A stretch of DNA of 64,000 nucleotides. It comes from Leptasterias polaris. Taxonomy: Eukaryota; Echinodermata; Asteroidea; Forcipulatida; Asteriidae. Positions within the stretch are counted from its first letter, which is position 1; each line of letters begins with the position of its first letter. Under the pieces are notes generated by a model. The model ran no database searches. It was given only the letters and a program-made list of their open reading frames with translations, and was not told the origin of the DNA. Of this stretch, positions 1 to 64,000 are shown one piece after another. The position numbers and the translations under genes are program-made. The stretch covers positions 6,950,501 to 7,014,500 of the forward strand of contig JAZGTN010000046.1 of the NCBI GenBank assembly GCA_037783415.1. The letters are read 5' to 3'.

Positions 1-1009
1 TTGCACTAAAAATTCCTTAAGAATTGACATAGGTCCCGGGGCGGGAATTTCTTGGTAAGGCTGACCCGGATTTTTTAATATATATTTTTTATTTGTAGGT
101 TTTTGTGTAGGCCTATAGTACCTATTTGGTGATTATCAAGGGGGAGGAGGTAATATTCATATAAATCTGCAGCGTCATTCTGAAAAATTACTATATGTTT
201 GTAATTATATACCACTAGTAATTTAGTAAGAACCAATCCTGTCAAGATTGTGTTTGTTTGTAATAGCAGAGACTCATGTTACTATTAGTGTTTCTGATTG
301 CGGTTGCCGTGTAACTGCAACCGAAATAAGCTCAATTATATGGACAATTTCGTTTTCATTGTTTAAGCTACAATACATCAACATAAAGTTTACCTCGAAG
401 TTGACGCCTTTTTACAAGTTGGTGTGCTCTAACAAGAGGGTGGAAATAAATGTACTCTCGAAACAGAGACAGCCGGTTTTCTTTTCTATGGCCCCCCATT
501 CCCACGCTCCATTTATACGCTCTGCAAGAAAACTTCGTCGTTAAAAATAATGTAAAGTTTGGCTTCCGATTTATTTAATGATTTAATGATCAAGCACATA
601 GGGGCCTATATTTCTAAAGATCTTTCCCAGAACTTCCATTCCAATGAGATACCAGGCAGTGCCGCAGCGTGTGTGACGTACATGGTGATTGCATTCATGC
701 ATTTTAATTGCAAGTCATACCTTCCGTGTTTGCGCGCCCTTTGTCACCTTAAACTATGTATACAGGTGACTATACATGGGCAGTCTCGTAAGCCAATCAG
801 CAGAGGCAGCGTCCCATCAATATTAAACAGTGTAACACAACAGCTTCTACTAATCTACCTCAGTCAAAAACTAGTGTAGCAGCAGAGTCGTCAATCGTTC
901 ACAAAAGCAGTCTTTGCAGATTCATGGTTGGGAAAAACTGAGCATTTTGAAGATCAATTAAACCTGTACACCTAATTAAGTATATCTTAATTGACTGTGG
1001 AAGTGAGCG
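1..1009. other. Upstream region of the DOMON gene, no gene recognised
   Basis: No coding similarity is recognised here. Two short open frames (248-544 and 559-879) have no domain and no splice context and look fortuitous. The 3' part presumably contains the 5' UTR and promoter of the gene starting at 1010, but no TATA box or initiator can be assigned with confidence. Confidence 0.5.
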
Positions 1010-1160
1010 ATGATGTTGGAGTTGGTGAGATGGGCCGTGTTTGCTGGAGTTATTGGCATCGTCAGTGCACACGTTCGGCTGTCATTTCCCCCAGCGAGAA
1101 CGTACGCCTTTGATTTCCTTGACAATCTCAGAACTGAAGGTCCCTGTGGTATGCCGTCAT
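1010..1160 (+). CDS. DOMON gene exon 1: signal peptide and mature N-terminal His
   Basis: Codes residues 1-50 plus one base. Two ATGs are adjacent (1010, 1013) and the first is used here. Residues 1-20 form a hydrophobic signal peptide ending Val-Ser-Ala, so the likely mature start is His21-Val-Arg-Leu, followed by a Pro-Pro-Ala-Arg motif and a Gly-Pro-Cys46-Gly motif. A His exposed by signal peptidase is required for copper binding in LPMO and X325-type proteins. The exon ends at a consensus GTAAGT donor (1161) in phase 1. Confidence 0.85.
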
Positions 1161-4100
1161 GTAAGTACAATCATTGTGTTGGCCTACACGTTACATTTGC
1201 CAATCGATTTTCTTGAAGATTTCACATGTCTGTTGGTGTTAAAATTTTAATTCATCTCATGACGATTAATTTTACCACAACAAGTTTGCGACATTTACTT
1301 CCAAGTTTGTGTTTGACGTTTATTCTGCTGTTTCCAAACATTTCCCAGACCATGCTCAGACCATAGAGCAAGGAACTGATATCATCTGGTCCCATACTAA
1401 GTTATAATTATTTTAATAGATACTGAGGTGATAAGATTGCGTACACATGGTTTTTCTATGATTGGAAATGAGGTGCTAGCAAGATTAAAAAAGAATAAAA
1501 ACACTTAAATTAAATTATTGCATGTATAAACTTGAATTAAAAAATTTATGATTACAATTGGTATGCTTAATATATATGACTGTCTTTCTAATGTACAAAG
1601 TTTTGTAAATTAAAGAAGAATGTTTTTTAATTGAATTGAATTAAGTAGTTGTATTGGCAATGTCATTGCAATTGTGTTATTCATAACAATTCAAATATCA
1701 ATGCTTATAGAAAGTTTTCTTACTAAGGATATGTACACAACATTGGTATGCCAGGTTAAAGGTTGAACAAATAAATGACACTGGACAGATTTGCACAGAG
1801 CTTAAACAACCTATAGAGATGACCATAGTGGACAACTTTTCCAGATGTATTTTTGCCTGAAATGCTATTTTTTCATTTACAAATGAGTAGGCCTACATTA
1901 GTTAGAAAAAAGAACATCATTACCATTGTCATGCAAAGGAAATCCAGAAAAACTTTTCAAAAAGTAAAAATATTCATTTTGGATTTAAATGAATAGATGG
2001 CACTTCTCTATGTGGTAATCAATTGTGGCATGTGATATCAAATTCATTCTATTAGGAGAGAGGGATATACTTTGTTCTAAAGATAAGCATTGACAAAATC
2101 ATAGTCATTTAGTTTTGTAGACTGTTGCAAAATCCTCCAATCCATTGATACAATTGTGTGAAGAAACATAAGTTATGGGTAAATCGATGACAGCACAATG
2201 CTTTGGTCTGAGAATGTACTTATTAATGATGGGAACCACCCTGAGTGGCCTGTGATCCCTTCATACTCACAGTAAGCTCATTAAGTAGCACCTGACTAAA
2301 GGGCAATATAAGTCTGTAGGCCCTATATGTTGTGATGAGTATGAGTACAACCTAAACAGCAGAATAATTTGCATCAAACAGAGCTGTTGCTCATCAAACC
2401 AAGAAGCTGATGAGACTATAGTAACACAGGCCTATTTGATATAGATGAATGCAGGGCCCGATTTCATGGCTCCGCTCACTGCTGAATTCTGCACTTATGA
2501 TCACCATTCTCTGCTTACAGGGCAAGCGCGGAATTTCTGCGCTAGCTGTGTAAGCAAAAGGTCTGTATCAAGCTATTATGAATCAAACTGGGCCAACTAT
2601 GTACACAAGTACCTCCACTGAGTCCACTGGTACCTGTGTAGCAAATGACCCTGCAGGAAACAATTAAGTACCTCTTGCAGATTACTACTGAAAACAACAA
2701 CAGCACACTCAGTTCTGTTTATTATCAGGGATAAGACATAACAGTAAAACAGGATATTTAATACTATAGGTGACAACGGCTATGTTGTAGTTTTAGCATT
2801 AGGGGCCTATTTAAAACATGTTCACAGGTAACTAAACGCAACAAACTAAATTCGGCCAAAGCTGCATTGCAATTTTTCTCTATGAGACGCACTGCCTAAG
2901 TATCCTAAGCTGAACACTGAAGGATGGGTGTGTCAATGTTTGTCAACGGCTATTGTTAGAGACTTGAGTATGGAAGGTTTGGATCATCTGACCATAAAGC
3001 ATTGGAGTTTTGTCATGTCATCAGGTGAGACCCTAGGACTGAAGAACCCTTTTATAGTCTGACATGACCTGTCAGTGAGTCTACTATTAAACCTTGATGT
3101 TGTTGCTCTTATTGTAAAAACTTAGAATAAAGGTACTCATAATATAATGGGTATGGATAGCAATTACCTTCAATACACACGTTACTTCATGTTTATATTC
3201 TCAGCAAAGGTTTTTCTTTTCCTACATGTATAAAGCAAATTGTATGATGTAGCAGGTACACTGGCTCAACTGATTATGCTCCAGTGATTTGCCTAATTTT
3301 AAAACTTTTTCTTATATGAAAATGCCTTTTCACAGCAATAGATATAGATTCAATGAAGTGATTCTGAACATTGTTACCATAATGTGCCCCTTTGAATTAA
3401 AAAGCCATGATTTTTTTTCCCACTGCTCAATGTTATGCTTAAAGTCCAGGATGGCAATGCAAGCTTCCTTTGAGTCTCTTTCTTAATTTTTATCTCAGTT
3501 GTTCTGAAGACGTCTAACCAATTGGTCAAAAAGTTCAAATGTATTACTGTATATCTGTACAGCTGGCTGCATCTTACATCTTAAAGTTGTTTTCTGACTT
3601 GATGTTTTTGAGCCTGTCACATCTGAATGATGTCACAATGATGAGAATAGGCCTAGTGTTAAAAGGCAGAGACTAATTGTTGTCCTGAAAGACCTACAAT
3701 AGCAGGAAAATTCATCCAGATGCTCATTGGCATAAGACCTCATATCATGCAAGGTTTCATGTTTTGTGTTCCTTCCTAATTGCCTCTAAATACAAATCCA
3801 CCACTGTGTATGAACACAATTTTTATGACAGCCTTTATAAATGCTCAATTACTTTGTAAATTTTGTTCAGGGATAGTTTTAACAAAAGAGCTTTTAATGG
3901 ATTTCATAAGCAAAAATAATTGTTGTGCTTGCATTATAAATTATTAGGTCTAAGAGTAATTGGCTGCATGTACTATTTAATAACAAAATACATGGGCCCT
4001 GTGGATGTTAGCACTTTTCAGGTGTAACCCTTACCATTTGATCAATGTTGGTGGTACATGGTGGAGGACAACTTCCATATTAAAAGCAAAACTCAACCTT

Positions 4101-7100
4101 ATTAAAAAAAGTGAACATCAACCTTTTCCTATGACTGTAATAAGATTAAATCCATTTGTGAAATTTTGAATAGCTGTTATTGTAGTTTCAGAAACCTTTT
4201 AGTACGTAAACCTAAGATCTTTAAATCTTGTTGCCCAGACAATGATGCTGAAAAATAATTGGCTGAACAGTAAAACCTGTAACAAAGAACAGCCCAGTCT
4301 AAACAGGATGTCATTCCTCATTATTTTCTCACAATTATTTTCTGCTAACTGAATGATGAAAACACTATAGTTTGCTGAACTTCAAATGAATAATTGAGCC
4401 GTGAATCCATTCAATTTTAATGAAGGGTATATGTTACCATGGAAACTAGAAAACCTGATCACAATGCAGCGTCAGTTAGTTTTTTCCTCTCAGTCCAAAG
4501 GTTGGTTTGCATGATGCGAGAATTCAATTTGAGAATAATATACAGTTTGAATGTCTATTTTTGATATTTTAGTGAAGAAACCATTTTTATTTATGTAGAA
4601 CACAATCAGCCAATGCTTTGTGTTTCTAATACTGCACTCCTCATGTCGATGGTGAATATCAAATTAATGATGCTGTATGATTGCACTATGCATTTTTCTT
4701 TATGTTTTTGAAGTCAGACTGGATCATTAGGCCCAGCCATGCAGTTCAAACTCATTTATGAGTCTGTTCATATTAGCCATTCCATTTTGTGATATTAAAA
4801 CATGGGTTTATCCAAATTAAATATCAACGCGACACTCCCGCATGCAATATCTTAAATCACATAATGGTGAGTTTCTGGATGGAATGGCTAATATGAACAG
4901 ACTCAAAATGGCACCATTAATGGCATTAATGGTGCCATTTTGAGTGCCACGCCACGTTGGACAACACCACTTATGGACAACGTAGTCCTACGATAATTAA
5001 CATAAAGATTGTTACTATAGTAGCACTGCGGGTATTGTAGGAATGGATGTTTGAAGTTAGTGTAAAACGGGTTGAAACAAGCAGGTAATACATTATTCAT
5101 ATATTTATACATAAATTTTCCTAAGGTAAGATGATAAAGGTCAGTGAATTTTAACAGTTTTAAATCTGCAAATAGAGGCCCTGAGTGCTCACAATAGCCA
5201 GTTTTAGATATCTCGAACTGCACGTTTCTGGAGAGTAAGCAGTTTGTTACATTTAGGAGTTGGACTACCCCAGGTTAAAAGTGAGTAATTTAAATATGGT
5301 AAAACAAAAGAGATACAAGGTTAGCAAAAAGCTACTTGGTAAAAAATATTTTAGACGGTTCATTATACCAATATTTGTTGATATTTTGGCTGTTATAACG
5401 GCAATATGTTTCTTCCAGGTTAAATTCTCATCAATATGTATTCCCCAAAATTTAGTACACTTAACCTGATCAAGATTTGTATCATTTAAAATTAAAGGAA
5501 CAGACTGAGCGTACTTGTACTGGCTAGCACAAAATATCATATAGTTAGATTTGAGAACATTTATACCAGTTTATTGGCTAAAAGCCAAGTAGTGATTTTC
5601 CGGAGCTCAAGATTAAGTTTCTGCGCTGCTAAGTCTACAGTTTAATCAGTAAACAATAAACTTGTGTCATCTGCTAACAAGTCTGTTTCAATTTTAATTT
5701 TTCTGTCAATCTTGTCTCTATCTCATATAAACATTAAGAGTTAACAAATGACCATGCAATTTTGTTTAGATACTTTGGTTTATTGTTACCTTTTATACAA
5801 AAAACCTCAGAGAACAGCTAGAATGTACTTGATAAAAGCTGAGATGAAAAATAGCATATATTTACCTTTCCCATGCATCTCATACAAAGTTATCAGTTGT
5901 GCCCATTGTGTGGACAGACCCATATAATATATGAAACATCACTATGACTGCAGCATTGTAAGTGTTGATAATATGGAGACAAATTTTGCTAGTTTCAGTC
6001 TAAATAAAGTATTGTTAAATAATAATTATAATAATGAGCACTTGTAAAGCGCAGGTATCTGTCAGGCATGACTCTCGTGGCACATTAAACAATAAAAACA
6101 ATAGGTACATGTAAATGTAGGGAATGTAGGTGTTTTAAAAACTTCCTTTGCAAAACTGAAGTCAATGTGAGATGTTACTTGATTTTCAAACCAAACATAT
6201 ACATTTTTTATCCAAAGGAAATTTTAAATAGGACAATGGTGTGCTCTCCTCCACCCTGTCATTTTAGTCATTTGTCAAGATTTTTTCCCTTTGGCCATAT
6301 CATCACCGTTTTCACAAAGTGATGAATCACAAAACTGGGCATCAGTTTGTGTATTAATTCTTGACATAATGCTGTTCAAATTTTCAGCAAGTGGCAGCAC
6401 CTAACAACTTTATCAAATGATACATGTTGTGCTGTCACTGTGTAAAATAGGTGTGGTATGACTTTTGCATTATACACAAACTGACAAATCTGTTAACCTA
6501 CATGTGTATTTAAGTTCAGCGTTTTCACAAAGCGAATATGCATTGGTTTGTACACAGCGTTCTGCATGCATGTAGTTTTTGACATTTTTTGTTTAGGTAT
6601 TAACAACTCATCAAAACAATTGCAAGATTAAAAACATATTGACAGTTCTGAATGAATGAAGAAGTCAGCTTTTTTGGTAGTAAAACTTACAAGAAAATAC
6701 ATTGAGCAGTCTCCGAAACAGCAGTTTGAAAAATAGTTTAAACTTAAAACAAGATTTTCATCAAACACAAAGGTTTGGCTGTGGTGCAGATATGTCACTT
6801 CTGAAAATGGTGACAATAAAATGCATGGTTCCTAAATGAAAAAGTAAATCACATTTAGTACTAAAAGATGCAGAGGAACTGAAGAACAAAGACAAGTAAA
6901 TGGAGAAAACCAAACCAATCAAAGTATGTTGTTCAAAAGATACAATCTCTCTTTGAGAGTCCATCCTGAGCAAACCTCATATCCTATTTATTTCTCAAGG
7001 ATAATATATTCCAGTGTCAATCAAAACGCCTAGTATTCATTCCTTCTGACGCGTTCAGAATCATGAACACAGTTGTCATAGAAACTCTTTCATTCAATGC

Positions 7101-10100
7101 CACCGTTCCTTCAATTTTTTCTTTTCATATTTCATTGATCAAAGGATACAACTGTAGGTAGTCTGTCTTTCTGTGAGTCACATTTTCAATTACATGTACT
7201 TATCAAGGTAAAAATGGTAGCCTTGAATTTTCCTAATGATCCAGGAGGGAATATAGTCACGGATTGTTGTCACTAATTAGATTTCTGTGTTGAACAGTGA
7301 AGGGGGAGTATTTTGAAACTTACAATGTGAAACAAATTTGGAATAAAATTATATGTCCTAACCAACTTTATTGTCAAGGCTGAATCTCAGATAAATATTT
7401 TTTTAATGAAGGAGCGAATATTCATAACAATGCAATAGGTGCAGACATGTTTGAATGATGAGCCTCATTGGGAACTGTTAAATCTTTTAAAAAGTGCTTA
7501 ATTTGCATCACTTGCATTAGGTTTCCATCATCCACATGTCTTCAAAATCCAAAAGCACTAGTTTGCAGATTGTCTACTTCATTGTATGTTTGTTTCATAG
7601 GTTAAAAAAGGGACTTTATGTGCCAGCAAAACAGCCTGATAATATTTCAGAACTAGTAATAAAAAGGAATAATTGATTCAATTTTTTGTGAAGCTGTTTT
7701 ATCTAAACTTGCTACTCATTCATGATATCATGATACTAAACATAGATAAATTGGACACACACATTAGTTATACATTTTCTGGTATATTTCACCATACAGA
7801 CGGAAAAATGCATCCTTGTGGAGCACTCTTTTGTTCTTTCCTTTGTCCCTGCACTTAACAGTTTCCCATAGACTTTGTACACAAATTTCCTTGTGGAGCA
7901 CCCCGGTCTTTAGAAATTCCATGTGGAGTCCTTTTGTTTTCCCTTTTTTGTTTTGTCCTTGGTCTCCAGAAGGTACCGAAAGTGAGAGCATAGTCACACA
8001 TCATGGCCATTGAAACAACAGTTCACTTTGGCTTCTTCACATCTTGAAAGTTTGCCCATTTTGAACAATAAAGCATTTTTTCACTTCTTAATTGTTAATC
8101 AAATTTGTAAATTAAAAGAAAAACAATGTTGAAATCTTCTTCTTTGAAAACACAAATTGAGGTCATGCATAAATCCCATTGCAAAGTGTTTTCAGTACAT
8201 ACATGTAGGCCACTAAATCCACAATGATTTGGACAGTTTCAACACATTCAAATTTAGTTGCAATTGAAAGTTGAAAATTATTTTCATCTAGATCCCTACT
8301 GTGATTGAGAGACTCTTGAAAATGAATGTCCTTGGTTACAGATCAAGCTGAAAAAACCTCCTGGTGTGTTTTTGCTTGACAAAATAAATCAGCAATGTAT
8401 TGTTATTATTGTTATGGTCATGCTGCACAAATCCTCCTTGTTGCACTGTTTCTATGGTGGAAGGCTGGGATTCCTGTCAAGTACATAAAATTATCAATAG
8501 GCCTACGAGCAGGGTCAATTTTCCTTGTCGTAAAGAATAGTTAATCTGTTCAGATAGAGATATTTGTCTGCATAATAAAATTAATAAGGAATCAATGATT
8601 CCGTTGGCAAACAAATATGTTAAAATATTGAAGCTATGCAGACAAGAATACATTTAAAGATTTTATAAGTTTGTACAATTACTTCTACACAATTCATTAC
8701 TATAAAAAATTTACTATCCAACCCTCCAAAAATCCTCCTTCAAAAAATATCCCAACAAAACAAACAAACAAAAACAATGGGGAAAAGAAATAAAAACAGC
8801 AATTTATGTAAAGTTGAAGTTACAAAACATTGTTGGAAGTGTACAAACATTGTGTTTTTAAAATAAAACAAAAAATCCTTGAACAAGCAGGTGAACATTT
8901 TCAAAACAATTCCTCTTAAAAAATTGTGAAGATGATGTCAATTTTTTTTAATTTTTTGTCTTATCTGTCATTGTAAATATGAACAACGAACATCAGGTAC
9001 CAACCTTTTGGGAGAAAATGAATCAGAGTTGTATGAAATATGATAAGTCCTTTGGGCACTAATTACTAAACAACAAAGCAGACAAGCTTTATAAGTTGAC
9101 TGGCAGACCATAGTCTGTTATAACTTGTGATAATTGTAAACTCATCTATGTTTAATCATAGAGTTAGATCCCTTCTACAATTCAAAACTTCCCAGAGCCT
9201 TTGGTAGGCTTTGTGATACATGTTGCTGCTTCCCTGATTAACTTCCTGTATTTTTTTCTCTCCAAGAAATGTGATTATAGATGAACCATTTATATGTTAT
9301 GCTGCAAATTATACAAATGACAGGTCAATCTTTAACAAACATAATGTGTACAACACTGTGTCACATTTTAAATTGGTTTGGAAATTGGACCACACTGTGA
9401 ATGCCATACTGGAATCTTATCATTATGAACAATGGAGAGGGTGTTAAGTCTACAAGACTGTTGAAAGAAGGATTTCATGTGGAAGTTTTAGAAGTCTGAG
9501 AAGGGTTGGCAAAGAAAGACAAATACAATCATCCACTGATGTTTCACTTCCTTAAAAATTATGTTTGGAAAGAATTCCCAAATATAAGTGGTTGTATGCA
9601 TTCATTGTTATCAATAACAATTATAAATGTAGATTATTTACATCTTGGCGTGTCATCATGGCGTGTCTTGGTCGAGCGGATAAGAACACCGGACTCGGGC
9701 TCTGGTGTTTCTAATCAGCAGGGTGTGGGTTTGAGTCCTGGTCATGACACTTGCGTCCTTAAGCATGACACTTAACTCTGTATTACTATTAACCATTATT
9801 TCTGCGTCCTTCGGATGGGGCGTAAAGCATGTGTTGTGTATAGTAATGCACGTAAAAGAACCCAGTGCACTTATCGTAAAAAGAGGTTCCTTGTCAGATC
9901 GGCAGCACCTTGTAAACCATTACATGGTGCTATAAAAGAAAAAGGTCTCATACTTCAAAAACATAGCTCCACATACCTTGCAGGAAAAATACTGAGTGCT
10001 TTGATACTTTCCTAGGGGTGTGATAAAGCGCTATATAAGGACCTATTACAGGCACGGTTCTAGAGCCACGATTTTCGGGGGGCTAGACCTTTTGCACGTG

Positions 10101-13100
10101 ACATCACCCTCTAACTTTCGCTACTGCTATTTCATTTTGGGAGTCGAAAAGCAACATATATACAGCGATTTTTTTCATGTATTTGGCGCGTAATAAATAG
10201 AAAGATACAATATTCAAACAACACATGACGCAGTTGCGTGCAAATTATTTTTAGTTGACTCCAAAACGGTGGACAGAACAAAAACTTGCAGTGGTGAAAC
10301 GACTTTGATTGAGAATATTATGGGATAGGCATATAATTACATTGTTTGGAAAAGCTCATGTCTACTTGATTAGTGAAATGCGGCGTCCTTTTCGGGAAAA
10401 CTCATCGACAACTGTGTTGGGATGTTGGAGGTGTCATGTCGCGTTCGATTGCGAGGCCACATAGATGGGTCAGTCGGCTGTTGCTCAGCACGTAGTTAAT
10501 ATGTTTTCACTCTTTTCATCGTTGAAAAACTTCTCTCTGCGGTTGCTGATGTAACAGGGATGGTACAGACCAGTTGGAAGAAGCGGAGGAGGTCAGGGAA
10601 TGCGGATTTCAATTTAAACAACCGTTCCATGGTTTCCTCCGTTGAACCCGGTGCATCTGTTAAAAACATTTGATGTGCCACAGCTTCCTGATGCTCCAGG
10701 TTATTGGGGTCTATGTTAAAAACATTTGATGTGCCACAGCTTCCTGATGCTCCATGTTATTGGGGGTCTATGTTAAAAACATTTGATGTGCCACAGCTAC
10801 CTGATGCTCCAGGTTATTGGGGTCTATGTTAAAAACATTTGATGTGCCACAGCTTCCTGATGCTCCAGGTTATTGGGGTCTATGTTAAAAACATTTGATG
10901 TGCCACAGCTTCCTGATGCTCCAGGTTATTGGGGTCTATGTTAAAAACATTTGATGTGCCACAGCTTCCTGATGCTCCAGGTTATTGGGGTCTATGTTAA
11001 AAACATTTGATGTGCCACAGCTTCCTGATGCTCCAGGTTATTGGGGTCTATGTTAAAAACATTTGATGTGCCACAGCTACCTGATGCTCCAGGTTATTGG
11101 GGTCTATGTTAATATTGGAAAACTTTGCAATCATAGGTGCCATGTCAGCAAGTCGGAGAAAGCGATCTGATTCTGGATTAGCTGGGTCGCATGCAATTAA
11201 TACAGGCCTGGATAACATCGTTGTTCTGAACAAATTGCCGGTGAAGTCCAATTTCGTCTGTTTTCTTGGATTAGCAATTTGGTCTGGTGTGAAGTACTGA
11301 CTTTATCGTACACGCCAGCATCAGCTTCATTTCCAAACTGAGATTGGTTTTTATGTTCATGTAATACAAAACAAAACGAGGCCGAAGCGCGCGCCGGCGG
11401 AAACTGCAAATTCTAAGCACCGCGCTTGTCTAACGTGAAACATTTAACGTACATGTAAAAAGACCGTGCAAATCTATTCATTTTAATTTTTAATGAAGAT
11501 CCAATATTTTCCAGCATGTATCTTCAAGCTTCTTCTTTTTTTCCCTTGCATTTTGGGGGGGGGGGGGCTAGACAAAAGTTTGGGGGGGCTAAAGCCCCCC
11601 TAGCAACCCCTCCCCCCTCGTAGAACCGCGCCCGACCTATTATTTTTATTATTATTAATATTATTATTAATATTATTATCTTGTTTTTGTTGGATGCTGC
11701 TGATACTCTTACTTGAATTAACTATTGTTTTGTCTTTTACAAAAAGCACTGTGGGCAAGGCATAGATCTTTGTTGAAATGTCAGGGGATGATTTAAACAT
11801 TTTCCTTAATTTTTTTATTTGTTGATCAAATTTCAATATAATTACTGAGAGAAAAACTTCACTCTTTAAAGTAGGAAATTTAAAGGCACTGGACACTTTT
11901 GGTAATTACTCAAAATAATTGTTAGCATAAAAACTTACTTGGTAACGAGCAATGGAGGGCTGTTGATAGTATAAAACGTTGTGAGAAACGGCTCCCTCTG
12001 AATTGAAGTAACGTAGTTTTTGAGAAAGAGGTAATTTCTCACTCAAATAATAAAAGACTTCTTGCTGAAGCCTTTTATTATGCATCTGAAAGCACACAAA
12101 GTAATGCAACAAGGGTGTTTTTTCTTTCATTATTCTCTTGCAAATTCGATGACCAATTGAGCCCAAATTTTCACAGTTTTGTTATTTTATGCATAGGCTA
12201 TGTTGGGATACACCAAGTGAGAATACTGGTCTTCGACAATTACCAAACGTGCCCAGTGCCTTTAAATGAAAGTAATCAAGTTAGCAAATATTTAGTAGAT
12301 TAAACAGTTTTATCAAAAATTCAAACTCACTTGAAAGATCATTTAGCCCCATACAAACAGGTAATTTTTCGCTTGGTAGCACTGGTTTATTTTTGCTTTA
12401 AACAAACATCCTGAACAAAAGTACTGTATAACTGATTAATTCCTCATCAGTGATCGCAGGAAACATTCAAGGACTTTAACTTGAAAAGCAAGAAAAGGGC
12501 AACTTTATGTCAACACTAATGTTGATTTTATGGAAATTAAGAGTGTCGTGTATTGTGATACTGCTTATAAAACCATGGGGGTGGTGGTATGGCTGAATAG
12601 CTGAATGGTAGATTGATCAAGCAAACTGCCTAGAGAAAAATGACTATTGATGGTTCAGCATGCAGTGAAAAAAAACTGTATCAAATTTATGGTAATCTAT
12701 TTGTTAAAACTATATAGTAATGTTGAATTACTCCACCCCCATCCCCTTTGTCTCCTTATTCTTTGTTTACCCCCTTGCTTTTGGAATGCTTTCTGCTTCT
12801 CTCTCTCTCTCTCTATTCATGTATTTCCTCTTGACTGCTTCTTTTACACTTGAATACCTGTTTCGTATGTTGTGATGTCATTTAGCCTTCCAGAAAGGCT
12901 CTGCTAGGGTCGAAACCTCAAGTCATTAACTATCTTTTGCGTAATGTTTAATTCAGAGAGTTTTGTATGTGTAATTATGAGTTGGATTCAAAGTGTGGGT
13001 TCATTCTGGTACCCTACTTTTATTCAAAACTGTGTTTGTTGCCTTGAAATAAATGAAGTCACTGTATTCACTTCAGCTAATTCTGTCCAAAAACACACTC

Positions 13101-16100
13101 CCTTAATTGTCAGATGTTAAAGAATAGATGCCTTGCAGTTGGTCATTGCTCGTAAATATTGCATTCTTAATCATTGAGCACAAGACTTGAGCATTATTTA
13201 GCACCATATCCATAGAAGATGTATAATATTTAAAGCTGGCCTTTGAGTACTTTAATCAGTTAGATATTCATATTAATATATAGTATCGTTTTCTTATTTA
13301 TCTTTGTTTCTAGCTCCTGGAGGTCCAGTGACTACCTTATCACCAGGGGAGACTATCAATGTGACATGGCATCTAGCATATGCACATAGGGTAAGCTTTT
13401 GTGTAATGTGTGCAGGGGGCGACTTTGTGAGGGGCGACTTTGACAGGGGGCGACTTTGTAAGTGAGGGGGCGACTTTGTGGTGGGCGACTTTGCTGGGGG
13501 GCGACTTTGTAGTGGGCGACTTTGCTGGGGGGCGAGTTGACTGGTTTCCATAGAGAGGGCCACAATGGCTCAGCCTATAGCTCCTTCAAAAATGCTTTTC
13601 TTTGGAATGATCTCATGAAAGGTTATGCATACACACAAGGCCACATATGTACATGTTTGTAGACACCTCCTTAGCCCTATAGTGTTCTGAAGGCCCTATA
13701 GTGTTCTGTAAGCCATAGGCTCAAATCCTATAGCAGTTAAGAGCTAGATTCTATACATGTACTTAATTACTTAAAACTGAATTAAAAAACCTATGAGGAT
13801 CCAACAGCAAGCACACATTCTACTAATTGCACTCACTGGCACTGACTAATACTTAATAGTGTTCTTCAAATCAATACAAGTGCATGTAGGCCTACATGTA
13901 CAACTATACATATCACCACTTATTGATTTCTGTCCAAACCTCCCTAGTAGTGACTTCTCTCATGTACATACTTGTAAAATACTCTGCATTACTACTCAGA
14001 ACTATTTTCTCACAGTGTAAAATGGGCTTCACTTTTTCTATGCCTGACTTAACGACAAAGTACAAATAATATTTTGTCTAGTTTAAACAAATTAAGTTAG
14101 TCTCAATGAGAAAGTTTGTACCATAGAAATTTGTCCATCTAAAAATTTTTTAGAAATTGCCTTTTTTGATGGTTGCTGATGTGACAATAATTGACACAGG
14201 TTGGTTGGATGCTGTGTCCTTTAAAACCCAACGTTTTGGGGTACCAATATTCATATCCACCCCATCCAAAATATATTATCATATTGAACTTTTTTTTTCA
14301 TTTCCAAATGATTTTGTTTACATCCAAGTGACTTCTTATGTCTAGCTATTGTCTAGGATTGAGTCCTTTACTTGCCAAACTGACCACAAACGACTGCTTT
14401 CACTCTTCAGTAAGCCTAGATAAACACACACATGAGACTTTATGTGCTTATAGTGCATGAGAAATAGTTTTCCACCCCTAAACAAAAAATAAAAAAAATA
14501 TATTCTGGGACCTGACCCCCCTCTCAGTTATGTGGAATGGTCCAGTCTGGGATCAAGGTAATTACACTTTGGAAAAATGGATTAATTAGTCATTAGAGGA
14601 TTGACTTAATGGTACCCTGTCTCAGAGGAGGATTACAAATAATTCTGTGTTCACCATCAAAAAATAGAAATAAAAGAAAAATTTAAACATACAAAGTTTA
14701 GAAACAAACAGAAATTTTTATTTTAACTAGAATATTTAGCTTAAGGCAGGGTATACTTTTGGTAATTGTCAAAGACCAGTATCCTCACTTAGTGTTTCCC
14801 AAGATATGCATATAATAACAAACCTGTGAAAATTTGGGCGCAATTAGTCATCGAAGTTGCAAGAAATGTTAAAAGAAAACAAATTACCCTTGCTGCAAAG
14901 AATTGTGTGTTATAATGCCCGGCCTGAAGCCTTTCTCATATTAATTTTTGTTTTTGTGTGAAAAATTACCTCTTTCTCCAAAACTTCAAAGGGTATTCTT
15001 GCTAACAATGTTTTATAATATCAACAGCTCTTCCGTGCTCTTCACCAAGTAGGTTTTTATGGTCATTAATGTTTGGAGTAATTACCATACTCTCCCTAAA
15101 ATAACTAATATGCTAATTAAACATTTACTCAAAAGTAAACAAATGAAACTGATGGGATATGAGAGCATAACAAATATCAGCCACTCTGAATCATTCTTAA
15201 CGACCACTTCCAACCTTGTATTTTTCAAACTACAACTATGAATAAATAATGTGCATTGAGTTATGAAGCCTTCTATGTATACAGCTAGTGACCTCCATCA
15301 GTGTCACTCAGACACAGGTGTAACAGGCCTACTCTTAGATTTATTTCATTTTATTATTTTTAATTAACACATGCAACAATTAACACATACAACAAAAATG
15401 TAAAAATGTAAATGTTTCATCTAATTAATGGTGTCAACTAAAAAACACCAACACACACACACAAAACGGCATGCCACTTTCCACTTTCTAGATCATGTCA
15501 ATATGTCCATGGAACTAGTTCTCTGTAAATTAAAGTACACTGGATACAAACTTTCATGAATTGCCATCTCAGCTCACAATTTTCTTTTAAATTTCTCAAA
15601 AACCTGAAAATGCCAACTGAACTAATTGGGTAATGTTCATGAAAACATTCTCCAATGTTCACAGAACACTTTCAGATTGATAACAAATTATAAAGTTAAG
15701 AGATATCATTAAAATTTAATTTGTTTATCAATTTCTTTTGGTGTGTATTTAACACTTAACGATCAGATAATACTGTAACTTTGGAGACAGGTCAATTTTG
15801 TCCAACATTATCTATATTTTAATATGAATTATTTTAAAAGAAACTCTTTACTAATTCTAGTGATTCCTTGTTTTGATCAATTATTTCATTGGCTAAAAAT
15901 TGCTGTCCATTCCTGATGACTCTGCAGATACTCTGCCACAAGCTCACTGAAGATTGATATTTTTTAAAGGTCACACTGAGGTAAAAAAAAAAAAATCAAT
16001 TTGTAGCATTCCAGTGAATTGTAAAGATGCATTGCACTCCATTCATGGGGGTTGATAATAGTTTATTGAGGAGTATTGTAGCAGTAAAGGCCAAACTTTG

Positions 16101-19100
16101 TACAGTTATTGAATTGAATTCATGCTAGATTAGGTTATACACCAGCCAAGATGTAATTATACACAGATTCGAATAAAGCAAGCAGACAACTTATAATTTG
16201 ATTGATTGTCATAGCCTCTGAAAACTGTTTTTTATTGCCAAACAAAAAATTGTGGAGGATGCCGAAAAACGTATTGGCAATCCATTCCCCACACTTAAAA
16301 AGAGCTTGGGATACACCTGACCCCCACCATTTTTGGGCTTACAACCCACCCATCAAATTTGGCCCACATGGCTTCTTTTATTTGTACACGTGACCACAAC
16401 CATTACTGGGCACCATGCCCAAAGTAATTAATTGGCAAACAAGTGCCAAACCACAAATTGGCACACCTGGCATCTTTTAATTGGCTCACCTGGCATCTTT
16501 TAATTGGCTCACCTGGCATCTTTTAATTGGCTCACCTGGCATCTTTTAATTGGCTTACCTGGCATCTTTTAATTGGCTCACCTGGCATCTTTTAATTGGC
16601 TCACCTGGCATCTTTTAATTGGCTTACCTGGCATCTTTTAATTGGCTCACCTGGCATCTTTTAATTGGCTCACCTGGCATCTTTTAATTGGCTCACCTGG
16701 CATCTTTTAATTGGCTCACCTGGCATCTTTTAATTGGCTCACCTGGCATCTTTTAATTGGCTCACCTGGCATCTTTTAATTGGCTCACCTGGCATCTTTT
16801 AATTGGCTCACCTGGCATCTTTTAATTGGCACACCTGGCATCTTTTAATTGGCTCACCTGGCATCTTTTAATTGGCTCACCTGGCATCTTTTAATTGGCT
16901 CACCTGGCATCTTTTAATTGGCTTACCTGGCATCTTTTAATTGGCTCACCTGGCATCTTTTAATTGGCTCACCTGGCATCTTTTAATTGGCTCACCTGGC
17001 ATCTTTTAATTGGCTCACCTGGCATCTTTTAATTGGCTCACCTGGCATCTTTTAATTGGCTCACCTGGCATCTTTTAAATTGGCTCACCTGGCATCTTTT
17101 AATTGGCTCACCTGGCATCTTTTAATTGGCTCACCTGGCACAACCAATAATGGGCACCACGCCCATAATAATTAAACCACAACTTTTGGCACACCTGGCA
17201 TCTTTTAAAATGGCCCAACTGGCATCTTTTAACATTGGGTACACCAAGCATTCTTGGGCACCACGCCCAAATTATTTAATTGGCACCTGGCCAAACATTT
17301 ATCTGTGTACACACCTGAATCAAACCACGTGGGTACACAGGCGGAATGCAATGAAACAATTCTTCAAAATAATCATACCTGAACATTATACAATTGTATT
17401 TAACCCTCAATCAATTAAGTTGTGAAGTTCCACCTTGGCACATGCGGTCGGAATTAGCCCCTGTGGTACATCAGAGCGCTAACACAACTTATTGTTACAA
17501 TATATGATCTTAACTAAAAAGGTGTGTAAGCTTATTGAACAAAGAGGTGTTCAAAGTTGAATAACTAGTTGGAGCAAAGTACATTTACTTGCAAATATAA
17601 CCCCAAAACTCAAAAAACTGTGTGAATCCCGTAAACACGCCAAACGCGCCAGGCGCGTCCCACAGGGAGAGCACTTTTTTTTTTTTTTTTTTAATAACAC
17701 GGACAAAATGCAAGAACGCAAATTGCCACAAAACAATTGTGTGCCCAACAGCGACAAATGCACGCCATCAAAACGATACAGGGACGTTTCAGACCAAGCA
17801 AATTGGGGATGATGCAAGCAGTGGGCGCCCAACCTAGCACATTGTGATTTTGCCCAACGATTAATTGCTCGCCGTTTCCGTTCAACAGCGGGTTGAGACT
17901 TTGCCCCAAAGTAAAACACTCGCGGGAGAATATCCGACCACACAACCTTAGATGACGGAAACTGAGAGATATAATCTTGCAATGCAATGGAAATACGCTG
18001 TTGCATGCAAAATTCATCAACGTCAATGAGATCGTTGGTGCCAATGTGAAAAACTATAACTGCCGGAGTTGACCCGCTACATGATCGCAACAAAGCTTCC
18101 AAATCGCCCATATTTGCCCCACTTTTCCCCTTCCAGACCACTTGACAAGGAAGATCAATTGAACCTGCTGCCCAACGGACGATGGAGTCGCCAATAATCC
18201 AAACAGGACCTATTGATAATTAGTCACAGAAATTGAGGGAATTGGTATACTAATACGCATAGATATGGCAGGTCTCCCGGTATTTGAAGCCATTGCAGCT
18301 CTAAAAATTCTATCTATTTAAGCATCTAGTGAACTAGGGATAGGTCTGGCAACGGCGTCATGATTGCATCTGCATGAGGAGCCGCTGCGCGGAAGCGGGT
18401 TTCCTGAAAACGGGACAGAGAATCAGCAATTACATTAAAAAACCCTGGCACATGCGTAGCCTTAAAACGAATATTAAACCTCAGACAGGCAAGCACCAAC
18501 GTGCGGATGAGATTCATCATTTGGGGACAATGGGAAGATTGCTTGTTGATAATGTGCACCCCCGCCGCATTAATTGTCACTGTGGAACAGTACCTTGCGA
18601 TTAGCAAGCTGGGGGCCCAACACTTGAGTGCAACAATAATAGGAAACAATTCCAAGAACGCAATTGACGGTGGATAAAAAGAGATATATTCACTGCTCAA
18701 ATCGTCTGGTCAATTTCATAAACTTTTGCATTTTATGCTTGTTTGATTTCTTGTAATTGGGAAAAAATTAGTCTTTTATATGCAAAACTTAGATTAGGTT
18801 TGATGGGATTTGTATAATTGGGCTGATTGAGACACTGGCTATACTCACGTCTAACCTGTTGACATTTGAATGGCCTCTGTTATGTATTATTAAGTGTTTT
18901 TTGCTGCTCATTTTTGTCTATATCATATATTTAGTGTTTTCTTCTGGGCATAATAAGTTCAAGAGAGTTTTATTATTTTCTTTTTGAAGGAATATTTTAA
19001 GAATTGAATGAGTACCATCCATGCCCTAAGTTTATTGCAAATGACCTTTTGTTTAGAATAAGAATAGGAGGATGTTTGAATTAATAAGGAGTTTTATGGC

Positions 19101-22100
19101 ACATTTTAAACATGGCCTGCTGCATAAACTCAGTCTGTAACAAGTCAAACAGGCAGCCCATATGTAGCCATGATGAATACTTGATGTATTTTGTTGTTTT
19201 TAGGGTGGATACAAGTTGTTCATTATCCCTCGTAATGGCACTGAGGTCCTGGCTAATTTAACAACCCCGGAAGGTTGGATTGGAGGTAACGATACAACGT
19301 AAGTATTTATACATCTACAAAGTATTCAAGCATTCAGTTCAGTCGTAGTCTGTATTATCACCTACATGTATGCATACAATGCTCTACATTCTTTGCTACA
19401 ATTTCAAATTAAAGGGAAGGTGTACGTTTGGTAATCACTATTTTTTATAGGGCCATTATGCATGAAGTAAATAATTTCAGTAATGTGGTTATGGAAAAAG
19501 ATATCAGTTTTTATCCCCCAAAATTTGAATCTGAGAATTAGTTACTGTCAGATATGTTTCTCAGATTGTGTATTCCAATTACAGATTATTTTTCCTGCGT
19601 GGACATACATGTAATCGCTCCGGATTTTCAGCAATATCACAAAAGCGCTACCAACTTTTGAAATAAAACTTCCATAGGTTATAGTTTTATTGTATATATC
19701 TACATTTATATAGGATTAAAACAATCGAACAGTTCCAAACACCAAAGGTACACATTCCCTCACATCACCTGCGCATACAATGCTCTGCAACTTAACTTTC
19801 TTGCTACAATTTCAAATTAAGAAACACAATGTTCATGTTTTCTTGTTTGACTTTCATTGGTTTCTGACCTAATCTTATAGAGCCATTATGCATGAAGTAC
19901 AGATACCTAGTGATATGATGGAGGGTGATTACAGCTTAGTCTTAAATCGTCTTGCTGCTGAATGGGTCACTGGTAACCCTGACCTTCCATATACATTCCA
20001 TAGCTGTGCTGATATCACAATCACTGGTAAGCTCATATTAGTCAAACAGTCATAACTATTATAGTTATTGATATACTTGGGATAAATGTTCCTGATGCAA
20101 ACAGTTAGTCTACTTCGCTCATACATTACCTGTTGAGCGAATTACTACTTCTGCATATTTCCTAGACTGGCAGGTATAAACGCTAAGAGTTTGCCAATAG
20201 CGCCCTCCAGAGGCGGCCCCATATAGGCCGCGCATGCGTGCCCCGTGAACGTCCTCTTTTCTCTTAGCGTTGGTAGCGGTAAGACGTGTCTATTGGAGTC
20301 TCCATTTTTACACTTAACTTACCTGTGTTTTCGCAAGAGAGCTTATAAAGAATAAAGAACAAGATTTTGTGATTGTAGAGTGTTTTGTGGATTTTGTATC
20401 TTGAGTGATTTGATCAGAGTAGAATGAAACGTTTGGCGAGAGCTCCCGCTGTCGGATCTGAGGGAATTTGTACCCCCTCCGGGGTTGATGCGGGAAACGC
20501 TGCGCCATTACCCAATTCTTCCCCCAGCCAGCGCTCACAGCCACAGGCGGCTGCGGGCACTGCCAGTCCCACCGATCGGGCAGGGGAGTACCAGGTACGG
20601 TCTCCCCCCCCCCCCCCCCCCCCCCCCGGCCGTCGTCGGTGGGCTAGCTAAACACAAGGGTAGTTCCAGCAAGAGTCGCAAGGTGGACTCCGTTGCCAGG
20701 ACCAAGCCCAAGAAGGGGCGCGGAAGTATAAGAAGCCAGGGTCCGTTGTCACCGACCCGCACGCTTTACCCGCCCCGCCCCCGAGCTCGGGGCCGTCTTG
20801 TGTGACGAGCCCACACAGCTCGGCGGGCCGTAAGAACCCACGCCCCCCAAGCTCACTGGCAGTGTACGCCACAGAGTCACGGGGTGGGCAGGCGTACGGG
20901 CCCCTGGGCTCTATAGCCGACCTCCGCCCCTTGGGGTTCGAGGCGCTGTCGCCCGGGCAGGGGTTGAGGGGACTGATATGGAACAGTCTGTCCGGGGGGC
21001 CCCCGGACTGCTGGCCTACCCCCGGACTGCTGGCCTACCCCCGGACTGCTGGCCTACCCCCGGACTGCTGGCCTACCCCCGCTCTGAAGGACCGACCACC
21101 GCATCAGATTTTACCCGGTGTTCGGGGGTCCCGGTCCCCCAGGAGTCGTCTGATTTTTTATCGGAGTCCTCCCGGGGCCACTCGAGGCATAAGAAGGGCA
21201 AGTCTGGCCGGCGTTCTCGTCGATCACCCTCCTCGTCCTCCTCGAGCAGCTCTTCGGACCGCCGGGGAAAGCGTCACCATGGTGACAGTGTTTCCCGGAC
21301 CGAGTTCTTGCAGGCTTTTCAAACCATTTCGGCCTCACTATCGGCTCTCTCTGCCCCCCGGCAGATGGCCGTGGTGGACGGCCCAGTGCCACCGCTTACG
21401 TACGCTGCTCAACCTTCTGTTATCGTTCACGGTTGGGTGGCGCGAGTACAAAGGGACGCACCACACACAGTCAGTCGTGCGCCGCCGTCCCCACCAGCCC
21501 TCACAGCCTGCATCCTTCGATGTCTCTGTTGCCTGAGGATACGGTCCAGCCACCGGGCCGTGACATAGCGCTGTCTGCCCCACCTCGTGGGCCGGCCAGC
21601 TCACGATCACCGGGTTCGACTCGACCCACCCCTTCGGAGGACTCGGCCTCAGAAGATGAGGAGGTCGTGCAAATGCAACGCCTTTCCATCACGGAAACGG
21701 AGCTGCGTTTGGTTCAACGTAACATGTGTCGAATACTTCAACTACCCCTCGTGGAGTCAGTGCCGAAGCCTGAACACAGATCTTTCAAGCGGCGCACTGG
21801 GCCGGTGGCGAGCTCGGAGAAAATTTGTTCCCTTCTCCCGCTGGACCAGGTGTGCGTTGAGCACATGGAGAAAATCATGAAGGCAGACAAGTGGTCCGCC
21901 GTCACCCGCCGATCCAAGGACTATTACCAGTTCCCGCCGGCGGATTATGAAAATGTTTTCGCCGTGCCTACTGTCCCCGTTGCGGCCAATGACAAGCTCG
22001 CCGCCGATGCTGGCGCCACAGCAACAGGGAAACGCATCTTCTCGGACAAATTCCGAGAGAAATTCGAGGAGACGTTGCGGAAGTCCGACACCGCCTCCCG

Positions 22101-25100
22101 CTTCGGCATGCGCTCCACCTCTTTCCTTCTACTCCTTGCGTAGTATTTGGTCTCGGGGGTTGGACGATGACGGAGCAGTCCCAGCTGACATGCTGCAAGC
22201 CGCCTTCCACTGCTTGGACTAGGGGTTGCGTGTGGTCCTCGACCAGTTCGCACGCATCTCCGCCCTGATGACCTCGGCCCGCCATGGGAATGTGTTGGAC
22301 ACGTTGTTCCTGCCCTCCCCTGCAGCACGTAAACGTTTTGAAGATCTACCACTTGCCAGCATGGATCTCTTTGCAGGCCAGTTCGAGGTGTTGATGCAGG
22401 ACGAGGCCAAGCGGCTGAAAACGACAGAGAAAATTAATCTCAAGAAGCCCACAGCTGCAAAGTCCCCTTCTCAGCCCAAGAAGACGGCGTTCACCATTCC
22501 CCGGCGCAGACCGGTGAAGACAAACGGAGGGAGTTTTCGTGACCGTGCCGACAACTCGTCGGGTGCGCGGCCCGCCCAGCCCCAACCATTCTCCGGCCAG
22601 CAACGACAGCAGGCCGGCCGCGGTTTCCGCGCGCCTGCCCCCGCTATCCCGGGGGTTGGTGCAAGTGACTCTGCAGACTGGTGGCGGCCTCCCACTCTCG
22701 GACCCGTGGGGGGCCGTCTTCAAGTTTTCATCGGGTCCTGGGCTCACGTCACGTCCAACCGGTGGGTGCTCGAGACTAGATCGCGGCTATGCGATCAAGT
22801 TCACGAACACCCCCCTGTCGGACATGGTGGTTCGACCTACACCGGTCCCGACCGACTCGGCTCAACGCGCGTCACTCGAGGGGGAGATCTCCTCCCTCCT
22901 CGAAAAGGGCGCAATACGGGTTCTTCCCGCTCAGCGGGTGCAGTCGGGATTCATGTCGACGTTCTTCTTGGTCCCCAAGAAGGACGCCGGCGTGTGGCGT
23001 CCAATACTCAACCTCAAGCCGTTGAACAAATTCATTCGCCCCAGACGTTTCCGGATGGAGACACTCAAGACCATTCTCGAGTCCCTCCATCCAACCGGGA
23101 GCATGGGCGGCCAGCCTCGATCTGAAGGACGCATACCTGCATGTCCCCGTCAGCCAAGAGCACTGGAAGTTTCTGCGGTTCCAATACGATGGGACACGCT
23201 ACGAATTCACAGTGCTCCCCTTCGGCGTCTCGACCTCCCCTCGGGTATTCACCCGGGTGGTTCGAGCGGTTGGGGCTGCGCTGCGGAAGCAAGGGGTCTC
23301 GGTTTTCATGTACCTCGACGACTGGCTCGTGGTGGGCCGATTGCGACACACTTGGCGCCTGGCAGCTGACCTTGGATTTTTGATCAATCTTGAGAAGTCG
23401 CACCCGCTGCTGACTCAGTCCCTAACCTTCCTAGGCGCGGCCCTCTCTTGGTCCGGGCCAACCTGATGGGGGGGCAAGGCCTTTCGCAGGCCCCGCCCAT
23501 CCCTGACGGTCACGACGGACGCATCCCTTTCCGCTTGGAGGGCCATCCTCTACCCCCGTAGAGGACGTTGATATGGAACAAACCACCAGCTTCCCCCCTA
23601 TTGCACGAGGGGTCACGACCCCAACGCATGGCGGACGGATGCCTTGTCGTTCCGGTAGGACAGGCTATTAGCGTATGCATTTCCCCCGTTCTCGCTGGTC
23701 CCACGGGTTCTCACAAAGCTGGAGGAGGAGGACCTAGGAGGAGGACTGCAAGGTCCTCTTCATCGCCCCATTTTGGCCTCGTCAACCGTGGTTTACGCTG
23801 CTGACCAGGCTGCTGGTTCACCGCCCGGTGGTCCTGCCCCGACAGGCGGATGTCCTCCTCCAACTGGGGTCGGGTTTTCTTCATCCAGCTCCTCAGGATC
23901 TCCACCTGACGTGCTGGGTGTTGTCACACAATCCCTCCGCTCGGCAGGCCTTTCTGAGCGAGCTGCGTCGATTGCAGCCCGTAGCCGAAGGGCCTCCACA
24001 CGGCGGGTATATGGCAGCCGACTACGCCACTTTTTTAGATGGTGCAGACGGCGGTCTGTTCATCCCCCCGATTCTTCTCTAGGGGACGTTGCCGACTTCC
24101 TTGTGTCCCTGTTCGAGAGCGAGCTCTCGATCGGCACTGTAAAAATTTATTGGTCGGCAATTGGAGCGGTCCATAGGGGATTCCCTGATGGCACCTCCGT
24201 GTCGGACAACCCGGCCCTCAGCCAACTCCTGAAGGGCATGTTTGTCTCTCGACCCCCTACGCGTCGACTGATTCCGGCTTGGGACCTCCCTAGCGTACTC
24301 TCTACGCTAGCGGAGCCTCCTTTTGAGCCGATGGGCAGCTCGACTTTGCTCTACCTGTCCTGCTGGCAGTCGCTACTTCACGTCAACGTAGTGAACTCCA
24401 TGCGTTGTCAACCGAGGCGGGCCACATCAGGTGGGAATCTGACGGGGTTCGCCTCATCCCACTGGGTTCCTAATGAAGAACACCAGTCCGAGTCGTTTGT
24501 TCCCCCGGACATCTTTGTCCCAGACATTAATTAAGTCACGGTCATCTATCCCGGAGGATCATTTTTGGTGCCCGGTCCGGGCCCTTAAATGGTATATCAG
24601 TCGTACGGAGACACTACATACGGCTCGTTTTTTCCCACCTATTTATCACCTCGACCCCACCTCACGGGCCGGCGTCGCGGGATACGGTTAGCTGTTGGCT
24701 GCTTTCGGCGATCCGCTCGGACACTAACGTCTCGCCGGATGCGCCTATTCGAGCCCACGAGGTTCGAGCCGCGGCCACATCGTGGGCGTTTTTTCGGGGC
24801 ATATCTTTGGGAGACATCACCCAAGCTGCCTGTTGGAAGACGCCGAATACTTTTACTGACTGTTACCTGCGGGATGTACTCCAGTCAGAGGGCAGAGCTG
24901 GAAGGGCAGTCCTGACATCGGCTAGCCGGGCTTTTACCAAACGGTACGTCCCGACCAAGCCGGGATCTTCCCGTCATAGTGTGACGCGCACGCCCGTAAC
25001 TGTGGGTCTGCGTCGCGCTTGATTTGGGCTAATGACGGCGCCCGTGGGCGCCGCTCCAGGCCCTGGGGGGTTTTCGCGTTGGCGTGCCCCTCTTTTAATG

Positions 25101-28100
25101 GCTGCATCTCGTAGACCCTCCACCATCATCCGGTGCGATTCTATGCAGAAGTAGTAATTCGCTCTACAGGTAATATATGAGCGAAGTAGACTCCCCCCCA
25201 CAGAAGTGTGGGTGGGGTCTACGAGTGAATACTTACCTGTAGAGCGTCCCGCCCTCCTTCCCCACTATCCTCGATGACTCTGGGTGCCTGTATCCTTATA
25301 TGGCACTCGAGAAAAGAGGACGTTCACGGGGCACGCATGCGCGGCCTATATGGGGCCGCCTCTGGAGGGCGCTATTGGCAAACTCTTAGCGTTTATACCT
25401 GCCAGTCTAGGATATATGCAGAAGTAGTAATTCGCTCAACAGGTAAGTATTCACTCGTAGACCCCACCCACACTTCTGTGGGGGGGATTTTGAAATAAAA
25501 ACATGCTTTGTATTATAAAGAAAAGTGAGAAATCTAGTTTTAAAAACCCACAAAAAAACAAACAAACAAACAACCCAACAAACGAACAACCAAAATCTTT
25601 TTTTAAAATGATAAAGTAGAAACAGTTATCAAGAAACTCTTGAAATCGTGAAAGGAACAGTGTGCACATAAAAACAAAACTTTTAATTTGAAATATCAAG
25701 TATTAAACCAGCAGGGAAAGTAACTGGGTAAAATTTAAATAGTTTGGGGTTGAACAAAGACAAATTTAGCGGGATTGAACCAACCTCCCTATTTTGACAA
25801 AATAGGGAGACCCTCAACATATGGCTTAATAGCTCAATTGGTAGAGCACCGGCATGTTAATCCAGAGGTCTTTGGTTCAATCCCGCTCTTGTCAATTTTT
25901 CTTTTAAATATTTTAATATGATTTAATTTGAAGTGACATATACATTCCAATTAATAAAGAACATGCACCATGGTCTGCTTTCATGGATGATGCTGATCCT
26001 GATGCATCATGGGAAGGATTTCTAGATATCCTTGAGGCGGCAACCCATGACAGCATACCTAGAAAACAACGGCGACGCACTAAATGTTCTCCATGGATCA
26101 CACCTGAACTAAAGAAACTAATTAACCTGAAGCATAAACTGTTTATTAAAGCCAAGCACTCTGGTACCAGTTCAGCATGGCTCCAGTATAAGCAGGTCCG
26201 TAATAAGGTGAAATATACAACTAAAACATCCTACTGGAACTATGTCAATTGTCTATTTACAACTAGAGACAACAAGCGCAGTTTTTGGTGTTTCGTCAGA
26301 GATCAACGTAAATCAAAGTGTCCAACAGCATTCCAATATGCTGATGAACTGCTCCAGAAACCTAACGATATTGCCCGAGCATTCAACGAGTTCTTCACCT
26401 CGGTCCACTCTCCAGCAGAAACTTGTCCAGCTACACCGCCACCCTGCACACGTCATATTCCCGAAGTTCCTCCTATTCAAATTGAGCTTGGATGGCTGAC
26501 AAAGTCTCTACACAATCTGACCCCTCACAAGGCACCCGGCCCTGACGGAATTTCACCAACCTTTCTACGATCCACAGCCTCTTCCATCGCACCGCCATTA
26601 TTACGCTTGATGAACTCGTCACTTGTTCGTGGTACCCTGCCTGTGGACTGGAAGTTATCTAATGTCACACCCGTTTTCAAATCGTCCAAACGAAACGACA
26701 TCAACAATTATCGGCCGATTGCCCTAACTTCCATTGTCTGCAAAGTGTTGGAAAGGGCAGTCGCTGACAGCATCAATGAACATGTGTCCTCCTGTTGCCT
26801 TGGCAACGAAGTCCAGCACGGCTTCACAGTGCGCAAATCGTGTGTCACCCAGCTATCTAATGCCATTTTTGACTGGGCTTCAATCATGGACAAGCCGCGC
26901 CCACCTCGCATCGACATCGCCTTCTTGGACTTTAGAAAAGCATTTGACATCATGCCCCATCACACGCTACTCAATAAGCTCGCAAGGAACTTCAACATAC
27001 AGGGTCAGACCTGGACATGGTTAAAATCATTTCTTACCGGACGGCATCAGCGAGTAATGTACCAGGGAGCTTTTTCATCTTGGTCCCCTGTTACATCTGG
27101 CGTCCCCCAAGGAAGTGTCCTAGGCCCTCTATTGTTTAACTTGTTCATCAGTGACATTTCAGAAACCTTAGCCACCAAATCTCTACTCTTCGCTGACGAT
27201 ACGCTCATCTATCAACCCATCAGTTCCCGTGAAGATGAACTCCTCCTGCAAGCAGACCTTGATGCCCTCGGCCGGTGGAGTGAGTCCAATGGGATGAAAC
27301 TGAACACAAACAAATCTAAGATAATGCATATGACTAGATCAACAAAGACACTAGCCCTTCCACAGTACTCCATTCATGGATTCCCCTTAACCATAGCAAC
27401 CACCTACAAGTACCTTGGCGTCACAATGAACAGCACTTTAACATGGAACGACCATGTAAACACTGTGGTTACCAAGGCAAATAGGACACTCGGTTTCATC
27501 TGGCACACCGCAGGAGGAACTTCTACAAAAGCACTGATGTCGCTATACCGGACACTTGTCGTACCAGTTCTCGAGTACGGGTTGCCTGCCTGGTGTCCAT
27601 ACACAGCAGCTTTGTCATCAAAACTAGAACGGGTCCAAAGGAGAGCCACAAGAATGTTTCTGAAACAACAGAAAGGAGCTATGTCGTATGAGGAGAGACT
27701 ACAAAAACTGAACTGGCAAAGCCTAGAATCTAGACGGCAAAGACTAGTCATTCAATTCACCACCAAATGTTTATTCGGTTTAATTGACTGTCGCACAATA
27801 AACTCTAATACCTTTGTTAATACCCGGCACTTAGACACACTTACCTTTAATCATCGGTATGCTAGAACTCTTGGCCTAAAGAACACATCTATCCATTCAT
27901 TTCCACGTATTTGGAGTAGTCTGCCTACAAATGTTAAGAATTCTCTCATCATTGATTCGTTTAAGTGTTTTAATGTTTACTTATGCAACCATTTCCAAGA
28001 TGTCTAGATTTTCATATACTCGAAGTTGCCATTTCTTGCCCTTATTGATTGATTGATGGCTGCATCGATTGTTTGTCAGTGCATTACCCGTTTGGTTGTC

Positions 28101-31100
28101 TGTCTGTTTTTCTGATGCTAGTTTGCTACATGTATTCTGTTTTTTTTGCTAGTCTGCTTGCATATTTTTTGCTTGTTCACGTACATGTATGTTGTCAGCC
28201 ATCATGTTCTTGGTTTTTTATGTTTTTGGTTTATCTGTCATCAAACAAAGGCCTGTTTCTATTTTTTAGTTGGCCTGCTACATGTAAATCGTTTTCTTTT
28301 CTGTCAGTTATTTAATGTTTGGCATCCTCATGTTATTTCCCCCAAGGTTATTTACTTGACTAGTTGACTAGTATAGTACATGATTATGCCATATTGTTTT
28401 TATTTATAAATTAAAAATATATTATATTTACTGTGTTCATGTTTTATTTATTTTTATTTAATATTTTTATTATTTAATTATTTAATTATTAATTATATAT
28501 ATATATATTTTTTTTTTTAAATGTTGTTCACTGATTATTTTTGTTTTCAGTGTTCCATTTTAAGATTGGATTGATAGGCTTTCGAGTCATAGTGTTTAAA
28601 TTCACTTTTATTAATCCTGGCCATCTTATAATGGGTCTGTTTTTGTTCTTGTATTGTCTTTCAGCCTTTACTTCTTTTTTGCTATTGCTGCCGTATTCAA
28701 TTCCTCATTTAATTGCATGTGGGTTTTTTATTGATTTTTTATTGCTTGTTGTTGTTCATAGACTCAGCAGCGAGCATTTAAGTTCACCTTTATTAATCCT
28801 CCATTGTTTTGTTCTTGTATTGGCTTATCAACCTTGATTTCTTTGTTTGGGGTAACTGATTTGCTGTAACTCTCCTGTACAATGTATTGTTGTTTGATTG
28901 TTACAATTCTTGGCCGAATAAATAATAATAATAATAATAATAACAACAATGTACTCAAAGAACAAAATCTACCTAGCAAGTAGATATACACATGGTGATA
29001 CCGCAAACCAAATATACATTGATACCTCACCATGCAATGCCTCAAATCCCATAAACAATGTACTCATTTATAAACAACATTGATTCAGTTAGAGGTGGCT
29101 AGGCTTTCAAGGGGAGTTATATTATAAACTGAAAGAATTATAAATAATATCAACAAGTCACATTCTTAAAGTGCTGCGTACAATGTATACAAAATGTTTC
29201 CTTAAAAATTTGTGACACTATAGGGGCCTACAGTTTGACAAGATTTCCAAAATATTACATTTGATTCTTCCCCAAATGGGGAAAATTTTGCTGTCATGAC
29301 ATGGAACCTGATCAATCACCATGACATGTTGACTTGGGTCTTATTTGTTGTTTTTAATTCTGACTTGTGATGTAATTTTCAGCTGGTGCTGTGTGCAACA
29401 TGAATTGCTCTGGTAATGGAGATTGTGTGAGCAATAAGTGTGAATGTAATGACCTGGCCAGTGGAGAATATTGTCAATATCTCGGTAAGCATTATCAGCT
29501 TTCAAAACTTAGAGCCTGAAGTGTAACATTAGGAGTAAAGCCAAGCTATGGCCATTCAGTGGTTATATTGATTCATGCTTATTTATGAAGTTGCTATATG
29601 ATGAGTATATTAGTTTATTCATGCATCAGTATAACATATAATTATATTTTGTTTATTATTATCATTAATTAAAATGTCTTTCAAGGAACGCCTGTTTCTC
29701 TGGGCTATATAAAAAAATGTGCTCTTAATATCAGAAATACACTTTTTAAATATAAAAATGATTTAAAACCTACACAAAGCAAATATTTTGAGAACTGTTG
29801 GGACAATATGTTGATGGTATGACATATGGACATACTAATTCCTACTGCCATTATAAGCAGCAGTAATGGCTCAACTACTATTTAGTGGAATATCCATTAC
29901 CAGCCATTCTGTTTACATGAGCACACTCAGGACACTTCTCTAATGCAGGGTAAATTGACTATAATGACTAGCTGAATGGTTAGAGCAATAAGGGCCCCCT
30001 TGATCCATGGTAGAGCTGCTCATCATTCATACTCTGAAAGGTTCAATTAGAAGTATTTCAATGTATTCTTTCACATTATCATGATCATACTGAGCACAAA
30101 GAAACACTGAAATTGTAAATTTTTCAGCAGAACTGAGATAGATATTATCATTTTCACAAAGTAATGTATCTGCCAAAATTCATGTTTGAAGTTGAAAAAA
30201 CTACCTTTTAACTGCTATTTTGGTGACTGCTTGCAGTTTTTCTATTGATTTTTACTAACATAAGTAATAAGTCTCCATTCGTACAGAATTTTCAATATAA
30301 TTTTTTCAATCTTGCAAGCGTTTCTTGGTGAATTATTAATTCCTAAAAACATTGTAACTTGATGATAATAAACAAACAAGAGTGCTGTGTACAAACCAAT
30401 GCATATTGAAATTTGACACTTTGTGAAAGGCTAAAATTAAAAAGAACAGCAGATTTGTCACTTCACGAAAATGCAAACGTCATACTGCATTTGTTTGGCA
30501 TTTGAGTGCAAGCTCTATTTAATTCTAGGTAACACTAAGAGCAATTGTCAAATTTGTACACAAAAATGATTTGCCAGATTTTGAGATTTTTGACATATTC
30601 AGTGAAAAAGATGATGATATCAGTTGAGCTTGTTTTGCTTTTTTAGGGGGAGGGGGAGGGGAGCCAGGGGTTTTGAGTTAACTGCAAAATATAGTCACCT
30701 ACACAGATTTTGGTGGTATGCCAAAATCCCCCTTCATGTGCCTGAAATCTAACCTCTAAAATGTTTCCATCCCTTCAACAAATGTGTGGGTGGATTGAAA
30801 GTGAAGATACTATTATGTCAAGTTTATATGATTCCCCAATTGTATCTTTGTATCTCAGAAGGGCTGGAAAATGTTTTTGGTGTTTTTTTTGCATTAAAAA
30901 ACCAAATGGGTTTTGTTAACATACATGTAAGGCTCATATCCTAGACAAATGAGCAGATTACAAAAAAGGTCAAGTTTGCAGTTGATTTACACCGAGCATG
31001 AATAGGCTGGAACCAAAACAATATTGCAATTTGCTTACTCTATAATACACTGTAAATTATTTCCTTATGAATTGCCAATAGTGTTCCAATTTTGGTATTT

Positions 31101-34100
31101 GTTAATTAAAGTTAAGTTAAATCATTTTGAATAACATAGATGACTGCATGAATGAAGAGGACTGTACCATGAATGGTGTATGTACGATGGTATCTACAAT
31201 TACCTACTCCTTCCCTCGTGCTGTCTGCTTCTGTAATCATGGATTCCATGGAAGATATTGTAATAAAGGTGAGTCGAACATTATGTCCATATTCAAATGT
31301 TTGTATAAACTTATTAAATATTAGTTCTTATCGCGGCTTGCAAACATAAAATAAAAAAACGGGCCAGAAACAGATTCCTTCTTTCCTGTGTTTTTTACAT
31401 GGAATACACAACACACCCAGGACCTACTACAGATAGAGGAAAAAAACAATTATGGTGAAGTGGCTCGTTTAAGACACAAGTGCAACTAGTAGGACTTGAA
31501 CCCACTCTCTTAAAACACTAGAATTTGAGTACTGATCACTCCGCTTTCACACAATTATGACTTTCCTCTGCCAAATAAGTGGATGTTTTACAAAGAAACA
31601 ACATTGGCTGTAAACTAGCAATGTTTTTCAAGCTTGTTATGCTTGTTTAAATTTCATTAGTGGATGGTTTAATTACTTCTTTATCATTATGTACATGAAG
31701 CCTTTAGAAGAACTTACTCAAATATACAAATAAAGTCTGGAGGCCAAGATAATTAGCATTAAAAACGCTTCTTCTTTTCCATTGTAGAAAATCCATCGGA
31801 TTTCAAAATAGACATGACTGCTGCTGAAATGGAGAGTTACTTTCATAGAGAGCTATCACCGTCAATGGAGGTGTACTACAAAGTGCTTACAGTAAGTACT
31901 GACCAACTAATCTGCATGGAGATTGAATGACATTAAAGGGACACGTTGCCTTCAAATCTCATGAAATTTTACTGTTTGGAGGTGTTCCTTATCCTTATTA
32001 AGAGTTCTTCTTGCAATAAAATACCTTTAATGTGTAATAATTAGTGAATGGTGATTAAAAAAACAACATTGGCCTCTCGACTGACCCCTCGACATCTTTC
32101 CTGCGAAACGTATATGTATTTCCAGCCGTAAATACCATCGTCCAGGTAAAGGGCAAAATGCGCGATGAACAGTAGTTAGGCTGTTGCCGTAGCCAGTGGC
32201 CTGGTAAACCTATCAGATGAACACTGTGTAACGTACCATTCTCTACCTCTGAAGCTAGCACAGTATTGGGCCCGAAATTGCCAGCCACGTATTCGCGGAA
32301 TAACCAGATGCATATTCTGAAAAATAGAACACATGCAGTACAGGGAGGTGAGTATAATATGGCTCATCTGTTCACCTCCCTGTGTTGCGTGTATTCTATT
32401 TTCGGAATAATGTGGCTGGTTATTCCGCGAATACGCGGCGTAGCTTCAGGTAGCTCGGTTTGTATCATGTACGTGATGAATGTAAACACCTACACCGTTC
32501 ATATGTCAAAATGGATCGCCATAAAAACAGGTTTAATTAAGACGTGTCAAAAGAAGAAACCTCGTCAATCAGGGTAAGAAAACTGTCATGGGACTAACCG
32601 AGAGAAACAACCGGTGTTGTTTATACCAAATGTTTATTGTGGACAGGAGGGATGAGGACTTAGACACGGCACATCACAGCAGCACTCTGATCATCGTTTT
32701 ACGACTGGAAATAAGACTAGTAGGAACACGTCGGCCATTTATGGGAGTCAAAATCTTGACTCCCATAAATGGCGGACCGTGTTAGTTCACGAATAAAAGG
32801 AAAACCACACAGTTTTGAGGAATGTTTGTGTGGATCATTATATTCTACTTTTAAAACATCTTTCCGACCGTGTTCATTTCACATCAAACGCTTGTTGTAG
32901 CCCAAAGCGCCCAATCCGAAGGCAACGTGTCCCTTTAAAATACACTCATGCAGTCATCTCTGCGCATTGTAAATCCTGCTTGGAAAATTGTGATTCAAAG
33001 CATTGGAAAAAGCTTCAAGAACTTTAGTTGCGTAAGTTATATTGGAAGCCAAAATCTTGGCTTATCCACTGTCACCATGAAGCAAATGCAATATGTGGAA
33101 ATGACATGACACGTGTGAAATAATACTACCCGACAACCTCACCATAAGGGGATCTTCAACTCAATTCAAAAACTAGAAATGTAGTGTTTGTAGGATTACA
33201 AACACTAGGTGTTCGGGTTTTCAATGAAAGTTAGTGGTAGGGCTTATGACCGTAGTGCCATGAAAGTTTGTTTTTATATCCCATTCCGCAGTTTTCGAGT
33301 TATGATTTTTTGAAATATTAAACTTTGATTTACTGTATTTCGACACCTGATGACGTCATCATGACGTCACTCCAGCGGTGTCTTCTACAAGTAACGATCT
33401 AACTATATGTGAAGTTTGAAGCTTGTGTGAGCTTCGGAAGTGTGCGTTTTTTTGCGGACAATCGCGGGGGATAAGCAGAAGAAGTATTAAACTAGAAATG
33501 TAGTGTTTGTAGGATTACAAACACTAGGTGTTCGGGTTTTCAAGTTAGTGGTAGGGCTTATGACCGTATGGTGCCATGAAAGTGTTTTTTTTATATCCAA
33601 TTCCGATAGTGAGAAGGATGGCGGAAGAAGGTTGGTCTTTCTAATACTTTGCAAACTAGGGTTTGTGAAAAGTTTTTGGACTTGAAATTGAAGATTGAAC
33701 CAGAAGGCGAGTTTGGCAAGTTTAATGATTTTTGTTTTGACTCTCGAACACGTCACCTTAATTGGACAAGCTTAAGTCCGGTACGTTGTCAGCACCTGCT
33801 GACAAGTTGTTCAGTAGGTTAAAATGGTCTGTTTTGCATTTTTTCAACGTTTTCTTTATCTAAGTGTGTTGTTTACATATCTATTGCCTGAGTAAATTAA
33901 TCAGATTTGTTTGCATAATTAATTAGTTTTTATAACTTGGTTAATCTACCAATTGACAGACAAATGACGGGATATTGGTAGTATTGTCTTTCCCTTTCTA
34001 TCCAAACCGCTATCCCATGTTGATCGCCATCTCCTATGCGGCATGGTATGATGCGTTAGCGTTAGCGTTAGTGTTTTGATGAATCGCTGAAAACAATGTT

Positions 34101-37100
34101 GATAGCTTTTGAAATTTCAAAGAAAGTAATGTGTAAATCTTCTACGTTTAAACGTTAGTTTATACACAGGAAATAAAGGCTACTCGGAATATAACATTTT
34201 CTAAATAATAAACTTTTGTTTAGCCAGAATTGAAAACCGATGGCATCATTATGAAGTTAGAATTTATTTATCGAGACATAGGTATTTAAATATGTGCCAA
34301 GTGAAAAACAAAGGTGAACTTACAAAAATAATTTAGCAAATGAGTACATTATTTAGATTATTTGAAAGGGCCAAGGGTCCATTGTCATTTCATAGTCATA
34401 CAGAAGAAACATTCTCCCCACTTCCCCTTCATCTTGACTACAGATCTTGAAACGAGCCTTTGAATGACTCACAAGTACAATTATTAAGTATTATGTTTTC
34501 CATTCAATGAAGTTTATTTATTTTTCGATGGATAGGCCTATGCATTGAAACTCCAGAATGTGTACTAGATACACATGTATAATTTTGTTTTGTAAATAGT
34601 CACTAACTGAACTGATAGTTTAAAAGACTATCACTAACAATTCAAAAATAAATTTTATCAAACTACGCCTGCTTGCTACCTTTTTGTGGTGCCGATAACT
34701 GAAGCAACATCATTTGTCATGATTATGATTATTATTATTATTATTATTATTATTATTTATTCGGCCAAGATTCAAAGACAATAAAGATCACAAAAAATAC
34801 AGTATGTACAAGTAAACAGAATCGAGCAAAATAGAAATATAAGTCAAAATTATTTAAAAAAATAAATACGACAGTACAAAAACTAAGACAAAACGAAGTT
34901 GGAAGGAAAAGGGAGGGGGTGGTTGGGCAACCATGAAAGACAACGGGGGAAAAAAACAAAAACAAAAAAACAAAAACCAGGCAACAGGCAACAAGCAACA
35001 AAGCAACAAAGGAACAACAAAGCAACAACAAAAACAACAACAAGACACATTAATAAACAAGAACATGACAAAAACAACAAGAATCAAGAACAATATAACC
35101 AATTTAAGCCGGCCAGGATAGACAAAAGTGTACCTAAACACTGTGACCCGAAGGCCTGTCTATCCAAGCTTAAATGGTGACATAAGACAATAAATTTAAA
35201 CAAGGAATACTACATTCATGTATATAAAGGCAAACAAAAGTAAAAATATAAAATTTCAAGACCAAAATTAGTTAACTATGAAATCGAATAAATTATATAA
35301 AGCACAATGTATACAAACAAATTCAATTTCAAATGAAGACACTCAAGGAAAAAAAATAAACAAATAAATATGAATAGATAAATATGAATAAATAAGTAAA
35401 ATAAAAATAAAATAAAATTAAACAATTTAAAAAGGAAGTTAATAAAATTAAACTAGATATAAAATAAACGCTTTAAACATGTTAAACAAAATGGAAAGTG
35501 GCTAGAATAGGCGGTCAACAAAAATAAGTGAAAATATAAAACCAAACAAATTATAATAAACAAAAACAGTGTAAATAAATGATTTAAATGAAAAAGAAAA
35601 AGAAAACAGGAAAATAAATAAATAACAAACAGAAAAGATCAATTGGACAATAAATGGATAAACAAGGAATATGACTGGGTCTCAAGCAACTAGACAAAAA
35701 TTATGTTTCATGAAAATGAGCAGATAAACTCCTGTTAAAACACTTAAAAGAGTCAAGAGTTAAAATATCTTTAACATAGGAAGGCAGACTGCTCCAGATG
35801 CGCGGAAATGAATGAGTAGCAGTGTTCTTGAGGGCTAGAGTTCTTGCATAATGGTGATGAAAGGTTAGGGTATTGGTGTGACGAGTGTTGACTGCTGTGT
35901 TGTCGCGAACTGAGAGGCAGTCAATCAAACCAAAGAGACATTTGGTTACAAAAGATACAGTGTTTTTTTGTCTTCTAGAGTCTAGGGTTATCCAATTTAA
36001 TGTGCGCAATCTGTCCGCGTATGTCATAGTGCCTCTGTGTTGTTTTAGACACATTCTGCTGGCTCGCCTTTGAATTTTCTCTATCTTTGAGCTGGCAGAA
36101 GAGGTGTAAGGGTTCCAGGCAGGTAGCCCATATTCCAGGACTGGCAACACAAGGGACTGGTAGAGTGATGTCAGGGCTTTGGTAGATGTTCCACCTGCTA
36201 CATGCCAAATGAAACCTAATGTTCTGTTGGCTTTAGAAACAACAGCGTTGACATGGTCATTCCAGGTCAAAGTGTCATTCAGTGTTACTCCCAGATATTT
36301 GTATGATGATGTGACACTGAGAGGGGTATCATGGAGGATATAGTTAGGAAGCACTGCTGGTTTCTTGGCTCTTGACATGTGCATGACCTTTGTCTTTCTG
36401 ATGTTGAGCTGCATACCATTCAAGTCACTCCATTGACCAAGTTCAGTGAGGTCTGATTGCAGGGCGTGTTCATCATGAGGAGACCTGATGGGTGATAGAT
36501 CAGCGTGTCGTCAGCAAAAAGCAAAAACTTTGTTTTAAGATTATGAGAAATGTCATTGATGAACAGATTAAAGAGCAGGGGGCCAAGAACACTACCCTGG
36601 GGAACTCCGGATGTAAGGGCATAAGAACCTACAGTTTACACGATGTGCAATTTATGTTGAATTTGTTTTGCTGTTCACATTGTATTTCTTTGAAGTATTC
36701 AACAGGATTTAAAAGTAAAACCTTGTAAAAACCGGTGTTGATTAGAGTCAAATTTATGTTGATCTTTTTCCGATCACATTTTCTCAGTTATCAAAATTGA
36801 TTAAAATCACCAAAAGAGTTCAGCAAAATACACTCGTTTTTATAGTTGATATTTACCACCAAGCCAACAAAAGGCTAACACGAAGGATATATGCACTGAG
36901 CAATTCATTGGACTACCGTCGAACGACGTACATTTCTGAGTCTGTTGCATTATAAAAAGCGCAGTACGTTAACAAACGACCATTAACACGGTATAGCGCC
37001 ACCAGTGGATATGACTTCAACAATCCGTTTCACGTTATGTGGATGTATACACTGTCTTCGTGGCGCGGAATGTGTGCTAGTGTATCGTGTATACACAGGT

Positions 37101-40100
37101 TACATGCAGGACCCTGTGCAGGACCTTATGAACAGGCCGGAAGTGGAGCAGCCAGCCGCGTGGTGTACTGGAACGCAACAGACGGCTACCGTGCCACTGG
37201 GTTAGATACGGTTTTACGTGTCTCAGTAGAAGATCTTTTCACGTGCTTTTAATGCGGGTCAATATATAGGCCTACGTTACCTTTAACACCTGATTTCGAC
37301 CAGAAAGTAAGGTCAAACTAGTATCGTCTCTGTGTAAAAGTTTGAGAAGGCACAAGATCCTACAACCTGGTGTAAACATTTCGATTCAAGTACGAGAAGT
37401 TCTTTAGATATAAATTATTGAAATTTCAACTTCCGTTTTGGACCGGAAGTCAAGATAAAATTGGGTCACTCTTTGTGAATTGTTTGTTGGGTTTTCCAAG
37501 ACCTGTCTGATGATGTATAGAATGTACAAATCCATTCAGCAGTTTTCGAGTTATGATTTTTTGAAATATTAAACTTTAATTTACTGTATTTCGACACCTG
37601 ATGACATCATCATGACGTCACTCCAGCGGTGTCTTCTACAAGTAACGATCTAACTATATGTGAAGTTTGAAGTTTGTGTGAGCTTCGGAAGTGTGCGTTT
37701 TTTTGCGGACAATCGCGGGGGATAAGCAGAAGAAGTATTTTTTTTTAAACGTACAAAAACAGGAGGTGTTCCGGGCGGATTGCCCGAACACCTAAAAAAA
37801 AACGTACAAAAACAGGAGGTGTTCCGGGCGGATTGCCCGAACACCTAACAATGGTTTGTTGAACAAACACTTGGTTTACTATACAAACTTGTATCACTTT
37901 TTAGAAAAAAGTGAATCACACATGTTAACATCAAACAATAAACATTGGTATACACCAAACAAACACAAATTAGAAATTATAACAGTATGATAATAAATGT
38001 GTGAATATCTGTACTGATATGTAATTATTGGAATTGAAAAATTTGATCATAAGAAATTCCTTTGTACAAATATGCAAAACATCTTCTGAAAGTAGCTTAA
38101 ACTTGTGCGTGTATTAGATACAGTACTGGTTTTATATTCAGTTGGGAAGTGATGTCAGATGATATATGTTCAACCAATCAAGGATCTGTGTGTTGTTCAA
38201 CAATATAGGAAGGATTTTAGATATAGGGTTTATGATCAATACTAACATTTATCTAAATGGAGAAAAGTTTAGTAAAAGTTTGTAAATGTAGAACCTGTCT
38301 TGTAGTTGACTGCCCAGCCTGTTTATTTTTCAACATTGAGTGAAAAAATTCAATTATAAAAAAAAAAATTATACACAAGATTTCTTGCTGATTAAAAGAC
38401 CCAAAGTACAATCATTACACCTTCTGTGTAACTTCATATTTTTAATATTGATAATGTATTGTTCAGTTTTATTTTTATTTTGTGTGCAATTACACAATAG
38501 AGTGGTTTTCTGCAAAAATTATACTCATATATAATGTTTATTAATTTTTTGGTCTAATGGGAGGCATTAACTAAAAGCCCATACTTTACCAAACCATGTA
38601 TGTATTTATTTATTTGTTAACATTTGTTTAATCGTGAGACCAATTCAACCAAAATGCTGCTTATTTGTTAAACTAGCCTAGACCTATTTTGTCCCTGTCT
38701 GCCATTATTGATTGCGTATCCAACCATCTGTATAGCATAAGTTGAAAAACACATTTTGGTGAATGTATTCAGAGTGGTTCTTTTGTTAAGTTAAACAGTA
38801 CTGGTACATAGTTCTGCCTGATATAACACAACAATAGACTGGCAGTCAAGGTCTACATGTACTACTTTGTATTGGCATCAATAATACACATTCAGAAGTT
38901 TTTTGTGAAATTCATTTGCACTTTGTTATTCCAGTGAAACCATGACTGTCTTGTACAGCTAGGATTGTAAAACAACTTACAGGTGCAGTAGTTTCAGGGG
39001 AGAAGTGTAACTGATAACACATTGCATCATCATTATGGTTTTTCTGTATGGTTTTGTCTGATTGTTCTTGTCTTTGTTTTGATGCATTTTCAGCTTGTTT
39101 ATATGTTGCATTGCTTATTTTCTTGTAATCACTAATTGTGTTTCTTTCTGATTTATTTTATTTTATTTATGCTACTTTTATATTTTCATTTAAACTCAGT
39201 AACTTATTGTGCAGATATTTGTTTACTTAATTATTCATATCTACTACCCTCAATTATAGCATTTTTAATTTCCAGATTTATTTTTAACTTCTCATATTAC
39301 TTGTACTTTATAGGTTAATATTTTGTTTGTAAACTTATTTATTGTTACCAACCTAAGATTGGATGAACAGGCTTTTGAGTCACAGTGTTTTCACTCAGTT
39401 TGTACTTCCTTGCCATCTTAGATTGGATTGTCTTTACTCTGCTTGTTGAACTCCCTCCCACTTCCCCTCTTCCCAATCCGCTTCCCTTCTTTACTTTCCT
39501 CATCCCCACCCTCATCTCTTCGCCATCTCATTTTTACCTACTGTGCCTCTATACATCTATTCTTTTTGATTGATATTTGTTATACAACTTATCTTTCATC
39601 TTGACTGTCCTTGTTGTATGACATTTCTTACTTTGTATGTACACGTTTGTATTTTGAATGTTTTTGGCCAAACATTACAATAAGTTTGCACAGGTCGAGT
39701 GACAAACTTTAATGAGCTGTCATGTAATTTACATTAGCCAATTACAGCAAGCAGTGATTTGGGAAGTAATGAATATTTAACGATCATGCAGTGAGCTAGT
39801 GACTTTGCGCTTCATATTGAATGGTTAATGTAACATTTAACGTAAACAAATGACAATTAGCCAATCAGCGTGCAGCACCGTGAACTTGCACGTGGCGCAC
39901 AACTGGGTCATTTTCTGGTTAATGAATACAGTCTATGAATATTGGTGTCTGTACAGTCAAATTACGTTAATTTCTTTCAAATTTGGCTTGAATATTCATA
40001 AGAGTTTACACAGTAACTAACTGTGCAGTTACTATGAATGAACTAGTGATTAAACGGCAAATAATAAACCGCTCACTGTTAGGCGGTGTGGGATGGAGCA

Positions 40101-43100
40101 GATCAGCCTCCAAGAACGCGTGAATTGTGAACGGTCGTTTGACAGAGCTCAGTTTGCTTGAGTGCAAAAGTTGTTGTTTTGAAGTCGACGGGTACATGTG
40201 TAAATTTTTTCCCAAAACAACATTTTTTGGCTTGTACAGTAAGTACACAATATGAATTTTCATGGGAATCAGTTACTATCTTCAGTAGGAGTTTCTGTTA
40301 GGAGTATTGGTTTCATACAATACAGGGTGCATTTGGCCTGTACTTGTCTGTGTGCGTGTTGTAATGAAGGATTTCCGTAAACTTATTGTAATGATAAATA
40401 ATAATTATAATAATCACTGTTATTAGTGAAGGAGTACTTTGATTTGTATTCTTTTGTTTTGAATGAGCACACCATAAGGAGGATTCATTCACATTAAAGG
40501 CACTGGACACGTTTGGTAATTGTCAAAGACCAGTATTCTCACTTGGTGTATCCCAACATATGCATAAAATAACAAGCCTGTGAAAATTTGGGCTCAATTG
40601 GTCATTGAAGTTGCAAGAAAATGATGAAAGAAAAAACACCCTTGTTGTACAAATTAGTGTGCTTTCAGATAGGAATAAAAGGCTTCTGGCCAGAAGTCTT
40701 TTATTATTTTAGTGAGAAATTACCTCTTTCTCAAAAACTACGTTACTTCAGAGGGAGTCGTTTCTCACAATGTTTTATACTATCAACAGCTCTCCGTTGC
40801 TCGTTACCAAGTAAGTTTTTATGCTAATATATATTTTGAGTAATTACCAAACGTGTTCAGTGCCTTTAAGTCGGATAGTTAAAACAATGACAAACAACTT
40901 TTTTTGTCATTTTCTTATCACATTATCTTATAAAGCTATAGTTATTGACTATTTTTATTCGATTGGGGGGGGGGGGGTGATGATATCATTCTCTGCTACA
41001 AAAGAAACTGCATGAAGGGAAAAGTTGGCAAAATATACTATTAAATAAATACAAAACAATTAAAGTATCCAACCTTGTTGTCGTCAAGGGGTTTATTAAA
41101 AAATAAAAAGAGCACACCAACATTATAATTTTTTTCATATTTTCATATTGCAAATTTACCATTAGCATTTATTTTGATAATTTGCTCTACCTTCTCTATA
41201 ATGATTATACTTGGGATTTTTACTCTGACAGAGTTCAAATGAAGTTGAAGTGATCGTCAAATCCACTGGAAAGAGCTGGCTTGCCTTTGGCTGGCGTCCT
41301 CAAGGTACAGTTAACATCCACCATCATCATATTCTTTTAGCTTGCTACAATTAATATCACAATGTTTTAGCTTGCTACATTATAATCTTGAGTGGTTGAT
41401 ATCCCTGTTATTCAGGTAATTGCAGAAAGGATAATAAAATTGTAGTGCTTTAATGACTAACCAGTAAGAAATATCAGCATAAGCTTTTGTGGCAACAACT
41501 TCATCAGATACAAAAAGTTGATGCTATGAAAGCTCATGCAGATATTTCTTATTAGTTAGTCATTAAAATACTACAATTTTACTTTCCTCTACATTATAAT
41601 CATGGAATTGTTTAGCTTGCTAATTGTTAGAGACGAAATTACTAAATAATAGCCTATATAATAATTAAGATTCTTTTTATAGCGTTATTCAGTGTGTCAT
41701 AAATTTTTGTCCCAAAAGGTAAAATGATATGGTTTAACTATTCATCAAAATTTTAAAAGCATATTTTTAAAAACCACCATAAATTGAATCAGAAGTAAAA
41801 GTAATAGTAGTTACATTTGTGAAGATGAGACTGAAGTTTTCCTTTAGCTTTAAGATGCTTTCAGTGCTTTATTTCATCTACTATACAAGACAGTAAGCCT
41901 ACACACAACAATGTTATCATGTTTAATCAAGCCTATGAAATTTGTTAAAAGGAGACCCACAAAACTCTGGCACATCTTATCTTAATTTGATTGTCAATAA
42001 CAACAATGGTTTACATCAAGTAAATTGAAGATTAAAAAAAGCCTGTTACTATGTTTGTTATTATCTTAATCATGGTTTTCAAAAACCTTCCTATAACCTT
42101 AAAGGCATTTTGTGATCTTGGCAAACTTGTGAAATCATGAATTTTCTAAACATGTTAATGTAAGCATTGATGAGAACAACAATATGCTGTAAATCATCTT
42201 ACAAAAGTCTAAATTGTGAATGTACATCTATTGGTGAAATGTACGTTTATTTTGTCTCTATTTATTGATTGCGTTGCTAACAGACATGATAACAATCCTA
42301 ATGATGTTTATCCTTTGAAGGTATGAATGGTACATGTCGTGACTTCCCAGTAGCTTACTGGTCAGGTGAATCTCCAGAAGGAGAACCAGAGACAGAGCCA
42401 TCAGCCCAGCCAGCAACCATGGTACTTCATACAAACAACCACATGTTATCAATATACAACTTTAATAATTCTAGGCTTACTGCCGAAAAGTTCAAGGAGA
42501 AGATTTATTTAGTGTCCTACTAAAAATACTAACATAAGTTAGTTCAGTTGAAATAAATCGGGTTTTTTATTACAACTTTTGATAAGTGTAATGGAGTTGA
42601 GTAAACATGAAGGCTTGATTGTAAATTTCTGTTGAATGCTTTTCTTTAAAATAATGGATCACACTGCCAAAGAACGCTGTAGTCACTGAATTCTCATGAA
42701 GAATTGCAAGTATGAAAACCATGCAATAGTAATTTATTTGAGCAAGGAATAGCATCACAAAATGAACCACTGATATACCTCACTCCCTGTTCTTTTCAGA
42801 ATCACCAATTTGTCCTTGATATATTACATGGATGTAAGAGCCTGTTTAATTTGTATACTTTTCAAACATACGGTAATCTCGATCACTTGATGCTGTTATT
42901 GTTCATACTTTGCATTTGTCTGTAGGGGAGTCGTCGGCGTCGATCAGTTCGATCTCTGCGTGTCATTCGTGACTCTCATGGCATGGATGATATGTGTGTC
43001 CCTGGAGGTCAAGATGGGAGTGCAGAACCAGAACCTGGTGCTACTCCAGAACCAGGTGCTAGTCCGGAACCTGAAGTTACACCAGAACCAGAGGGTAGGT

Positions 43101-46100
43101 TCCAAGTCAGGAATGTGCACAATAGATAAAATAGGAAACATGTGGTATTTAATTGCTCTGCATCACCCTGTTCCTTTACAGATTGTATTTTATTATAAAC
43201 TTCTAACTGTTCCAGCGTACCAGCATATGGATGCATTGTTTTATTTGTACCCATTCACAGTTGAGTTGAGACAATGAAAAACTGCTAAAACTGGTGGTAT
43301 ATTCACACTTGAAAGCTTAAATTCCATTCAATAATACAATTATCCGAACTAAAAATAAACAGTACATGCTCTAAAATGCAAAAGAACAATTCTGGTGCAC
43401 TAATAAGCCAAGACTTCTGTTAATCAACACAATCTGGTTGTATATTGAAAGAGACAGCTTGTAATTTTATGAAAACAGTGCAGTTTAAGTATTCAATTGG
43501 TCAACTTTTACTGAATGAAAAGACACAAAAGGGGCCAGAGTGAAGATCATGCAATGGAACCATTATCATGAGGTCTTTTTAATATTTCAAGTCTAGGCCC
43601 CTATTGCTGGTTAACTCATTATTTTAGATATAGGCCTACATTGAATGTTTAAGACTATAATTAGGAAAGAATTTGGTGTTTTAACAACTTTGCCAACTCA
43701 TGTGGGGGCCTATCAAGGTCACCAAGTAGTCTTGGTGAATTATTTTTTGGCCAGTGTTGAACTTAATTAGCTTTATCGAAGCATTAAACATACAATCCTC
43801 TTTGGTAATTGCATTTGTCTTGATATTAACTGATTATGTTGTCATTATTTCCTGATCCACAGGTGAGGCAGAAGGACCAGGTGTAGGTAAGTGTTACATC
43901 CAATGAAACATACTACTAACATTAGAACAATAAATGGTGATGAGAAAAGCAGAGAAAAATACAGAAGCGGAATATAGAATATTAGACTTGACATTAGAAA
44001 ACAAGTAACAGTGAAACAGCAAGTGAATCCACTAGAAGCTTACATATGTAGGTGTAGTCGTCTAAAAAGAAAATAATTATGTCTCTCAGGGGTAACAATA
44101 AGTGAAATAAACAAGTATTCGCTAATAGCCCTAGCTAGATTAGGTATTCATAACTCATTATATTAACATAGTATCCAATGGTAGACTGGTGTATCAATCA
44201 TCTGGGCTATCATTCATGCCTATTATATTATCAGGCACCTCATCAGACAGAGAACAGACCAAAATTGTACACACATCAATACCAGGTGATCAAACAGTAT
44301 TCATTGCTTTCTCTGTACACTTGTTTGCTTCTTGCTGTGCCCGAATTTTCCTCAATGTTTTGCCCAATTTGGGGGCAGTTGAAGAAAGTGTAAAAAATCA
44401 TTGATGATGTGCATATTGCACAAACAATCCTTTACAATGCTTTTGTGCAAATGGAAATTAAGTAAGATGAAAACTAAGATTTGTGAAAATGTTGTGAAAT
44501 AAGCTCAACATACTTCAATCCAAGAAAATTATTTACCATGACTTTAATAACATCATAAATTCAGATGAATATGGTATCTAAACAATTTCTTTCATAGAGG
44601 TTTTTAAAAGAATCTTGACACAATATTGAACTAATATTTGATTTGAAGGCAAGTGACCCAGTTCTAGGTCTTTCAAATCATAACGCCTCTTGAGAGTTAG
44701 ATTTGAATGGTGTCCAGTATACTACATATTGACAGACTGCATATTGAGTGTTGCTATGGCACATGATAAGGGCAAAACAAAACAGGGATAGCAAAACCTA
44801 TAAATATTTTCCAATGAAATGTGTGAAGCATTTGGATATAACAACCATGGTGCAGCAACAGTATGATAAGAATGAGGAATATTTATGGAAATTGGTTTAG
44901 TTTAAGTCACTGAACCAGAAATTATTCAAATTTAATGGGGTATTCTGTGGACTTCATAAAGAATATTCACTAGAATTTCATGATATTCATAATGTTGAAT
45001 TCATAAAGTCAACTGGCAGAAAACAGATTCTCAGAACCCTGGGGTTATGTTAAGTGGAGTTTGGACATACTGAAGTACACAATTGAGTTTCCATAATATT
45101 TAACCAAGCTTGAAAACAACAATTTTGTCTTTGTTTTTATTGTGATTTCTTTAATTTTACTTTACTCTTTGACAGGAAAAAACTAAATAAAATTGAATAA
45201 AAAATAAGCGTTTTTTGTTGTCTTCTCAAACTTTCTCAAATTATCTAGTGTTTGTATTTGTAATTAAATATTTGAACTAAGCATCCAATGTATGCCTATT
45301 TGCCTAGGTCCCTTGCATGCTATGGACTGTGTAGATATAGTGATTGGTATGGTTGATGGTGAAAGATCTCGTGTTGGTGATTACTACACTAGAGATCGTT
45401 CTACCCCTCGCTATGACAGCTTCTATGGAGGTACTGAGGATCTAACTGCTGCAGGAGGAAAAGAATATGATAATTATACCATCATCAAGTTCCGCAAAGA
45501 ACTTACTTGTGAGTTGCTGCAGAAATCTGCTTTGTTTTTGTAAATGTATAACAAACGTAACAAGCAGAGGAGAAAGTTTATAACACTTTTAACATTTGTA
45601 AGAAGTGGCATGTGCATTATACAGAGTCAGAACTGTTTCATTCTTTAAATCACTGGGAGCATGATTTTTCCTGACATGAAGGGGATCAAACTAACCCACA
45701 TTTATCCATGGAGGAGTAATATTGATCAAGGCTGACCTACTCTTCAATCTGGGTGACCCACCACACTAAAGAACAGGCTAACAAATTTACAAGCATTCAG
45801 CTGTTATTGAATTTTATTGGTTTTGTTTTTTTGCTCTTTTGTTTTTTGCAACCCACAAAACTTTTAAAGCTAACAATCCAACAAATCTAGTAACTAACTT
45901 TGATTCTGTGCAAGACACTCTGCAGAGTCACACTTTAATCTATCACATTAGGAAAGCAGAAAGTTAGTTATTTAAACCTATCCACAATGTGCACCTCATT
46001 TATTGCTTGGTAAGTTTAGGATTCACAGTATATAACAACATCAGTTGTAAGCAGTGTCAGGTTGGACCATCATGGCTTTTGGTTGATGTGGAACTTTTGA

Positions 46101-49100
46101 AATGTTGTGTTACCTCTTAAAAACATTTGAACTGTTTCTAAGCATGGTGTTTTTCTGCTGTAGTGCAAATGACCACTAGTTCAATACAGTCACACATAGA
46201 ATTCTTCTCAATAGGACAGAAGCTATGAACTTGCCTTTAACACATGTTGTAAAGACCAACATCAATAATAATTTTGGTTTTAAGTTAAAATAACCCAAAG
46301 TAGGCCTATGGCATTTTTTGTGCGTTCAACCAAATGCATTACCAAGATGATGAATAAAGATTGGTAATTAAGTTTAAAACTACACAAAACAAGTTGGTGC
46401 AAGTATTATTGATGATTATTTTGTTGATTTGCATACAGCCACAGAGATGTCAGATCATAGTATTTCCAGTGGTCCAATGCATATCATCTTTGCACGAGGC
46501 CAGGAACCAGGACATTATGTGCATAATCCACCTAGTGGTATTGAATTGTGTACCGGTGATCAACACTTCTATAAGCGCTTTGAGTTGAAGTATCATGGTA
46601 CACATCAAGACCAACGTGGACAAGTCCCTAACTTTGACTTCTTTGGTAAGTGTCTTGTAGGTTTACAGAAACCACTTTCAAAATAAAAAAGCACCATTTA
46701 GCTCTATTGAAACTTTGAGATCAATTTTTATAAGGATTAATTTAATTCCTGTTTCAGAATCATTTGAAGGTTAATGAATGATTGATTCAGGAAGATTGTA
46801 AACACTTATTTACATATTGTAGTCAACTGTTCCAGAGCTCGATTTCACAAAGCACTAAGATTCATCTTTAGATGAGTTGTGACAATTGTATTGTGGTGTA
46901 ACACTTTGCTAAGCAGTTAAGATTGATTCGCACTTAAAAACAATCTTGGCTTTTTGAGAAATCGAACCATGGTCGTTTAGTTGATTGATTGATCTGATTG
47001 TTTGAAATCATGATTCTTAATTCAATTGACAGTGGATCCTAATGCACAGACACCTACTGGTCCTTGTACTGGGTCTTATTTGCAACCTATGAATTGTGAA
47101 GGAGATGCATGTGACTACAGGATGACCTGGACTTATGATGCTGTCAGTGATAAGATTCAATTTAACATTGATGCAAAGACTGAAATGAATAAATGGACTG
47201 GAGTGGGCTTTTCAAAGCAAGGACAGATGGTAGGTCACATTACTGACAATGATTGCTGTGCAGTATTTCTATTCACTTGTATTCAATCACAGAGTCAAAG
47301 CATTGAGACTATGCTTAGATTCTCTACAGATGTCACAATGTTCAGTTAATATCAACTGAGTTAACGAATAATCTTTTCATACTAAAAAGTAGATACAAAT
47401 AGAATGAACACCCATTGATGTCATAATTTCCAAAAATTAAGTGTGGTTAGTAATATTACATTTCATGTTATCGCATAAAATACATTATTCAGTGCAGAAA
47501 CCCTCAGTGATCTTTTAACTGGTCATTGACCAGCAGTGCCAAAAGTCAATCAGTTATTTTGAGTATCGTATTGGGGGCCGTCTGAGAATAGTGATAACTT
47601 GACAACTTAATAGAACACTGCTACATCACGATTGTTATGAAGTGTTTACTTTCCCTCGACCTGTGTATGGCCTGATTCTCTATTCAACTTTCTGTCTACA
47701 GATTGGATCTGATGCAATTATTGCATATGTTAAGGCAAATGGTGAAATAGCTGTTGAAGATCGTTACCTAGGTGGTAAGAGTGCATCTGATGTTGTTGTT
47801 GATACCACCAATAATCTAGAAGAGGTATCTGCTTCATACAGAAATGGCATAATGACCATTGCATTCAGTCGAGCCAGAGACACTGAAGATGTGCAGGTTA
47901 GTTTCTATCTTAACACAGTCAAGACATTCATCTTTTGTTAATGCAAGATTTTTTTAAAGCAACATCTTTTAAAAATGTATCCCAATTATTGAGAAATGAA
48001 GAGATTGATGAGATTATGAATGGTGTGAAGTCATGTTCCTAGTTTCTCTATTTTATCATATCATCTGTTTGTAGATCAACCAACCAGAGCAGGATGTAGT
48101 GTTCACTTTTTATCTCTACTTCCTGTCCCAATTATTCTTTCAGTTTTCTCTGCTGTTTCTGATCTGCCGAGTATCCATACTAACATTTATTGTCCTTTCT
48201 ATACAACCTTGTGAATTTGAACTTTACAAATTTGCTACTTTTTGCTCGTTCATGGCAATTTTTTTTTCTCATATTGGGATTAAACATAAATCCTAATTTT
48301 GTCTTTCTTTTTGGCATACAGGATTTAGCATTTACTGATAATGATTGCTTACATATGTTGATACCCACTAACGGAGGATCGTTTGATGAAGCAGCTAATA
48401 CTCTGAGCTACCATGAGCGAACTCCAACAGTGACTAATAAAATCTGCATCAAGGCTTGTAGTGTCACAGCAGGTATGTTCCAATATCAACATTTAGAAAT
48501 GACAATGTCATTTTGATTAATTCAATACTATTTATCTACAAAAGAAATCTTGATCATCTTGAATCACAAATTTCTAAACAAAACAAGTTATTGTCAAGTT
48601 TGCTTGAAGGGTTGCATTTCCTATTTTAGTGTGAACCAAAGTCAAAAAGTTTCTCATCAGATTGGTGACGTACACCGAGAGATCTGAAAGGAGGTTTTAT
48701 GTCTGTATAATGAAAGAACATTTTGTTGCAAACCAACTCAACCATTCAACAGGCCTATTACTGAGAACCAAAGTCAAAAAGTTTCTCATCAGATTGGTGA
48801 CGTACACAGAGAGATCTGAAATGAGGTTTTATGTCTGTATAATGGCTTTTGTTATTACGACCTACACTAACTGGGGGTAAATGTTTTCTCTAAAGGAACT
48901 GGAGCAAGAGTTACATTTGAGCTTGTGAATACGTCAGGTATTACCTGAAGTATCCAGCAGTGAAAGGATTCAGCTAACTCATTCAAATATCAAAGCATTT
49001 AGAAATATTGCAATTTAATATCGATTTAACAAAAGACATAGGCTCCCAAGTAGAGTCCTCGATCATTGGTCCCTGACTAGGTCAAGGCAAGTGTGACTAG

Positions 49101-49861
49101 TTTAACTATTGTTGATACATTCATTGTGCACTGCTTATGAAAGCACTAGCAATATTGACTTTACAAATACATTATACTCTAACTCCAGGTTATTCAATTT
49201 GATCATTTAAAAACCATTTTAAAAAATGTAAAAAATTAAAAAATTAATAAAACCATTTATTCATTTAAAAACCCGCACAATATGCAGTTTTTTGCTGCAA
49301 AAGTTGTAATACCAAAAGACTATTTTCCAAATCGAGACACATTTGCCTACAAGCATGTGCAGTATACATCACACCAAAGCTTGCCTCCCTCCCCAAATAA
49401 AAAAAATAAAACATAACAAAACTATATGCAGACAATGACAATATTGTTATAACTTATAAGGGCTGATACATTTGTTGTCATGTTTGTGTAGAGATCAAGC
49501 GTTGTATTGAACATGGGTCATCAAAATCAATGTGCGGCCACTGTGAAGAAAACTAAATGATTTCTGATCTTGATAACCAACTACAAATACAACTATCAAT
49601 AAGTACTTGTACATCATCAAATTGCTTTATACTGTGGAGTACTAACACAAAGTGCACTTTCAGTTAAACACTTTTTGAGAGAACACATTTTTTTTAAAGC
49701 CAGTTTTACCCTACATTAATTAACTTCAAGAAAAACATGTAGCTATTTGCTTTTTTATTTTAATGTCTCCTGCAGACCCTACAGATGGTGGTAACGTGGT
49801 GTCATTCTGCTTGACTACACTGCTCAGTACTCTCATAATGACATTCCTAAACATCATGTAA
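1010..49861 (+). CDS. Large secreted/GPI-anchored protein: His-brace-like domain, two EGF-like modules, two DOMON domains (18 exons)
   Basis: Eighteen coding exons (listed separately) total 2250 nt and join in one frame through GT-AG introns, giving 749 residues plus stop (735 without the 42-nt exon at 48896). Domain order: signal peptide 1-20; LPMO/X325-like domain about 21-156 with mature N-terminal H21, Cys46 and the Ser-Cys-Ala-Asp motif at 149-152; EGF-like modules at 161-186 and 193-231, six Cys each; DOMON 1 about 234-526, interrupted at about 327-390 by RRRR and Pro-Glu repeats; DOMON 2 about 527-707; hydrophobic tail 729-749 typical of GPI attachment. DOMON domains bind haem or sugars in redox proteins such as cellobiose dehydrogenase and ferric-chelate reductase 1. 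A mature N-terminal His is the hallmark of copper His-brace proteins. I infer an extracellular, membrane-tethered redox protein whose substrate is unknown. Architecture is well supported; function is not. Confidence 0.85.
1161..4739. other. Intron 1, first part: no gene seen
   Basis: AT-rich intronic DNA without recognisable coding or RNA genes. About 1740-1900 resembles the interior of the repeat at 57209-57547 (shared blocks around a 'tatttttgc' and 'aaatgctat' stretch), so it is probably a degraded copy of that family. Confidence 0.5.
4760..4944. repeat. Compound foldback: a 25-nt inverted repeat next to a 43-nt palindrome
   Basis: 4760-4784 is the exact reverse complement of 4880-4904. 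Overlapping its end, 4902-4922 is the exact reverse complement of 4924-4944 with one spacer base (4923). The second palindrome overlaps the 3' end of the antisense LINE fragment and could extrude as a near-perfect hairpin. Confidence 0.85.
4890..5715 (-). mobile_element. Decayed non-LTR retrotransposon (LINE) reverse transcriptase fragment
   Basis: Antisense open segments at 5265-5540 and 4903-5223 read like the C-terminal half of a LINE reverse transcriptase: a '[13 protein letters not shown]' block, the usual Leu-Tyr block, and then a thumb-like 'Lys-Phe-Met-Tyr-Lys-Tyr' block. Upstream, about 5640-5690 reads Leu-Ala-Asp-Asp-Thr-Ser on the minus strand, the catalytic Ala-Asp-Asp region. Stops and frame changes show it is dead. 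Its sequence differs from the LINE copies at 26 and 35 kb, so it is a different family. Confidence 0.75.
5716..9657. other. Intron 1, middle part: no gene seen
   Basis: AT-rich intronic DNA. A short tail resembling a SINE 3' end (AT-rich track then 'gcacttgtaaagcgc') lies at about 6020-6060, and a dispersed repeat at 6455-6565 is noted separately. No exon with conserved coding content was found. Confidence 0.45.
6455..6565. repeat. Dispersed repeat, inverted relative to 30365-30485
   Basis: The block containing 'gcattggtttgtacacag' and 'ctgacaaatctg' recurs as the reverse complement near 30365-30485, with similar spacing and moderate divergence. Family unknown; probably an old non-autonomous element. 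Confidence 0.55.
10390..11300 (-). pseudogene. hAT transposase C-terminal fragment, broken by a minisatellite
   Basis: Minus-strand segments 11251-11048 and 10681-10440 read as the hAT dimerisation region. Recognisable is 'Phe-Pro-Asp-Leu-Leu-Arg-Phe-Phe' followed by Ala-Thr-Ala-Glu-Arg-Ser-Phe-Ser and Met-Lys-Arg-Val-Lys-Thr-Tyr, the conserved motif near the transposase C-terminus. The N-terminal zinc finger and most of the RNase H-like core are missing. The 56-bp tandem array at 10661-11110 interrupts the frame. Confidence 0.85.
10661..11110. repeat. 56-bp minisatellite, about 8 copies, inside the hAT coding region
   Basis: Near-identical units containing 'taaaaacatttgatgtgcc' recur every 56 bp (57 in one unit). 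The unit is a piece of the transposase coding strand copied in tandem. Because 56 is not divisible by 3 the array destroys the frame. High identity suggests recent expansion. Confidence 0.9.
11884..12261. mobile_element. TTAA-flanked MITE, copy A
   Basis: Terminal inverted repeats 'aggcactggacac' and its partner ending 'ccagtgcct' lie directly inside TTAA on both sides (11880-11883, 12262-12265). The interior matches the copies at 40498-40865 and 52636-52999 almost along its length. It is non-coding. TTAA target sites point to a piggyBac-like transposase acting in trans, which is an inference. Confidence 0.85.
12266..13313. other. Intron 1, last part: microsatellite only
   Basis: A (CT)n run lies at about 12797-12814. 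Nothing else is recognised up to the exon 2 acceptor at 13311-13313, which follows a T-rich tract. Confidence 0.5.
13314..13390 (+). CDS. DOMON gene exon 2: core of the His-brace-like domain
   Basis: Codes residues 51-76 and completes the split Ser51 codon. It ends Trp69-His70-Leu-Ala-Tyr-Ala-His75-Arg76. A histidine here, together with mature His21, would be the expected second copper ligand; which of H70 and H75 serves is not clear. Asn66-Val-Thr is a possible N-glycosylation site. Ends phase 0 at GTAAGC (13391). Confidence 0.85.
13415..13545. repeat. G-rich minisatellite just inside intron 2
   Basis: About seven imperfect units built on 'gggggcgactttg' with variable 4-8-bp linkers begin only about 25 nt after the exon 2 donor. 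Read on the minus strand it gives a Lys-Ser-Pro-rich frame with no known domain, so the 89-codon frame there is treated as fortuitous. Confidence 0.85.
13546..14744. other. Intron 2, first part: no gene seen
   Basis: AT-rich intronic DNA with no recognisable exon, RNA gene or element. Confidence 0.45.
14745..15097. mobile_element. Degraded TTAA-family MITE
   Basis: Begins after TTAA (14741-14744) with 'ggcagggtatac' and shares interior blocks with the MITE at 40498-40865, including the segments around 'gaccagtatcctcactta' and 'gcaattagtcatcgaagttg'. The right end ('accatactctccct') lacks TTAA, so the end is approximate. Confidence 0.65.
15098..16459. other. Intron 2, middle part: no gene seen
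   Basis: AT-rich intronic DNA. A small hairpin 'tgggcaccatgccca' near 16406 resembles hairpins on the far side of the 23-bp array and probably belongs to the same parental element. Confidence 0.45.
16460..17140. repeat. 23-bp minisatellite, about 30 units
   Basis: Units containing 'ggctcacctggcatctttt' repeat every 23 bp with very few changes: 'ggcac' at 16460 and 16828, 'ggctt' at 16552, 16621 and 16920, and one inserted A near 17075. Single degraded units and 'tgggcaccacgccca' hairpins flank it up to 17290, so it was probably amplified from a subrepeat in a mobile element. There are no unique spacers. Confidence 0.95.
17551..18293 (-). pseudogene. Retroelement SGNH-hydrolase-like open reading frame, frameshifted
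   Basis: On the minus strand an ATG at about 18293 starts a short frame. After a frameshift near 18216 the reading continues [10 protein letters not shown] (SGNH block I, catalytic Ser in Gly-Asp-Ser). Then come Phe-His-Ile-Gly-Thr-Asn-Asp (block III) and Asp-Gly-Val-His-Leu-Ser (block V, Asp-x-x-His). All three signature blocks of the SGNH hydrolase fold are visible. It lies directly downstream of an RNase H fragment, so it is retroelement-borne rather than a host esterase. A T-run at 17676-17694 breaks the tail. Confidence 0.75.
18326..18715 (-). pseudogene. RNase H-like fragment of a tyrosine-recombinase-type retroelement
   Basis: The minus-strand reading contains [16 protein letters not shown], and [16 protein letters not shown]. 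These are the diagnostic strings of the RNase H domain in DIRS-like elements. The usual catalytic Asp-Asn before the Ile-Asn-Lys motif is degraded, and the reverse transcriptase upstream is absent. It is antisense to the host gene. Confidence 0.75.
18716..19203. other. Intron 2, last part: no gene seen
   Basis: T-rich intronic DNA leading to the exon 3 acceptor at 19201-19203. Nothing else is recognised. Confidence 0.5.
19204..19298 (+). CDS. DOMON gene exon 3
   Basis: Codes residues 77-107 plus two bases, continuing the N-terminal domain with [12 protein letters not shown] and Asn-Leu-Thr are possible N-glycosylation sites. Enters phase 0 after TAG (19201-19203) and leaves at GTAAGT (19299). 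Confidence 0.85.
19361..19822 (+). repeat. Direct duplication in intron 3 bracketing a MITE-like element
   Basis: The about 55-nt block at 19361-19412 (ending 'gctacaatttcaaattaa') recurs at 19768-19822. Between them 19413-19760 has terminal inverted repeats: 'agggaaggtgtacgtttggt' left, and the reverse complement of 'agggaatgtgtacctttggt' right. Left TTAA is present; right TTAA is not. Inside it, 19447-19467 nearly matches the exon 4 acceptor and first codons at 19877-19898. Confidence 0.75.
19881..20026 (+). CDS. DOMON gene exon 4: end of the His-brace-like domain
   Basis: Codes residues 108-156 plus one base. It ends Phe147-His-Ser-Cys150-Ala-Asp152-Ile-Thr-Ile. The Cys-Ala-Asp motif closes the domain: Cys150 probably pairs with Cys46, and Asp152 is a candidate third metal ligand by analogy with X325-type proteins (inference). 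Acceptor 'cttatag' (ends 19880); donor GTAAGC at 20027. Confidence 0.85.
20128..20263 (+). repeat. DIRS left inverted terminal repeat
   Basis: Reverse complement of 25309-25444 over about 136 bp with few mismatches. It includes 'gccccgtgaacgtcctcttt' close to its inner end. Confidence 0.93.
20424..22640 (+). pseudogene. DIRS ORF1 (gag-like), multiply frameshifted
   Basis: The frame opens at an ATG at 20424, is disrupted by a 24-nt C run (20604-20627), and resumes in other frames. Later parts show a Ser-rich/Arg-rich stretch (about 21180-21280) and a Gag-like C-terminal half in 21600-22140, 22140-22222 and 22226-22560. That half includes an Asn-Met-Cys-Arg-Ile-Leu helix and a Lys-Ala-Asp-Lys-Trp block. 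A basic, Pro/Gln-rich tail follows. A stop at 22141 and one after 22219 break it. Assignment as gag rests on position and general features. Confidence 0.7.
21001..21080 (+). repeat. 19-bp tandem repeat in DIRS gag
   Basis: Four copies of a unit starting 'cggactgctggcctacccc' at 21004, 21023, 21042 and 21061. The length changes frame with every copy, giving Pro-Gly-Leu-Leu-Ala-Tyr-type peptides in rotation. Confidence 0.9.
22640..23466 (+). pseudogene. DIRS reverse transcriptase, frameshifted
   Basis: Frame 1 carries [13 protein letters not shown] and [11 protein letters not shown]. A frameshift near 23095 moves to [12 protein letters not shown], then Leu-Pro-Phe-Gly-Val-Ser and the catalytic Tyr-Leu-Asp-Asp (about 23310). 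The order and wording are those of DIRS reverse transcriptases. A stop at 23464 ends it. Confidence 0.88.
23500..23800 (+). pseudogene. DIRS RNase H remnant
   Basis: Short islands read Thr-Thr-Asp-Ala-Ser-Leu-Ser-Ala-Trp (RNase H motif 1, about 23512) and, near 23670, [12 protein letters not shown], which normally follows RNase H. The sequence between is too short and in several frames, so most of the domain has been deleted. Confidence 0.7.
23800..25022 (+). pseudogene. DIRS tyrosine recombinase, frameshifted
   Basis: The N-terminal SAM-like DNA-binding part is open in 23773-24350 (Ser-Thr-Arg-Arg-Val-Tyr, and a [12 protein letters not shown] block). After a frameshift near 24360 the first catalytic Arg appears in Arg-Gln-Arg-Ser-Glu-Leu. 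After further shifts, His-Glu-Val-Arg (about 24757), a Trp and the nucleophile Tyr in Thr-Phe-Thr-Asp-Cys-Tyr (about 24864) complete the R..HxxR..Y set. All catalytic residues survive as codons, but in different frames. Confidence 0.85.
25143..25246 (+). repeat. DIRS internal complementary region
   Basis: Two abutting halves are reverse complements of the two element ends, with two mismatches in the 50-nt left half and one in the 54-nt right half. The junction at 25192/25193 (agact/ccccccc) therefore predicts the circular junction of the extrachromosomal form. Confidence 0.93.
25309..25444 (-). repeat. DIRS right inverted terminal repeat
   Basis: Pairs with 20128-20263. The element continues to 25486, where the run of seven G marks the terminus deduced from the internal complementary region. 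Confidence 0.92.
25766..25887. repeat. tRNA-like sequence within a double inverted repeat
   Basis: 25822-25890 has an A box-like 'tagctcaattggtagagc', a GTT anticodon-position triplet and a B box-like 'ggttcaatcccgc'. The acceptor and anticodon stems do not pair properly, so a functional tRNA is unlikely. The B-box segment is also present inverted at 25766-25783. Between them is a perfect 11-bp hairpin, 'ctccctatttt' against 'aaaatagggag'. Probably a tRNA-derived, non-autonomous element. Confidence 0.65.
25930..28945 (+). mobile_element. LINE (non-LTR retrotransposon), 5'-truncated
   Basis: Contains a long ORF2 fragment, a T-rich 3' UTR (28008-28916), and a 3' end 'ttggccgaataaataataat' running into (AAT)n at about 28918-28942. 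The same 3' end and related coding are found antisense at 34722-36625. The endonuclease is absent, so the 5' end is truncated near 25930 (approximate). Clade looks Jockey/CR1-like but was not determined. Confidence 0.88.
25983..28007 (+). CDS. LINE ORF2 fragment with intact reverse transcriptase
   Basis: An uninterrupted 674-codon frame. It begins in the linker between endonuclease and reverse transcriptase; in-frame sense codons continue upstream of the ATG, so that ATG is probably not the native start. Reverse transcriptase motifs in order: Lys-Ala-Pro-Gly-Pro-Asp-Gly (about 178-184), [15 protein letters not shown] (372-378), Phe-Ala-Asp-Asp (403-406), then a long C-terminal thumb region. 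Absence of stops suggests recent insertion. No endonuclease means it cannot move on its own. Confidence 0.93.
   Translation: MDDADPDASWEGFLDILEAATHDSIPRKQRRRTKCSPWITPELKKLINLKHKLFIKAKHSGTSSAWLQYKQVRNKVKYTTKTSYWNYVNCLFTTRDNKRSFWCFVRDQRKSKCPTAFQYADELLQKPNDIARAFNEFFTSVHSPAETCPATPPPCTRHIPEVPPIQIELGWLTKSLHNLTPHKAPGPDGISPTFLRSTASSIAPPLLRLMNSSLVRGTLPVDWKLSNVTPVFKSSKRNDINNYRPIALTSIVCKVLERAVADSINEHVSSCCLGNEVQHGFTVRKSCVTQLSNAIFDWASIMDKPRPPRIDIAFLDFRKAFDIMPHHTLLNKLARNFNIQGQTWTWLKSFLTGRHQRVMYQGAFSSWSPVTSGVPQGSVLGPLLFNLFISDISETLATKSLLFADDTLIYQPISSREDELLLQADLDALGRWSESNGMKLNTNKSKIMHMTRSTKTLALPQYSIHGFPLTIATTYKYLGVTMNSTLTWNDHVNTVVTKANRTLGFIWHTAGGTSTKALMSLYRTLVVPVLEYGLPAWCPYTAALSSKLERVQRRATRMFLKQQKGAMSYEERLQKLNWQSLESRRQRLVIQFTTKCLFGLIDCRTINSNTFVNTRHLDTLTFNHRYARTLGLKNTSIHSFPRIWSSLPTNVKNSLIIDSFKCFNVYLCNHFQDV
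28946..29382. other. Intron 4, last part: no gene seen
   Basis: A 13-bp direct repeat 'aacaatgtactca' occurs near 28946 and 29052. The segment between contains repeat-like sequence ('tgatacctcaccatgcaatg'). Otherwise only the exon 5 acceptor is seen. Confidence 0.5.
29383..29484 (+). CDS. DOMON gene exon 5: EGF-like module 1
   Basis: Codes residues 157-190 plus one base. Six Cys (161, 164, 170, 175, 177, 186) fit an EGF-like module, with Gly-Asn-Gly-Asp-Cys in the middle. Phase 1 on both sides, like many shuffled EGF modules. Donor GTAAGC at 29485. Confidence 0.88.
29485..31139. other. Intron 5: dispersed repeat, no gene seen
   Basis: 30365-30485 is the inverted partner of 6455-6565. A G-rich tract lies at about 30645-30665. 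No other feature is recognised. Confidence 0.5.
31140..31268 (+). CDS. DOMON gene exon 6: EGF-like module 2
   Basis: Codes residues 191-233 plus one base. Six Cys (193, 199, 205, 220, 222, 231) with [11 protein letters not shown], the usual EGF C-terminal half. Phase 1 both sides. Donor GTGAGT at 31269. Confidence 0.88.
31370..31570 (-). mobile_element. SINE fragment related to the one at 9658
   Basis: On the minus strand a B box-like 'gtgggttcaagtcctac' is followed by 'gcacttgtgtcttaaacgag'. This parallels 'gtgggtttgagtcctgg' plus 'cacttgcgtccttaagcatg' in the SINE at 9.7 kb. The A box is degraded. Confidence 0.6.
31788..31891 (+). CDS. DOMON gene exon 7: start of DOMON 1
   Basis: Codes residues 234-268, including the first DOMON strands (Met-Glu-Val-Tyr-Tyr-Lys-Val-Leu). 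Ends phase 0 at GTAAGT (31892). Confidence 0.85.
31937..32934. mobile_element. TTAA-flanked palindromic element, about 1 kb
   Basis: TTAA on both sides (31933-31936, 32935-32938), with terminal inverted repeats 'agggacacgttgcctt' and 'aaggcaacgtgtccct'. Two internal palindromes are visible: around 32290-32440, and a near-perfect hairpin at about 32729-32771 built on 'ccatttatgggagtcaa'. Non-coding. Same target site and same terminal AGG as the shorter MITEs. Confidence 0.88.
32935..34721. other. Intron 7, first part: interspersed repeat
   Basis: 33171-33490 and a partial tandem copy at 33487-33610 both begin with 'gaaatgtagtgtttgtagg' and a short hairpin made of 'agtgtttgta' and its complement. 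The rest is AT-rich with nothing recognised. Confidence 0.55.
33295..33490 (+). repeat. Interspersed repeat, copy 1 (partner 37548-37740)
   Basis: Nearly identical to 37548-37740 over about 195 bp, starting at 'gttttcgagttatgattttt', including palindromic 'gatgacgtcatcatgacgtc' and ending 'ggataagcagaagaagtatt'. Family not identified. Confidence 0.85.
34722..36625 (-). mobile_element. LINE, second copy, antisense, 5'-truncated
   Basis: From the (ATT)n tract at 34722-34758 and 'attcggccaag' (reverse complement of the 3' end of the LINE at 26 kb), through an A-rich antisense 3' UTR, to coding at 35701-36423 and a frameshifted piece up to about 36625. The upstream piece contains [10 protein letters not shown] and Phe-Ala-Asp-Asp-Thr. 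The insertion is truncated within the palm domain. Confidence 0.88.
35701..36423 (-). pseudogene. LINE ORF2 C-terminal part
   Basis: 240 codons are open, strongly similar to the end of the frame at 25983-28007: shared Lys-Tyr-Leu-Gly-Val-Thr, Thr-Trp-Asn-Asp-His-Val, Tyr-Gly-Leu-Pro-Ala-Trp and [10 protein letters not shown]. It ends at the same relative stop. A frameshift just upstream of 36423 separates it from the Phe-Ala-Asp-Asp motif. Confidence 0.9.
36626..37547. other. Intron 7, middle: no gene recognised
   Basis: Short open frames at 37005-37252 contain no domain I recognise. The GC content is slightly raised, so an old element is possible, but nothing supports a gene. Confidence 0.4.
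37548..37850 (+). repeat. Interspersed repeat, copy 2, with a 52-bp tandem duplication
   Basis: 37548-37740 matches 33295-33490. It is followed by two copies of a unit beginning 'aacgtacaaaaacaggaggt' (37749 and about 37801), each containing a 'gtgttccgggcggattgccc' hairpin-like segment. Confidence 0.8.
37851..40497. other. Intron 7, third part: old LINE 3' UTR, no gene
   Basis: Around 39350-39690 resembles the 3' UTR of the LINE at 28.5 kb: 'aagattggat' plus 'aggcttttgagtcacagtgt', ending near 'ttttggccaaacatt'. It is probably an old 3' LINE fragment. The rest is AT-rich without recognised content. Confidence 0.45.
40498..40865. mobile_element. TTAA-flanked MITE, copy B
   Basis: TTAA at 40494-40497 and 40866-40869, terminal repeats 'aggcactggacacgtttgg' and partner. 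Interior is in the opposite orientation to copies A and C. High similarity suggests recent activity of the family. Confidence 0.88.
40870..41231. other. Intron 7, last part: G run only
   Basis: A run of 13 G lies at 40965-40977. The exon 8 acceptor follows at 41230-41231. Nothing else is recognised. Confidence 0.5.
41232..41304 (+). CDS. DOMON gene exon 8
   Basis: Codes residues 269-292 plus one base: Glu-Val-Glu-Val-Ile-Val-Lys and Ser-Trp-Leu-Ala-Phe-Gly-Trp-Arg-Pro, the hallmark central strands of a DOMON domain. Donor GTACAG at 41305 is not the strongest, but the phase is correct. Confidence 0.83.
41436..41580. repeat. Foldback with 40-nt arms in intron 8
   Basis: 41436-41475 pairs with 41541-41580 with about three mismatches, and weaker pairing continues inward over another 30 nt. 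No tandem or tRNA features. Probably a small MITE; precursor-like hairpin RNA is possible but unproven. Confidence 0.75.
41581..42320. other. Intron 8, remainder: nothing seen
   Basis: AT-rich, no recognised feature before the exon 9 acceptor at 42319-42320. Confidence 0.5.
42321..42421 (+). CDS. DOMON gene exon 9
   Basis: Codes residues 293-326, including Cys298 and an acidic Pro-rich stretch (Glu-Gly-Glu-Pro-Glu-Thr-Glu-Pro). Cys298 probably pairs with Cys398 of exon 12 across the insert. Donor GTACTT at 42422; phase 0. Confidence 0.8.
42422..42925. other. Intron 9: nothing seen
   Basis: AT-rich intronic DNA, no recognised feature. Confidence 0.5.
42926..43094 (+). CDS. DOMON gene exon 10: basic and Pro-Glu insert
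   Basis: Codes residues 327-382 plus one base. Arg329-Arg330-Arg331-Arg332-Ser333 fits a proprotein-convertase (furin-type) site. Residues about 360-382 repeat Pro-Glu-Pro with Gly-Ala-Thr/Ser. It is inserted between the two halves of DOMON 1. Donor GTAGGT at 43095. Confidence 0.82.
43095..43862. other. Intron 10: nothing seen
   Basis: AT-rich intronic DNA, no recognised feature. Confidence 0.5.
43863..43886 (+). CDS. DOMON gene exon 11: 24-nt microexon
   Basis: Codes residues 383-390 (Gly-Glu-Ala-Glu-Gly-Pro-Gly-Val) plus one base. It is bounded by a CAG acceptor and a perfect GTAAGT donor (43887) and is phase 1-1, so it can be skipped without frameshift. It extends the acidic insert. Confidence 0.7.
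   Translation: MRQKDQV
43887..45307. other. Intron 11: nothing seen
   Basis: AT-rich intronic DNA. Two overlapping short open frames near 44178-44404 show no domain. No element recognised. Confidence 0.45.
45308..45508 (+). CDS. DOMON gene exon 12: second half of DOMON 1
   Basis: Codes residues 391-457 plus one base. His394-Ala-Met396-Asp-Cys398-Val-Asp-Ile-Val-Ile-Gly, then [11 protein letters not shown], a string characteristic of animal DOMON proteins. Met396 lies where haem-binding DOMONs carry the axial Met. Donor GTGAGT at 45509. Confidence 0.88.
45509..46438. other. Intron 12: nothing seen
   Basis: AT-rich intronic DNA, no recognised feature. Confidence 0.5.
46439..46645 (+). CDS. 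DOMON gene exon 13: end of DOMON 1
   Basis: Codes residues 458-526 plus one base: Met-His-Ile-Ile-Phe-Ala-Arg-Gly-Gln and Lys-Tyr-His510-Gly-Thr-His. His510 is a candidate haem ligand partner of Met396. The acceptor at 46437-46438 is fixed by the frame, because the next AG would create a stop. Donor GTAAGT at 46646. Confidence 0.88.
46646..47032. other. Intron 13: nothing seen
   Basis: AT-rich intronic DNA, no recognised feature. Confidence 0.5.
47033..47229 (+). CDS. DOMON gene exon 14: first half of DOMON 2
   Basis: Codes residues 527-592. Three Cys (538, 548, 553), then Trp-Thr-Tyr-Asp-Ala and Trp581-Thr-Gly-Val-Gly-Phe-Ser. It ends exactly after Met592, the position of the axial haem Met in FRRS1/cytochrome-b-type DOMONs. 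Phase 0, donor GTAGGT (47230). Confidence 0.88.
47230..47701. other. Intron 14: nothing seen
   Basis: AT-rich intronic DNA, no recognised feature. Confidence 0.5.
47702..47896 (+). CDS. DOMON gene exon 15: DOMON 2 continued
   Basis: Codes residues 593-657: Ile-Gly-Ser-Asp-Ala-Ile-Ile-Ala-Tyr directly after Met592, then Glu-Asp-Arg-Tyr and Gly-Ile-Met-Thr-Ile-Ala-Phe-Ser-Arg. Phase 0 at both ends; donor GTTAGT (47897). Confidence 0.87.
47897..48321. other. Intron 15: nothing seen
   Basis: T-rich intronic DNA, no recognised feature. Confidence 0.5.
48322..48472 (+). CDS. DOMON gene exon 16: end of DOMON 2
   Basis: Codes residues 658-707 plus one base. Asp-Cys666-[10 protein letters not shown], then Ser-Tyr-His688-Glu-Arg-Thr-Pro and Lys-Ile-Cys698. 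This matches the ferric-chelate reductase 1 type of DOMON, in which the His before x-x-Thr-Pro is the second axial ligand. Donor GTATGT at 48473. Confidence 0.87.
48633..48844 (+). repeat. 80-bp direct duplication next to the 42-nt exon
   Basis: 48633-48712 and 48765-48844 agree except for about three bases. They share 'gaaccaaagtcaaaaagttt' and end 'tttatgtctgtataatg'. The second copy ends about 50 nt before the small exon at 48896. Confidence 0.9.
48896..48937 (+). CDS. DOMON gene exon 17: 42-nt exon, probable
   Basis: Acceptor 'tttctctaaag' and donor GTATTA bound 42 nt. Both phases are 1 and the exon joins exon 16 to exon 18 without a stop, adding 14 residues (708-721) that end Val-Asn-Thr-Ser, a possible N-glycosylation site. 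No homology can be checked for so short a piece, and the donor is weak, so it may be a cassette exon or fortuitous. Confidence 0.6.
48938..49775. other. Intron 17: nothing seen
   Basis: AT-rich intronic DNA, no recognised feature. Confidence 0.5.
49776..49861 (+). CDS. DOMON gene exon 18: C-terminal GPI-type signal and stop
   Basis: Codes residues 722-749 and TAA at 49859-49861. Asp-Pro-Thr-Asp-Gly-Gly-Asn, then 21 hydrophobic or neutral residues to the end, with no cytoplasmic basic tail. This is the pattern of a GPI-attachment signal, with the omega site probably at Gly-Gly-Asn. Confidence 0.83.
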
Positions 49862-51475
49862 ACATCAACACAATGTGAGAAACCTCTCTCATTGGAGGCC
49901 AGAGTAAGGAGAAAGACCTGAAAGACAAATGAGGACATATTGCTATGTATTTCCACATATCAGACATGCATGTGTAACTCATATGAGTAGCATTTTTCTC
50001 AAAGTGATTTTGAGTTTTTTTGTGTAGATTTAGGATTGTAAGAGAATCATAATTCATCGTTAATGATTGAAATTTTGACTTTAAATTATCATCTGTTGAT
50101 ATCTGAAATTATTGTTTTTCTCTCATTGTAAAATTCTCAAATCCTCTCAAGTGCCATACATTCAAGTGTGTGCAGCTGGTTTTGTTCTCATACTGACAAA
50201 TCAACATTGACACTGGTATACCTATTCATGGGTGATTGCACATAACTAAGTTCAAGGTACCAGCCACATTCATTGGAAAAACACCTGACATATTATGTCC
50301 AGATTGTTGCTATAAATGTTTTTTTCATAAACAAATTCAATCATAGACAAATATTAACGCAATCAGAAGATTTTAAATTTAAATCTCCCACTGATCATTA
50401 AGAAAGTTCAGTAATTGTCATCAGTGAGAATACAAATGGCATCTGTGGATTCCAATGCAGATGGTATCAAGAACTTAATGCTTTTAATGCAACACAGTTT
50501 TTATATCAAAAAGAAAATCTGTTTTGGGACATGACCTAAATGTTCATAGCTAATTCAATATTTGCCACATAAACATTTTCCTAAATTGAGAAATAAGAGT
50601 GGCATATCCTGTAAGTAATTGTCACTATGAGAAAAATGTGATGCTATGTACCAAGTATTCCACTACAGTAAGAGGAGTTGCTTTTATGCAATGATGATGT
50701 ATGAGTATCAAAACACCCAGTAATTTTAAATATTAAGAAATGGTGTGAATATGAAAAGTGGAGTGTGCTTCATGTTTCTATAAACAGCCATTGCATTGAT
50801 CTTCATGATGCAATATTGTAATTGTGTTAAAGGTAATGTATTCATCATTTGTTGTTTGATGTCACTCATTGTATTCAATTGTCACATATTTTAAAGTATA
50901 TTAGCTAAATTTTAGATGTAAAATTTAGTGAAGAACAGTTCTTTATAGATTTAATGTCTGTTTGTGTTGATTTGTTATCTTTTTAAAGTATTGAGAGAAA
51001 GACAAATGGTTTTAGAATCACTGACAGTCAGTATGTCACAGATAAAGTACAAGATTGTTCCTTTAAAACAGATATATATCTATATGTAGTGCACACCAGG
51101 TCGATCTGCACCATTGGTTGATTGTATTGCACTTTCAGTCGATCAAGACACTAGTGGTTGATATTTCCACCTTTTCTTTATAAACCACAACTCTGGGGGA
51201 TTTTTCTAACAAAGGTAAATAAAGTTCAAGCTATCCTACAGAATTGACCCATCAGGCGATTGCATAGATTTGACATATTGACCGATTACACACAACACAT
51301 AACACATACACTAGACAGATATTGTAGTCTGAATTGCTGAGAATTGTCTGAAAAGTTGAGGAAAATGAGAATTGTCTGAAAAGTTGAGGAAAATCTGGAG
51401 CATTTGAAGATGCTATAAATCAAAATTGCTTATTTCATTTGTTGAAATTGAAATAAAGCATGATATGAACTTATA
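49862..51475 (+). other. 3' UTR of the DOMON gene (inferred)
   Basis: Non-coding AT-rich sequence after the stop, with AATAAA polyadenylation signals at 51218-51223 and 51452-51457. Transcript end is not known; either is possible. A perfect 28-bp tandem duplication lies at 51339-51394. Confidence 0.5.
51452..51457 (+). terminator. Candidate polyadenylation signal AATAAA
   Basis: Canonical hexamer about 1.6 kb after the stop codon in 'gaaataaagcatg'. A second is at 51218-51223. Confidence 0.45.
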
Positions 51476-52635
51476 AAATTTACCGACAGAACGTAAACCT
51501 CTTTTAGAAAAAAAACCCTCAAAACAGTACGGTACAAGTCTTCATTTCAGACAGAATATAAAAAAATGTAAACTTAGCAAAGTGAACAGAACTTAACTTG
51601 TACATGTACATGTATGTTTCCCATTCTTGTAAACTGTTTGCAAGCCTATCTGCAGTGTTTGCACTGCAATGTTTCATCTGAAACTCATGGAAATTATGCA
51701 CAACTTGAAATAGACTGGTATTGGTAGGAGTCTAATGACACATTTTGTATTTTTAACAAATTTGTAGTTTATTTTACTGAGATGGTTATATTGTATATTT
51801 TGAATGAGCTTTTTAAATATATTATATCATCACTTTGATGGAACTATATTTAGATATAACTTTTTACTGATAAAAAGTAAAGATGCAAATGTTACGAATT
51901 GAGCAGGCTAAGTGGACAGGAACTTCTGGCAGTGGAGTTGGGATGTCAATAATCAAATAACAGAAATGTATATCTTTGACATTTAATTGGTATTTAACTT
52001 TGCTGGACTACTATTCCCTTGTTATCACAAGCTTCTACACTATAGTCTTTCCATCAATAGACTCTTGAGTGAGTGACCTATTATCAGAGTTAGGATAACT
52101 GTGTGTCATTTTATAATGCTTGTTGTTTAACTTTGTATGCATCTAACGGGCAGATAATACACTAATATTGAGTGCCTTTGTTCAGATTGGGAGGAATATC
52201 CTTGGTAAATCTGGACTATTCTACTCTTGTCAAACCAAACGATTTAGAAGTCACTCTAGTCTACTTACAGAAACAACACAATTTGTTCAACATACCATTA
52301 AGACCCTTTGGGCTTAAGCTCTTGTCAGTTATTAAGAAAGTTTCCTTACGGGACTGCAATCAGGCGGAAGGTTCCTATTCAAGAGCCCAAGCCTTGGTTT
52401 AAACTGCATGAAATTGAAAGCTCCCCTGAAGTGTAAACAATTCTTCTTTCACATCATGTGATTAAAAAGACACCCAATTTTACTGAAACAAAATGTTGAT
52501 GAAAATGCAGTACATGTATGTATAGTTTGGAGAGACACGGCACACCAATTGAAAAAAAAACTGCCAGACATTCCCCCCAAAATGAAACTGTGTTAAAGAG
52601 TGTCAGTGGAGATTGAGAGAGCAAGGTTAATTTAA
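51476..52635. other. Intergenic between convergent genes: nothing seen
   Basis: AT-rich sequence between the DOMON gene and FZR1. Short open frames show no domain. Confidence 0.45.
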
Positions 52636-52999
52636 AGGCACTGAACACGTTTGGTAATTACCCAAAATATATATTAGCATAAAAACTTACTTGGTAACGA
52701 GCAACGGAGAGCTGTTGATAGTATAAAACATTGTGAGAAACGACTCCCTCTGAAGTAACGTAGGTTTTTGAGAAAGAGGTAACTTCTCACTAAAATAATA
52801 AAAGACTTCATGCATGTAGTCTTTTATTGGCATCTTCAAAGCACACAAATTGTGCAACACGGGTGTATTTTCTTTCATTATTTTCTTGCAACTTCGATGA
52901 CCAATTCAGCCCAAATTTGCACAGGTTTGTTATGCATATGTTGGGATACACCGAGTGACAATACTGGTCTTTGACAATTACCAAACGTGTTCAGTGCCT
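52636..52999. mobile_element. TTAA-flanked MITE, copy C
   Basis: TTAA at 52632-52635 and 53000-53003, termini 'aggcactgaacacgtttgg' and partner, same orientation as copy A. Confidence 0.88.
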
Positions 53000-53084
53000 T
53001 TAAATTACTACTCTATAAATGCAGACTAGTGGTACAGGGCAGGACATTTGACATCTAGTTATTTCAATACTTGTAAAATAAAGT

Positions 53085-53325
53085 TTTGTCACCATGGTCA
53101 AGTGGTTAGACTGCAGGAATTGCAATCACAAGACAGTGGGATCGAATCCTACCAAGCTAACCGCTCATGACTAGAATCAGTATCGTTCTCTAGTCACTGA
53201 ATCATAATTTATTAATTTGTGCAATTCATAATCATAGACATTAAACCAATGTTTGTATGAGAGAGATTGGCTGTTGCCAGCATGGCGTCTATATCCCCTT
53301 ATGGGGAAGATCATCTAAACAAACA
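53085..53325 (+). mobile_element. tRNA-derived SINE, second family
   Basis: Pol III A box-like 'tggtcaagtggttaga' and B box-like 'ggatcgaatcc' head (53091-53155), an AT-rich body and a 3' end 'ccccttatggggaagatcat' with a small hairpin. Head layout differs from the SINE at 9658. Confidence 0.75.
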
Positions 53326-54965
53326 AGAGTGTTTTATTAAAGAAAGAAACATCAAATTGTATGTAAGAACCAATTCTTACAGCATACAGCAATGAGAGTT
53401 TCTAGTGTTAAATAAACCAAATTTATGTTTTTTCCTGCACCTTATTCATAGAAAATAAAATAGTAAATAAATAAAATATCAGCGTTTTGTGTGTTTGATG
53501 TATTATTGTAACCATCATGATACAAACTCATCAATGTACAATCCAACTCTGTACGTTTCAGTATAATACATTGTGTCTTACTGAAACATTTAATATCATA
53601 ATTCTCAAATTAAATGGAAATAGAATAAACTATGTACATATATTTGATATTGATAGGCATTAAAACGCTGAACTGCAAACAGCGCAATAGATACATTTTG
53701 ATGGTCAAACATTGAACAAAATTTAAAAAGAAAATGTACAATAAAGTTGACTTATCTTCACTTGTCAAACTCTGATATGAATCAAAGAACTCATTATCTG
53801 TAAGTCTAAATACTACTGCTTCATCCCTAGATTAACTGTACGCTGCATCTTGCAGTCAAATAAGCAACAAAACTTATTTTTATTGTTAATGAAATGAAAT
53901 CTAACATAAATCATTCCGATATTCCTCTTTGATTTCCATGCAATGGAAGATTTATATCAAAGTGTGTGACTGCAGTGGCATAACCAGTGGAGGGGGATTC
54001 CCCCCCCCCCCAAAAACAAAACCCCCAACCAAACAAAATGTATGGTTACGCCATTGTGTAAGATCTGAATGAAAGTGTTAATACAGGACAAACATTTGTT
54101 TGAAAAGAGTATACTTATTCAGGTACATTATATGACCACTGGATTTCTTTCATACCTTGCATGTTTATCTTTATGATTTCATGAAACCAAATTATTCTAT
54201 TTTAAAGTATTCCAATCGTTAGTTGTGAAACTTAAGAAGGTTTTTTGTTTTTGTTTAGTTACATTTGCTTCCAGAAGTATATTTGTATATGAGTATCATG
54301 ACAACATTACCATTACTCCAATGTGTACAACATCACTATGTTAAACAAAGTTAAATAAATAAATAAAAAATACATGTACAATGAAAAATATTGTCAAAAA
54401 CTGAAATGAATATCACTGTGTTATAACAGTGTATGAAAGTCAATTTACTGAAATTAATTTTAAAATTAATCAAAACTAATCAAAACGAAAATCTCTATTG
54501 ATATTAAAAAGTTTCTTTAAAATGAATGAATAATGAACTATAGCTTTTGCGATATTTGTAATTTTTGATCTTATCTTTCTGACTTCATTGATTTTAGCTT
54601 CACCAAATAGAGCAGCAAAGACATGTTTAAAGTGATATAAAAAGAAAGTATAATGATAAATTAGATTTACAGATTCACTATAATTTTATCCATATAAAAT
54701 GCAACCTTCTTATTATGTCAACTGTTTGTAATTATAAAAAAAAAATACACAAAAACCACAGCATGTATTGGCATGCTTGACATACACAACCATGAGTGAA
54801 TAAACAATGTTTTATCATCAGCAATGACAAGTTCAAAGTAGCCGCACTGCAAGAAACATGTATGCTTCTCCAGGGACATACTTTTTACTAACTTTCCACT
54901 GTGTACATATTCACATTTGGGAAATACTGTTCACATTCACTCCATTCTATAGATTAGTAGCACTG
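53326..54965. other. Distal 3' flank of FZR1: nothing seen
   Basis: AT-rich sequence. The FZR1 3' UTR on the minus strand must begin below 55566 and may reach here. AATAAA on the minus strand (TTTATT) occurs at 53878-53883, but the true end is unknown. Confidence 0.4.
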
Positions 54966-55432
54966 ATTCCTTAGTGTTAACTTCAACACTACACCATGAA
55001 GAACATCAGCAACAGGCCAGATTCCTACTTGGGCCTTAGTGTTCACTTCAACACTACACCATGAAGAACATCAGCAACAACAAGCCAGATTCCTACTTGG
55101 GCCTTAGTGTTAACTTCAACACTACACCATGAAGAACATCAGCAATAACAGCACTGATTCCTACTTGGGCCTTACTGTTAACTTCAACACTACACCATGA
55201 AGACCTCAGCAATAACATCCCTGATTCCTACTTGGGCCTTACTGCTAACTTCAACACTACACCATGAAGACGTCAGCAATAACAGCCCTGATTCCTACTT
55301 GGGCCTTACTGTTAACTTCAACACCACACCATGAAGACCTCAGCAATAACAGCCCTGATTCCTACTTGGGCCTTACTGTTAACTTCAACACTACACCATG
55401 AAAAACATAAGCAATAACAGCCCTGATTTCTA
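54966..55432. repeat. 65-68-bp tandem repeat, 7 copies, in the FZR1 3' region
   Basis: Units carrying 'acttcaacactacaccatga' recur at intervals of 65, 68, 68, 67, 67 and 67 bp, with small indels. Located about 130 nt after the FZR1 stop codon on the minus strand, so probably transcribed in its 3' UTR. Confidence 0.9.
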
Positions 55433-55565
55433 CTAGAGTCTTGGTGTCAATGACAAATATTCTCCACCTTGTCAAATTGCAGCAATGGTTCCAATTTGGG
55501 GCAACTTTTTGACATCAGTAACTCATGATGTGAAACAGCAGCACTAGGCCAATATGTTGACTTCT

Positions 55566-55607
55566 TTATCTAATATGATTGAATAGATTCAAGACTGACT
55601 TGGATTC
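55566..55607 (-). CDS. FZR1: FZR1 last coding exon
   Basis: 14 codons: Glu-Ser-Lys-Ser-Val-Leu-Asn-Leu-Phe-Asn-His-Ile-Arg-stop. The C-terminal Ile-Arg is the conserved tail that docks on APC3 (CDC27). Acceptor 'tttacag' on the minus strand. Too short to be found without the upstream exons. Confidence 0.88.
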   Translation of the reverse strand, partial: ESKSVLNLFNHIR

Positions 55608-58600
55608 CTGTAAAGGGAACGTAACATCAAAATAACATTAAAGAAAGTAATCAAATTGAGTGAAGTATAAAGCTTTTCTTTTCAGGACCACTCTGCGATG
55701 ACACAGAACAGTCTGCAACTAACTAAGGCCAAACAAAATAATATGTGTGTTTCCGGTTACCCGACCGTCCCTAGAAAAACACGCCGACCCTAGGAGTTTT
55801 TAGACATTTTCAGAAAAAATAAAATAAAATATACCCGATCCCACTCCTAAGTTTTTGACAAAATACCCAATGATTTAAGGGTTTTATATTTAATATTTCC
55901 TATTTTTCAAATGGTTTTTATAAGTTGTAAAGTCTGGATATTTGCTAGATTAATGTGGCCGTGATCGCAATTCCGAATCGCGATCGTTCATTTCAGTATA
56001 CAAATGTCAAAACACGAACCACATGATGCCGACTGCTGAGTATCCACCGCACGTGCACAGGCCCGGGCCGGCCCCCACGTTCATGACACACATGGCCTGT
56101 TGTACTATACTGAACTGCAGCAGTCCAAAGTCCACGATAACCACCATTCCGCACGCTGTGATTGGCCGTTGATGGCCGTTGAAATTACCATATATTCATA
56201 TTCATAAGAGAGCTGGGCTAGTCTTCAACGAGAACACGGTAACGTTCAAGCCAGTAAAGAATTGCTGCACAGTGTTTGTGCCGCACGCGCTTGTAGATTG
56301 TCGGTAATACACAGCCTTGGATTAATACTAAACATCGTCAATGTTTGCCAATAGAGGGCGTTGCGGGGCAAAGTTCATTGAATTTTTTCTCAATGTTGTA
56401 CATGTACGTGTGTGTGCGTTGTCGACTGATCGTTGAATCACGAATGTTATTTCATTTACAAACGGAGTTCTAAACGGCCGATTCCTCAAATCACAAACCC
56501 ATGATAATAGTTGTTGATGGAAATAGTATTATTAATGGCAGAAATTATGTGATAAGAGATCGTCCCAAAACGCAATTTTGCCAACTTCACTTCCGTTTTT
56601 TGTTTTTTTAAGTTTATGAAGTTTCAATCGACACCTACTGAAGAGTAAAGTATTTCATGATTATTGAATTATTGTTTATATATCCCATAAGTGTGGTACT
56701 GCAACTATATTTATTGTTACTGGCATTGGACTAGATGTATGTCATTTTTATGTGCAAGGGCAAAAATATTTGTAACATTCGTTCCTACCCTAAGTTTTGG
56801 AGCAATAAAATATTCTGCCAAAATAAAAGGTTCTTTTGTCCCTACCTACCCTAAATTTTTGGTCAGTGTAATAGGAAACACACATATTATTTTGTTTGGC
56901 CTAATCAAGATGATGCTATGCCTGAGGTAAGACTGTCAGGATTATATCAGTCTCTTATTGTTTACTGACCGTTAATAGCTTTGATGAAATTAAGATGATC
57001 AGCATCATTTGTATATGAAAAAAAATCAACACTTGCAAGAGTAGAGTAAATTCCAACTTCCAATCACATTCCACCAGTGTGTAGTTGTTTCCCATGCACC
57101 CATGGATATAAGTTCCCGCTAGCCAACCAGGGCGCCGAAAATAAAGCAACAAAATGGCAGGTGACGAATGGACTAGAAAATCACATTGTCAATGATGTTT
57201 CCATTTAAAGGGTGTGTATAACATTGGTAAGAGTAAAAATATAAATGTTCACAGATTTGCACAGAAAGTAATGGTATAAAACTGGTCATGGAGGGAAACT
57301 CTCTTTGAAATATTTTTGCTTAAAATGCTATAGTTTTCCAGAAATGAGTAAAACAACTGGATCTCGCGAGTCCAAAACTCAATGTTTGAAAACGGCAAAC
57401 ACATTTCAGGTTTTTTAAAACTTTTTTCTGGTGACTCCAATGACTGATTGAGCTTAAACTTTTACAGGTTTGTTATTTCATGTATTTGTTGGGTCACATC
57501 AAGTGTGGATGCTGGTCTTTGACAATTACCAATGTGACACATGTGCTTTAAAAGAAAAATACTAGTTAAAAACACACTTGGTCTTTAAAATTTCTGTCGC
57601 CATATTGAAAAAGTCACATCACGAAATCATCGTAGCTGATCGATCGTGGGTAACATGAGCATGAATTTGTTTGGATGACGCTTGTTTTCGATTTCTTAGT
57701 AAAGGTGACCTGAGCATCAATTTTCTGCTTGATTGCAGTTCAAGCAAAGTAGGCCTTTTGAGGCCTTTTACTAAAAATCCTACTACTTCCCTGAGGTTGT
57801 AACAACATAAATCAAATTCAAATAGGTTGAATATCATCATGCATGAATTGTGACATTCATTTATCTAGCAGAGGGCATCATTAAACAAGGAATCCTGAGG
57901 TCCAGCCTTGGCATCAGTGTTGTGACCAGAAGTTTTTAAGAGCCGGTTAATTTTCACAGAGGAGCGAGCTATGCGAGGTACCGAGCGCTTGCGCGAGGCA
58001 TTCATCAGGGTTCCACCCTTTTTTTACACCCTTAAAAATACATATTTTATGGGTTCTAGACACTAACAACATACAATGTATTTTGCTGAATTAGAAGTAC
58101 ACATGTTGAGCCATATATCAAGTTTTTATACCCAGCCTGCTTATACCTCACAAATTCTAAAATCCTTCATATATCTGGAGCTGACAAGTGAAATGAGACG
58201 AGTGTCAAATTTAATCAAATAAAGTATTTGTTATTTATTAAATGTAAGTTGTGTAAAATTCTTGCAACTTAATAAGGTAAGTTAGTATTAAGAAAACATA
58301 GAATGATCCAGGGATGTGATTCCTCCGGTTTTTGCCGGAAATTCTTTTTTTTTAAACCAAAAAGTCGACCCGTGTGAATCGTGTAAATCCAGTGAGAAAA
58401 ATGGGGACACAGATCGCGATACATTTGGTGTGCGAGCGCTGAACGCAGAAACCTTTGAAAATTGATGGACTTTTAACAAGTCTAATGTGCAGTGAGTCAA
58501 GTACCCAGTAGAAGTCAATGTGGTTTGCGCAGTTACGCACGTACGGTCCAGACTATAAAAAAAATTATTGGATTGTGCACTGCTCGGAGATGTGCGCTTT

Positions 58601-61600
58601 CTTTCTTCATACTTCCGTAAGAAAATAATTTTCTTGTCTATATCTCCCTCGTGAACACATAAATGTGACAAAAATAATGAAGAAACAGTGGAGAACGATT
58701 TGTGAACAACTGGTATGGCGGAGCGGCGTGAAGCGAGGGTTCTAATGAGCGTCGTTTCTGTCGTACAATAGCGACAAGAAAAATAACACCGCCGTGTGAA
58801 CGAACGACATGTGTGCTCACAACTTGGTGAGTTAGATAAAAAATAAAACACATGCATCAAAAGGAGGAAGTCTGGCTACGTGTACTGATGCGAAACGTAG
58901 AGCTATACGTTCTACTATCGTCTGGTTCCTAGGTTTTTCTAATGCTTTACTCAAAGGATGCGGCAGCAATCAGACGCTGTGAGAATATATTTTTTTCTGC
59001 TAACATGGAAAGGGGAAACATCGCTGCATCAAACAGTCAACTTGAAATAAAAATGACACAACAAGAATTGATCAATCGCGATCGTCGAGGACAAGATTTA
59101 ACAACACTTTTGATTTTGATAGTTTTCAGTTACGTAAGAAGAATTCCTTAGTTTTTAAGCTTATTTAGTAGCAAAAAGTACCGGTCGGCAATGTCGTAAC
59201 ATTGCTTGAGAGCCGGTCGGGATTTTTTAGAACTGGTTAGTGCCGACCAGCCCCGACCAGTGTAGTCACAACACTGCTTGGCATACTAGTCTAGCTACAT
59301 GTATTAGACTAATCCTCATATAAAAGTAAAAACATACTTTTTTTCTAATCTGGACCACAAAATCATCCAATGTTATAATCCAGAAAAACTTTCAAACAGG
59401 AAAGCATTGCGGATAGTAAAATTTTTCCAATAAATTACAAAGTGTGCAACTTTATACAAACCTTTGATGATCTTGATTTACTGAAGACATTCCAGAATCT
59501 TAAAGTTTCATCTCCAGCTCCTGTAACTATAGCTTCTCCATCAGGAGATACTGCCTAAACAAAGGAACACAGTAACATCTCAAGTTGAAATCTTGGAGTG
59601 CAAAACTTCCATGTAATAACAGTTTCTGGCCTTAGTATCTTTAACCAACAGATTTTGATATAAGTGGTATTTTTAGTTTTGTTTAAAAATTGTTTTTAAC
59701 CCTCACAGTCCCAAATCCATCTATTGACCCCTTGTACGATGCGGAACACACCTCCGCACAATGCACATCCACCATTTTGGAAGACTTTTCCTTTGAGTAC
59801 GTTTGGACTTCCAAAATGGCCGACAAGATAGGTGTATGTAATTGTAAGTGCACTGCGCGTTGTGAAATGGATCAACATCCAACTGCCAAAGTGAAGGATT
59901 CAGAAGGAATGAGGCATTCCAATCTTGAATTATTACAGTTCTGCCAATTTGGTGTGGAGTGACATAGGAAGGGAGCATATGGGAGGATTGATGTCACATG
60001 CAAACAAAAATGCATAGTCTGTAATATCGTTGTTGATGGTGTTGTTTTTAACAAATATTGATTTATAAATACAAATTTATTAATCTTATTGTTTGGAAAT
60101 CAGAGGATTATGAATCATGAGTGAAATCAAATCATGATCTACATGGGTCAATTGGGTCCTTTCTCTGTGGTTTAATGGATGACTGTTCTAGTCTTTAATA
60201 ATTTACAATATTAGTTAAAATCATTCAGAGAACTGGGTGGAAATGTTTCAATAGTTAGATCTCTGTTCGATTCAAGACCAGTAGAGCACAAAACATGTTT
60301 TCAGTTTAAAAAAAAGCTATGTTGCCTCAAATCGAGAAAACTGCACCCCCAAAAACTTCAGGTTTTGTGATATCTGGATATCCAAACTATCTGACCCAGC
60401 TTAACTTCCACCTTCTACATGTGTACTTACCAAGTATAAGACTCTATAGGTATGCCCAGTTAGCTTGGCTACTTCTACTAATGATGGGTACTTCCACACT
60501 AGGATCTGATTCTGTGAATAGCCATGTGTGCTCACCTGTATCACACACAATCAAGGTACATATACATTAATTACTTAGACCAACACAGTTCTTTGACCGA
60601 AAGCACACAAAAAGGAAATAAGAATAGGAGAGTTTTGAATTTCTTATTTAATGATGCTATTTACCTTATGATTGCTTGACAGCTGCCAACAATCAGGGAG
60701 ATATATAGAATTACATTGAACATATCAGGGAAAAAGTTTCCAAAATCAGGAAGATTTACAAATTTGTCCATCAGAACATGGAATGATTGTTTTATTTTAA
60801 GGGAACTGTCTGCAGAATCAGGGAGTTTGCAGCTCTGTGGGGTGTACATGTAGTTTAGTCCTGGATCATTCCATTAGGAGAGATTTCTTTTTGATGTTGT
60901 GAATAATACATCTGTATGGACAGAATGACTGATTTGCTATTTGTGTAACTCTGAACACAGTGATTGAAGTATTATTCAGCTGTGTTATTGAAATACTTCA
61001 AAGTATGAAGGGTATTGATATGAGTTATGTGTAAGTTAGTTACATGTACACATGTATGTGAGGGTAGTATTCAGGGATTGAATGAACCTCATGTCATATC
61101 TGTGTAATAGAAGATTTCTAAAGTCAAGCTGCTATGCGTTGTGTATTAGTTATATGTTATATTTCTAAAGTCAAGCTGCTATGCGTTGTGTATTAGTTAT
61201 ATGTTATATTTCTAAAGTCAAGCTGCTATGCGTTGTGTATTAGTTATATGTTATATTTCTAAAGTCAAGCTGCTATGCGTTGTGTATTAGTTATATGTTA
61301 TATTTCTAAAGTCAAGCTGCTATGCGTTGTGTATTAGTTATATGTTATATTTCTAAAGTCAAGCTGCTATGCGTTGTGTATTAGTTATATGTTATATTTC
61401 TAAAGTCAAGCTGCTATGCGTTACATGTATGTATTAGTTATATGTTATATTTCTAAAGTCAAGCTGCTATGCGTTACATGTATGTATTAGTTATATGTTA
61501 TATTTCTAAAGTCAAGCTGCTATGCGTTGTGTATTAGTTATATGTTATATTTCTAAAGTCAAGCTGCTATGCGTTGTGTATTAGTTATATGTTATATTTC

Positions 61601-62303
61601 TAAAGTCAAGCTGCTATGCGTTGTGTATTAGTTATATGTTATATTTCTAAAGTCAAGCTGCTATGCGTTACATGTATGTATTAGTTATATGTTATATTTC
61701 TAAAGTCAAGCTGCTATGCGTTACATGTATGTATTAGTTATATGTTATATTTCTAAAGTCAAGCTGCTATGCGTTGTGTATTAGTTATATGTTATATTTC
61801 ATGCGTGTGGAAATGGAGAAGAAAAGGAATATTATAGTTTTAAAAAGAAACACAAAAATTGTTACAACTTTTTATCAGTGTACTTCACCAGTTTTTGGCA
61901 TTTGTATCCTTTTGTTGTATCTGCAGCTACTCCCCTGCATTTTACCTTGTGTTTGCTTTATTTTGCTTAAATTTGTTTTTGGCTCTCCTTCTTTGTGAAG
62001 CGCTTTGTGTAGTTTGTAAGGCGCTATATAAATACGGTTTTATTATTATTTATTGTTATTGTTACTCACCAATTCATTATCATGTTTAGACCAGGCAAGA
62101 TTGCAGACTTGTGAGCCTGTATCTACTGAGTTGAGTGGTTGTCCAGTCAATGTATTCCAGAATCTAATACATCGATCAGCAGTACCACCCCCTGATGCTA
62201 GAAGACCATGCTGATGAGGGGACCAAGCTATGGCTTTGACTGCAGCTAGATGTTCAGTGTATTGCTGCACTGGTGTTAGACTTGAGTTGTTCCAAACAAA
62301 TAA
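55566..62303 (-). CDS. FZR1: Fizzy-related protein homolog (Cdh1), C-terminal half (partial gene)
   Basis: Four minus-strand exons (62303-62070, 60535-60431, 59554-59462, 55607-55566), all phase 0, encode the last about 157 residues. They include WD40 blades with Arg-Cys-Ile-Arg-Phe-Trp-Asn, Gln-Ile-Leu-Val-Trp-Lys-Tyr-Pro and Glu-Thr-Leu-Arg-Phe-Trp-Asn, and the terminal Ile-Arg. Cdh1/FZR1 recruits D-box and KEN-box substrates to the anaphase-promoting complex in G1 and in differentiated cells. The sequence is nearly identical to animal Cdh1. Upstream exons (N-terminal C-box and first blades) lie beyond 64000. Confidence 0.95.
55608..55726. other. FZR1 intron segment: nothing seen
   Basis: Short intronic stretch between the last exon and the element at 55727. 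Confidence 0.5.
55727..56901. mobile_element. Non-autonomous TIR element, Harbinger-like, 1175 bp
   Basis: Terminal inverted repeats of about 30 bp ('ggccaaacaaaataatatgt' left; reverse complement right) are flanked by TAA on both sides (55724-55726, 56902-56904), the 3-bp duplication seen with PIF/Harbinger elements. The core about 56000-56540 is homologous, inverted, to 63110-63680. Non-coding. Confidence 0.82.
57209..57547. mobile_element. TTAA-flanked MITE, diverged subfamily
   Basis: TTAA at 57205-57208 and 57548-57551. Termini 'agggtgtgtataacattgg' and partner ending 'acacatgtgct'. Interior blocks ('gctggtctttgacaattacc') relate it to the copies at 11.9, 40.5 and 52.6 kb. Confidence 0.75.
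57548..57906. other. FZR1 intron segment: nothing seen
   Basis: AT-rich. The short minus-strand open frame at 57619-57840 shows no domain. Confidence 0.45.
57915..59276. mobile_element. hAT-like element with 8-bp target duplication
   Basis: Direct repeat 'cttggcat' at 57907-57914 and 59277-59284 flanks termini 'cagtgttgtgac' and 'gtcacaacactg', near-perfect inverted repeats beginning CAGTG as in hAT elements. Subterminal 'gccggt'/'gaccgg' motifs repeat near both ends. A minus-strand 190-codon frame (58860-58288) has no transposase motif I recognise, so the element is probably non-autonomous. Confidence 0.88.
59462..59554 (-). CDS. FZR1: FZR1 exon, final WD40 blade
   Basis: 31 codons reading Ala-Val-Ser-Pro-Asp-Gly-Glu-Ala-Ile-Val-Thr-Gly-Ala-Gly-Asp-Glu-Thr-Leu-Arg-Phe-Trp-Asn-Val-Phe-Ser-Lys and so on, which is the conserved Cdh1 string. 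Acceptor 'tgtttag', donor GTTTGT, phase 0. Confidence 0.95.
59555..60430. other. FZR1 intron: nothing seen
   Basis: Overlapping open frames on both strands around 59690-59978 show no domain. No element with visible ends. Confidence 0.45.
60431..60535 (-). CDS. FZR1: FZR1 exon, WD40 blade
   Basis: 35 codons reading Val-Ser-Thr-His-Gly-Tyr-Ser-Gln-Asn-Gln-Ile-Leu-Val-Trp-Lys-Tyr-Pro, then Leu-Thr-Gly-His-Thr-Tyr-Arg-Val-Leu-Tyr-Leu. Phase 0 at both ends; donor GTAAGT. Confidence 0.95.
60536..61112. other. FZR1 intron segment: nothing seen
   Basis: AT-rich intronic DNA preceding the minisatellite. Confidence 0.5.
61113..61800. repeat. 47/53-bp minisatellite, 14 units
   Basis: Units with 'tttctaaagtcaagctgcta' recur 14 times. 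Type A (47 bp) has 'gcgttgtgtattag'; type B (53 bp) has 'gcgttacatgtatgtattag'. Order of types: A6 B2 A3 B2 A1. Intronic to FZR1. Confidence 0.95.
61985..62064 (+). mobile_element. SINE 3' end abutting an FZR1 splice donor
   Basis: 'gaagcgctttgtgtagtttg' followed by 'aggcgctatataaatacg' and an (ATT/GTT)n tail. This 3' end resembles the SINE at 9658. The tail ends about 5 nt from the FZR1 donor on the opposite strand (62068-62069). Confidence 0.65.
62070..62303 (-). CDS. FZR1: FZR1 exon, WD40 blades
   Basis: 78 codons including Gln-Gln-Tyr-Thr-Glu-His, Ala-Val-Lys-Ala-Ile-Ala-Trp-Ser-Pro-His-Gln-His-Gly-Leu-Leu-Ala-Ser-Gly-Gly-Gly and Gly-Ser-Gln-Val-Cys-Asn-Leu-Ala-Trp-Ser-Lys. This is close to the animal Cdh1 consensus. 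Acceptor on the minus strand at 62305-62304; donor GTGAGT at 62069; both phase 0. Confidence 0.96.
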
Positions 62304-62683
62304 CTATCAATCAAATACAGGAACAAACAGGGATCAATAACAAACACTTCAATGTCAGTTTGGTTTTCATCTGTTTCACTAAGAATTTAGAAAAACAGTA
62401 AAACCCATCAACTGTAAATAGTTCACAAACACTACTTTGTGACTTTTTATCATGACTCATTCTGTGCTACACAAAGTACACAAACCAAATCTTGAAATCA
62501 GAGTGCTTGGAAGGAACTTGATGCAAAATAGACATCTCCCTCCAAGGAACAGGTACGTATTTGCTCTTTCAAAGAGTAACTGATTTAAATGATCCGTTTC
62601 AAGAAAGGAATCATAAAACAACCTATAAAAATATCACTTACACAGATTATAACAATGTCTTTTGGTTTATTTGTACATGTGTT
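62304..62683. other. FZR1 intron: nothing seen
   Basis: AT-rich. No upstream Cdh1 blade is found between here and 64000, so the intron continues past the edge. Confidence 0.5.
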
Positions 62684-63864
62684 CAGTGTTCTCCACAGAC
62701 TTTTTCTTTGGGAGGGCGGCCATGACGTAATCAAAATGGCGCCTGTCAATATGACGTCATCAAAATGGCGCCCGTTGGTATATGACGTCATCGGACGTGA
62801 AAGCAAAAAACACTTGAGATAATCCTTTTCTTAAAAATAATGTTATTAACCCCTGGGCCCCCGACACTATCTAAGGAGAGTGATTGACATCAATTTCGGT
62901 CGAAACAACCTTACTGTAAAACTAATTCTAAAACCTACAATTTGTTATACATTTTGTGCGCCGCGCCAAAAACATCAGAGGGATATGCCGCACAGTGTGG
63001 GGTTTTAGAAAGCTGGATACACACGAGCACATACTTTTCAAAACGCTAAACAAACAAAAAAATGCATTTTTGGCTGATCTTATCCCCTAATTTCTGCCCT
63101 AAATAATACTTTTTCCATCAACAACCATTTCCATGGATTCGTGATTAGAGGATCTGTTGTTTAGAACTTCGTTTGCATTAAAATAATCGAGATTCAACGA
63201 TCGGTCAACAACACACATTGAGAACAAATTCAATGAACTTTGCCCCGCATCGCCCTCTATCGGCAAAAGTTGTCAATGAATATCCTTCATCCAAGGCTGT
63301 ATAATGTAGCAAGCTGCAGGCGTGCGGCAACACTTTTCGGCAATTCTTTACTCGGCTCGAACGTGTTCTGCGTTGGAGTAGAAGCCAAGATCTCTTACAG
63401 TCTTATGAATATGGTAATTACAACGACCATCAACTGCCAATCACAGCGTGTGGAATATTGATTAATTTGGACTTTGGACCTCACTGTTGTTATGTGCGTG
63501 TATGTGCTATGCATGGACTACCGGTCTGCCGGGCGTGTGGTGGTGGATGGGCCACCGAACGTTGTGTGGGGCCCGGCCGGGCCGCGCCGATGCACACAGC
63601 GGATACTCTGCAGTCGGAACCATGTGGTTGTGTGCATCGTGTTTTGAAATGAATGATCGCAATTCCAATGCTGTGGTTTGGAAGTCGGGCATGGCTCGTC
63701 GGCTACTCGTTTGATCGTATCTTTGCAGGCTAAAAATAGTCTGTTTGTAATTTTTTTGGCAGGGCGGCCAATTATTTTAGCAGGGCGGCCAATTCTTTGG
63801 GAGGGCGGCCTTAAACTTTGGGAGGGCGGCCCGCCCTCCCAAAATACGTGTGTGGAGAATACTG
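62684..63864. mobile_element. Non-autonomous TIR element, 1181 bp, sharing its core with 55727-56901
   Basis: Imperfect inverted ends 'cagtgttctccaca' and 'tgtggagaatactg' flanked by GTGTT on both sides (62679-62683, 63865-63869). Subterminal 'gggagggcggcc' motifs recur near both ends. 63110-63680 is the reverse complement of the core of 55727-56901, with substantial divergence. Non-coding. Confidence 0.75.
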
Positions 63865-63869
63865 GTGTT

Positions 63870-64000
63870 ATTTACATAAAATTGCCAATCACAAGATCAT
63901 ACAACATCATTTTTGTTTTAAATTCTCAGGGAACTGTGTTCTAGTTCAATACACTGTGCAATTTTTGCATGTGGTCTAACATCAAGGAACCTTTGAGCAA
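63870..64000. other. Window edge, FZR1 intron
   Basis: AT-rich intronic sequence, nothing recognised. Confidence 0.5.

Follow-up and report, generated by a model that had tools for sequence, protein, structure and literature searches.

The window, a stretch of 64,000 nucleotides of Leptasterias polaris DNA, carries a 17-exon gene on the forward strand that encodes a product of 735 amino acids. The first four exons splice in frame to give MMLELVRWAVFAGVIGIVSA^HVRL...FHSCADITIT (^, predicted signal cleavage), and 13 more follow. All introns are GT-AG and all phases are compatible. In the spliced translation, His21, Cys46, His70, His75, Cys150 and Asp152 occupy the positions given in an initial annotation of this DNA. 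When the Patiria protein was searched against the window's own genome, 15 of 15 matches (best-scored candidates) fell inside the window. The exons, all on the + strand, are as follows.

1010-1160, +: exon 1, predicted signal peptide (residues 1-20, ...GIVSA) followed by the first part of the LPMO-like domain, GT donor; His21, the putative mature His1 (codon 1070-1072), and Cys46 (codon 1145-1147)
13314-13390, +: exon 2, ...NVTWHLAYAHR in the spliced translation; His70 (13370-13372), Tyr73 and His75, the putative second brace His (13385-13387)
19204-19298, +: exon 3, middle of the LPMO-like domain (spliced translation, match to the Patiria ortholog)
19881-20026, +: exon 4, C-terminal end of the LPMO-like domain (spliced translation); Glu135-Trp136 (19960-19965), putative axial Phe147 (19996-19998), Cys150 (20005-20007) and Asp152 (20011-20013)
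29383-29484, +: exon 5, EGF module 1 (EGF-type matches in the Patiria ortholog)
31140-31268, +: exon 6, EGF module 2 (EGF-type matches in the Patiria ortholog)
31788-31891, +: exon 7, first part of DOMON1
41232-41304, +: exon 8, DOMON1 (...SWLAFGWRPQ)
42321-42421, +: exon 9, end of the first part of DOMON1 and start of the acidic linker
42926-43094, +: exon 10, linker insertion containing Pro-Glu repeats and a polybasic RRRR (residues 329-332)
43863-43886, +: exon 11, 24-base micro-exon in the linker, fitting in splice sites and phase, without direct homology support
45308-45508, +: exon 12, second part of DOMON1; Met396 (HAMDC), candidate haem ligand; Pfam DOMON 3.7e-10
46439-46645, +: exon 13, end of DOMON1; His486 (YVH) and His510 (KYHG), candidate haem ligands
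47033-47229, +: exon 14, first half of DOMON2; Met592 (GQMIGSD), predicted haem ligand; Pfam DOMON 3.8e-28
47702-47896, +: exon 15, DOMON2
48322-48472, +: exon 16, end of DOMON2; His688 (YHERTP), predicted haem ligand
49776-49861, +: exon 17, hydrophobic C-terminus without a cytoplasmic tail (GPI-anchor-like) and stop codon (49859-49861)

Fold of the N-Terminal Domain

LPMOs are copper enzymes that cut tough sugars and need an electron donor. When predicted structures were compared with known folds, the N-terminal domain lay closest to AA15, followed by AA10 and AA16-like folds, with X325 lower; AA15 exceeded X325 by 2.0 and 2.9 Z in the two predicted models. The modelled sponge protein, P0005, consists of the LPMO-like domain only. 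The best match of both models was TdAA15A (5msz), which aligned from its own residue 1, and every one of the 50 fold-alignment rows begins at model residue 21 or 22. The initial annotation had envisaged an LPMO/X325-type fold. The models support an LPMO-type fold that would begin at the mature His, with X325 ranked behind the three LPMO groups.

Profile searches had been suggested as a check. A profile match to AA15 was obtained at 3.5e-5, with 20-25% identity in the fold alignments. Pfam LPMO_10 scored 22.3 bits on the window against a cut-off of 23, and PF20238 (X325/BIM1) remained below its gathering score of 27 bits for both the window (19.8) and Patiria (25.2); it does appear, among the matches listed, in the source labels of P0007, P0080, P0173, P0185 and P0193. 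An NCBI bacterial model, NF043005 (SCE4755 family polysaccharide monooxygenase-like protein), is similar over nearly the whole domain. It matched all five echinoderm domains, including that of the window, and the sponge protein (49.8 bits, 3.5e-13, nearly the whole domain), yet every score, at 49.8 bits or less, fell under the curated 75-bit cut-off, and 13 of the 15 proteins given matched at all. With 146 positions, the model leaves no room for EGF or DOMON modules, unlike the window protein. NF043005 had no match in the window's own genome, a result that is uninformative because 14 controls gave nothing either. Two contig scans for bacterial relatives with gene context gave 12 and 27 pattern matches, none of which proved to be a relative by tblastn.

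Conservation of the Putative Copper Site

Two search listings cover 120 of 277 and 120 of 129 matches, and the full-length search is biased toward DOMON-containing proteins. Among the relatives, all found by homology, so that every count here is conditional on being a hit, the His1 motif occurs in 105 of 112, and the residue preceding it is G, A, S, C or T in 105/105. An alignment of 80 of 97 non-redundant sequences (A4) was used together with one of 28 sequences hand-picked out of 66 domain sequences (A5); gapped rows were excluded from the per-column counts. The equivalent of His75 is His in 80/80 rows. Since the motif, the small residue before it and the invariant second His coincide in this way, the placement of His1 is beyond chance. 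Signal cleavage is predicted between Ala20 and His21, leaving His21 as mature residue 1, as had been proposed. Seven relatives lack the motif (P0217, P0219, P0224, P0225, P0226, P0229 and P0232). Most look like gene models that begin inside the domain, because the second His comes early in the chain in six and the seventh begins after it. The second-His pattern is absent from P0204 and P0232, and the axial pattern from P0232.

Other positions are conserved to different degrees. In the 80-row alignment, the equivalents of Tyr73 and His70 are Tyr in 73 and His in 67 rows, and those of Glu135 and Trp136 are Glu in 78 and Trp in 76. Among ungapped rows, the axial position is Phe in 77/78, and Cys46 and Cys150, previously paired as a possible disulphide, are each Cys in 78/78. 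The brace, the axial Phe, Glu and Trp are nearly invariant in rows that span animals and algae.

The reported copper site of TdAA15A consists of His1, His91 and axial Tyr184 (PMC5823890). In the alignments with this enzyme His75 falls on His91, Phe147 on Tyr184, Tyr73 on Ala89 and His70 on His86, which supports His21 and His75 as the predicted brace residues with Phe147 in the axial place. Of the two histidines put forward as ligands at the outset, His75 is thus retained, and His70, which aligns outside the reported ligands, is ruled out as the second brace His. The further suggestion that Asp152 binds the metal is judged unlikely: it aligns with Asp189 of TdAA15A, which is not part of the site reported for that enzyme, and 10 of 78 aligned rows, some of them algal, have another residue (Asp in 68/78). 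The window domain resembles AA15 LPMOs in fold, second His and axial aromatic position. It differs from TdAA15A in being ~60 residues shorter, in having Tyr where that enzyme has Ala89, and in its appended EGF and DOMON modules. The characterized AA15 enzymes are described as acting on cellulose and chitin (PMC7924993).

EGF Modules, DOMON Domains, and C-Terminus

Two EGF modules, absent from the initial annotation, separate the LPMO-like domain from the DOMON domains. The two downstream DOMON domains noted there are certain, with PF03351 matching two window pieces (3.8e-28 and 3.7e-10), and each of four orthologs has two or three DOMON stretches. DOMON1 is split by an inserted acidic linker. 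The limits of this linker could be set in 105 of the 112 relatives, and 85 of these 105 have R-x-[KR]-R in it.

DOMON haem domains of this type can feed electrons to LPMOs. The window DOMONs have the fold and the conserved Met and His of haem-b DOMONs (CDH cytochrome/CYBDOM type). In DOMON2 the equivalents of Met592 and His688 are Met in 54/55 and His in 53/53, and we infer a b-type haem domain ligated by these residues. DOMON1 is probably another, its equivalents of Met396, His486 and His510 being Met in 62/63 and His in 52/57 and 61/63, respectively; among the matches listed, it lies outside the regions spanned by fold matches. DOMON2 alone, searched by sequence against the PDB, gave only chance-level rows (E 1.1). 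With the full-length echinoderm profile, matches to low-complexity sequence and to EGF headed the PDB list, and DBH (E 0.024) and 5msz (E 0.22) also appeared. A hydrophobic segment that starts at residue 714 of the 735 agrees with the earlier proposal that the protein is held at the cell surface, and the C-terminus appears GPI-anchor-like by hydropathy.

Orthologs and Distribution

Full-length profile matches and a common domain order, among the matches listed, link the window gene to nahoda, an insect DOMON-like protein, and its identity as the echinoderm ortholog is well supported. Like the window protein, nahoda has an LPMO-like N-terminus with His1, EGF, a split DOMON1 and DOMON2. In most arthropod nahoda rows the chain closes with a single TM segment followed by a cytoplasmic tail, whereas the window protein has a GPI-like tail; the Drosophila willistoni protein also has a weak SEA match. 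The layout is common to insects, molluscs, one placozoan and some green algae. In a domain tree of the window and 33 relatives, which has no root and is poorly resolved in its deep branches, the window groups with Patiria (100/99), then urchin (100/97), then sea cucumbers (98/85). The published passages on nahoda that were consulted name no LPMO-like function.

Discussion

The gene, its orthology, its fold and its conserved residues are well supported, and the reading we favor, with reasonable though far from complete confidence, is of a nahoda ortholog with a His-brace LPMO domain, EGF modules, haem DOMONs and a GPI-like tail, in which the DOMON haems would reduce the tethered copper for oxidation of polysaccharide. 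The amino group and side chain of His21 would coordinate copper together with His75, with Phe147 axial. The EGF modules would join this domain to the two DOMONs, of which DOMON2, and probably DOMON1, would bind b-type haem by a Met and a His; the tail would keep the chain on the outer membrane face. Once a reductant outside the cell, or else a separate cytochrome b561 in the membrane, had reduced them, the haems could reduce Cu(II) of the brace, and the copper could then activate O2 or H2O2 against cell-surface or matrix polysaccharide. The initial annotation's suggestion that one chain may hold both a copper site and its haem donor is supported, with metal and haem occupancy and electron transfer as its predicted elements. 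In the fungal systems described, the electron donor is a separate enzyme: cytochromes of cellobiose dehydrogenase and pyranose dehydrogenase (AA8) are reported to pass electrons to a separate LPMO (PMC8981238). AA8 cytochromes and CYBDOM proteins donate to a separate LPMO or to metal ions, whereas the window protein has a candidate acceptor on the same chain.

The same parts could serve copper uptake. Following a proposal for fungal Bim1, the His-brace would take extracellular Cu(II), the DOMON haems would reduce it, and Cu(I) would pass to an importer such as Ctr1, the domain then being no oxygenase. X325/Bim1 proteins, described from fungi (PMC10952591), do share a His-brace, an LPMO-like fold and surface anchoring with the window protein. 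Their Asp ligand, however, is reported on a Gly-rich loop (PMC7529816) for which no equivalent was identified in the window domain, and the better match to AA15 and the retained axial aromatic also speak against this function, which we regard as unlikely, if the most serious competitor. That Asp152 serves as the third ligand of an X325-type site is very improbable; Asp is found at this position in 104/111 of the wider set of relatives and X325 is among the fold matches, but the CAD motif is also present in AA15 and AA13 structures, the reported AA15 site lacks it, and the algal substitutions count against it. More plausible than that, and still improbable, is a redox-dead or sugar-binding adhesion protein whose EGF modules and DOMONs bind matrix, with an LPMO-like binding module and structural histidines. 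The EGF modules and acidic linkers would suit such a role, and certain DOMONs are reported to bind sugars (PMC10691727, PMC10784544). Adhesion alone would not, however, need His directly after a small residue in every motif-bearing protein, nor near-invariance of the brace pair, axial Phe, Glu, Trp and DOMON2 Met/His across animals and algae.

A tentative history, which we hold somewhat less probable than not, is that pre-animal eukaryotes had a one-piece surface redox relay running from ascorbate through cytochrome b561 and DOMON haems to LPMO-like copper. Some green algae would still have it whole, and animals would have retained its haem and copper portion as nahoda, anchored by GPI or a TM segment. 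The distribution may instead reflect gene transfer between algae and animals, an alternative to descent, since the domain tree lacks a root and deep resolution. If this history is correct, animals as far apart as placozoans, insects and sea stars have a self-powered LPMO-class enzyme that oxidizes matrix polysaccharide and has so far been overlooked under the label "DOMON protein." A copper site and its donor on one natural chain would offer a defined setting in which to study how electrons pass from haem to copper. Drosophila nahoda opens the question to direct genetic test, and conservation of such a one-chain protein across animals and some algae would indicate an unrecognized oxidative step in the animal extracellular matrix.

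Gene Model and Relatives

A single gene, the echinoderm ortholog of the insect DOMON-like protein nahoda, spans 1010–49861 on the + strand of the window. The four exons of its LPMO-like domain join in frame, and in the spliced translation the predicted signal peptide ends in VSA and is followed by HVRLSFPPAR..., which bears out the positions given in the initial annotation for His21, Cys46, His70, His75, Cys150, and Asp152. The gene model, completed with echinoderm orthologs as guides, comprises 17 exons encoding 735 residues and a stop codon; the introns are all GT-AG and the phases all consistent. Exon 11 (24 bases) was placed by its phase and splice sites. The Patiria ortholog has 15 matches in this genome among the best candidates scored, every one of them inside the window, and a second copy was thus not detected. 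The other features are as follows.

Features of the window
10658–11112, intron 1: tandem array, 56-base unit, high identity
16456–17140, intron 2: tandem array, 23-base unit, high identity
20200–25200, intron 4: GC-rich element (GC 0.595 in 20001–24000)
25932–28007, intron 4: reverse transcriptase frame (RVT_1, 3.8e-34)
35701–36510, intron 7, − strand (opposite to the gene): similar-looking frame, no Pfam match
42926–43094, + strand: polybasic RRRR site within the acidic linker that interrupts DOMON1
54969–55434: tandem array, 67-base unit, high identity
61114–61800: tandem array, 47-base unit, high identity
62049–62303, − strand: exon of a neighboring CDC20/fizzy-family WD40 gene on the opposite strand (3.8e-36)

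One frame of the GC-rich element has a phage-integrase-like SAM match under the cut-off (4e-5), and an adjacent frame that looks reverse-transcriptase-like has no Pfam match; we take the element to be perhaps DIRS-like.

Searching with the N-terminal domain identified four orthologs (Patiria, Strongylocentrotus, Antedon, and Holothuria). A domain-only profile retrieved 277 proteins at E ≤ 1 (range about 80–270 aa), and named sources among the best 120 include a sponge, arthropods, nematodes, a mollusc, an annelid, and a tunicate. The full-length profile retrieved 129 proteins at E ≤ 0.001 from 7,991 candidates scored; several of the best 120 carry the source label nahoda, while further ones belong to Saccoglossus, Branchiostoma, Ciona, Trichoplax, Patella, Bryopsis, and Pyramimonas (the last by an incomplete label). 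In a tree of 34 domains, the window protein groups with Patiria (100/99), then with the urchin (100/97), and then with sea cucumbers (98/85). Antedon lies outside this group, without support; the deeper forks are mostly weak, and 11 of 31 inner branches are well supported.

In published passages, nahoda appears in two gene lists, in a count of ESTs, and in a list of positively selected genes. A branch described by Voshol et al. is probably the same LPMO-like family. Among the open-access papers listed on LPMOs together with DOMON, cytochrome, or echinoderms, none deals with the function of the window protein.

The Predicted Copper Site

Profile alignment to TdAA15A, an AA15 LPMO (5msz), pairs the second conserved His with His91, the conserved Phe with Tyr184, the Asp of the CAD motif with Asp189, and the conserved Tyr two residues before the second His with Ala89. 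The copper of TdAA15A is described as bound by His1 and His91, with Tyr184 axial and Ala89 nearby (Sabbadin et al., 2018; PMC5823890). Among 80 relatives, gaps excluded, the predicted brace histidines are invariant (75/75 and 80/80), as are both cysteines (78/78 each); the axial Phe (77/78), Glu (78/80), and Trp (76/80) are nearly so, and the CAD Asp is retained in 68 of 78. In a set of 112, the Phe and Asp counts are 110/111 and 104/111. The His70 position holds His in 67 of the 80.

Most of the original proposal, a copper His-brace domain on one chain with DOMON domains, stands, with the putative ligand set corrected from His21, His70/His75, and Asp152 to His21 and His75 with axial Phe147. 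Asp152 is widely conserved, but its motif is common to AA15, where no ligand role is reported for the Asp. In the fungal X325/Bim1 family, the Asp ligand is described on a Gly-rich loop (PMC7529816). A further Cys precedes the R-x-A-x-E-W strand in 75 of the 80 rows, often as C-x-x-C, and is missing from the five echinoderm rows.

Domain Architecture and C Termini

All four orthologs contain two or three DOMON stretches by Pfam, and three have EGF-type matches, the Holothuria protein having none. Nine further members, from Drosophila willistoni to green algae, all have DOMON, and seven have an EGF-type match. DOMON1 is split by an acidic Pro/Glu linker. Where this linker could be delimited, 85 of 105 relatives contain R-x-[KR]-R within it, which makes processing by a furin-type protease possible; such conserved cleavage may leave two chains.

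Judged by hydropathy only, the window, Patiria, and Trichoplax proteins and those of other deuterostomes end in a tail-less hydrophobic C terminus, the Antedon C terminus falls below threshold, and most arthropod rows have one transmembrane segment followed by a tail. In many of the arthropod members the cytoplasmic tail has a common motif near PDFYFMPSQRKYSGEVVRVYVDY, hinting at a partner inside the cell or a signal for sorting. Bryopsis P0228 and the metagenome protein P0230 combine LPMO-like, DOMON, and C-terminal cytochrome b561 domains in a single polypeptide. Their b561 matches (30.2 and 28.7 bits) exceed the cut-off (23 bits), and their LPMO-like domains match NF043005, the bacterial SCE4755 family model, at 36.9 and 33.6 bits (curated score 75 bits). 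The two pair in the domain tree (98/93).

Discussion

The fusion of an LPMO-like domain to predicted haem DOMONs is real and deeply conserved. Copper at the predicted site may work as in an LPMO or may instead be passed to an importer; both the fold ranking and the axial Phe favor LPMO action over such a hand-over, and neither is a functional test. Fungal CDH and AA12 enzymes are described as using a DOMON-type (AA8) cytochrome to pass electrons to separate LPMOs (PMC8981238), whereas the window protein carries candidate donor and acceptor on one chain. A plant DOMON and b561 protein is described as exporting ascorbate electrons and reducing Fe(III) and Cu(II) (PMC10784544). The simplest reading is electron transfer from haem to copper inside one surface protein, and in members with b561 a complete electron path may lead from the cytosol to the copper domain.
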